From Campylobacterales bacterium (GTDB taxonomy: Bacteria > Campylobacterota > Campylobacteria > Campylobacterales > Sulfurimonadaceae), in contig JAPLGP010000045.1 of the NCBI GenBank assembly GCA_026390075.1, positions 1 to 39,687 of the forward strand: 39,687 nucleotides of DNA. The letters run 5' to 3'. How positions within the stretch are numbered: the first letter of the stretch is position 1; every line of letters begins with the position of its first letter. Shown here piece after piece: positions 1 to 39,687 of the stretch. The notes under the pieces were generated by a model, which saw only the letters and a list, made by a program, of their open reading frames with translations, searched no databases and was not told the DNA's origin. A program made the translations under genes and the position numbers.

Positions 1-104
1 CTCCTTTTTAACACCAAACCTCCTATTCCAAAAATGAAATTAAAGTTTAGCAAAACTAATTTATTAGTTTAAGGTTCAACAATCAAAATATAACTTTTTG
101 TGAT

Positions 105-503
105 TTATTGACTGCCTAGTTTAGCAGTTCGTTTGACACCTAATACCATTGTGCGGTAATAGTCAAAGCTTGCAAGTGATGCAAATAAACCAGCTGGAGC
201 AATAATTGAAGCAATGTTATCTGCCTTTTCTCCAAAAAGAATTGTAATAACAATGGCTATGGCGATACCAATAGCAAAAATCATCAAGCCTTTTTTCCAC
301 ATTCCTTTTGTAAGATAATAAATAAGACCAAACATGAAAGCCCAAATATTAAACTTAATACTAAATGGTAGCTGTTTATATACCGTCTCTTTTCTAAGCA
401 TCATACTATAAGTTATTGGCTGTCCTATTTCAGCAAGAGTCCGAAATTTAGATTTCCAGTTATCACTTACATCTAAAGAGTTGATTTTTTCTAATAGCTC
501 CAC
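105..503 (-). CDS. DUF2628 family small membrane protein
   Basis: The 132-residue product has a soluble N-terminal part and about three hydrophobic segments (residues ~50-65, 71-90 and 96-113). The stretch around residues 61-72 (YYLTKGMWKKGL) is typical of DUF2628 inner-membrane proteins, whose function is unknown. The start is a GTG at 501-503, with an AAGGA ribosome-binding site about 6 bases upstream. No ATG in frame fits better. It is divergent from the XRE regulator at 609, and the 105-bp gap holds two operator-like palindromes, so that regulator may control it. The family call is from motif memory; no function can be assigned. Confidence 0.72.
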   Translation of the reverse strand: MELLEKINSLDVSDNWKSKFRTLAEIGQPITYSMMLRKETVYKQLPFSIKFNIWAFMFGLIYYLTKGMWKKGLMIFAIGIAIAIVITILFGEKADNIASIIAPAGLFASLASFDYYRTMVLGVKRTAKLGSQ

Positions 504-530
504 TTCATATCCTTTTTCACATAATTTAAT

Positions 531-600
531 AATTCACCATGGTGAATTGCTTGAATATTCTACAATCTATAAGCTTACATTAAAATTACACTGTAGTGAA
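531..600. promoter_or_regulatory. Paired CAC-N4-GTG operator-like palindromes
   Basis: A perfect 18-bp palindrome AATTCACCATGGTGAATT lies at 531-548. A weaker relative (ACACTGTAGTGA, 588-599) lies 54 bp away, just before the XRE gene start. Both share CAC-N4-GTG half-site geometry. Their position between divergent genes suggests they are binding sites for the adjacent XRE protein (autoregulation); that assignment is inference. Confidence 0.5.
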
Positions 601-608
601 ATCAATAA

Positions 609-863
609 ATGAATTTAGAAATAGAAATATCAAAATTAGAGATAGAAGCTATGCATCGTCGTATTGGTTTTAATGTGAAAAAATTGAGACAAGAAAAGGG
701 ATTGAGTCAACTACAACTTGCTCTTGCAATAGGTCAAAAATCAGTTTCGACTGTAGCAAAAGCTGAAATTGGTGTAGAAAATAAACATTTCAATCTTGAA
801 CATTTATATAAAATTGCGAAAGTATTAGAGATTGATATGAGTGATTTTATCGAGATGGACTAA
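609..863 (+). CDS. XRE-family HTH transcriptional regulator
   Basis: This 84-residue protein is essentially one helix-turn-helix domain of the XRE/Cro type. A helical lead (residues 1-20) is followed by RIGFNVKKLRQEKGLSQLQL, the recognition region around AIGQKSVSTVAKAE, and a final helix ending LEIDMSDFIEMD. Such proteins are small DNA-binding repressors. The ATG at 609 has no strong ribosome-binding site, and a CAC-N4-GTG site lies immediately upstream, which fits tight autoregulation. No partner toxin gene is adjacent. The divergent DUF2628 gene is the only obvious target here. Confidence 0.8.
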   Translation: MNLEIEISKLEIEAMHRRIGFNVKKLRQEKGLSQLQLALAIGQKSVSTVAKAEIGVENKHFNLEHLYKIAKVLEIDMSDFIEMD

Positions 864-921
864 TAGAGTGAAGCGACAACTCTTGTATCTCATTTACTGA
901 AACAAAGAGTTACAAAATAGT

Positions 922-1533
922 TTAAAACCGTGCAGTCATTGCATCGACTTCATCCCATGTGAGTGCAGATTTTTGGTGTGTGATGATGTGTGCAATATAA
1001 CGGGCGAACATATCTGTTTCGATATTTACTTTTGAGCCTTTTTTATAGTTCTTAAAAAGCGTTTCCCTCATTGTGTGTGGAATGATTGTAAGTCTAAAAT
1101 TATCTGCACTTACATCATTTACAGTCAAGCTTACTCCATCAATGGTTATCGAGCCTTTTGGTACGATGTACGCAATAAATTTTTTCTCAACTTCTATAAA
1201 AACATCAAAAGAGTTGCCATTATTTTTAATCTCTTTGATAGTTCCAAGCGTATCCACATGCCCCTGCACCACATGCCCCTCAAATCTATCGCCCATCATC
1301 ATGGCAGGTTCGATATGCACTTCGTTTTTGTAGTTCTCCAGCGCCAAAAGCTTTTGAGATTCGGGTGAGAGTTCCACGCTAAACCCATCTCCTAAAACTT
1401 TGACAACAGTCAAACATGCGCCATTTATAGCGATGGAATCGCCAACTTTTGCCTTATGTTTTGCACGGATAGTAAGCGTACTCCCTGCTAAACTTTGAAC
1501 GGTTGCTATTTCTCTTATAAGTCCTGTGAACAT
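922..1533 (-). CDS. ribE: Riboflavin synthase, alpha chain
   Basis: Riboflavin synthase disproportionates two 6,7-dimethyl-8-ribityllumazine molecules to riboflavin and a pyrimidinedione in the cytoplasm. The 203-residue length is normal for the family. The N-terminal MFTGLI, the two lumazine-binding repeats (GACLTV near residue 38 and GVSLTV near 134) and the linker motif GHVVQGHVDT are all diagnostic. It lies 12 bases after the Sel1-repeat gene on the same strand and may share its transcript. A CCACATGCC string in the GHV codons resembles the window-wide repeat, but it is explained by this conserved motif. Confidence 0.95.
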   Translation of the reverse strand: MFTGLIREIATVQSLAGSTLTIRAKHKAKVGDSIAINGACLTVVKVLGDGFSVELSPESQKLLALENYKNEVHIEPAMMMGDRFEGHVVQGHVDTLGTIKEIKNNGNSFDVFIEVEKKFIAYIVPKGSITIDGVSLTVNDVSADNFRLTIIPHTMRETLFKNYKKGSKVNIETDMFARYIAHIITHQKSALTWDEVDAMTARF

Positions 1534-1545
1534 TATATCGTGCCT

Positions 1546-2232
1546 TTAAAATACAATTTTTCCATCTTCTTGTAAGCCTTTGATAATCTCTTTTGCTTTT
1601 ATGTGCCCTTTATACGCGGCTTTTCTACAATACTCTAACGCCATGTCGTTGTTCATTTCACAGCCTATGCCTTGGTCGTAGAGCAGTCCTAAATTGTAAA
1701 GCCCTTCAGCTAAACCACCCTCAGCAGCACGGGAAAAACAAATAAAACATTTTGCCTCATTTTGCTCTACGCCATGCCCCTCTTTATAAAGTACACCGAG
1801 GTTATTAAAGCACTCTAAGTTTCCTCTTTTTGCTCCCTCTTCATACCAAAAAGCAGCCTCGCTGAAATTTTGCAAACAGCCAAGTCCGCGTTCGAGCATG
1901 AGGGCAACTTCGTACATGGCATGTGGAACTTCACGGATTGCCGCTTCCATAAAAAGTTCATACGCTTTAAATTGGTCGTGTGCCACTCCACCCAAGCCAC
2001 CTGTATAAAAAATTGCCAGATTGAAAAGTGCATAAGGTTGCAAAGATTCGGCTGCTTTTGTATAGAGTTCTAGGGCTTTTGCCTCATTTATTTCGCACCC
2101 TTGAGCATTTTGGTACATGTAGGCGAGTGAAGTTTGTGCATCCGCATTTCCATTCTCTGAGAGCTTTGAATATATCTCAAAAGCGGTTTTAAAGTCTTTC
2201 GCATTGTAGGCGTTATGTGCTTTTTGTATCAT
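1546..2232 (-). CDS. Sel1-like repeat (TPR) protein
   Basis: The 228-residue protein is built almost wholly of Sel1-like repeats, helical hairpins of about 36 residues. Repeat hallmarks are visible several times: A-x-x-x-L-A-x-M-Y/Y-x-x-G-x-G-x-x-x-x, A-x-x-x-Y/W-x-x-A-A-x-x-G. There are roughly five repeats from residue 10 to 220. No signal peptide is visible, so it is probably a cytoplasmic scaffold. Its ATG directly abuts the stop codon of the upstream small gene, which argues for an operon with it. The repeat element at 1918 encodes the peptide VPHA in this gene. Confidence 0.8.
   Translation of the reverse strand: MIQKAHNAYNAKDFKTAFEIYSKLSENGNADAQTSLAYMYQNAQGCEINEAKALELYTKAAESLQPYALFNLAIFYTGGLGGVAHDQFKAYELFMEAAIREVPHAMYEVALMLERGLGCLQNFSEAAFWYEEGAKRGNLECFNNLGVLYKEGHGVEQNEAKCFICFSRAAEGGLAEGLYNLGLLYDQGIGCEMNNDMALEYCRKAAYKGHIKAKEIIKGLQEDGKIVF
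1918..1928 (+). repeat. GGCATGTGGAA repeat copy (in Sel1 gene)
   Basis: Exact copy of the 11-mer that recurs across the window; sense-strand coding reads VPHA. Confidence 0.9.
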
Positions 2233-2604
2233 TTATTTTTCATTCTCTGTGCGTATATTTTGTCTAAATGTGGTTTTATTATTTTTTCTGGCAGCTTTTG
2301 CATTTCTGATTTGTTCTAGTAAATTTTCTTTTATATTGAGATGATTTTCTCTGATTTTATGCTCATCACTTCCATCAATCTCTTCGTCATACTCGACAAG
2401 TTCGGGAATATAATTTTTTAAAAAATCCTCTGTATAAACGGGTTTATGGATTTGTATCGGTGTTGCTAGGTTTTCTTTTTTCTTTGTTTTGCTCTTTTGA
2501 TTGTCTCGTGGATATTGTGCATCAACATCCGCATCGTACTTTAAAACTTCAGGAATATAATCTTTAAATAAATCTTTTGCTGAAATTTTTTTATCTTGCG
2601 ACAT
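2233..2604 (-). CDS. Hypothetical protein with a duplicated DYIPE motif
   Basis: I do not recognise this 123-residue, highly charged protein. It has no signal peptide or membrane segment and is probably largely disordered. It carries an internal duplication: residues 10-28 and 59-77 both follow the pattern D-[LF]-[FL]-K-[DN]-Y-I-P-E-[VL]-[LV]-[KE]-Y-D-x-[DE]-[VI]-D. A Lys-rich linker joins them, and the C-terminal region (about 85-123) is a basic helix. Two copies of one short motif on a disordered chain suggest a docking protein that binds the same partner twice. The Sel1-repeat protein encoded immediately downstream is an obvious candidate, but this is inference. Confidence 0.6.
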   Translation of the reverse strand: MSQDKKISAKDLFKDYIPEVLKYDADVDAQYPRDNQKSKTKKKENLATPIQIHKPVYTEDFLKNYIPELVEYDEEIDGSDEHKIRENHLNIKENLLEQIRNAKAARKNNKTTFRQNIRTENEK

Positions 2605-2699
2605 CTTAATAACCTTGATTAATTTTGTATATTTTAGAGAAACTATACTTAAAAATGATAAAATCCGCTTTAAATAAAATCCTCATACGGAAAATATAA

Positions 2700-4507
2700 A
2701 TGAATTATGATGTAATCGTTGTCGGTGGTGGACATGCGGGTGTAGAAGCTGCACTCTCAAGTGCAAGAATGGGCAACAAAACTTTGATGGTCTCGATGCT
2801 TGCCGAAAATGTTGGAGCTACGAGCTGTAACCCTGCTGTGGGCGGTTTGGCAAAAGGGCATTTAGTGCGTGAGCTTGATGCACTTGGCGGTGAAATGGGA
2901 CTTATAACAGACCAAGCAGGTATCCAGTTTCGCATACTCAACCAGACTAAAGGTCCAGCAGTCCGTGGAAGCCGTGCACAGATTGACATGGACAAATACC
3001 GTGTCATTGCTAGAAACACAGTTCTTACAACTCCAAACTTAGACTTGGTGCAAGAGATGGTTGAGAGTTTGCTTGTGGAAGATGGCGAAGTTAAGGGTGT
3101 CAAAACCAATCTTTTAAACGAGTACAGTGCAAAAAAAGTCATCATCACAACTGGAACATTCCTTCGAGGTGTGATTCACATCGGTGAAATTAAACAAATC
3201 GGCGGTCGTTTTGGAGAGCAGAGCAGTGAGGGTTTGAGTGCTTCACTCTTGGCATGTGGACTTGAAATGGGAAGGCTGAAAACAGGAACTTGTGCAAGGA
3301 TTGACAGCTCTTCGATAGATTTTTCAGTGATGGAAGAACAAGACGGTGACGCACTTCCAAGTCCTTTTAGCTTTAGAACTGACCGTGAAAATTTTCGAGC
3401 GACAAAAAAACAATTGCCTTGTTTCATCGCTTACACAAATGAAGAGACGCACAATATTATAGAGAGTAATTTTTACAGAGCACCGCTTTTTACGGGTCAA
3501 ATCGAGGGAACAGGTCCGAGATACTGTCCAAGTATAGAAGATAAAATAAATCGTTTCCGCGATAAAGACAGACACCATCTCTTCATTGAACCACAAACTA
3601 TGGAGAATACAGAGTGCTACATAAATGGCATGAGTACATCACTTCCACCTGATGTGCAACAGCAGATGATTCACTCTGTAAAAGGGCTGGAAAATGCAAA
3701 AATTGTGCGTTATGGGTATGCGATAGAGTACGATTTTGTAGATCCAAGAGAGCTCAAACACACACTTGAGACGAAGAAAATCAAAGGGCTTTATTTAGCT
3801 GGACAGATAAACGGAACAACGGGTTATGAAGAAGCGGCGGCGCAGGGTTTGATGGCGGGTATCAATGCTTCTTTGTCACTTGCAAAAAAAGAACCTCTTG
3901 TTTTAAGACGCGATGAGGCGTACATCGGTGTTCTCATCGATGATTTGGTAACAAAAGGAACAAAAGAACCTTACCGAATGTTTACCTCTCGCGCAGAGTA
4001 CAGACTGCTTTTGCGTGAAGAGTCAGTGTACTTAAAAACCTGCAGATAAAAGAGGGTGCATTGGCTTTGGAAGAGACGAAATTCACGCCAAACAAGGAGT
4101 TCGTTGCATTTTTAGAAGCTATGGATGAGTTACCTATTAAAGACCTTTCAACTGCGCAACAATTAATCGCTAGAAAATCTTTTGATATCCAGAAGATGCT
4201 CAAACTCATGCCAGAATTTGAGAAGTATGATGAATATATCCAAGAAGAAATTTTGGTCGAGGGTAAATATGCTCGTTATATAGACAAGCAAAGTGAAGAG
4301 ATAGAGCGAATGAAGAAGTATCTCAAAGTTGCAATTCCGCAAGATTTTAACTTCAAAGGTGTGAGCGGATTATCAAAAGAGATAGTAGAAAAACTGGAAA
4401 AATTCAACCCACCAACCCTCCAAGCGGCTATGAACATCAGTGGTATAACTCCTGCTGCTGTGGAGATACTGCACATTTATATACGAATTGCGAGTAAGAG
4501 AAGTTAA
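2700..4507 (+). pseudogene. mnmG: mnmG (gidA), disrupted by internal deletion/frameshift
   Basis: MnmG with MnmE installs the carboxymethylaminomethyl group on wobble U34 of several tRNAs. The first 449 codons (2700-4049) carry the FAD-binding [41 protein letters not shown] and [13 protein letters not shown] signatures. After [12 protein letters not shown] the frame ends at TAA 4047. The C-terminal part continues in another frame to 4507 ([17 protein letters not shown]...[11 protein letters not shown]). Compared with E. coli MnmG, about 23 residues (~70 bp) are missing at the junction, near 4034-4040, and the frame changes. A TTG at 4061 could restart the distal fragment. Either the gene is inactive, or it makes two fragments, or this is an assembly error. 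Confidence 0.85.
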
Positions 4508-5376
4508 TGAAAATATATTACTATGTCCACACGGGTCATCGCATTGGGCTTGATAGATTTAGACGCGCAGTTGCTATTATTAACTCTCTTGGAGATTTAG
4601 ATATCACGCTTCTTTGTTCAGATTTTCGTATAGCACAGGTTGCAAAAGATTTTGGTATTAAAAATAGTGTGGGTGTGGATGTTGTGAGAAATATCCCTCA
4701 AATTGCTCTTTACGGAGATAAACTTATCTTTGACTCTATGGAAGCAAACCCGATTATGCTTGATGACATGAGAAAGTATTTTTCTACTTTTATCAGAATA
4801 AGTGATGATATAAATGATAAAAAAGAGGAGAATGAGTTTTTAATATCTCCTTATCTCCATGGCGAGGGTATTTGTAACGCTTACGCTATTCATGATACAT
4901 TTTTTCAAGAAGAAGAAAATAAGAGCATAAAAGTATCTTTTTTCTTTGGTGATGATGATTATGAAAAAGATTTAGAGAAATATGTATCGTTCATTGATGG
5001 GTTAAATGCAGATTTACAGCTTGGATTTTACTACTTTTTAGATTACGAAGAGAGCTTAAAAAAGAGATTTCCTCATCATCATGAATTTGATGCGTATGAA
5101 GAGATGGTTAAAAAATCGCAAATTTTAATCACAGCTTCACCACAAGCAGTTCTTGAAAGCTTGGCATGTGGAAATAAACCTATCTATTTTCAAAGAGAAG
5201 ATTATGGTACTGATTTTGTAGAATTGTTCAAAAATTTGAATGTCCCCATAGTAGAAAATCTTGATATAAATCAACTATCACATGTTTTGCAAACAATTAG
5301 TAAACAAGAGTATGTAAAACCTACACAGTTTAGTGAAAAAATAGCAAATTTTATAAAAGAAACCTTAACTTTATAA
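4507..5376 (+). CDS. GT-B-like (PseG/MurG-type) conserved protein
   Basis: The 289-residue product begins MKIYYYVHTGHRIGLDRFRRAVAI, like the G-x-G-H-x-x-R nucleotide-sugar-binding N-terminus of PseG/MurG-type glycosyl transfer proteins. It contains a C-terminal segment QILITASPQAVLESLACGNKPIYFQ that resembles the second Rossmann half, where donor nucleotide-sugar binds. It has no membrane segment. Its ATG overlaps the mnmG stop (TAATG), so it is translationally coupled to the distal mnmG fragment. The family assignment is from motif shape only; substrate is unknown. Confidence 0.55.
   Translation: MKIYYYVHTGHRIGLDRFRRAVAIINSLGDLDITLLCSDFRIAQVAKDFGIKNSVGVDVVRNIPQIALYGDKLIFDSMEANPIMLDDMRKYFSTFIRISDDINDKKEENEFLISPYLHGEGICNAYAIHDTFFQEEENKSIKVSFFFGDDDYEKDLEKYVSFIDGLNADLQLGFYYFLDYEESLKKRFPHHHEFDAYEEMVKKSQILITASPQAVLESLACGNKPIYFQREDYGTDFVELFKNLNVPIVENLDINQLSHVLQTISKQEYVKPTQFSEKIANFIKETLTL
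5163..5173 (+). repeat. GGCATGTGGAA repeat copy (in GT-B-like gene)
   Basis: Exact 11-mer, with CTT upstream; encodes L-ACG-N. Confidence 0.9.
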
Positions 5377-5379
5377 TTA

Positions 5380-5410
5380 ATTAAAAGTAATTTAGTATAT
5401 AATCAGCCTC
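5380..5410 (+). promoter_or_regulatory. Candidate petABC promoter
   Basis: A good -10 box TATAAT lies at 5398-5403 in a very AT-rich stretch, 33 bp before the petA start. No convincing -35 hexamer is seen, as is common in Campylobacterota sigma-70 promoters. Confidence 0.4.
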
Positions 5411-5436
5411 TAAAATTCACAATAAAGTGAGCGAAC

Positions 5437-5961
5437 ATGATAAATGAAAGCCGTAGAGGTTTTATGGGTGTAGCATTTGGTGCTGTAGCAGCGGTTGGTG
5501 CTGTAGCTTCATTAGTTGCTATGAAAAAAAGTTGGGATCCGCTTCCAAGCGTAATGGCAGCAGGTTTTACTACTGTAGATTTGAGTAAATTTACAGCGAA
5601 CAAACTAGAAATAGTAAAATGGCAGGGTAAACCGATCTTTTTACTTAAGTTTGGTGCAGACATGCCCGCAGTGGAAAAAAGAAGTGTAAAAGTTGGAGCA
5701 AATTATTACTCAGTAATGATTGGTTTATGTACACACCTAGGTTGTATTCCAGCGTATAGAGATACTACAAAAGATTTTAAATGTGCATGCCACGGTGGTG
5801 AATTTACAGCTGCTGGTGTACATAGTTTTGGCCCTCCTCCTCGTCCACTAGATATTCCACCTTTTACTATAAAAGATGAGCATACTCTTGTTTTAGGTGA
5901 AGCTGGACCAGAATATAAAGCGTTGATAGCTAGACTTTCAACTGATAGTAATATAGCGTAA
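5437..5961 (+). CDS. petA: Rieske iron-sulfur subunit of cytochrome bc complex
   Basis: This is the Rieske [2Fe-2S] subunit of the quinol:cytochrome c reductase, 174 residues long. A twin-arginine-like SRRGFMG (5-11) and one hydrophobic helix (~10-29) anchor it in the membrane. Rieske box I is CTHLGC at 98-103 and box II is CACHGG at 116-121. The cluster ligands are C98, H100, C116 and H119, with C103 and C118 forming the stabilising disulfide. The FGPPPRPL proline loop follows. It is first in the petABC operon, with petB 11 bp downstream. Confidence 0.95.
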   Translation: MINESRRGFMGVAFGAVAAVGAVASLVAMKKSWDPLPSVMAAGFTTVDLSKFTANKLEIVKWQGKPIFLLKFGADMPAVEKRSVKVGANYYSVMIGLCTHLGCIPAYRDTTKDFKCACHGGEFTAAGVHSFGPPPRPLDIPPFTIKDEHTLVLGEAGPEYKALIARLSTDSNIA

Positions 5962-5972
5962 GGGGGCAGAGT

Positions 5973-7223
5973 ATGGCAGAATTTGAAAAAGCTAACTCCA
6001 TTGGCGAGTGGTTTGACCAGAGATTAAATGTAAAAGCTTTTACAAAAGTGATGATGACGGAGTATTGGATTCCTAAGGAAATCAACTTTTTATGGGCTAT
6101 GGGTGCACTTTTAGTAATGCTATTTAAGCTATTGATAATAACAGGTATATTTTTACTTATGTATTACAAGCCAGATGCAAATATGGCTTTTGATAGTGTA
6201 AATTATACTATTATGCAAGAAGTTGGTTATGGCTGGTTATTTAGAAACATTCATGGTGTTGGTGCATCTGTTGTTTTCTTAGTTATTTATATCCACATGT
6301 TTACGGCTATCTATTACGGCTCATACAAAAAAGGCCGTGAAATGATTTGGCTCTCAGGTATGTTACTTTTCGTACTTTTTTCAGCTGAGGGATTCTCAGG
6401 GTATATGCTTCCATGGGGTCAAATGTCTTATTGGGCAGCGTATGTTATTACTGAAATTTTTGGTGGTATCCCTTTTATAGGTGGTGACCTTGTTATCTGG
6501 ATTCGTGGTAACTTCTATGTATCTGATGCAACTTTAACTCGTTTCTTCATGTTACATGTACTTTTAATTCCAGTTGTACTTATCGGTGCGATAGCTTTCC
6601 ACTTTTATACACTTCGTTTTCCACATGTTAACAACGAAGAGGGTGAATTTTTTGATTACAAAAAAGAGAGTGAAAAATATTTAGCAGGAGACAAAGCAAA
6701 CTCTAAAGTTATAGCTTTCTGGCCAGATTTCTTATCTAAAGATTTTATGGTTATCGCTGTATTTATGGTTTTCTTCTTCTATCTTGTGTTTTACAACAAC
6801 GGTTTCGCAATGGACCCTGTAAACTTTGATAAAGCAGATGGTATGAAAACTCCAGCTCATATCTATCCTGAGTGGTATTTCTTATGGTCTTATGAAGTTC
6901 TTCGTGGTTTCTTCTTTGAAATCGGTGGTGTTTCTGGTAAAGATTTAGGTCTTATGGCATTTGGTTTTGCTCAAGGTATATTCTTGGTATTGCCATGGTT
7001 AGATAGATCTCCTATGGTAAAACCAGCGAACCAAAGACCTGTGTTTAAATACTGGTTCTGGTTATTGATGGCTGACTTGTTTGTTCTTACAATTTTTGGT
7101 AAATTGCCACCGACCGGTATCAATGCTTGGGTAGGTTTCTTTGCATCTGCAACATTCTTAGGATTGTTTATTGCATTGCCTTTCTTAACTAAAATCGAAG
7201 CTAAAATGGTAGGGGGTAAATAA
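5973..7223 (+). CDS. petB: Cytochrome b subunit of cytochrome bc complex
   Basis: The 416-residue integral membrane subunit carries the quinol-oxidation site and two b hemes. Heme-ligand histidines are H94 and H108 in the second helix and H195 and H210 in the fourth. The 14-residue gap in the second pair is like cytochrome b6 rather than mitochondrial cytochrome b, which has 13. The Qo-site PEWY motif is present (IYPEWYFLW), and the protein is full-length rather than split. An AGGGGG ribosome-binding site precedes the ATG. The stop overlaps the petC start (TAATG). Confidence 0.95.
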   Translation: MAEFEKANSIGEWFDQRLNVKAFTKVMMTEYWIPKEINFLWAMGALLVMLFKLLIITGIFLLMYYKPDANMAFDSVNYTIMQEVGYGWLFRNIHGVGASVVFLVIYIHMFTAIYYGSYKKGREMIWLSGMLLFVLFSAEGFSGYMLPWGQMSYWAAYVITEIFGGIPFIGGDLVIWIRGNFYVSDATLTRFFMLHVLLIPVVLIGAIAFHFYTLRFPHVNNEEGEFFDYKKESEKYLAGDKANSKVIAFWPDFLSKDFMVIAVFMVFFFYLVFYNNGFAMDPVNFDKADGMKTPAHIYPEWYFLWSYEVLRGFFFEIGGVSGKDLGLMAFGFAQGIFLVLPWLDRSPMVKPANQRPVFKYWFWLLMADLFVLTIFGKLPPTGINAWVGFFASATFLGLFIALPFLTKIEAKMVGGK

Positions 7224-8281
7224 TGTTTTCTTTAATCGTAGGTCTCGTAGTAGCAGTAGTGCTAATAGTATTAAACATTGTTCTTTCTAAGCTCTCTTTT
7301 CCTAAAGAGGGTAGAATACTTGCTATTTTAGTTATTTTAGTTGGTTATATTTATTGGGGATTTGAGCCATTTGCTCACCATGAAATGCACCCACATGTGG
7401 AACATGCTTCTTACTCATTTGATGGTAAACAAGACATTGAGGCACTAGAACATGCAGGTAAAGATGCAACTGAAATAAAAGCTTTTTGGGCAACAATAGC
7501 TAAAATTGCTGAACATAAAGGAGATGCAGTTGCTGGTAAAGCATTAGTTACTGCTAACTGTACAGGTTGTCACTCTATAAAAAGTGAAGGATTTCCTGAA
7601 ATTATGAGTGATGCTGATGCTGCTGCATCGTATGGTGTTACTCCTCCAGATTTATCAATAGCTGGAAAAGTTTATGATAAAAATTATCTTATAGCGTTTA
7701 TTTCTAATCCTGTAAAAGCTATGCACATTGAGCATAAATATCCAGTAGGCGGAGAGAAAGTTTTCCCTATGCCAGCATCTGACTTTATGCAGCCACAAGA
7801 GATAGCTGATATGGTCGCTTATTTAAGTGATGCAGCACAAAAAGTTCCTGCTCCTACTGTAAAAAAGGGTGCTAGTGAATTTGAAATCTCAAAAGCTGTG
7901 AACAAAGAAGTTTTTGAAACAGCATGTGTTCGTTGTCATGCTATGAATTATGCAGGTATTCATGCTAAAACAACAGCAGAAGTTATGAGTAAATATATTG
8001 GTGCAACTCCTCCTGATTTATCTCAATATATCAGAAGTCGTGGTGAAGAGTATTTACACAACTTTATCAATGACCCACAAAGAAAATTATCAGGAACTGG
8101 TATGCCTCGTGTTGGTCTAACTGAAAAAGCTGAATCTCAAGTAGTAGAATACATGACACAAATCGGCGATAGCAAAAAAGATGAAAGAGAAGCACTAGCA
8201 CCAAAAGTTCTAATCTACTTAACAATCTTAGCGGTATTCGCTCTTCTATGGAAACAAAAAATTTGGAGAGATTTACACTAA
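7223..8281 (+). CDS. petC: Di-heme cytochrome c subunit of bc complex
   Basis: This 352-residue membrane-anchored cytochrome c carries two heme-binding motifs, CTGCH at 113-117 and CVRCH at 235-239. Each is followed by a TPPDLS segment and a methionine-containing stretch (FPMPASDFM, GTGMPRVG) suited to axial ligation. It has an N-terminal hydrophobic helix and a C-terminal anchor (~330-348). Two cytochrome c domains in place of classical c1 are typical of epsilonproteobacterial bc complexes. It passes electrons from the Rieske centre to periplasmic cytochromes. It is the last gene of petABC and is followed by the inverted repeat at 8297-8328. Confidence 0.93.
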   Translation: MFSLIVGLVVAVVLIVLNIVLSKLSFPKEGRILAILVILVGYIYWGFEPFAHHEMHPHVEHASYSFDGKQDIEALEHAGKDATEIKAFWATIAKIAEHKGDAVAGKALVTANCTGCHSIKSEGFPEIMSDADAAASYGVTPPDLSIAGKVYDKNYLIAFISNPVKAMHIEHKYPVGGEKVFPMPASDFMQPQEIADMVAYLSDAAQKVPAPTVKKGASEFEISKAVNKEVFETACVRCHAMNYAGIHAKTTAEVMSKYIGATPPDLSQYIRSRGEEYLHNFINDPQRKLSGTGMPRVGLTEKAESQVVEYMTQIGDSKKDEREALAPKVLIYLTILAVFALLWKQKIWRDLH

Positions 8282-8296
8282 ATCTTTTTAAATAAT

Positions 8297-8328
8297 TTCC
8301 ACATGCCAAGTATCGTCGGCATGTGGAA
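8297..8328. repeat. Inverted pair of GGCATGTGGAA repeats after petC
   Basis: TTCCACATGCC (8297-8307) and GGCATGTGGAA (8318-8328) form a perfect 11-bp stem around a 10-base loop, 15 bp after the petC stop. No clean T-run follows, so it would be a weak intrinsic terminator. Such paired placement at gene ends is known for Neisseria and Haemophilus uptake sequences. Confidence 0.85.
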
Positions 8329-8355
8329 TCCTCTTAACTTTTAAACAAAATTTCC

Positions 8356-8401
8356 AATTATTTTTCAGATAAAATTTCAAAAAATAGCATAAACAAATCT
8401 T
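8356..8401. repeat. Left copy of direct repeat flanking MNT/HEPN module
   Basis: AATTATTTTTCA (8356-8367), 17 bases, then TAGCATAAACAAATCTT (8385-8401). The same two blocks, with 16 of 17 matches in the second, recur at 9708-9750 with a 14-base gap. The two copies bracket the MNT/HEPN and membrane-protein genes. Confidence 0.6.
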
Positions 8402-8476
8402 GGCATGTAAAAGTTTATTTGATTTATTCAGATGGAGTTGAGTATAATCGTTTATAAAAATACTAAGGAATCTTAT

Positions 8477-8800
8477 ATGGTAGATATTGAAGTCTTAAAA
8501 CATGAGATTGTAGAGCGACTTAAGCCTCTTAACCCTGATAGAATAATACTTTTTGGCTCTTATGCTTATGGTACTCCAAATGAAGGTAGTGATATAGATT
8601 TGTTTTTAGTGAAAGATACTGATGAAAGAAATTATGATGCCATGGCAATGAGTAAAATTACAGACTTAATCTATAAATACAAGATAGGGTTTGATTTCCT
8701 TTTTGCTTCTGAAAATTTCATAAACCAAAGAGAAGATTATTTTTATAAAATAGATATTCTTCAAAATGGAAGAGTACTTTATGAACGAAACATCAGCTAA
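8477..8800 (+). CDS. MNT-type minimal nucleotidyltransferase (MntA-like)
   Basis: This 107-residue protein has the polymerase-beta-fold motif G-S-x10-D-x-D (GSYAYGTPNEGSDID), characteristic of MNT-domain antitoxins such as MntA. Known MntA proteins modify the HEPN partner to silence it. The ATG at 8477 is preferred because AAGGAA lies 6 bases upstream; an ATG at 8432 would add 15 unconserved residues. It overlaps the HEPN gene by 20 bp. The pair sits inside a direct-repeat-bounded segment between petABC and rpsB, suggesting an inserted cassette. Confidence 0.82.
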   Translation: MVDIEVLKHEIVERLKPLNPDRIILFGSYAYGTPNEGSDIDLFLVKDTDERNYDAMAMSKITDLIYKYKIGFDFLFASENFINQREDYFYKIDILQNGRVLYERNIS

Positions 8801-9191
8801 AGAGTGGCTAACAAAAAGTTGGCATCATTTAAGTTCTGCTCAACTTTTATATAAAGCAGAGCATTATACTGATGTAATAGCGATTGATTTACATTACACT
8901 GTTGAGATTATGTTAAAGTCGTTTTTAGCGTATCAAAATAAGCAAATATATAAAACACATAACCTTATAGAATTGCACAGTCATATAGTTGAATATATAA
9001 ATTTTGATGAAAATGATAAAGATTTATTGAGATTAATAACTACATATCATATTAAAGAATCTTACCCAAATCCACATCGAAGACTACCTTCAAGAGAAGA
9101 AATCAAACAAGTGCTAGATTTTGCAGAAAATCTCCTTGTGAGAGTCTGTACTCTTCTTGGCATTTCTATAGAAGAGATAAAAGTTGGATAA
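8781..9191 (+). CDS. HEPN-domain protein, partner of the MNT protein
   Basis: The 136-residue helical protein matches the HEPN fold of nucleotidyltransferase-associated proteins: an N-terminal AKEWLTKSWHHLSSAQLLYKA helix, a central VEIMLKSFLAY...KTHNLIEL segment, and a C-terminal YPNPHRRLPSREEIKQVLDFAENLL helix. In HEPN/MNT toxin-antitoxin pairs the HEPN protein is often an RNase with an R-x4-6-H motif. I see no clear R-x4-6-H here, so it may belong to the non-nuclease branch. The start at 8781 is preferred over the earlier in-frame start at 8766. The overlap with the MNT gene implies coupled translation. Confidence 0.75.
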   Translation: MNETSAKEWLTKSWHHLSSAQLLYKAEHYTDVIAIDLHYTVEIMLKSFLAYQNKQIYKTHNLIELHSHIVEYINFDENDKDLLRLITTYHIKESYPNPHRRLPSREEIKQVLDFAENLLVRVCTLLGISIEEIKVG

Positions 9192-9292
9192 TAAGAGAAT
9201 TGTTTGGCAGTTGATAATGATTTAAATAGCACGAAAGAAGAATAAAATTTAGATGTTATGATTCAAGTGATAGATGATATTGAATATTTAGG

Positions 9293-9703
9293 ATGAGCAT
9301 GATTAGTCAAGAAATAGAAAACTTTGCTAAACACATGGTTGAGTTTAGAAAAAATTTAAATAGTGAGGGTATTTGGTTATTTATCGTAACAATAGGTATA
9401 TTTGGGATAACTGATAATTATTTACAAATGTATGCATTGGTATTTACTTTTTTCTTATTTTTATCTCGTATAACTATTGGACTTGATGATAAAAGAACAT
9501 CTTTTGAAATATATAAAGCTTTATTGATGAAGATTAAACAAAGTGACATTAATGACACTGTGCGAAAAACTTATTTAGATGCTTTAGATGGAATTAAAAA
9601 CGATAAACAATGTGTTCTTAAAGAAGGATGGATTTTTTTATTTGCATTTTTATTTTATGGTTTCACTTGTATGAAACTAATAAAGACTTTTTTTAATTGC
9701 TAA
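9293..9703 (+). CDS. Hypothetical small membrane protein
   Basis: I do not recognise this 136-residue protein. It has two adjacent hydrophobic helices (about 28-42 and 46-62), a charged middle segment (DDKRTSFEIYKALLMKIKQSDIN...), and a C-terminal helix (about 112-130). A second ATG lies 6 bases after the first, so either could start it. It lies inside the direct-repeat-bounded segment with the MNT/HEPN pair but 100 bp from it. Confidence 0.5.
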   Translation: MSMISQEIENFAKHMVEFRKNLNSEGIWLFIVTIGIFGITDNYLQMYALVFTFFLFLSRITIGLDDKRTSFEIYKALLMKIKQSDINDTVRKTYLDALDGIKNDKQCVLKEGWIFLFAFLFYGFTCMKLIKTFFNC

Positions 9704-9707
9704 TTAA

Positions 9708-9750
9708 AATTATTTTTCATACAAGTAAAATTTTAGCATAAACAAAGCTT
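9708..9750. repeat. Right copy of direct repeat flanking MNT/HEPN module
   Basis: AATTATTTTTCA (9708-9719) and TAGCATAAACAAAGCTT (9734-9750), matching the left copy at 8356-8401. It directly precedes the probable rpsB promoter. Confidence 0.6.
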
Positions 9751-9932
9751 AATTTAAAGAGCATTTAAGTACAATTCGCAGATTTTTCTTTTGCCTTTGC
9801 AACTGAAAACATTAACAGGTATCTGCCACAAAGTCAGTGCAACACCCTTTTTAGGGCATAATTGTTCGGTGATACCAAAGCTAACTGATAATAAAATTTC
9901 TGGCTTGAAAAATAGCCTTTTAAGGATTACCC
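9751..9932 (+). promoter_or_regulatory. rpsB promoter and structured leader candidate
   Basis: A -10-like TACAAT at 9770-9775 would start a leader of about 150 nt. The leader can fold: GGTATC (9818-9823) pairs with GATACC (9871-9876) around an inner hairpin CCCT-TTTT-AGGG (9845-9856), and GGCT (9902-9905) pairs with AGCC (9914-9917) just before the AAGGA ribosome-binding site (9922-9926). Ribosomal protein operons often use such leaders for feedback control. The structure is my hand fold only. Confidence 0.4.
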
Positions 9933-10700
9933 ATGGTAACTATGAAAGACCTTTTAGAATGTGGTGTTCACTTCGGACATCAAACGCGTCGTTGGAACCC
10001 GAAAATGAAGAAATATATCTTCGGTGTTCGTAAAAATATCTATATTATAGATTTACAAAAAACACTTCGTTATTTCCGTAACACATACCAAATCGTTGTT
10101 GATGCTGCTGCTGAGGGACAAACTGTTCTTTTCGTTGGTACAAAAAAACAAGCTCGTGCTTCAGTTAGAGATGCTGCGATAGCATGTGGAATGCCATATG
10201 TTGATAACAGATGGTTAGGTGGTATGCTTACAAACTTCCCAACAATCCAAAAATCAATTCGTAAACTTGACATCATCGCTGAGATGCAAGAAAATGGACA
10301 AATCAATCTTTTAACTAAAAAAGAAGCTTTAATGCTTACAAGAAAAAAAGAGAAGCTTGAAGAGTATTTCGGTGGTATCCGTGGAATGAAAAAAGTTCCT
10401 GATATGCTTTTTGTGGTCGATGCAGTAAAAGAACACATCGCTGTTTTAGAAGCTCGTTGTTTAGGTATTCCAGTTGTTGCTCCACTTGACACAAACTGTG
10501 ATCCAGATTTAATCACTTACCCAATCCCTGGAAATGATGATGCTATCCGTTCTATCCAACTTTTCTGTCGTGAAATGACAGAAGCTATCAATGAAGGTAA
10601 AGCTTTGATGAATGGCGGTTCAACAGAATCAAGACAAGTTGAAGAAGAATATAATCCTACTGAAGAAGTTGAAACTGCAGTAGAAACAGAGGAAGAATAA
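9933..10700 (+). CDS. rpsB: 30S ribosomal protein S2
   Basis: The 255-residue protein starts [31 protein letters not shown], the diagnostic S2 N-terminus. It contains the S2 signatures [35 protein letters not shown] and [32 protein letters not shown]. The acidic C-terminal tail ([20 protein letters not shown]) is an extension beyond the folded core. AAGGA lies upstream of the ATG. It is followed after 2 bp by tsf, the usual bacterial rpsB-tsf pair. Confidence 0.98.
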
Positions 10701-10702
10701 TC

Positions 10703-11758
10703 ATGGCAGAAATTACAGCAGCAATGGTAAAAGAGTTGCGTCAAGCAACAGATGCACCGATGATGGATTGTAAAAAAGCTCTTGTTGAAAATGACGGAGA
10801 TATGGAAAAAGCAACGACTTGGTTAAAAGAAAGAGGCATCGCGCAGTCAGCTAAAAAAGCTGACCGTATTGCTGCTGAAGGTCTTGTTGGACTAAAAATT
10901 GCAGATGATTTTTCTAAAGCTACAGTAGTTGAAATCAACTCTGAAACTGACTTCGTTGCTCAAAATGAGGGTTTCCAAAATTTAGTTTTAAAAACAACAG
11001 AGGAAATTTTTGCTACTTCTCCAGTGGATATTGAATCACTCAAAGCTACTTCTTTTGGTTCATATTTTACTGAAGCAGTTATAAAAATCGGTGAGAAAAT
11101 TGAACTTCGCCGTTTTAAAACTCTTAGTGCTGAGGATGATACAGTTGCAATTAATGGGTATGTTCACTCTAATAATCGTATTGCAGTTATTATTGCAGCT
11201 AAATGTGATAGTGCTAAAACTGCAGAAGGTATGAGAGCTACTTTAAAGCAAATTGCTATGCACGCATCTGCGATGAAGCCTACAACGCTAAGTTTCAAAG
11301 ATTTTGATGCTTCGTATGTACAAGCTGAAACAGTTGGTAGAATTGAAGCTATCAAAAAAGAGAATGAAGAACTTTCTCGTCTTAAAAAACCACTTATAAA
11401 TGTACCTCAGTATATTTCTATGTGTCAGTTAAGCGAAGAAGTTTTAGCAAATGCTGAAGCGGCTATCAAAGCTGAGTTAAAATCTCAAGGTAAACCAGAA
11501 CAAATCTGGGACAAAATTGTTCCAGGACAACTTGCTCGTTTTATTGATGATAATACAACTTTAGATAAAGAACAAGCTCTTTTAGACCAAACTTATGTTT
11601 TAAATGATAAATTAACAGTTGCACAGGCTGTTGTTGAAGCGGCTAAAACTCTTGGCGGAACTGCTGAAATCGTAGATTTCGTTCGTCTTGAAGTAGGTGA
11701 AGGTATTGAGAAAAAAGTAGATGACTTCGCTGCCGAAGTTGCTGCGCAAATGAGTTAA
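10703..11758 (+). CDS. tsf: Translation elongation factor Ts
   Basis: EF-Ts exchanges GDP for GTP on EF-Tu. The N-terminal UBA-like module ([22 protein letters not shown], then [13 protein letters not shown]) and the core motif [12 protein letters not shown] are clear. At 351 residues it is longer than E. coli EF-Ts (283) and carries an inserted central segment with a second dimerisation-like domain. It is co-transcribed with rpsB. A hairpin overlaps its stop codon. Confidence 0.97.
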
Positions 11759-11785
11759 GGAATTTTCCTTAGCTCGTCTTTTATA
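11752..11785 (+). terminator. Probable rho-independent terminator overlapping tsf stop
   Basis: TAAGGAA (11756-11762) and TTCCTTA (11765-11771) pair across a 2-base loop. The stem is extended by a G·U step and GAG/CTC (11752-11754, 11773-11775), and a short T-rich stretch (TCTTTTAT) follows. The stem includes the tsf stop codon. The gene beyond is convergent. Confidence 0.6.
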
Positions 11786-11823
11786 AACTTCTACAAGTTC
11801 TTCTTTTAAACTAAAATACTTTA

Positions 11824-14112
11824 TCAAACAAAAATCTTTTTATCTTTAAATATCACTGTTTCTTCTTGAACACTTTTATGTGAAATAGCTCCACTTACCT
11901 CTTGTTCCATAAAATCTAAACCTTGAGGAACTTCTTTTGAATGAAGTTGAATTGCAGTTTGCTTAAAATTCGGCTCACCAGATTTTGGACAAAATGTATT
12001 GGATGTCAAGGTATTTATCAGTTGTGTATTGAAGTGAAAAGGTACAAAAACATTTCCACATGCCACACTTCCTGATACACGAACAACTACATTATCCACT
12101 CTGCCTCTTTTATTTGAGAGCGATATTCTCTCTCCACTTTTTACCTTTAGTTTTAGAGCATCTTCTGGATTTATATCGACCCACGCTTCGGGGGCAAGAT
12201 TATTGAGTATATCTATAGAACGCGTTTTTGTGCGTGTATGCCACTGTTCAACCGTACGACCAGTGTTTAACAAAACTGGAAATTCTGCACAAAGTGGCTC
12301 GTGCATTGCAACCCAATCCAAACAAAGAAGTTTTGCTTTTTCATCTTGAGTTCTAAAAGCGATATCAGGAGAGTAGAGCCTTTTTGTACCCAAAGGTTGC
12401 TTTGCATTACAAGGCCACTGAATTCCGCCATGTTCTTCTAGTAACTCATAAGTCATTCCTGAGTAGTCACAGAGTTGTCCGCGACTCACTTCCTTCCACT
12501 CATCAAAGGCATCTTTTGGAGATTTCCAGTTTGGGAAAAGAAGCGTATTTATCTCATAAAAATATTTTGAAAACTCTATAACTATGTCAAAATCACTTTT
12601 TGTTTTACCCAGAGGTTCAACGGCTTTGTTCGCACGATTACATCTTCGCTCAGAGTTTGTATATGTTCCCTCTTTTTCTCCCCAAGTTGCCGCTGCAAAA
12701 ACTACATCTGCAATCTCTACAGTATCGCTCATAAAGGCATCTTGAACGACAAGCAGGTCTAATTTTGCCAAAGTTTTACGAAGTTTCTCTTGATGGACAA
12801 AACTCACCAGAGGATTTGTAGCAACAACCCAAAGAGCTTTTATTTCACCTCTCTCAATCGCATCAATAATTTCGGCGTATTTATAACCTCTCTTGCTTGG
12901 TATCATGGCATGTGGAACTTTGACTCTATCCGCATACTCTTTGAGTGCCTCTTCATCTCCAAAATTTCTATATCCAGGAAGCGAAGAGGTAAATCCACTC
13001 TCCCTTGTTCCCATAGCGTTGCACTGTCCAGTAATAGAAAATGGTCCCGCTCCTTCTTTGCCGATTTGTCCAGTTAGGAGGTGGAGATTGATGATAGAAC
13101 TCACAGTATCTGTTCCTAAAAACGACTGGTTTACACCCATAGTCCAAGCGGTTAAAACAGCATCTTGGGAAGCGAATTGTCTTGCTATTTCATAAAGAGT
13201 TTTAACATCAATTCCTGTTATATTTGCCACCTCTTGGGGAGGATAATTTTGAAGGTGTTTTTTAAGTTCAGTGTATCCGTTTGTGTTGGCTTTAACATAC
13301 CCCTCATTTTCCCAACCTTGCTCGATTATAATGTACGCCAAACCATTAAAAAGTGCTAAGTCTGTTCTAGCCTTGAGTGGCACAAACAAATCAGCCATCT
13401 GTGCAGTTTTAGAAGCTCTTGGGTCTATAACTATAATCTTAGGTTTGTTTTTATTTTTTGCAATATGGAGTTTTAAGATAGGATGATTATCAGAGATATT
13501 TGCACCAACTAATAGAATTACATTTGCTTTTTCAAAATCTTCATATGCACCAACTGGACCATCTGAACCTAAAGATTGTTTATAGCCCATAACAGCAGAA
13601 GCCATACATAGAGTTGTGTTTCCATCAAAGTTGTTTGTACGAAGACCAAGTTGAACAAACTTTCCTAAAGTATAAAACTCTTCACTTAAAAGCTGTCCAG
13701 TTGAAATAACACCCACAGCTTTTTCACCGTAAGTTTTTGCAATGCGTTTAAACTCATCTGAAACTTTTGTATAAGCTTCATCCCACGAAACAGGTGTGAG
13801 GATGCCACTTTTTTTGATTAAAGGCTGTGTTACTCTCTCTGGTGAGTTAATCAACTGATGTTCACTTAAACCTTTTGGGCAAAGAGTTCCCATGTTTACA
13901 CTATGTTTAGGATTACCTTTTGTATAAACTGCCTTGCCATCTTTCACACCGATGTAAAGACCACATCCTACTCCACAATATCCGCATGTGGAAAAGACCC
14001 ATTTATCTGGCTTTTTTGCATCACTTATCATTCCAAAAACAGGGTCGTTAGAGAGTTTATACTTTGCCTCTTTTATGTCAAAACCTAAAAAATCTTTTAT
14101 TTTACTTATCAT
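11824..14112 (-). CDS. Assimilatory-type nitrate reductase, molybdopterin subunit (NasA/NarB-like)
   Basis: This 762-residue cytoplasmic molybdoenzyme belongs to the NasA/NarB/NapA branch and should reduce nitrate to nitrite. The [4Fe-4S] ligands are C43, C46, C50 and C78 (CGYCGVGC...LCPKG). The Mo-ligand cysteine lies in TTLCMASAVMGYK, the nitrate reductase form of that motif. Further signatures are AWTMGVNQS, TGQCNAMG and LLNTGRTVEQWHTRTKT. No twin-arginine signal is present. It overlaps the fused DmsB-DmsC gene by 4 bp, so electrons probably come from a membrane quinol partner rather than ferredoxin. A second paralogue lies at 19362. An alternative DMSO-reductase-like substrate cannot be excluded. 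Confidence 0.82.
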   Translation of the reverse strand: MISKIKDFLGFDIKEAKYKLSNDPVFGMISDAKKPDKWVFSTCGYCGVGCGLYIGVKDGKAVYTKGNPKHSVNMGTLCPKGLSEHQLINSPERVTQPLIKKSGILTPVSWDEAYTKVSDEFKRIAKTYGEKAVGVISTGQLLSEEFYTLGKFVQLGLRTNNFDGNTTLCMASAVMGYKQSLGSDGPVGAYEDFEKANVILLVGANISDNHPILKLHIAKNKNKPKIIVIDPRASKTAQMADLFVPLKARTDLALFNGLAYIIIEQGWENEGYVKANTNGYTELKKHLQNYPPQEVANITGIDVKTLYEIARQFASQDAVLTAWTMGVNQSFLGTDTVSSIINLHLLTGQIGKEGAGPFSITGQCNAMGTRESGFTSSLPGYRNFGDEEALKEYADRVKVPHAMIPSKRGYKYAEIIDAIERGEIKALWVVATNPLVSFVHQEKLRKTLAKLDLLVVQDAFMSDTVEIADVVFAAATWGEKEGTYTNSERRCNRANKAVEPLGKTKSDFDIVIEFSKYFYEINTLLFPNWKSPKDAFDEWKEVSRGQLCDYSGMTYELLEEHGGIQWPCNAKQPLGTKRLYSPDIAFRTQDEKAKLLCLDWVAMHEPLCAEFPVLLNTGRTVEQWHTRTKTRSIDILNNLAPEAWVDINPEDALKLKVKSGERISLSNKRGRVDNVVVRVSGSVACGNVFVPFHFNTQLINTLTSNTFCPKSGEPNFKQTAIQLHSKEVPQGLDFMEQEVSGAISHKSVQEETVIFKDKKIFV
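12054..12064 (-). repeat. GGCATGTGGAA repeat copy (in nitrate reductase gene)
   Basis: Exact 11-mer on the minus strand; encodes V-ACG-N. Confidence 0.9.
12907..12917 (+). repeat. GGCATGTGGAA repeat copy (in nitrate reductase gene)
   Basis: Exact 11-mer; on the gene's sense strand it encodes VPHA. Confidence 0.9.
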
Positions 14113-15686
14113 CGTTGTTTTCCTACAAAAAATCCACCTGCCATTCCAAGAGGAACGACTGTGGAATAAAATAAAAATCTATCACTCAGTTCACTTGCAA
14201 ACATGAATGCCAAGGAGAGAGATAAAACCAAAGATGCCCAACCAAACGATGTTGAACTGACAAGTACAATAGCCATAAGAGGCAGAATAACCCCGCCTGA
14301 AACTAGAGATATAGTACGAAATACACCGATATTTTTAAAATTCTCATCATAAAGTCTTGCTGTTCTTTTTAGCTGATATGCATTTGGACTCTCACTTTTT
14401 AAAGTTCTGAAATCTTCATAACTAAAAAACATCTGTGCTAAAGCGCCTAACATCCCAAGACTCAAAAGAGGAACTGCAGCTTCAAGCATTCCAAAAATAA
14501 CTGCTATAAAAGCCAGTAAAAACAAACCTATATAAGTAACTCCGAAGAACTTAAGATTTGTTGTTTTTCTGTCCCATGAAGGACGCGTTTTGATTCTGTA
14601 AATCATACTTTGAGCATAAATTCCGTAGATTCCACATGCCAAGGTTACCGCTTCAATTAAAAGTCTTATGGCATGTGGAACTTCTACTATATATAAAATT
14701 ACAACTACATTCATAAAAGTTGTAAACACTCCAAGAGCAACTGCTTCACGGGAGAGCCATGATGTTTTTATATTTTTCATAGCAGTGAGTGCCAAAAATG
14801 GTCTTCCCAAGTGAAGCGCTGAGAGCGGAAGCCCAAGAGCGGCGGGAAGCATCACTAAAAGTGCCATTATCCAGTTCACAGATTCAAAACCAAAGAGACT
14901 CATAACATCCCCTAAAAAGAGTGCCAAAAATCCTCCCAGAGAGATTTGTGTCAATACAGTCATAAAAACAAGTGGCATCTCTGAATGTGCAGGTTTTAAA
15001 ATATGTTCATCCATCTCTTGCAGCTCTGGTAAATTTTCAGGCAATGTGTATCTTGTAGTAGAGTTTGTTATTTTTGCATCGGGAAGAAATGGCATATTTG
15101 CATTTTCGTCCATAGAGTTTTTTAACCACTCCTCTACATTTACACTCTCAATCATAATCGCACCCGATGGACAAGCCTGAACACAGGCAGGAGTTTGCCC
15201 GACATCGAGCCTTTCATGGCACATATGACACTTTGTAACTATCTTTCTCTCTGCATGATACGTAGGTACTCCATAAGGACAATTCCAAGTACAGTACTGA
15301 CAACCGATACATGTCTCATCGTCATGAATAACAATTCCAGTTTCTGCTATTTTTATATAAGATTCCGTCGGACAGCCAATAAGACAAGCTGGGTCAATAC
15401 AGTGGTTACAGCCCATAGAGTTAAAAAGTTGGCTAAAATGAGGAAAAATACCGCCTTGCATCTCGCCGACTCTTCTCCACTTTATATCTGCAGGATTATT
15501 GTTTTGCTCATTACACGCAACTTCACAGCATCTACATCCAACACAAGCAGTTGCATCAAAGTGAAATCTGTACTGTTCTCCTTGTTGTAATTTTGGAATA
15601 TCTATAGAGTAGTTTCCGCATTGCATACCTGTATTTGCTTTATAGCCTATAAAACTCTCTAATGGTGTTTGCATATTATCTGTCAT
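14109..15686 (-). CDS. Fused DmsB-DmsC: four-cluster ferredoxin plus quinol-oxidising membrane anchor
   Basis: The 525-residue protein joins two normally separate subunits. Residues ~40-205 carry four Cys clusters (CVGCRCCEVAC, CNHCIDPACLIGC, CIGCQYCTWNC, CHMCHERLDVGQTPACVQAC), as in DmsB/NrfC-type electron-transfer proteins. Residues ~235-520 hold about eight membrane helices, with DmsC signatures such as GLPLSALHLGRPFLALTAMKNIKTSWLSREA. DmsC proteins oxidise menaquinol. No signal peptide is seen, so the iron-sulfur domain should face the cytoplasm with the catalytic subunit, whose gene overlaps by 4 bp. This would feed quinol electrons to nitrate reduction. The ribosome-binding site is weak (GGA about 8 bases upstream). 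Confidence 0.85.
   Translation of the reverse strand: MTDNMQTPLESFIGYKANTGMQCGNYSIDIPKLQQGEQYRFHFDATACVGCRCCEVACNEQNNNPADIKWRRVGEMQGGIFPHFSQLFNSMGCNHCIDPACLIGCPTESYIKIAETGIVIHDDETCIGCQYCTWNCPYGVPTYHAERKIVTKCHMCHERLDVGQTPACVQACPSGAIMIESVNVEEWLKNSMDENANMPFLPDAKITNSTTRYTLPENLPELQEMDEHILKPAHSEMPLVFMTVLTQISLGGFLALFLGDVMSLFGFESVNWIMALLVMLPAALGLPLSALHLGRPFLALTAMKNIKTSWLSREAVALGVFTTFMNVVVILYIVEVPHAIRLLIEAVTLACGIYGIYAQSMIYRIKTRPSWDRKTTNLKFFGVTYIGLFLLAFIAVIFGMLEAAVPLLSLGMLGALAQMFFSYEDFRTLKSESPNAYQLKRTARLYDENFKNIGVFRTISLVSGGVILPLMAIVLVSSTSFGWASLVLSLSLAFMFASELSDRFLFYSTVVPLGMAGGFFVGKQR
14630..14640 (-). repeat. GGCATGTGGAA repeat copy (in dmsBC fusion)
   Basis: Exact 11-mer on the minus strand; encodes L-ACG-I. 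It forms an inverted pair with the copy at 14670, separated by 29 bp, within coding sequence. Confidence 0.9.
14670..14680 (+). repeat. GGCATGTGGAA repeat copy (in dmsBC fusion)
   Basis: Exact 11-mer; on the sense strand it encodes VPHA. Confidence 0.9.
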
Positions 15687-15741
15687 GTAAGTATTCCATA
15701 TATTTATTGTTTAAGTTTATAGCTCGGTTCTTAAAAGGTCG

Positions 15742-16245
15742 CTAACTATCCTTTTTATAGTGTTGAATATTTTTTTTGGCTAATTGTGAGAATTTATCCT
15801 TTTCTTCTACATCAAAAAAAGCATCTTTTGGTATAAATAAAAATGTAACGCCGTGATAAAGTAAAAAGCCATTTTTTAAAGAAAGAACTTCTAAAATTGC
15901 ATCCCATTTTATGAGAGTTTCATCAACTTTTATGCCAGCATTATCAGCGCTCATAATAAATTTATGATTTTTATTGGAAGATGCTTCAAAACTTTTTAAG
16001 AGTATTATTTTTCTTAAAGGCCAACGCATGGCATACCAGTAAATTACTAAAACAGTGGAAATAATGAGTAAACCATATACATCTTTTTTTAAAGCACCAA
16101 CAACACCAAACTGAGTAAAAGCAATAAATATCCATCCTAAAAATCTTTTAGGAGAATGCTTCATTTCATAATCATAGGTTGCTTTACTCGCTTTAAGAAA
16201 TGTTTCTTTGTTCCAAACATACACAATGTCAATAGCACTAGACAT
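15742..16245 (-). CDS. YcxB-like membrane protein
   Basis: The 167-residue protein has two hydrophobic helices (roughly residues 35-50 and 55-72), then a soluble C-terminal domain with KWDAILEVLSLKNGFLLYHGVTFLFIPKDAF. That W-x-x-[IL]-x-E-V...Y-x-x-x-x-x-x-x-[IL]-P-K-x-x-F pattern is typical of the YcxB/PF14317 domain, whose function is unknown. I place the start at the ATG 16243-16245; an upstream TTG would add 6 residues. It overlaps the gene before it (ATGTCTAG), so the two are coupled. Confidence 0.65.
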   Translation of the reverse strand: MSSAIDIVYVWNKETFLKASKATYDYEMKHSPKRFLGWIFIAFTQFGVVGALKKDVYGLLIISTVLVIYWYAMRWPLRKIILLKSFEASSNKNHKFIMSADNAGIKVDETLIKWDAILEVLSLKNGFLLYHGVTFLFIPKDAFFDVEEKDKFSQLAKKNIQHYKKDS

Positions 16246-16843
16246 GTTCTTCACACTTATCAATCAAAAGTTCATTCTTTGTAATGCAATGCGTATCTTC
16301 AAGTTCATGTATAAGATTCAGAGTATCGTTATATTTTTCATCATATATCTTTTTGTTCGTTGCATAAAGCTTTCTTTGCTTTCTTGCATAAAGCCAAGCA
16401 AAAAATACAGAGGATGCGAAAAGACCATATATCCATAATTGCCACTCTTTTAGGTCGAGTAAAACTATAAAATATTGCACTGAAAAAAGTACAAAAAATT
16501 CGATTGAAAAGATGATAACAAGTGTAGAACTTTGTTCAAAATCTAGTGTGTATTTTTCTATCTTTCTTAAATGGGATAGATTTTTATTTACCGTTTTAGC
16601 TTTGAATTTGCAATCATCTTTTAAATCATTCAGATTTATATCCCGCAAATGAATGTTGCTTAAATTATATTCAACATTTGTTTGCATATACTCTTTTAAA
16701 AGTTGTGGATTTTCTTCCATAACTTCTAATATTTTTTTTTCATTCACTTTGGTATTTGAAGAAATTTTACACACATCTTGTAAAATAAGGTCATACAAAC
16801 CAACAGTTTTTATTTCATGAGCCACTCTGTTTAAATTTATCAA
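16238..16843 (-). CDS. Hypothetical protein with two central membrane helices
   Basis: I do not recognise this 201-residue protein. An N-terminal helical, charged region (1-100) is followed by two membrane helices (about 108-128 and 135-153) and a charged, coiled-coil-like C-terminal tail. The start is a TTG with AGGA 6 bases upstream (TTTAGGATAATTC). Its end overlaps the YcxB-like gene, so the two probably work together. The pair sits between the gNOR operon, from which a terminator separates it, and the nitrate reductase operon. Confidence 0.55.
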   Translation of the reverse strand: MINLNRVAHEIKTVGLYDLILQDVCKISSNTKVNEKKILEVMEENPQLLKEYMQTNVEYNLSNIHLRDINLNDLKDDCKFKAKTVNKNLSHLRKIEKYTLDFEQSSTLVIIFSIEFFVLFSVQYFIVLLDLKEWQLWIYGLFASSVFFAWLYARKQRKLYATNKKIYDEKYNDTLNLIHELEDTHCITKNELLIDKCEEHV

Positions 16844-16858
16844 GAATTATCCTAAAGT

Positions 16859-16887
16859 AAAAGCAACCCAAGAGAAGGGTTGCTTTT
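16859..16887 (-). terminator. Rho-independent terminator of the gNOR operon
   Basis: Perfect 11-bp inverted repeat (AAAAGCAACCC / GGGTTGCTTTT) around a 7-base loop, 9 bp after the stop of the gNOR catalytic subunit. On the minus strand the stem ends in TTTT. Confidence 0.85.
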
Positions 16888-16895
16888 ATGAAATT

Positions 16896-18557
16896 TTATG
16901 CAATTTCTGGTTCTATGCCATAAGAAGCTGTTCTGTCTTTGGCAGGTAAAAATATACCTATGAGACCTTTTAATCCAACGCTCATAATAATATTGTATAA
17001 AAAGAGTACCCATGCTAAAAGTAACATACTTCCGGCTACAGCTGCCAATATCATATCGGTTTGGAATTGTCCATCTATGTAAAGGTGACGACGAAGCATA
17101 CCGTCAAGTCCTGCCATACCCATAAATGCGCCCATACCGATACCACCGATGAGGTGTAACCAAAAGTGAGCATTTGCCAATTTTTTAGAGTATAACTCTG
17201 TGTTGTTCGTCACAATTGGCCATAAAACAAAAACGGCACTGTAGAGAGTCATATAGAGACCAACAATAAGTGCAATATGTACATGCGCTCCAATAATCCA
17301 CTGGGTATTGTGCAATACTCTGTTCATTCCCATGTCTGCTTGAATAATTGCAGCGGGAACAGCCAAACCAAAACCTAACAAGCCACCAAGAAGATATTTC
17401 AACTCCATGGTTACTTTAAGCGGACGAGCTTTCCATAAGGTGACTAAAGTAATAAACAGTGCCAAACCTTGAGTAAGAAGTTCAAAGGCTGTAACCATCT
17501 CACCAGAGATAAGTTTCATCATGTCAGGTTGACCTTGATCACCCAATAAATGGTGAGACCAAACCATCCAAGAAACAAGAAGTTCCAGCATAAGTGCAGC
17601 ACGAGCAACATTTTCCATAAACAATTTTTGACCTGTAATCAATGTAGCTAAAAGATACCATGAACCGGCAACATAGATTAAAACCAATCCATCAGCAACA
17701 AGGTCAAGTCCCCACCAAAAAAAGTTTTTGTATAAAAGAGCATCAATAGCGGTAACATCCAGATGAAGACCTCCTAAATCAGCTAACAAAAATATAAGCA
17801 CCAATACACCTGCGCCTAAAATAACTACGGCATCTAAAAATGTATCAACAGTACCTCTAAAGATAGCAACAACAGGAAGTGCTAATGCAGGCTCTTTTGT
17901 ATAGGGAGGTTTACCTATAAGTTTATTAAAAAGATTGAGCATCCCATCAATCCCAAAACCAGAGATTAAAAGTTCTTTTGTAGTTTTATCTTTATGAACA
18001 CCAACTCTTGCAAAAATAGTTGCATAGATGTTATAAATAAATCCGAAAGTACCAACCATAATCAGTGCAACACCGACAATAAATACAATACCGCCTATGA
18101 TATGAAATTGCTCGGTATCGGCAGGAAGCGGCCAATAAAGTGTATAAAGTGGAGCATATTGCCATACAAAGGCAGCTATCCAAGCCAATAATGTGCCGAG
18201 AGTAATCATTATCCATACAAAGTTGGCTAATTTTATACTGTAAAGCGGTTTCTTAGTTAAGTAAGGAACTAAAAACATAAATGCGCCAAATACAAGCTGA
18301 TAAGTTGAGCCAAATATACCTATTATTGGATGAACTGTCATAATTGAGAAAAAATGTTCTGGTTGAAAGAACATTTCAGGAATTGGGTTCTGTGGTATTT
18401 TTCCAACCTCTACCATTCTCATAATCATTCCCTCTAAGGCAACTAAACCATAAAATAAAAATGACATTACAACAGCACGAAGCGTAACTTTTTGTAAAGC
18501 GTTTAAGCTTGTATGGTCAAAATTTGTCCCACTCATTAAATTCTTTGTAAAACTCAT
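16896..18557 (-). CDS. Heme-copper-family nitric oxide reductase, catalytic subunit (gNOR type)
   Basis: The 553-residue, roughly 14-helix protein is a heme-copper oxidase superfamily member. Heme and metal ligands can be placed: H76 (TVHP, low-spin heme), H335-H336 (WSHHLLGD), and H425 and H427 (GAHVHIALIVG). The helix VI motif, H-P-E-V-Y in oxidases and W-W-x-V-H-L-W-V-E in NorB, reads WWGLDLVADG here, so D285 replaces the active-site metal-ligand histidine and D289 sits at the NorB Glu position. The oxidase Tyr-His crosslink motif is absent. A two-His-one-Asp site is what I recall for the gNOR group of Campylobacterota, so NO reduction to N2O is the likely reaction. It overlaps the subunit II gene by 4 bp and lies downstream of operator module A. 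Confidence 0.8.
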   Translation of the reverse strand: MSFTKNLMSGTNFDHTSLNALQKVTLRAVVMSFLFYGLVALEGMIMRMVEVGKIPQNPIPEMFFQPEHFFSIMTVHPIIGIFGSTYQLVFGAFMFLVPYLTKKPLYSIKLANFVWIMITLGTLLAWIAAFVWQYAPLYTLYWPLPADTEQFHIIGGIVFIVGVALIMVGTFGFIYNIYATIFARVGVHKDKTTKELLISGFGIDGMLNLFNKLIGKPPYTKEPALALPVVAIFRGTVDTFLDAVVILGAGVLVLIFLLADLGGLHLDVTAIDALLYKNFFWWGLDLVADGLVLIYVAGSWYLLATLITGQKLFMENVARAALMLELLVSWMVWSHHLLGDQGQPDMMKLISGEMVTAFELLTQGLALFITLVTLWKARPLKVTMELKYLLGGLLGFGLAVPAAIIQADMGMNRVLHNTQWIIGAHVHIALIVGLYMTLYSAVFVLWPIVTNNTELYSKKLANAHFWLHLIGGIGMGAFMGMAGLDGMLRRHLYIDGQFQTDMILAAVAGSMLLLAWVLFLYNIIMSVGLKGLIGIFLPAKDRTASYGIEPEIA

Positions 18558-19144
18558 TTTGAACCTCCATCTTTACAGCCTACAACTTCTAAAATATTTT
18601 TTATTTTCATTAAATTTTCTCCATGCTCATTATATTGGGCAGGACCAGAATATTCCGTAGAATCCAAATCAAATACACCGTTGTGGTGAAAAGTCCAAAG
18701 AATATCGTTTTTACTTCCCGGATTTACCTGCATCTGCATTACCATCGATCCATCTTGGCGAAACAGTCCAAATCCATATGTTAAATCTTTACTGACAACA
18801 TTAAAAAGAATTTTTTCATCACACTGAACAATGATTTTTTGAGATGGAAGTATCCATTTATGTTTAGCAATCGCAAAATCATAACTAGCATCTGGTTTAA
18901 TTTCATGTCTGCTAATATCCTGTGATACCCATGGAATCGTATTATAAGTAAATATATGATGTCCTACCCCGCCTGTAACTAAAAATGCCATATACCAATA
19001 AAATGGAATACGCACGACTGATTTAGCATCTTTTCTGATTAGGTTATACCCAAACCATGCAACAACTGATATAATCATTGCTGAATATATTGTATAAGCA
19101 ACCCAATGAAAAGACAATAACTCTAATGAGTCTGTAAATATCAT
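18554..19144 (-). CDS. gNOR subunit II, cupredoxin-like, CuA ligands lost
   Basis: The 196-residue protein resembles cytochrome oxidase subunit II. Two N-terminal membrane helices (about 15-34 and 48-66) precede a periplasmic cupredoxin-like domain (from ~95). The CuA binding loop C-x-E-x-C-G-x-x-H-x-x-M appears as S162-T-E164-Y-S166-G-P-A-Q170. The upstream His position (S-x-D-x-x-H) is Y123. Both cysteines are gone, so CuA cannot form and the electron donor may be a quinol or another carrier. An AGGGGGAG ribosome-binding site precedes the ATG at 19144. The gene leads the gNOR operon, with a TATAGT -10 and operator module A upstream. Confidence 0.75.
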   Translation of the reverse strand: MIFTDSLELLSFHWVAYTIYSAMIISVVAWFGYNLIRKDAKSVVRIPFYWYMAFLVTGGVGHHIFTYNTIPWVSQDISRHEIKPDASYDFAIAKHKWILPSQKIIVQCDEKILFNVVSKDLTYGFGLFRQDGSMVMQMQVNPGSKNDILWTFHHNGVFDLDSTEYSGPAQYNEHGENLMKIKNILEVVGCKDGGSK

Positions 19145-19176
19145 TTCTTCTTCTCCCCCTGATTTAATTTCAAAAA

Positions 19177-19300
19177 ACTATAGCACACTTTTAATGTAAA
19201 TTTAATATTTAGTTGTATAATTTTTATACAATATAGCAGTAAAATTAGAATTTAAGGGGAATGTTATTGGATTATATAAGCATACTTAATGAAAAATTAA
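19177..19300. promoter_or_regulatory. Shared divergent regulatory module, copy A (gNOR operon)
   Basis: The dyad TTGTATAATTTTTATACAA (19213-19231; 8-bp arms, 3-base centre) is flanked by TTAATGTAAATTTAA (19191-19205) and TTAATGAAAAATTAA (19286-19300). On the minus strand TATAGT (19177-19182) is the -10 box for the gNOR operon and places the dyad near -52. Spacing matches copies B and C, including the half that points right although no gene lies there. Confidence 0.75.
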
Positions 19301-19345
19301 GTTACAAGAGAATTTAAAAGGACGGAACACGCACTGTTCTGTTTA
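19274..19345 (+). other. Possible short transcript from the right-hand half of module A
   Basis: By symmetry with copies B and C, transcription rightward would start near 19274 (weak -10 TGTTAT at 19262-19267) and pass box 2. It then meets an 8-bp stem (one G·U) around the loop CGCAC at 19322-19342, before running into the 3' end of narB in antisense. No plausible protein is encoded. It may be a small RNA or the scar of a lost gene; low certainty. Confidence 0.2.
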
Positions 19346-19361
19346 TGGTTATTTGATTTAT

Positions 19362-21365
19362 TTACTGCAAATCATTATGTGCTTCTATATACTTTTGAAT
19401 TTTTACAGCACTATGATTGTAGTCAGGTTGCAACGATTCTCTGTCTAGTAAATCATTTGTTAAATAGTTTACTTGTGTGTTGCTTATGGGGATAAATAGA
19501 GTTTTTTTTCTTATGCTCTCTGTTACAAGTGCTTTGGTTACAAGTTCCCCTCTGCTCGAGATAACCTTAATACTCTCGCCATTTTTGATATTGAGATATT
19601 CAGCATCTTGAGGGTTTATTTCACAAAAATTCAACTCTTTATATTTGAGCAAAGTTGTAGGTTGATTTGTTTTTGTTCCACTATGCCATTGGTCTCTTGT
19701 ACGACCTGTTAAGAGAATGAATGGATATTCTAAAGATGTTTTTTCACTGAGAAGTTTATTCTCTACAAAAAATAAATTCCCCTTTTTGTCAGGAGTTAAA
19801 AAGTTTTTGATTTTTTCTCCCCAAATAAATGGCTTTTTAGAGAGTTCATCATACGAGGCTTCACTTATATCCATATAGTCATTGAGTTTTGTCATTTGTT
19901 GATACTCCTCAAATATCTCTTTTGGATTTTTATAATTGAACTCTTTTTCATACCCTAATCCACATGCCAAGAGTTTAAATATTTCCCAATCAGGTTTACA
20001 CTCTATGGAAGTACGCGTTAGTTTTTCTTGCTTTGTGATAGTTCTATCCAAATTAGTTTGCGTTCCCTCTTTTTCTCCCCATGGAGCTGCTGGTAGCCTT
20101 ATGTGTGCAAATTTGGCTGTTTGAGAATTTTCATACGCATTTATTTCAACAACCATGGGAATTCTTGCGATAAGCGCTTCAACTTTATTTCTATTTGGCA
20201 AGTGATACACGGGGTCGGTGTGACAGATGATGAGAACATCTAAATTTGCTTCGAGCATCTGCGTTGCTGTTAATCCTACTTTGTTGTTTATGCTTGTTGT
20301 ATTCCAAAAATTTGATACTTTTTGTATGCTTTTTGCATCAAATCCTAAATGAACAGCTAAAGAGGTAGAAAGACCTCCAACTTCTCTTCCACCCATTGCA
20401 TTTGGCTGACCCGTAAGACTGAGCGGTCCATTTCCCTCTTTAAATATTTTTCCGCTTAAAAGATGTGTATTGATAAGTGCGAGGTTTTTATCTACTCCTT
20501 GAACGGATTGGTTGAGTCCCATGGTCCAAGCAGTTATGATATTTTTACTCTCTTTGTAGAGTTCAAAAAATGCGTCAAACTGCTCACTTGTTAAACCTGT
20601 TCTTTTGAGCATTTTTGTTGTGGGAACTCTTTTAAATTTATTTTTTAGGAGTTCAAAGTTGTTTACATGATTTGCAACAAACTCTTTATTGTATAACTCC
20701 TCATCGATTAATCTTTTTGATATAAGATTGAAAAAGTCTATATCACTCCCAACTTTTATAGGAAGATAGATATCTGCAATCTTCGCTGTGTCTGTAAATC
20801 TTGGGTCAATGACAACCACTTTTAGACCATATTTTTTTGCTTTTTTAATTTGGTTGTGAAAGACAACATGTGCTTCGGCTGTATTTGCACCAGCTAAAAT
20901 AAGTAAGTTAGTTTTAAAAATATCATCCATTCTCAGCGGTACAAAATCCGCCCCTATAGATTTTTTGTAGGCTACAATGGCACTTGACATGCATGTACGG
21001 CTATTTGTGTCCACATTGTTTGTTCCAATAAAACCTTTGCCAAGTTTATTTGCTATGTAATAATCTTCTGTTAAAAGTTGCCCAGAGAGGTAAAAACCTA
21101 TTTTGTCTTTTGGAGTTTGTTTTATTTTTTCAGCAATTGTATCAATACTCTCCTGCCACGACGAAATTTTATATTCATCTTTTATACTCTCTCTTAGAAG
21201 TGGTCTGAGAAGTCTTGTGGGTGTATCTATACTTATGAGTTCAGAAATTCCTTTAGAACAAAGATTGCCCTCATTTATAGGATAGGCTATATCCCCTATA
21301 AGTGTATCTTTGTTAAATTCGAGCCCACAACCCACCCCACAATATCCACATACTGACTTTATCAT
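19362..21365 (-). CDS. narB: Assimilatory nitrate reductase, molybdopterin subunit (NarB-like)
   Basis: The 667-residue enzyme is a second, shorter member of the same cytoplasmic nitrate reductase family. The [4Fe-4S] ligands are C6, C9, C13 and C36 (VCGYCGVGC...LCSKG). The Mo-ligand Cys is in NSRTCMSSAIVAYK. AWTMGLNQSVQG, TGQPNAMGGREVGG and LLTGRTRDQWHSGTKT are nitrate/formate-type bis-MGD motifs. It has no signal peptide and no fused reductase domain, so it needs an external donor (ferredoxin or flavodoxin in NarB enzymes). It is divergent from nrtA across operator module B, so uptake and reduction are probably co-regulated. The -10 on the minus strand is TATAAT (21394-21399). Confidence 0.87.
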   Translation of the reverse strand: MIKSVCGYCGVGCGLEFNKDTLIGDIAYPINEGNLCSKGISELISIDTPTRLLRPLLRESIKDEYKISSWQESIDTIAEKIKQTPKDKIGFYLSGQLLTEDYYIANKLGKGFIGTNNVDTNSRTCMSSAIVAYKKSIGADFVPLRMDDIFKTNLLILAGANTAEAHVVFHNQIKKAKKYGLKVVVIDPRFTDTAKIADIYLPIKVGSDIDFFNLISKRLIDEELYNKEFVANHVNNFELLKNKFKRVPTTKMLKRTGLTSEQFDAFFELYKESKNIITAWTMGLNQSVQGVDKNLALINTHLLSGKIFKEGNGPLSLTGQPNAMGGREVGGLSTSLAVHLGFDAKSIQKVSNFWNTTSINNKVGLTATQMLEANLDVLIICHTDPVYHLPNRNKVEALIARIPMVVEINAYENSQTAKFAHIRLPAAPWGEKEGTQTNLDRTITKQEKLTRTSIECKPDWEIFKLLACGLGYEKEFNYKNPKEIFEEYQQMTKLNDYMDISEASYDELSKKPFIWGEKIKNFLTPDKKGNLFFVENKLLSEKTSLEYPFILLTGRTRDQWHSGTKTNQPTTLLKYKELNFCEINPQDAEYLNIKNGESIKVISSRGELVTKALVTESIRKKTLFIPISNTQVNYLTNDLLDRESLQPDYNHSAVKIQKYIEAHNDLQ

Positions 21366-21393
21366 TTAAAACTCCATAGTAATTATAAATTGT

Positions 21394-21520
21394 ATTATAC
21401 CTTCTATTTTAATGTAAAGTTAAGATTATATTGTATAAAAAACATACAATAAATAGTATATTAAACCATCTATTTCCTGATATAATTTTCTCAACACAAC
21501 ATGTTAAATGTAAACTTAAG
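21394..21520. promoter_or_regulatory. Shared divergent regulatory module, copy B (narB / nrtA)
   Basis: The dyad TTGTATAAAAAACATACAA (21431-21449; 6-7-6) has box 1 TTAATGTAAAGTTAA (21409-21423) on one side and box 2 TTAAATGTAAACTTAA (21504-21519) on the other. -10 boxes TATAAT lie at 21394-21399 (minus, for narB) and 21481-21486 (plus, for nrtA), each placing the dyad centre about 53 bp upstream of the inferred start. Confidence 0.8.
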
Positions 21521-21529
21521 GAAAATCAG

Positions 21530-22912
21530 ATGTTAAAAAGATTAGTAAAAATAGGTTTAGGATTGTCATTAGTTGCTACTTCGTTGTTAGCTGAAGTAGA
21601 AAAAAAAGAGTTAACTATAGGTTTTATTGCTCTTACAGATTGTGCGCCTATTGTTATCGCAAAAGAGAAAGGTTTCTTTGAGAAACAGGGCTTAAATGTA
21701 AATGTTGTCAAAGAGGGTGGCGGATGGCCAGGAATTCAGCAAAAAGTTATCAGCGGAGAGTATGATTTTTCTCATGCACTTGCAGGTATGCCAATCGCTG
21801 CTACACTTGGAATCAATGGAATGGCAAATCTTCAAGCAGTTATGAGTCTTGATTTTAATGGCAATGGAATTACCTTTGGAAATAACATTATTGGACACAT
21901 GAAAGAGTATGGAATGGATGAAAATAGCCGTCCTCTTGGTTCTGAATCTCTTAAAAAATATATAGATGCAAAACATAAATCTGAGGGCGATAAGTACCAG
22001 CCACTCTCTTTTGGTATGGTGCATCCAGTTTCTACGCATAATTACCAACTTCGTTACTGGATGGCAACTTCAGGAATTAAGCCTGATGCGGATGCGACTA
22101 TCAAACCATTTCCACCACCGACTATGCCGAGTAATCTCATCGCTGGAAATATTGAGGGATACTGTGTTGGAGAGCCTTGGAATGAGAGAGTTGTTATGAC
22201 AGAACAAGGTTCTACTCTTGTAACGAGCTATGATATTTGGAATAATAATCCTGAAAAAGTTCTTCAAACAAAAGCTGATTTTATCACTAAAAATCCGCAA
22301 ACGACGAAGGCTGTTATGAAAGCAATTTTAGAAGCGCAAATGTGGCTTGATCGTTCATGGGAAAATCGTAAAGAAGCTGTAAAAATACTTGCGCAAAAGA
22401 ACTATGTAGGTGCGCCTGTGGATGTATTGGAAAAATCGATGGTTGGAACATTTCAGTACCTTAAAGGGCAAAAATCTGAAGCAAATCCACAGTTTAATGT
22501 GTTTGCAAACTACTATGCGGCGTATCCATTTTACAGTCACGGCATGTGGTTTATTACGCAAATGTACAGATGGGGACAAATCGATAAAGCTGTGGACATG
22601 AAAGCTGTAATTGAGTCTGTGTATAGACCTGATTTATTTGAAGAAGTTGCAAAAGAGGTTGGTTATACTCTGCCTCCAAGCCCATGGAAAAAAGATGGTG
22701 TGGATACTTACAATAAGTTTATGGATGGCAAAGTGTATGACCCAAACAAAGCAGTTGAGTATATTTTTGACACGCAAGTAAATGATTCTAAAGTTTCAAA
22801 AGAGGAACTCCTTAAAGTAAATAAATGGAGTGTAAAAACAGAGCAACCAACTTATGTATGTCCTTATGGCGTAGCTGGATGTGCTGATCCAAAGTTTGTT
22901 ACTAAAAAATAA
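21530..22912 (+). CDS. nrtA: Nitrate ABC transporter, periplasmic binding protein
   Basis: This 460-residue protein belongs to the NrtA/CmpA-type binding proteins of nitrate/bicarbonate importers. The start at 21530 is chosen because it gives a clean signal peptide (MLKRLVKIGLGLSLVATSLLA) and has AAGGA 6 bases upstream; a longer frame from 21431 would cross the operator and promoter. Family features include KKELTIGFIALTDCAPIVIAKEKGFFEKQGL, GGGWPGIQQKVISGEYDFSHALAGMPIAATLG and NIEGYCVGEPWNERVV. There is no lipobox cysteine, so the protein is probably soluble in the periplasm. It is followed by a strong inverted repeat and then nrtB. Confidence 0.92.
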   Translation: MLKRLVKIGLGLSLVATSLLAEVEKKELTIGFIALTDCAPIVIAKEKGFFEKQGLNVNVVKEGGGWPGIQQKVISGEYDFSHALAGMPIAATLGINGMANLQAVMSLDFNGNGITFGNNIIGHMKEYGMDENSRPLGSESLKKYIDAKHKSEGDKYQPLSFGMVHPVSTHNYQLRYWMATSGIKPDADATIKPFPPPTMPSNLIAGNIEGYCVGEPWNERVVMTEQGSTLVTSYDIWNNNPEKVLQTKADFITKNPQTTKAVMKAILEAQMWLDRSWENRKEAVKILAQKNYVGAPVDVLEKSMVGTFQYLKGQKSEANPQFNVFANYYAAYPFYSHGMWFITQMYRWGQIDKAVDMKAVIESVYRPDLFEEVAKEVGYTLPPSPWKKDGVDTYNKFMDGKVYDPNKAVEYIFDTQVNDSKVSKEELLKVNKWSVKTEQPTYVCPYGVAGCADPKFVTKK

Positions 22913-22916
22913 TTTG

Positions 22917-22951
22917 ACTCTTGGCATGTGGAATTTCCACATGCCAAGAGT
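22917..22951. repeat. Inverted pair of GGCATGTGGAA repeats between nrtA and nrtB
   Basis: Two repeat copies (22923-22933 plus, 22935-22945 minus) face each other within a 17-bp perfect inverted repeat around a single central base. No T-run follows, and nrtB begins 23 bp later. In RNA it would be a strong hairpin at the nrtA 3' end, suited to stabilising the nrtA message or reducing read-through into nrtBD. Confidence 0.9.
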
Positions 22952-22974
22952 TGAACGAAATAGAAGGAAAAAAG

Positions 22975-23790
22975 ATGAATAAAGAACTCATTAAAAAAAT
23001 AGTATTACCTTTTCTGGTTTTGCTATTAATTTTACAAATATGGTCAAGTATCGCCAAGGCAGTTCATAACTTTCCAACTCCATCTCAAACTTATGTAGCC
23101 GCTTTTGGTGGTACAAAGGCTGATGGTGAAGTAGTAGTTGGTGTTTTAGCTGACCCTTTTTATATCAATAACCAAGATGACAAAGGTGTCTTTTGGCAGA
23201 TTATTGCTTCACTCAAAAGAGTTTTTGCAGGATTTGTTTTAGCGATTTTAGTGGGTGTGCCAATCGGTTTATTTGTAGGTATGAGTAAAAATGCGCAGTA
23301 TGCGTTGAACCCTTTTATACAGATATTTAAACCCGTTTCGCCTTTGGCTTGGTTACCTTTGCTTTTGTTTATATTTCAAGACATAAATATGACAGCGATT
23401 TCGACCATTTTTATAACTTCCATTTGGCCGATTATCATCAACACTGCACTTGGTGTGAAGAGTGTGAGTGAAGATTATATGAATGTTGCAAAAGTGTTAA
23501 GGTTCTCGCCATTAGAGAAAATTTTTCAGATTATTTTACCTGTTTCTGTTCCCTATATATTTACTGGGATGCGACTCTCACTTGGGATTGCGTGGCTTGT
23601 TATTGTTGCGGCTGAAATGCTTACTGGCGGTATCGGCATAGGATTTTGGATTTGGGATGCGTATAACAATCTGAACTATCATAACATCATTATCGGTATT
23701 ATCGTAGTTGGTCTCATAGGATTTATCTTAGACATTTTTATGGGGAAAATAGCGGATTATTTTGATTATACAAAAAAAGGAAGGGCATAA
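22975..23790 (+). CDS. nrtB: Nitrate ABC transporter, permease
   Basis: The 271-residue permease of the NrtB/SsuC type has about six membrane helices. The EAA-like cytoplasmic loop that contacts the ATPase is visible (EDYMNVAKVLRFSPLEKIFQIILPVSVPYIFTGMR, ending in the conserved Gly-Met-Arg). The N-terminal periplasmic segment FGGTKADGEVVVGVLADPF is typical of NrtB. The ATG at 22975, with AAGGAAAAA before it, is preferred to a frame that begins inside the inverted repeat. Its stop overlaps the nrtD start (TAATG). Confidence 0.92.
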   Translation: MNKELIKKIVLPFLVLLLILQIWSSIAKAVHNFPTPSQTYVAAFGGTKADGEVVVGVLADPFYINNQDDKGVFWQIIASLKRVFAGFVLAILVGVPIGLFVGMSKNAQYALNPFIQIFKPVSPLAWLPLLLFIFQDINMTAISTIFITSIWPIIINTALGVKSVSEDYMNVAKVLRFSPLEKIFQIILPVSVPYIFTGMRLSLGIAWLVIVAAEMLTGGIGIGFWIWDAYNNLNYHNIIIGIIVVGLIGFILDIFMGKIADYFDYTKKGRA

Positions 23791-24584
23791 TGAGTGAAAA
23801 ATTTTTAAGCCTTAAAAATATAGAAAAAAGATTTCCTATTTTTGGCAAAGATGATTATGTTGCAGTTACAAATGTAAATTTAGAGATTAAAAAAAATGAA
23901 ATTATCGCTATCATCGGGCATAGCGGTTGTGGGAAAAGTACTCTTTTAAATATGATTTCAGGTCTGGATGTGCAAACGAGCGGTGAAATACTGCTTGAAA
24001 ATCAGCATGTAAAAGGTCCAGGTCCTGAGAGAGCTGTTGTTTTTCAAAATCACTCTCTGCTTCCTTGGCTGAGTGTCTATCAAAATATAGAGATGGCGGT
24101 AAAAAAAGTAATGCCTTCGCTCACTTCTGCCGAACTTAGACAAAGAGTTGAGAAGTTTATTAGTATGGTAAATCTTGAACATGCTAAAGACAAACTCCCT
24201 GGCGAGATAAGCGGTGGGATGAAACAGAGAGTTGGCATCGCTAGAGCACTCTCAATAAAACCAAAAGTGCTTCTTATGGATGAGCCTTTTGGTGCGCTGG
24301 ACAGTTTAACAAGAGCCAATTTACAAGAGCATCTGATGAGAATTCAGCAAAATGTTCAAAATACAGTTATTATCATTACGCACGATATTGATGAGGCTGT
24401 ACTTTTGAGTGATAGAGTTATCATGATGACGAATGGTCCACATGCCACGATTGGTGAAATTTTAGAAGTAAATTTACCTCGACCTAGAAACAGAGTGGAA
24501 CTTCAAAGTGATCCAGAATATATCCGATGCAGAGAATCTATTTTGAGCTTTTTGTATGAAAAATTTGCTAAAGATGATGAATAG
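23790..24584 (+). CDS. nrtD: Nitrate ABC transporter, ATP-binding protein
   Basis: The 264-residue ATPase has Walker A GHSGCGKST (~43-51), Q-loop VFQNHSLLPW, signature ISGGMKQR, Walker B VLLMDEPFGALDS and switch His in IITHDIDEAV. It lacks the NrtA-like C-terminal domain of cyanobacterial NrtC, so it matches NrtD. The C-terminal LPRPRNRVELQSDPEY is typical of this subfamily. It is coupled to nrtB by overlap and is the last gene of the nrtABD operon. Confidence 0.92.
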   Translation: MSEKFLSLKNIEKRFPIFGKDDYVAVTNVNLEIKKNEIIAIIGHSGCGKSTLLNMISGLDVQTSGEILLENQHVKGPGPERAVVFQNHSLLPWLSVYQNIEMAVKKVMPSLTSAELRQRVEKFISMVNLEHAKDKLPGEISGGMKQRVGIARALSIKPKVLLMDEPFGALDSLTRANLQEHLMRIQQNVQNTVIIITHDIDEAVLLSDRVIMMTNGPHATIGEILEVNLPRPRNRVELQSDPEYIRCRESILSFLYEKFAKDDE

Positions 24585-24669
24585 TATAGAGTTAATTTTT
24601 TTGGTAGAGTGAAAAAGGTTGTTTTATCTGATTTTGATATAATTTTGTATTTTAGTATGGAGAGATAAA

Positions 24670-24939
24670 ATGCCAACAATTAGTATGTTTTATGGGATTG
24701 TTATCATGATGTTTTTTAGAGATAATAAACAACATAATCTGCCACATATTCATGTTCGCTATCAAGACTCAAAAGCTGTTGTTGGAATACCTGATGCAGA
24801 GCTAATAGAGGGCAGTTTCCCTAAAAAGCAGATGAGAATGGTTCAAGCTTGGATAGAGATTCATCAAGATGAACTCATGGCAGATTGGGATTTGGCACTA
24901 GCAGGTGAGCAAATCTATAAAATAGATCCATTAAAATAA
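24670..24939 (+). CDS. DUF4160 protein
   Basis: The 89-residue protein opens MPTISMFYGIVIMMFFRDNKQHNLPHIHVRY, the standard DUF4160 start with its P-H-I-H-V histidine motif, and continues KKQMRMVQAWIEIHQDELMADWDLALAGE. DUF4160 genes usually pair with DUF2442 genes, as here (11 bp downstream), in an arrangement that resembles toxin-antitoxin modules though function is unproven. GGAGAG precedes the ATG. A second such pair lies at 30559-31141 in opposite orientation. Confidence 0.8.
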   Translation: MPTISMFYGIVIMMFFRDNKQHNLPHIHVRYQDSKAVVGIPDAELIEGSFPKKQMRMVQAWIEIHQDELMADWDLALAGEQIYKIDPLK

Positions 24940-24950
24940 AGGTCATGGTA

Positions 24951-25193
24951 ATGTTGCTAGATATAGTAAATTTTGATTATTTGGATGGGTATAAATTGCT
25001 TCTCACATTTGAAAATGGTGAAATCAAAGAATTTGATTGTTCTACTATAATGAATGAAAAACCGTTTAAGGTTTTGAGAGATATAAACTATTTCAAATGT
25101 GCCAAAATAGATTATGGAACTCTCGTTTGGCCCAATGAAATAGATATCGCACCTGAAACACTTTATATAGATAGTAAATCTGTATCAAAATAA
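24951..25193 (+). CDS. DUF2442 protein
   Basis: The 80-residue partner of the DUF4160 gene shows the DUF2442 pattern: YKLLLTFENGEIKEFDCSTIM...FKVLRDINYFKCAKIDYGTLVWPNEIDIAPETLY. It has no added DNA-binding domain, unlike the second copy in this window. I choose the ATG at 24951, 8 bases from AAAGG; an ATG at 24945 would add two residues. The gene ends 1 bp before a GGCATGTGGAA repeat copy. Confidence 0.78.
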   Translation: MLLDIVNFDYLDGYKLLLTFENGEIKEFDCSTIMNEKPFKVLRDINYFKCAKIDYGTLVWPNEIDIAPETLYIDSKSVSK

Positions 25194-25194
25194 T

Positions 25195-25205
25195 TTCCAC
25201 ATGCC
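25195..25205 (-). repeat. GGCATGTGGAA repeat copy after DUF2442 gene
   Basis: Exact 11-mer on the minus strand in the gap after the DUF2442 gene; a lone intergenic copy without an inverted partner. Confidence 0.9.
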
Positions 25206-25285
25206 GATGTTTGTTAGTAAGTCAGATGATAAGCTATGTTTTTTAAAAAGAACTCTAAGATAAAATCCAGATAAAAAGATTTAAA

Positions 25286-26923
25286 ATGGCACAAAACAAT
25301 ATAAAATCTTCAGGCTTTTCCCTCGCAAAACTAAAAGAGCTGCGAGGGGATGATTTTTACGATGTTAAAACTATAGGCAATTTAACGGTTGCCATAGTTT
25401 GTGATGGAGTTGGGAGCGCAGATGAAGGCGCACAAGCAGCTTCACGAGTGACAACTTATCTTATCAATAACTTTAAAATTCGTCCTAAGAGTTGGAGTAT
25501 TGAAAAATCTTTAAAAACTTTTATCAAATCAATCAACTCCATTTTATACAAAGAATCGATGATAAGTTACGAGAGAACGGAGTTGGTTACGACTTTAACC
25601 ATCGTTGTGATTGAGGGCAACCGACTTTATGGCGCAAATGTTGGAGATAGCAGAGTCTATCTTTATAGAGATAAAAAGATAAATCAACTCTCCCTTGACC
25701 ATGTCATGAGCGAGGTCGGATATGAAAATGTTTTGAGTGAGGCGATAGGCATAAAGAGTGATGTAGAGCCTTACTACTTTGAAAATATTGTCCAAAAAGA
25801 TGACAAAATTTTACTTTGCAGTGATGGACTTTATACCATAATGAGTAAAAACAGACTTGAAGATGGCATAAGTTTAGGTGCGACAGCTTTAGTAAAAAAA
25901 GCAAGTAAACTGATGGATGATAATCTCCCCGATGATACGACCGCAGTCATTGTTGAGATTTTAGAAGCCAATGAGATGGAGATATTAAGAAGGCAAAATC
26001 TTCCAATTCCTCAAAGTTTAAAAAAAGCTCAAATCATAGATGGATATATACTCGAAAAATCACTTATCCAAAATGAGAGAACTTGGCTTTGTTCAAAAAA
26101 AAATAAGCACTACATTCTCAAATTTGCTCCTAAAGAAGCGATAGAGGATGAAAATATCTTGGACTTATTTGTCAAAGAGGCGTGGAATGCTAAAAGATTA
26201 AAAGCTGATTTTTTTCCAAAAGCTGTTATTCCAAAAAATAGAACTGAGCGTTATTATGTGATGCAAACATTTAAAGGTGAAGATTTAGATAAATATCTCA
26301 CACACAAACAAATAACGATAGATGACACAATCCAACTCGCACAGACTCTCTTAAAAATGTCGCAATTTTTACTCAAATACGACTTGGTGCATGGCGATAT
26401 AAAACCCAATAATATTATGATTGCAAAAGATGCAGATGAGAATTTAGAGTTTAAAATAATAGACTATGGAAGTATAACCGAGATTTTTTCAACGGACACA
26501 CGAGCAGGAACGCCAAGCTATTTATCCCCAGAGAGATTTTTAAATGAATCTATTAGTGAAACAACAGAAATTTTTTCCATAGGAGTAACGCTCTACCTTG
26601 CTTTAACTGGAAAATTCCCTTATGGTGAGATAGAACCTTTTCAAACGCCAACATTTAAAGATGCAACAAAACCAAGTGTTTATAATAAAAATATCCCTAC
26701 TTGGCTCGATAGTGTCATTTTGCGCTCCATCGCAATTGAGAAAGACAAAAGATATCAGCACTACTCAGAGATGCTTTATGAACTGCAATCTCCCCAAAAT
26801 GTCAAAGCCTTTTTTCCTAAAAATAGCTCCATCATACAAAGGTCGCCAGTCGTTTTTTACAGAACCGCTTTTACAATTATGTTTATTGTAAATATTGTAT
26901 TGTTGGTGTGGTGTAAGTTGTAA
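25286..26923 (+). CDS. PP2C phosphatase - Ser/Thr kinase fusion with C-terminal anchor
   Basis: The 545-residue protein joins two opposing activities. Residues ~1-235 are a PP2C phosphatase with metal-binding motifs CDGVGSADEG (D40), GANVGDSRVYLYR, LLCSDGLY and PDDTTAVIV. Residues ~250-510 are a Hanks-type kinase: ATP-site Lys K279, catalytic loop HGDIKPNN (D371), metal-binding D393 in IDYGS (DYG instead of DFG), and activation segment AGTPSYLSPERF. A hydrophobic helix at ~525-542 anchors it at the C-terminus with no outside domain. I recall similar bifunctional proteins beside assimilatory nitrate genes in Pseudomonas, so a role in nitrate assimilation control is plausible. It lies between nrtABD and nirA. 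Confidence 0.88.
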   Translation: MAQNNIKSSGFSLAKLKELRGDDFYDVKTIGNLTVAIVCDGVGSADEGAQAASRVTTYLINNFKIRPKSWSIEKSLKTFIKSINSILYKESMISYERTELVTTLTIVVIEGNRLYGANVGDSRVYLYRDKKINQLSLDHVMSEVGYENVLSEAIGIKSDVEPYYFENIVQKDDKILLCSDGLYTIMSKNRLEDGISLGATALVKKASKLMDDNLPDDTTAVIVEILEANEMEILRRQNLPIPQSLKKAQIIDGYILEKSLIQNERTWLCSKKNKHYILKFAPKEAIEDENILDLFVKEAWNAKRLKADFFPKAVIPKNRTERYYVMQTFKGEDLDKYLTHKQITIDDTIQLAQTLLKMSQFLLKYDLVHGDIKPNNIMIAKDADENLEFKIIDYGSITEIFSTDTRAGTPSYLSPERFLNESISETTEIFSIGVTLYLALTGKFPYGEIEPFQTPTFKDATKPSVYNKNIPTWLDSVILRSIAIEKDKRYQHYSEMLYELQSPQNVKAFFPKNSSIIQRSPVVFYRTAFTIMFIVNIVLLVWCKL

Positions 26924-26933
26924 GATATATATT

Positions 26934-27035
26934 AGACTTCTTGCAAAACTAAGATTGCTTCGTCGTTCCTTCTCGCAATGATCGTCATTGCGAGCAAAGC
27001 GAAGCAATCTTATGAGAGAGTTATGTAAGAAGTCT
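26934..27035. repeat. REP/MITE-like nested palindrome
   Basis: A 102-bp nested inverted repeat. Outer arms AGACTTCTT/AAGAAGTCT (26934-26942, 27027-27035), middle arms TAAGATTGCTTCG/CGAAGCAATCTTA (26950-26962, 27000-27012), inner arms CTCGCAATGA/TCATTGCGAG (26972-26981, 26985-26994). The core, CATTGCGAGCAAAGCGAAGCAATCT, is of a type widespread in bacterial intergenic DNA. It lies between convergent genes and may also terminate transcription. Confidence 0.8.
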
Positions 27036-27037
27036 CA

Positions 27038-28942
27038 TTACAAACCTATAAAAGGCAGTAACTCAGAAAAAACAACGGCTCTATTTTCTTCTTTTGTATT
27101 TAAGATTTTTTCACACATCTGAATTAGATTTGTATCGGCATGTGGAACTAACTCTTGTATGCTTTGTAGCTTCTCATTTTTTAAAACATTTGTAAATCTA
27201 TCATACGCTGAGTAGGCTTCTTTTCCTGCTAATTTTGCATAAACTCTTCTGCCAAGCTCAAAAACTTCAAACTCTTCGTTTTTACCTGTTTTAGTATTTA
27301 TCGCAAATCCTAACTCCAACTCTATGTTTTTATCTCTCAAATACGCACCAAACTGCATCATAAAACCAATATATGCCGATGAATACTGCGATAAAACTCT
27401 CTCATGAAACTGCTCAAAACTCTCACTTGAACCTTTGTATTTTTTGTACTCCAACATAAGTGTTTCAACATAAAGGTGCGCATATCTCAGAGGTGCAGAT
27501 TTTATTACTGTGTATGCCTCAACGCCTTCGCTCACGAGTTTTCCGCCAAGACTGATATGCACAGCATTCTCAGTTTCACCATTCACTTTTGCCTTGCATC
27601 CTTCAAAGCCAATATCTCCCAAACCATGGATACCGCAACCTTTTACACACGCCGACCAGTACATTCTTACTCGTCCTGATTCAAGAGGCACTTTTTGGCT
27701 TAAATACTCAGACATTTTTATCGCATCACTCTTGTTTTCAATCACTCCAAATGGACAATGCTCTGATCCAGCACACGCGATGAGATGGTTAAAATAGGGT
27801 GTATTTATATTTTTGTATATCTGAAATAAACTCTCATTTAAAAGTGAAGGAACATCTTGCACACCTAAAATATAAAGACTCTGCTCCATGTCAAATCGTA
27901 TCTCTTTGTTGCCATAACGCTCACTCAGATTTGCTACATCTATCATTGCCGAACCACTAAATATACCTGATGGAACGACAACATGCACACCAAAAGAGCC
28001 ATCACGAAGCTGTACTTTTCCTTGGTCTGGGTCGTAATAATCTATCTTTGTCATAGTTTCGCCAGAAGTTGCAAAATCAACGCCTGCATTTTCTCTGATA
28101 GCACTTGAAATCTCAGCCATGCCAACTGCTTCTATGAGAAAATGAAGTCTATTTTTATTTCTGTTATCACGAAAGCCAAATCTTTTAAAGATATCTGCGA
28201 TAGAAGCAAAAGCTTTGAGAACTTCTTCTTCATTTGCTAAAAATATATCCGCATTTTTTGCAATAGCACCAACTTTTCCACCGAGATACATGTTATAGCC
28301 ATAAACGCCATCTTTTTGCGCTAAAACGAAACAGCAGTCATGCGAAAAAATATTACATCTATTGGACAAAGAACCTGTAATGGCGGTATTAAATTTTCTA
28401 GGAAGTGTTGAAATCCAATCAGGATTATGCAAAAACATTCGTTGAAGTTTTAAAAGAAGTTTTTGTGATGGCAAAACATTATCCAATCCAAGTCCATCCA
28501 ATGGGTCATTCATAATATTTCTAAAGTTATCAACTCCCGTTTGATAGGCATCAATGCCAACAGCAGAAAGCTTCTCTAAAAGTGTAGGAATATCTTCAAT
28601 GCGCAAATATCTTAGTTCACATTGCGAGCGTGTTGTAAGGTCTATATAATCATTTGCATACTCTTTTGCGCACTCACCAATCACTCGTGCTTGAGAAGAG
28701 TTCAAATGTCCACCAGCAATACGAAGCTTTATCATAAATCGCTCAGGAGTTGCGGGTCTATCATAGATTCCAAAGCATTTTAAAAAGTATTTTTTATCAT
28801 CCTCAGGAATGGAGTCGTATCCATTTTTTGCATACTCTTGCAGTTTTTCAAACGCTTCTAGAGGACTTTTTGAGTTTTTAATCTCTTCAATTTTATTAAG
28901 TTTCTTATTTCTTATTTCACTTACTTTTTTGAGTGCTTCCAT
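27038..28942 (-). CDS. nirA: Ferredoxin-type assimilatory nitrite reductase
   Basis: The 634-residue enzyme reduces nitrite to ammonium with six electrons through siroheme and a [4Fe-4S] cluster. The bridging cluster ligands are C390, C396, C432 and C436 (ACAGSEHCPFG and SACVKGCGIHG). The N-terminal half-domain has RFMIKLRIAGGHL and IDLTTRSQCELRYLRIEDIP. No flavin or NADH domain is present, so ferredoxin is the likely donor. It is longer than plant and cyanobacterial NirA (about 510-560), with extra C-terminal residues. AAGGAG lies 8 bases before the ATG. It is divergent from narK across module C. Confidence 0.93.
   Translation of the reverse strand: MEALKKVSEIRNKKLNKIEEIKNSKSPLEAFEKLQEYAKNGYDSIPEDDKKYFLKCFGIYDRPATPERFMIKLRIAGGHLNSSQARVIGECAKEYANDYIDLTTRSQCELRYLRIEDIPTLLEKLSAVGIDAYQTGVDNFRNIMNDPLDGLGLDNVLPSQKLLLKLQRMFLHNPDWISTLPRKFNTAITGSLSNRCNIFSHDCCFVLAQKDGVYGYNMYLGGKVGAIAKNADIFLANEEEVLKAFASIADIFKRFGFRDNRNKNRLHFLIEAVGMAEISSAIRENAGVDFATSGETMTKIDYYDPDQGKVQLRDGSFGVHVVVPSGIFSGSAMIDVANLSERYGNKEIRFDMEQSLYILGVQDVPSLLNESLFQIYKNINTPYFNHLIACAGSEHCPFGVIENKSDAIKMSEYLSQKVPLESGRVRMYWSACVKGCGIHGLGDIGFEGCKAKVNGETENAVHISLGGKLVSEGVEAYTVIKSAPLRYAHLYVETLMLEYKKYKGSSESFEQFHERVLSQYSSAYIGFMMQFGAYLRDKNIELELGFAINTKTGKNEEFEVFELGRRVYAKLAGKEAYSAYDRFTNVLKNEKLQSIQELVPHADTNLIQMCEKILNTKEENRAVVFSELLPFIGL
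27137..27147 (+). repeat. GGCATGTGGAA repeat copy (in nirA)
   Basis: Exact 11-mer near the nirA 3' end; on the sense strand it encodes VPHA. Confidence 0.9.
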
Positions 28943-28971
28943 TGTAAAGCTCCTTTTATAGTGTTGAGAAA

Positions 28972-29095
28972 ATTATACAACTTACTTTTATGTAAAATTA
29001 ATGTATGCTGTATGATTTTTATACAATTTAATGATAACTTACTCTACATTAGTTGATATAATTTTGCATCACAACGATACTTAATGAAAAGTTAA
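28972..29095. promoter_or_regulatory. Shared divergent regulatory module, copy C (nirA / narK)
   Basis: The dyad CTGTATGATTTTTATACAA (29008-29026) is flanked by box 1 TTTATGTAAAATTAA (28987-29001) and box 2 TTAATGAAAAGTTAA (29081-29095). -10 boxes TATAAT are at 28972-28977 (minus, for nirA) and 29057-29062 (plus, for narK), again putting the dyad centre near -52 for both. Confidence 0.8.
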
Positions 29096-29114
29096 GTTTA
29101 AAAAGGAAAATAAG

Positions 29115-30395
29115 ATGGCAGGATTTAAAGCATTAAAAGGACAAGGACACTGGCCAACACTCTTGGCGGCATTTTTGTATTTCGATTTTAGTTTTATGGT
29201 GTGGACTATGCTAGGGCCACTCGCAACAGAAATAAGTGAAGCGTTGGCAGTGGGCGGGTTTATTATCAGTGCAGGTCAAAAAGCAACTCTTTTATCTATT
29301 CCTATATTGGCGGGTGCGATTTTAAGAATTATTCTTGGCTTTGGTGTGGATAAGTTTGGTGCGAAAAAAACTGCTCTAGTTTCACAAGCTGTTGTAATCG
29401 CTGTACTTTTTTATGCTTATTTTAGAGGTGCGGGTATCACTTATGATGAGCTTTTATTGGTAGCATTTGGTCTTGGTTTTGCAGGAGCTTCTTTTGCAGT
29501 AGCCCTTCCACAAGCAGGTCAATGGTATCCACCAAAACTTCAAGGTGTTGTTTTAGGTATCGCAGGTGCGGGAAATATAGGTGTGGTCATCGACTTCTTA
29601 TTTGCTCCAAAAATCGCTGAACTTTGGGGATGGGAATCTGTGTTTTTAGTGGGAGCGGTTCTCTCAACTATCATCTTTTTTACTTATATGTTCATGGCAA
29701 AAGATGCTCCAGCAGATGTTTATGTAGCAAGACCTAAAAAATTAAAAGATTATGGCAAGTTACTTAAAGACAAAGATACTTGGTGGTTTAACCTTTTTTA
29801 TGCTGTAAGTTTTGGTGGATTTGTTGGATTTGCAGGGTATATGAAGGTGTATCTTATGAGTACATATCAAGTAGAAATGAGTGCTTTTGGTCTGGATTTT
29901 TTGGATGAGGGAAATGTGAAAGTGGTTGCAGGGTATTTTGGTGCTCTTTGTATCTTCGCTGGAGCAATTCTTAGACCTGTAGGTGGAGCGATAGCAGATA
30001 GTTTTGGTGGCGTTAAATCTCTGTATATATTTTTTGGTACAGTTGCACTTTTATCCATTTTAAATGCAACGATGACTCTGCCATTTGGCTTTGCGATACT
30101 TGTTCTGTTTTTAATCATGGCAAACTTAGGTATGGCAAATGGTGCAGTATTTCAGTTAGTGCCACAAAGATTTGGTAAAGATATAGGAATCATGACAGGC
30201 ATCATCGGAGCTGCGGGTGGTTTTGGCGGTACTGCTCTTATCAATACTTTTGGATGGAGTAAAGGCACATTTGATGGCTATGGAGCAGGTTTCATGATAT
30301 TTGCAGGGGTTGTTCTTGTCGCTATTATGGGAATAAGTTTAGTAAAAACAAGATGGAGAACAACATGGGGTGTCGCTTCTGGAGGTAGAATTTAG
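29115..30395 (+). CDS. narK: Nitrate/nitrite transporter, MFS family
   Basis: The 426-residue, 12-helix major facilitator protein matches NarK/NasA nitrate-nitrite transporters. The nitrate signatures are GAGNIGVVIDFLFAPKIAELWGW in the fifth-helix region and GMANGAVFQLVPQRFGKDIGIMTGIIGAAGGFGG in the eleventh-helix region. The N-terminal LTLLAAFLYFDFSFMVWTMLGPLA-like segment is also typical. It shares a divergent control region with nirA, so nitrate entry or nitrite exchange for assimilation is likely. AAGGA precedes the ATG. It is followed by an inverted pair of the window repeat. Confidence 0.93.
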   Translation: MAGFKALKGQGHWPTLLAAFLYFDFSFMVWTMLGPLATEISEALAVGGFIISAGQKATLLSIPILAGAILRIILGFGVDKFGAKKTALVSQAVVIAVLFYAYFRGAGITYDELLLVAFGLGFAGASFAVALPQAGQWYPPKLQGVVLGIAGAGNIGVVIDFLFAPKIAELWGWESVFLVGAVLSTIIFFTYMFMAKDAPADVYVARPKKLKDYGKLLKDKDTWWFNLFYAVSFGGFVGFAGYMKVYLMSTYQVEMSAFGLDFLDEGNVKVVAGYFGALCIFAGAILRPVGGAIADSFGGVKSLYIFFGTVALLSILNATMTLPFGFAILVLFLIMANLGMANGAVFQLVPQRFGKDIGIMTGIIGAAGGFGGTALINTFGWSKGTFDGYGAGFMIFAGVVLVAIMGISLVKTRWRTTWGVASGGRI

Positions 30396-30449
30396 CAGAC
30401 ATCTCAATCACTCTTCAACTCTTTAGATAGTGGTTTGAAGATAAAAGTG

Positions 30450-30478
30450 TGGCATGTGGAAATGATTTCCACATGCCA
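30450..30478. repeat. Inverted pair of GGCATGTGGAA repeats after narK
   Basis: Copies at 30451-30461 (plus) and 30467-30477 (minus) form a 14-bp perfect stem around one central base, 54 bp after the narK stop. No T-run follows. Confidence 0.9.
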
Positions 30479-30558
30479 AGTGATTTAGGAACAGGAAGTC
30501 ATGACTCTGCAGTTTTGGACTTTTGCGCTTGACATCGTGTTTTTCATGGATCGATTAT

Positions 30559-30927
30559 TTACGAAGCAATGTACTCTAAAATCGCTTTTTGAATAAGTGC
30601 TGAACGCGTGAGATGGTGTTTTTTGGCGTATGAATCCGCTTTGTCTAAGAAATTTGCTCCAATAGATATATTGATTCTTTTTGTTTCATTTCCAAAATCT
30701 CTTATTATCCCTTCTACTGATATATCTTCATCTATTTTTTCAAAATGAATTCCTATGCCATTGGCTATAAGTTTATACTCTTGTAACTGTTCTTTTGTGG
30801 CGTTTTTTAGTTTTTGTGTATATGTGTAAGGAATGCTCAAAACTCTCTCAGAATTGAGTTCTATATACATTTTTTCATCGCCAAATCCAACAGATTTTAT
30901 AAGTGTTCTATTTTTTGAAGTATTCAT
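30559..30927 (-). CDS. DUF2442 - ribbon-helix-helix fusion, antitoxin-like
   Basis: The 122-residue protein has an N-terminal DUF2442 part (SVGFGDEKMYIELNSERVLSIPYTYTQKLKNATKEQLQEYKLIANGIGIHFEKIDEDISVEGI) and a C-terminal ribbon-helix-helix DNA-binding segment (KRINISIGANFLDKADSYAKKHHLTRSALIQKAILEYI). Such fusion is expected of an autoregulating antitoxin. The ATG at 30927 is preferred; it overlaps the DUF4160 gene by 20 bp, so translation is coupled. An earlier in-frame start at 30966 would add 13 residues. The perfect palindrome at 31151-31168 is a likely target of the RHH domain. Confidence 0.75.
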   Translation of the reverse strand: MNTSKNRTLIKSVGFGDEKMYIELNSERVLSIPYTYTQKLKNATKEQLQEYKLIANGIGIHFEKIDEDISVEGIIRDFGNETKRINISIGANFLDKADSYAKKHHLTRSALIQKAILEYIAS

Positions 30928-31141
30928 CCCAAGCCCCTTTGAGTTGCGTGTAATTTTCTTGTACAATTTTTGATACTATTTTTAACTCTTTAGAATTGAA
31001 GTTATAGCTATCCGTTACTTTGAGATTTTCAAGCTCGATACGAGCGTAAGAATCTCCTTTTTCCACATGCACATGCTCTGGAAAATGTTCATTGCTAAAG
31101 AAAAAAAATCTATAACCATCTATTTTAAATATCGTCGGCAT
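30908..31141 (-). CDS. DUF4160 protein, partner of the DUF2442-RHH protein
   Basis: The 77-residue protein starts MPTIFKIDGYRFFFFSNEHFPEHVHVEKGDSYARIEL, with the DUF4160 H-V-H-V motif, and ends with KIVQENYTQLKGAWDEYF. The start at 31141 is chosen over an upstream in-frame start at 31252 because it matches the family N-terminus and has AAAGGAT 5 bases upstream. The pair is antiparallel to the first DUF4160/DUF2442 pair (24670-25193). Confidence 0.78.
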   Translation of the reverse strand: MPTIFKIDGYRFFFFSNEHFPEHVHVEKGDSYARIELENLKVTDSYNFNSKELKIVSKIVQENYTQLKGAWDEYFKK

Positions 31142-31150
31142 ATTTATCCT

Positions 31151-31168
31151 TTGTGTAATTATACACAA
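31151..31168. promoter_or_regulatory. Perfect palindromic operator before DUF4160 gene
   Basis: TTGTGTA-ATTA-TACACAA is a perfect 18-bp palindrome 9 bp upstream of the DUF4160 start, overlapping the probable promoter. Likely bound by the RHH antitoxin-like protein. Its 7-4-7 geometry differs from the 6-7-6 dyad of the nitrate modules. Confidence 0.55.
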
Positions 31169-31273
31169 TAAAATATTTAAAATAAATTGAACAATTCTCC
31201 TTTCTAACTCACTTCCAAACTTTTTAAGAGAGATGATTGTAAACTCCTTCAACTAAAAATTTGTGAGTGTTTT

Positions 31274-33343
31274 ATGGAAAATCTAAAAGTTATCGATAGT
31301 GTTTGCACATACTGCGGGGTCGGGTGTGACATTGCTGCAAATGTGAATGTAGTGGAAAATAAAATTATCAATATTTTTGCACATCCAGATGGTGTGGTTT
31401 CTCAGGGAAAACTTTGCATTAAAGGCAAGTATGGTTTTGATTTTGTGGATGCTCCCGATAGACTTAGAATTCCAAGAATTAAAAAAAGCTTTCTTGATAA
31501 AAATCCAACAATCAAAGAAAAAATAGCATCTACTTTAGTGGAACTTGATACTGTTTGGTACGAAACAACGCTCGATGGCGCTACAACTGCAACCGCTATG
31601 AAACTAGAAGAAATCCAAAAAAAGTACGGGAAAAATAGTGTTTGTTCTATCGGTGGAGCTCGAACTTCATGTGAGAGTGCTTATCTTTTTCAAAAATTTA
31701 CGCGTCATACGATGAACTCTCCACATGTCGATAACTGTGCGAGAGTTTGTCACTCTCCAAGTCTCAAAGGCATGCGAACGACCATAGGCGAGGGTGCTGC
31801 GACCAATCCCTATAACGATATTTACAACACAGAATTTATGATAGTTATCGGCTCAAATACCACAGAAGCACACCCGATTATTGCAAATCGTATAATTGAT
31901 GTGGCTGGAAAACATGACAATCTAGCCGTTTTTGATGTTCGTGAAATCAAACTTCATAGATTTGCAAAATACAAGGGAATTATTCCACATGAAGCGAATC
32001 TTCTCATCTTAAATATGCTCGCCTATGTCATCATCGATGAAGAGCTTTATAGTGAGCATTTTCTCAAAGACAGAACAAAAGGATTTGATGCGTTTAAAGA
32101 GAAGATTTTAAATGACCCTTATGCGAATCCAGATTATTTTAAAAATATAGAGGGGTATGAGTATCTTAGCAAAATGATTCGCAAAGTTGCACGAGAGTAC
32201 GCGCTTAAAAACTCTATGATTTTTTGGGGTCTAGGAATTACTGAACATTTAGACGGTTCTTACGCTGTTATGGCAATCACGCACTTAGCTCTTATGACTG
32301 GAAATATCGGTAAAAGTGGAGCTGGACTTATGCCACTTCGCGGACAAAATAATGTTCAGGGTGCGTGTGATATGGGGATGCTTCCTTATTACGCTCCTGA
32401 TTATCAAGAGCCAAAAGAGATAGGTTTGATGACGCCTCAGCTTGTAGAAGAGATGTTGGAGGGTCGTGTAAAAGCTGTTTTAAACATGGGTGAAGATTTA
32501 ACGCATATCCATCCAAATCTGAACAAAGTTGACAAAGCGATAGATAATTTAGAACTCATTGTGGTTCAAGAGTTGTTTATGACAGACATTGCAAATCGCG
32601 CGGATATCGTGATAGGTGTGAAATCAGCGTATGAAAAAACAGGTGTGTATATCAATGCAATGCGTCGTCTTCACCTCTCACAACCGCTTGTAAAATCCGA
32701 CCTGCCAGATGACTGGGAAGTTATAAAACTCCTTGATAATAAAATGGGTGGGAATTACACTTACGAAAATTCAAATCAGATTTGGGATGAGGTAAGAGAA
32801 GTTGCCTATCGCCGTTTTTCTGGTGCGAGTTATATAAGACTTGAGAGACACAGGATACGAGGACTTCAATGGCCAGTACATACGGAAGATACACCGATTT
32901 TACATCAACTTGATTTTAGAACAGAGGATGGACTTGGCGAGTTTCATTACCACCAGTATGCGCTTCGAGGGATGGTTCAGGAGATAAGTGAAAAAAAACT
33001 TACAGGCTACCATCTCACAACGGGAAGAACTTTAGCACACTATAACAATGCTTCGCAAACTCTGCGAAGTGAGAAGCTCAATAAACGCTATGATGAAGAT
33101 GTTCTTTTGGTTTATGAAGGCGATGCTGAGGATTTTACTAGTGAAAAAGTTATCTTAAAATCTGAGTTTGGGCAGACAAATCCACTCACGGTAAAATTTA
33201 CAGATAAAGTACAGCCAAAGACACTTTTTGTGACTTTTCATCATGCAAGGTCGAAGATAAATAATCTCTTTGGCGATAAGTGCGATGAGCTGATTTTAAC
33301 AGCCGCATTTAAGTCCGTAAAAGTGGAAATCATAAACACCTAA
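31274..33343 (+). CDS. Formate dehydrogenase, catalytic subunit (Cys type)
   Basis: The 689-residue molybdopterin enzyme has [4Fe-4S] ligands C11, C14, C18 and C48. The active-site segment DNCARVCHSPSLKGM matches the FdhF motif in which selenocysteine is replaced by cysteine (C159). MIFWGLGITEH, LMPLRGQNNVQGACDMG and TTGRTLAHYN also fit formate dehydrogenases better than nitrate reductases. No twin-arginine signal is seen, so it is cytoplasmic. Residues ~65-110 are a linker longer than usual for the family. No electron-transfer subunit gene is adjacent; yraN follows after 1 bp. A NAD- or ferredoxin-linked partner would have to be encoded elsewhere. Confidence 0.82.
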   Translation: MENLKVIDSVCTYCGVGCDIAANVNVVENKIINIFAHPDGVVSQGKLCIKGKYGFDFVDAPDRLRIPRIKKSFLDKNPTIKEKIASTLVELDTVWYETTLDGATTATAMKLEEIQKKYGKNSVCSIGGARTSCESAYLFQKFTRHTMNSPHVDNCARVCHSPSLKGMRTTIGEGAATNPYNDIYNTEFMIVIGSNTTEAHPIIANRIIDVAGKHDNLAVFDVREIKLHRFAKYKGIIPHEANLLILNMLAYVIIDEELYSEHFLKDRTKGFDAFKEKILNDPYANPDYFKNIEGYEYLSKMIRKVAREYALKNSMIFWGLGITEHLDGSYAVMAITHLALMTGNIGKSGAGLMPLRGQNNVQGACDMGMLPYYAPDYQEPKEIGLMTPQLVEEMLEGRVKAVLNMGEDLTHIHPNLNKVDKAIDNLELIVVQELFMTDIANRADIVIGVKSAYEKTGVYINAMRRLHLSQPLVKSDLPDDWEVIKLLDNKMGGNYTYENSNQIWDEVREVAYRRFSGASYIRLERHRIRGLQWPVHTEDTPILHQLDFRTEDGLGEFHYHQYALRGMVQEISEKKLTGYHLTTGRTLAHYNNASQTLRSEKLNKRYDEDVLLVYEGDAEDFTSEKVILKSEFGQTNPLTVKFTDKVQPKTLFVTFHHARSKINNLFGDKCDELILTAAFKSVKVEIINT

Positions 33344-33344
33344 A

Positions 33345-33674
33345 ATGAGCAGAGCCAAAGGAAATTTAGCAGAAGAGTCGGCATGTGGATTTCTTTATGA
33401 TAAAGGTTTTGTGGTTGTAGAGAGAAACTTCTACAGCCGTTTTGGTGAAATAGACATTATCGCCGTAAAAGAGGAAGTTCTGCACTTCGTCGAAGTAAAA
33501 AGCGGTGAAGACTATGAAAGTGCCATCCAAAACATTACCCCCTCCAAACTCTCAAAAATAATAAAAACCGCACAAATTTATATGAGTAAAAACTCCCTTG
33601 ATATTGATTTCACTTTTGATGCGATTATCGTCACTCCTCATAAAACATGGCATGTGGAAAATATAACTCTCTGA
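33345..33674 (+). CDS. yraN: YraN/UPF0102 family nuclease-like protein
   Basis: The 109-residue protein shows the YraN core: N-x-A-E-x-x-A...L...G..V.ERN, then GEIDIIA and LHFVEVKSG. These E, D and E-x-K residues form a restriction-endonuclease-like active site. Family members are small DNA-associated proteins of uncertain role. It follows the formate dehydrogenase stop by 1 bp. It carries two repeat copies, an imperfect one at 33380 and an exact one at 33649. Confidence 0.88.
   Translation: MSRAKGNLAEESACGFLYDKGFVVVERNFYSRFGEIDIIAVKEEVLHFVEVKSGEDYESAIQNITPSKLSKIIKTAQIYMSKNSLDIDFTFDAIIVTPHKTWHVENITL
33649..33659 (+). repeat. GGCATGTGGAA repeat copy (in yraN)
   Basis: Exact 11-mer close to the yraN stop; encodes W-HVE. 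It is the last exact copy before a 6-kb stretch without any. Confidence 0.9.
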
Positions 33675-33706
33675 AATTATTTATCAAAAGTAAACTTCTC
33701 TCAATC

Positions 33707-34792
33707 TTACAACCTCTCCACCCACAGCTCAAGTGTTCGGTCTGGAATGAAATAATATTCTCCATCTTTATCGATGAGTTCACGCTTGAAAAGCGCATCA
33801 AGTGCGGATTGGAGGGTTTGTTTTTTGATATTGAACTCTTGCAAAACACTTTGGGTAAAAAATCCACTTTTATATCTTCCCATCACTTTTAGAGCAATTT
33901 TTTGATTGTTATTGAGCGTATCAAAGATGATTTTATAGCTAGAGTCTTTGGAGTTGATGATTTCTCTCACCGTGTCGTCTATTTGCTCTTTTGTTACTGT
34001 TGTATCTTTTTGAAGCCAGAGAAGATGAAAGATATTTTGCATCATTTTAGTTTCATATTTTGTAAGTTCACAGATAGTACGAAGTTGCTCATCATCAATT
34101 TTCAAATACTGTGTCACATAGTTTTGAATAGCTTCAAATTTTAATGGTTGTAGCTCATGGTGTGTTGCCATCTCATAGAGCGGTGCTTGATATTCAAAGA
34201 GTGAAGTGAGCAAATGGCGTTTAGAACCCAAAAAGAGATAGGACACATTTTCTCGATGTTGTATCTCTTTACGCAAAAGAGCATCGAGTTTTACATCGGT
34301 AATCGTGGCAATTTGCTGAAACTCATCGATTGCTATAATCACTTGGCTTTCTTTGGAAAGTTCTCTGATTGTGTAGAAAAAATCTTCCATCATCTCTTCA
34401 AAACTTAGTGTTGCAACGATTGGCTTGATGGAGTATTCAAAAGTAGTTGGGTCTATGGTTGGTTCAACTCTCACCCTCTTAAAGAGTGAAGTGAGTTTTT
34501 TTATAGTCGATTTGAGATCTCCTTTTGTTGCATTGGAGACTCCATGCAGTAAAGATTTTGCAAAATCCTCTTTTGAGGTGATGTCAAAAATGTCAACATA
34601 AATGCAAATAGTATCTGCTTTTTTTGTTTCAAAAAAATGGTCTATCAGAGAACTTTTCCCCATTCGTCGTTTGGAGTAGATGAGAAGATTGTTAGAATAT
34701 TGTACTGTTTTGGTTAATACTTCTATCTCTTCATCTCGACCAAAAAAGGTACTCTTTGTCGAGATTCTGTCATATGGAAATGGTGAATACAT
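33707..34792 (-). CDS. ATPase_2-type AAA ATPase with C-terminal winged helix
   Basis: The 361-residue protein begins FFGRDEEIEVLTKTV, followed by a P-loop YSKRRMGKSSLI (Walker A) and Walker B IIAIDEFQQIA. The sensor region is YLFLGSKRHLLTSLF. The C-terminal ~90 residues (NNQKIALKVMGRYKSGFFTQSVLQEFNIKKQTLQSALDALFKRELI) form a winged-helix domain. This architecture is that of archaeal-type STAND-like ATPase_2 proteins, of unknown role and often mobile. It is a single-gene unit with its own promoter region; a 13-bp palindrome ATACTA-T-TAGTAT lies at 34819-34831, 27 bp upstream. Confidence 0.75.
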   Translation of the reverse strand: MYSPFPYDRISTKSTFFGRDEEIEVLTKTVQYSNNLLIYSKRRMGKSSLIDHFFETKKADTICIYVDIFDITSKEDFAKSLLHGVSNATKGDLKSTIKKLTSLFKRVRVEPTIDPTTFEYSIKPIVATLSFEEMMEDFFYTIRELSKESQVIIAIDEFQQIATITDVKLDALLRKEIQHRENVSYLFLGSKRHLLTSLFEYQAPLYEMATHHELQPLKFEAIQNYVTQYLKIDDEQLRTICELTKYETKMMQNIFHLLWLQKDTTVTKEQIDDTVREIINSKDSSYKIIFDTLNNNQKIALKVMGRYKSGFFTQSVLQEFNIKKQTLQSALDALFKRELIDKDGEYYFIPDRTLELWVERL

Positions 34793-34990
34793 TATTAGCC
34801 TTTGGTATCATAAAATAGATACTATTAGTATACTATTTATAGACTTGAAGTGTCAATATCAAATGTATCTATTTCTAAGGACGACATCAATTTTCATACG
34901 CATTATAAACATAATGTAGCTTTATAACACTTGTAATTTTATTTTTAAAAAATAAATGCTATCATCTATCGTAAACAGTTGGAGTTAAAA

Positions 34991-35749
34991 ATGAAGGTAT
35001 TAGGTGCGTTTGGTTCAAAAACTAAGAATTCTCAGCTTAGTTCCTATCTATTGGATGAGAAGACTGTTATTGATGCTGGAAATTTGATTCAGAGCCTTGG
35101 AAATGATTTTTTGAAGTTAGATAATCTTCTTTTGACACATGCGCATTTTGACCATATTGTTGATTTACCGACTGCGATTGATACTTTTTACGCAAGACTA
35201 GAAAAACCACTCAATATTTTTGCAACACAAGAAGTCATAAATATTTTAAAAGAAAATATTTTTAACAATAAAATTTGGCCTGATTTCTCGAACATACCGC
35301 TCATGAATCATAGTGCAAATACTATAATCTTTCATGCCTTAGAATATTTCAAAGAATATAGCATAGGTAACTTTAGATTGCAACCCTATCCAAATTTTCA
35401 TACTTTTGGCAGTTGCGGGTATGTTATCAATGAGGCGTTGGTCTTTACTTCTGATACATCCCTTTGCTACCATACATGGAATTTTTTAAATCAAAATAAA
35501 AATTTAAAGCAGTTAATTATTGAAGTCTCGTTCCCATCCTCTTTTAATCACCTTGCAGTTTTAAGTAAACACCTCACGCCTACACTTTTACAAAATGAAC
35601 TCGAATACCTTCAAAGAGATGATGTAAAAATATATATTAATCATATAAAGTATGAGTACATAGATGCTATAATAGATGAATTAAAAGCGATAGGTTTATA
35701 TAAGAGAGTGGCTTTGTTAGATGATAATTCTGAAATTGAGATAGGATAG
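34991..35749 (+). CDS. Metallo-beta-lactamase-fold protein, class II cyclic-nucleotide phosphodiesterase-like
   Basis: The 252-residue protein has the metal site LTHAHFDH (H50, H52, D54, H55), with later ligands in NFHTFG, FTSDTS and INHIKYEY. The segment LIIEVSFPSSFNHLAVLSKHLTPTLLQNEL resembles the class II 3',5'-cyclic-nucleotide phosphodiesterases (PDE1/CpdP), so cAMP or cGMP hydrolysis is possible. The ATG at 34991, 6 bases from GGAG, is chosen over a TTG at 34979. It lies 3 bp before the GAF/HD-GYP gene, hinting at joint second-messenger signalling. Confidence 0.7.
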   Translation: MKVLGAFGSKTKNSQLSSYLLDEKTVIDAGNLIQSLGNDFLKLDNLLLTHAHFDHIVDLPTAIDTFYARLEKPLNIFATQEVINILKENIFNNKIWPDFSNIPLMNHSANTIIFHALEYFKEYSIGNFRLQPYPNFHTFGSCGYVINEALVFTSDTSLCYHTWNFLNQNKNLKQLIIEVSFPSSFNHLAVLSKHLTPTLLQNELEYLQRDDVKIYINHIKYEYIDAIIDELKAIGLYKRVALLDDNSEIEIG

Positions 35750-35752
35750 GTT

Positions 35753-37465
35753 ATGAATATTCATTCCAAAAATATAGAAGTAAATAGACTCCTCTTAAAT
35801 GTAGCTAACAAAATTCAGAAGCTATCAGTAGAATCAAATAATAGAGAGACAGTGAACCTTATTTTAGCATCCATCAAAGCATTTTGTGAGAAAAAAACGG
35901 AGCAAATTAATCATCTCAATGATATTGGAATGCTTCTGTCCATAGAAACAAATCTTGAACATCTTCTGGGAGAGATAATCTCAAAAAGTAAACTTTTTAC
36001 AAATGCAGATGGTGGAACTCTCTATATAATGAGTGAAAATGAAGAATTACTTGTTTTTAAAATTGTAGAAACAGATTCACTTGGAATTCACATGGGTATT
36101 CATGGTGAGGAAATTCCATGGCCAGCTGTACCTCTTTATCTTGAAGATGGCTCGCAAAATCATGAAATGGTAGCTGCGCATTGTGCCCTAACGGCTAAAG
36201 TACTTAACTTTGAAGATGTTTATGATGCGGAAGGTTTTAACTTCAATGGAACAAAAAAGTTTGATGAAGGTACTGGTTTTCGTTCAAAATCTATGTTAGT
36301 TATACCCATGGTAAATTCCCATAAAGAAGTTATTGGAGTGGTACAACTTTTAAATGCGCGTGATGCAAATAATGATGTTATCAATTTTACTACGGAAGAT
36401 GAAAGGTTATTACTCTCCTTAGCTTCTCAAGCTGCTGTTGCTATTACAAATGCAAAAATGATTAAAGATTTAAAAGAACTTTTAGAATCATTTATCAAAA
36501 GTATCGCTTACGCAGTTGACCAAAAATCACCTTACACGGGTGGACATGTGCATAAAGTTGCTAGTATAGCTTTAAAAATAGCAAAGGCGCTCAATAAAAC
36601 TACGACAGGTAAATATGCGGATGTTCATTATACAAAACAAGAGATATATGAAATTCGGATTTCAGCACTTATGCATGATGTTGGTAAGATTACCACGCCA
36701 CAGCATGTGATGGACAAAGCAACAAAATTAGAAACTTTGTATGATAGAATCAATACAATCAGAATAAAGTTTGAAGTGTATAAAAAAGATTTAGAAATTG
36801 AGATGCTGAATGAAAAAATGAAGCTTCTCTCATCTGGTGCTAGTGCTGGTGAAATACAATCTCTTGAAAATAAGTTAGCGGGTGAGATAGAAATTCTTGA
36901 TGAAGAGATAGACTTTCTTATGGTCTCCAATGTAGGAGGCGAGTTTATGACAGATGCGCATATTCAAGCAATAGAAAAAATTGCACAAAGGAAACTTCGT
37001 GTAAATGGAATTGAACAAAATATTTTGAGTGATTTTGAAGTGAATAATTTGTGCATAAGAAAGGGGACTCTTACTAAAAATGAGCTTGCTATTATGCAAG
37101 ATCATGCGAGAATCAGTAATGAAATGCTCGACGCTTTACCTTTTCCTAAACATTTAAAACGCGTACCAAGCATTGCTGGAGGACACCATGAAAAGCTCAA
37201 TGGCAAAGGGTATCCAAAGGGTTTAAAAGCAGATGAATTATCGCTAGAATCTAGGATTTTAGCACTTGCAGATATATTTGAAGCACTCTCAGCTTCAGAT
37301 AGACCTTATAAAGGTGCAAAAAAGATGAGTGAAATCATAAAAATTATCAATTTTATGGTTAAAGATGGGGAATTGGATGCTGATTTGGTTCAGTTTTTTT
37401 ATGATCAGAAAATTCATCTTCGGTATGCTAAGCAGTGCTTTAAGCATGATCAAATTGATATTTAA
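35753..37465 (+). CDS. GAF - HD-GYP c-di-GMP phosphodiesterase
   Basis: The 570-residue cytoplasmic protein has an N-terminal helical part, a GAF sensor (~55-235, with DGGTLYIMSE, KSMLVIPMVN and VIGVVQLLNA) and a C-terminal HD-GYP domain. Visible HD-GYP residues are H308-D309 (MHDVGK) and H478-H479 in HHEKLNGKGYP, ending at P488. LADIFEALSASDRPYK is also conserved. An insert of about 100 residues with coiled-coil character separates the HD and GYP motifs. It probably hydrolyses c-di-GMP in response to a GAF ligand. It is coupled to the upstream phosphodiesterase-like gene and followed 18 bp later by the TPR-barrel gene. Confidence 0.87.
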   Translation: MNIHSKNIEVNRLLLNVANKIQKLSVESNNRETVNLILASIKAFCEKKTEQINHLNDIGMLLSIETNLEHLLGEIISKSKLFTNADGGTLYIMSENEELLVFKIVETDSLGIHMGIHGEEIPWPAVPLYLEDGSQNHEMVAAHCALTAKVLNFEDVYDAEGFNFNGTKKFDEGTGFRSKSMLVIPMVNSHKEVIGVVQLLNARDANNDVINFTTEDERLLLSLASQAAVAITNAKMIKDLKELLESFIKSIAYAVDQKSPYTGGHVHKVASIALKIAKALNKTTTGKYADVHYTKQEIYEIRISALMHDVGKITTPQHVMDKATKLETLYDRINTIRIKFEVYKKDLEIEMLNEKMKLLSSGASAGEIQSLENKLAGEIEILDEEIDFLMVSNVGGEFMTDAHIQAIEKIAQRKLRVNGIEQNILSDFEVNNLCIRKGTLTKNELAIMQDHARISNEMLDALPFPKHLKRVPSIAGGHHEKLNGKGYPKGLKADELSLESRILALADIFEALSASDRPYKGAKKMSEIIKIINFMVKDGELDADLVQFFYDQKIHLRYAKQCFKHDQIDI

Positions 37466-37483
37466 ATTAATAGGAGTGTTGCA

Positions 37484-38785
37484 ATGAAAAAAGTTTTTTT
37501 TGTTATTATGTTTATGTTACCTGTGTATATCTTAGCCTTAGATGTGGAACAGACTTATTCGCAAGCTATGGATGCTTACAGAGCAAAAGATTTTCAAACT
37601 TCGTACGAGCTTTTCTCCAAGTTATATCTTACAAAGCTTTCTGATACAAATTTAAATTTTAACCTTGGTATGTCTGCGTATGAGACAGGGCATTATGAAA
37701 ATGCTCTCGCCGCTTTTGAGAGAGTTGAAATGCTTGACCCTACAAATCTTAGAAATAAGTTAGAAAAAGCAAGAACTTATTTTATGCTCAAGATGTATGA
37801 GGATTCAGAACTCTCTTTTAGAGAAGTTTTAGCGAATCCAATGATTCCTGAAAATGTGCGAAAAAACATTGAGTTATATCTCTCCAAAGTAACGAAGGTA
37901 CAAGAAAAATCATTTACCTATTTAACTGTTGCGATGGATATGCTTTATGATTCAAATATAAACTATGGTCCAATGGATGATAGTTACACTATTGGAAACA
38001 CAAAATACGCAACATCAGATAAAAAGTCAGATATTGCACTTCAAGTTTTAGCAAACATCGTTAATGTATGTGACATAGGGGAAGCAAATGGATTTGCGAT
38101 AAAAAATAGAGCTACTGTATATTTGAACAGTTATCAAAAAGAGAGTGCATATGATACGAAATATTTCGCTTATGTGCCGAGCTTACTTTATAAATATACG
38201 AAATATACAGCCGAAATGGCTGCTGGTGCGGATACAATTACTTTAGCAAATAAAGATTATTTGCAAACATTTTTTTTGATGCCTAGAGTTGAGTATGAAC
38301 ACACTAACACTTTGAGAAGCAGTGTGTACTTTAAGTACCAAACAAAAAAATTCCAACAATTAGTGCAGTCTGATTTAGATGCAAATCACTATGAGGTATC
38401 GTATGGATTGCAAAATATTTTATCTCCTCGCTCTTATGCTCAAGTAAATGTAACTGGAATACAAGAGAAAAAAGAGCATGGCATAAGAGTAGATGTGAAC
38501 TATAATGAATATAAGCTAGACGCAATTTATGCGAATCAGTTTACACCTACTTATGGCGGTGAACTTTATGCGCAAATAAGAGAAAGAAAATATGATGATT
38601 ATAGTGCACTTTTTAATGCAACAAGGGAAGACATTGGCAAAAGTATAGGTGCAAGTGTAAGTGCAAAAGTAATGGAAACTTTGCGCGTGAAATTTAAAAC
38701 AAATTATGACAGAGTAGATTCAAACCAAAATGTCTTTAGTTACGAAAAATACACCGTATCTCTCGGTGTAGTACAATCTTTTTAA
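37484..38785 (+). CDS. TPR plus outer-membrane beta-barrel protein (Slam-like layout)
   Basis: The 433-residue protein has a signal peptide (residues 1-18, cleavage near ILA-LD) and an N-terminal TPR region (~25-140, with NLGMSAYETGHYENALAAFERVEMLDP). After it comes an aromatic-rich beta-barrel region ending YTVSLGVVQSF, a typical terminal Phe signal for BamA. TPR followed by barrel recalls Slam and PgaA export proteins. The next gene encodes a FecR-domain surface-type protein, which could be its substrate. The exact family is not recognised. Confidence 0.65.
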   Translation: MKKVFFVIMFMLPVYILALDVEQTYSQAMDAYRAKDFQTSYELFSKLYLTKLSDTNLNFNLGMSAYETGHYENALAAFERVEMLDPTNLRNKLEKARTYFMLKMYEDSELSFREVLANPMIPENVRKNIELYLSKVTKVQEKSFTYLTVAMDMLYDSNINYGPMDDSYTIGNTKYATSDKKSDIALQVLANIVNVCDIGEANGFAIKNRATVYLNSYQKESAYDTKYFAYVPSLLYKYTKYTAEMAAGADTITLANKDYLQTFFLMPRVEYEHTNTLRSSVYFKYQTKKFQQLVQSDLDANHYEVSYGLQNILSPRSYAQVNVTGIQEKKEHGIRVDVNYNEYKLDAIYANQFTPTYGGELYAQIRERKYDDYSALFNATREDIGKSIGASVSAKVMETLRVKFKTNYDRVDSNQNVFSYEKYTVSLGVVQSF

Positions 38786-38796
38786 GGATAACTGTG

Positions 38797-39687
38797 ATGA
38801 AAATATTGAATAAAATTATTGTATCTTTAGTATTGATAAGTTCTATTGTGTCTGCAAATAGTGTTGGAACAATTACTGCACTCCAAGGAAGCGCTTTTAT
38901 AATTCGTGAGGCTAAAGAGATAGAAGCTACTCTTGGTGCAAAACTCAATGAAAAAGATAGCATTCAAACAAAAGATGAAACGAAAGTTCAAATAGTTTTT
39001 AATGATGAAACTATCATAACTATTGGTAAAAATAGTAACTTTTCTATAAATGAATATCTCTTTGATGAGAATAAAGCAACGGCTCAATTTGGGCTTTTAA
39101 ATGGTGCGATGAGAACCATAACAGGGAAGATTGGCAAGATAGCACCCGATAAATTTAGTGTGCAAACAAAAACAGCAACAATTGGTATCCGTGGAACAAA
39201 TTTTACGATTATAGCTGAGCTAGATGGAAGCAGTAGAGTCTATTGTACTTTTGGAGCGATTAGCGTGAGCGTCAAAGGCGAAACCTCTATCGTGAATCAA
39301 GGCTTTTATGTTGTGATTTCAGCAGATGGGAAAAGAAGTGAACCTATAAAATTCACTTCTGAAGAGCTTGGTAAAATGAAAAAGGATTATTTAAGTAGTA
39401 CGAAAAATCAAAAAGAGAATGAGTCAAAAAAAGTAGAGGAAGCAACTGAGGTTCTTACTTCTGCTGATATTGAAACACAAATAGATACGACTAGAGTTGA
39501 AAATACAAATTTAGATGTAAAAGATATAACAAATCGTACAACAGATGCAATACAAACATTTAAAATGGATATTGCTACAGGAATCGCTGCAGAGGCAGCG
39601 AGGATAGCAGCGGAAGCTGCGGCGGCAGAGGCAGCGAGGATAGCAGCGGAAGCTGCGGCGGCAGAGGCAGCGAGGATAGCAGCGGAA
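38797..39687 (+). CDS. FecR-domain protein with Ala-rich tandem repeats (partial, runs off the end)
   Basis: An open frame of 297 codons runs to the window edge without a stop. It starts at ATG 38797 with AAGGA 8 bases upstream. A signal peptide (1-20, cleavage after VSA) is followed by a FecR-like domain (~22-135). That domain ends in FSVQTKTATIGIRGTNFTI, the hallmark T-x-T-A-T-x-G-x-R-G-T. A charged linker (175-260) leads into AEAARIAAEAAA repeats from residue 265. The protein is probably exported and helical-stalk-like. It is the last gene of a probable phosphodiesterase/HD-GYP/barrel/FecR unit. Confidence 0.85.
   Translation, partial: MKILNKIIVSLVLISSIVSANSVGTITALQGSAFIIREAKEIEATLGAKLNEKDSIQTKDETKVQIVFNDETIITIGKNSNFSINEYLFDENKATAQFGLLNGAMRTITGKIGKIAPDKFSVQTKTATIGIRGTNFTIIAELDGSSRVYCTFGAISVSVKGETSIVNQGFYVVISADGKRSEPIKFTSEELGKMKKDYLSSTKNQKENESKKVEEATEVLTSADIETQIDTTRVENTNLDVKDITNRTTDAIQTFKMDIATGIAAEAARIAAEAAAAEAARIAAEAAAAEAARIAAE
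39589..39687 (+). repeat. 36-bp tandem repeat in FecR-domain gene
   Basis: Units at 39589-39624 and 39625-39660 are identical, and a third is cut at 27 bp by the window end. Each encodes AEAARIAAEAAA, in frame. The repeat is GC-rich against its surroundings, and identity between units suggests recent expansion. Confidence 0.95.

Follow-up and report, generated by a model that had tools for sequence, protein, structure and literature searches.

A predicted gNOR with two active-site aspartates and a quinol-oxidase-like site in a Campylobacterales genome

We analysed a 39,687-nt stretch of DNA from a Campylobacterales bacterium (hereafter the window) and found two adjacent genes of this sulfur bacterium that probably encode a gNOR, an enzyme that would reduce nitric oxide (NO) at a two-carboxylate site, be fed by menaquinol, and remove NO beside a cNOR. 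The assignment to gNOR, also proposed in an earlier sequence-only reading of this DNA, is supported by a clade of its own in the tree, an Asp at the position of the oxidase Tyr, a subunit II devoid of CuA, and the gene context. The class itself has been described (Hemp & Gennis 2008; Sievert et al. 2008; Murali et al., cited in PMC8756737 and PMC12569097), and the enzyme of the window shares with the published gNOR the Asp at the Tyr position, a cupredoxin-fold subunit II, the absence of proton channels, the occurrence in Sulfurimonas and Sulfurovum, and the proposed quinone donor; nothing in the cited passages speaks against its membership. The same passages do not describe the ligand Asp (D285), accessory genes, or promoter boxes, and what we report here as new is the assignment of D285 and D289, the residues at the quinol site, a conserved accessory gene, and two promoter boxes. 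The literature yielded no activity measurement for any gNOR, and NO reduction is therefore predicted by analogy.

The gNOR gene block and its homologues

The genes of subunit I and subunit II, both on the minus strand, are intact and have an overlap of 4 bp (Table 1). Subunit I reaches no curated NCBIfam cut-off, and subunit II matches no family in the family search. The structure comparison shows that the fold of subunit I is that of heme-copper enzymes (Z 30-34), among which cNOR, cbb3, and A-type oxidases match equally well, and that the structure predicted for subunit II (mean pLDDT 86.7) has its matches in the corresponding subunits of ba3, bo3, and aa3-600. A subunit II gene was found at all 116 testable gNOR loci. 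The membrane protein encoded directly after subunit I, for which no Pfam or NCBIfam family match was obtained, is likely an assembly or accessory subunit, and the YcxB-like gene is present at 59 of 68 clade A loci and at none of 12 clade B loci.

About 45 of the 397 genomes of the same class, the source genome included, contain strong homologues. The gNOR homologues include Sulfurimonas and Sulfurovum genomes and form two clades, one about 78-99% and the other 61-68% identical to the window sequence. Phage records contain no gNOR homologue, and plasmid records contain oxidases of low identity only. We kept 80 contigs with homologues and compared 111 distinct subunit I sequences, in which D285, D289, H335, H336, H425, H427, and H68 are invariant, while H76, E42, and R47 are invariant or show at most one variant. 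The invariance of D285 rules out a sequencing error or a lone mutation as its origin. The statement of the sequence-only reading that Asp replaces the helix-VI His while H335, H336, H425, and H427 are kept is borne out, and all of these residues can be read directly from the protein.

Table 1. Positions in the window of the gNOR gene block, its key codons, and the palindromes (clades A and B, gNOR clades)
Feature	Position	Strand	Basis or remark
YcxB-like protein gene, 173 aa, fourth gene of block	15742..16263	-	Pfam YcxB 4.3e-9
Conserved membrane protein gene, 201 aa, directly after subunit I	16238..16843	-	95/96 clade A, 9/16 clade B loci
gNOR subunit I, COX1-family heme-copper catalytic subunit, 553 aa	16896..18557	-	Pfam COX1 8.7e-50
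H425 (active-site heme) to H427 (low-spin heme) codons, helix X HxH	17277..17285	-	invariant; aligned with oxidase HxH
H335-H336 codons, helix-VII metal ligands	17550..17555	-	invariant
D289 codon, position of oxidase Tyr / cNOR Glu (i+4)	17691..17693	-	invariant 111/111, motif comparison
D285 codon, helix-VI active-site metal ligand position (His in other families)	17703..17705	-	invariant 111/111, spacing to HH = 50
H76 codon, helix-II low-spin heme ligand	18330..18332	-	conserved; TxH motif aligned
H68 codon, position of bo3 quinol-site His98	18354..18356	-	invariant; aligned with quinol oxidases
E42 codon, position of bo3 quinol-site Asp75	18432..18434	-	conserved; aligned with quinol oxidases
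gNOR subunit II, 196 aa, two TM helices and cupredoxin domain without CuA	18554..19144	-	profile match to CuA domains
S162-T-E-Y-S166 codons, replace CuA C-x-E-x-C	18647..18661	-	profile alignment; compare CyoA SASYSGPG
Y123 codon, replaces CuA His1	18776..18778	-	profile alignment
Palindrome TGTAT-N7-ATACA, upstream of gNOR operon	19214..19230		86 to 70 bp before start codon
Palindrome TGTAT-N7-ATACA, between nasA-like gene (19362-21365, -) and nitrate ABC transporter gene nrtA (+)	21432..21448		
Palindrome TGTAT-N7-ATACA, between NIR_SIR-family nirA-like gene (27038-28942, -) and MFS transporter gene narK (29115-30395, +)	29009..29025		

Subunit II and the electron donor

Alignment of subunit II to the CuA domain profile places Y123 on the first His and S162 and S166 on both Cys, confirming the loss of these three ligands that the sequence-only reading had pointed out. 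The loss of the second His had escaped it; this residue has no counterpart in subunit II, where Q, G, A, E, or M stands at position 170. Y123 never varies, position 162 is Ser in 109 of 112 sequences, and position 166 is Ser in 100 and Ala in 12. As its sequence shows, subunit II retains a cupredoxin fold yet is unable to hold CuA. No heme c motif is present in subunit II, and its STEYSGP segment resembles SASYSGPG of E. coli CyoA, the CuA-less subunit of a quinol oxidase.

D75 and H98 are quinol-site residues of bo3, and when gNOR is aligned with E. coli CyoB, its E42 and H68 fall on these two positions. The combination of an acid at bo3 position 75 and a His at position 98 is found in all five quinol oxidases compared, in both gNORs aligned, and in none of ten cytochrome c oxidases (donor classes as given by annotation), one of which has the His without the acid. 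Two of the four bo3 quinol-site positions (R71, D75, H98, and Q101) are thereby kept, with L38 in place of R71 and S71 in place of Q101. The quinol oxidases bo3 and aa3-600 thus share with gNOR a CuA-less cupredoxin subunit II and the acid and His at the quinol-site positions, while gNOR differs from them in lacking the HPEVY motif, the Tyr, the proton-channel residues, R71, and Q101. This quinol-oxidase-like site suggests that gNOR may receive electrons straight from the membrane quinone pool; the E42 and H68 residues support direct quinol oxidation without proving it. Menaquinol would be bound near E42 and H68, which lie in helices I-II, and its electrons would then pass through the low-spin heme.

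Electrons could instead reach an NO-reducing gNOR from a soluble or membrane cytochrome c, which we consider rather unlikely. The bc1 genes in the window (Rieske, 5437-5961; cytochrome b, 5973-7223; cytochrome c, 7223-8281) would make reduced cytochrome c available, and the missing R71 and Q101 also fit such a donor, but subunit II has neither CuA nor a heme c motif, the conserved block contains no cytochrome c gene, H68 is invariant, and E42 is conserved. The literature, moreover, defines gNOR as a quinone-oxidizing and non-electrogenic enzyme (PMC8906906). The sequence-only reading was thus right that CuA is lost, but the question of the donor that it raised already had a published prediction, with which the residue evidence agrees.

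Active site and class of subunit I

The metal ligands of gNOR are two His and one Asp, and this set is present in subunit I as D285, H335, and H336. A- and B-type oxidases have a spacing of 49 residues between the helix-VI His and the HH pair, cbb3 one of 50, and c/qNOR one of 51; the spacing is 50 for D285 and 46 for D289, and D285 therefore occupies the helix-VI ligand position. The HMMER profile alignment puts D289 on the His and opens a 4-residue gap in helix VI, but the spacing argues against it. D289, which lies one helical turn beyond D285, was missed as the residue at the Tyr/Glu position by the sequence-only reading.

The helix-VI motif reads FWWGLDLVADG in gNOR and FWWVVHLWVEG in cNOR, with H replaced by D and E replaced by D. 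cNOR and qNOR share with gNOR the pattern WW-x2-[H/D]-L-x2-[E/D]-G, with its carboxylate at i+4, and the ligands of the low-spin and active-site hemes. They differ in having a ligand His in place of the Asp and a heme c subunit in place of the cupredoxin-type one, and in belonging to another clade. Based on these alignments, H76 and H427 would bind the low-spin heme and H425 the active-site heme, while D285, H335, and H336 would hold the second metal with D289 adjacent. The two carboxylates take positions equivalent to those of the His and Glu at the non-heme iron in cNOR, which suggests that this metal may be iron rather than copper. At such a site, two NO molecules would be converted to N2O. 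We regard it as very unlikely that the substrate is another nitrogen compound or that NO is converted differently (e.g., by dismutation). An active site unlike that of every characterised family and the redundancy with cNOR speak for such a reading; against it, the carboxylate at i+4 takes the cNOR Glu position and no sequence feature indicates another substrate.

In heme-copper oxygen reductases, CuB is held by three His and accompanied by a cross-linked Tyr, whereas subunit I has D285 and D289 at the corresponding positions; the helix-VI His and Glu of cNOR/qNOR are likewise absent, and subunit I falls outside the c/qNOR clade. Among the proton-channel and motif markers checked, the K-channel Lys is replaced by A366 and the Glu of the oxidase HPEVY motif by V287. 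As K- and D-channel residues are missing, the reaction probably pumps no protons. A published table lists the gNOR active-site residue as D and its proton channels as 0 (PMC8756737). Because D289 matches this D and both D285 and D289 are family traits, the enzyme belongs to the published predicted class and is not a new one.

In a tree built without named gNOR, eNOR, or sNOR sequences, the gNOR sequences group in a single clade (100/99) that is separate from the A-type, C-type, and c/qNOR enzymes. The clade branches beside A- and B-type oxidases (86/87 at the join, with a long B-type branch), and its overall alignment is better to oxidases than to cNOR. This placement, the stronger profile alignment to A-type enzymes, and a palindrome shared with the cbb3 promoter (described below) could point to an enzyme whose altered site reduces oxygen, or both O2 and NO. 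Such an activity is unlikely, since the active-site Tyr is missing, one ligand His is replaced, K- and D-channel residues are absent, and the context consists of nitrate, nirS, and cNOR genes; in addition, a NOR descended from an oxidase would yield the same tree.

Regulation and genomic context of the predicted NO reductase

An FNR/NNR-type box (TTGAY-N4-RTCAA) is present in 70 of 88 non-redundant gNOR upstream regions, against 0.3 expected from shuffled sequence. In the window, this box was not found at the gNOR promoter, which carries the palindrome TGTAT-N7-ATACA. Only six such sites occur in the 2.4-Mb genome, three of them in the window (Table 1), and the reversed control pattern has none; the calculated chance that at least three of six randomly placed sites fall in the window is about 1e-4. 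A fourth site lies 91 bp before ccoN, a cbb3 oxidase gene (L001; G000:C21:67028-67044). The common palindrome, rare genome-wide, substantiates the proposal of the sequence-only reading that gNOR shares control with nitrate assimilation genes. At three loci (L018, L095, and L114), both the FNR/NNR-type box and the palindrome precede gNOR, upstream of subunit II, and the palindrome may therefore be an older second operator. Palindrome matches inside the subunit II coding region at several clade B loci (e.g., L032, L115, and L145) were left out as promoter sites. NsrR is not supported as the protein that binds the palindrome; the two clear Rrf2-family genes of the genome show no tie to it.

The source genome also has a cNOR, located in a nirS cluster, where an FNR-type box (C59:4502) lies about 1.1 kb before norB. 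The two NORs thus appear to be under different control here, and since a cNOR is already present, denitrification as such does not require gNOR. Among the genomes compared, nirS is found in 40 of 45 gNOR-positive and 9 of 20 gNOR-negative genomes (Fisher p 3e-4), and cNOR in 39 of 45 and 8 of 20 (Fisher p 2e-4), with gNOR-negative genomes taken from the same family and kinship ignored in both tests. In five genomes, gNOR lies within 13 kb of nirS, and by gene order it adjoins norB, nirS, and heme d1 genes there. Nitrate assimilation genes are near gNOR in part of the family, with strong nirA-like matches within about 10 kb in nine genomes. In three genomes with nrfA, and with no nirS or cNOR found, gNOR is divergent from an Rrf2-family gene with a C-x5-C-x5-C motif (L143:11134-11544, L150, and L151), and the three Cys of this regulator would be expected to bind an iron-sulfur cluster that could sense NO.

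Two further features recur in this context. A gene for a molybdopterin nitrate-reductase-like protein and an adjoining 4Fe-4S/DmsC fusion (11824-15686, minus strand), which recur near gNOR, nirA-like, and MFS transporter genes, look like a quinol-linked cytoplasmic nitrate reductase. A fusion of PP2C phosphatase and protein kinase domains (25286-26923, plus strand) recurs in nitrate assimilation clusters adjoining gNOR.

Because the palindrome is common to the gNOR operon, the nitrate assimilation genes, and the cbb3 operon, a likely role of gNOR in this lineage would be to remove NO arising from cytoplasmic nitrate/nitrite processing, beside the separate cNOR of the nirS cluster. The link to cytoplasmic nitrate/nitrite reduction drawn by the sequence-only reading holds for the arrangement in this lineage, which recurs in part of the family, but it is too narrow for gNOR generally, since most operons carry the FNR/NNR-type box, nirS and cNOR are enriched, and some loci have nir-nor clusters or an Rrf2 gene opposite. 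We tentatively propose a fuller scenario, in which gNOR is a menaquinol-driven NO reductase that has both a cNOR-like iron site, made of two Asp and two His, and a quinol site like that of bo3. In the Sulfurimonas lineage of the window it would have moved from FNR/NNR-type control into a regulon with nitrate assimilation and cbb3, so that cNOR would serve denitrification while gNOR would clear NO from cytoplasmic nitrate handling.

Surveys of N2O sources count gNOR among the nitric oxide reductases, although the literature yielded no measurement of its activity. Testable predictions of the donor, metal, and physiological role of this enzyme in abundant vent and sediment Campylobacterota follow from the conserved E42 and H68, the site with two Asp, and the promoter boxes.
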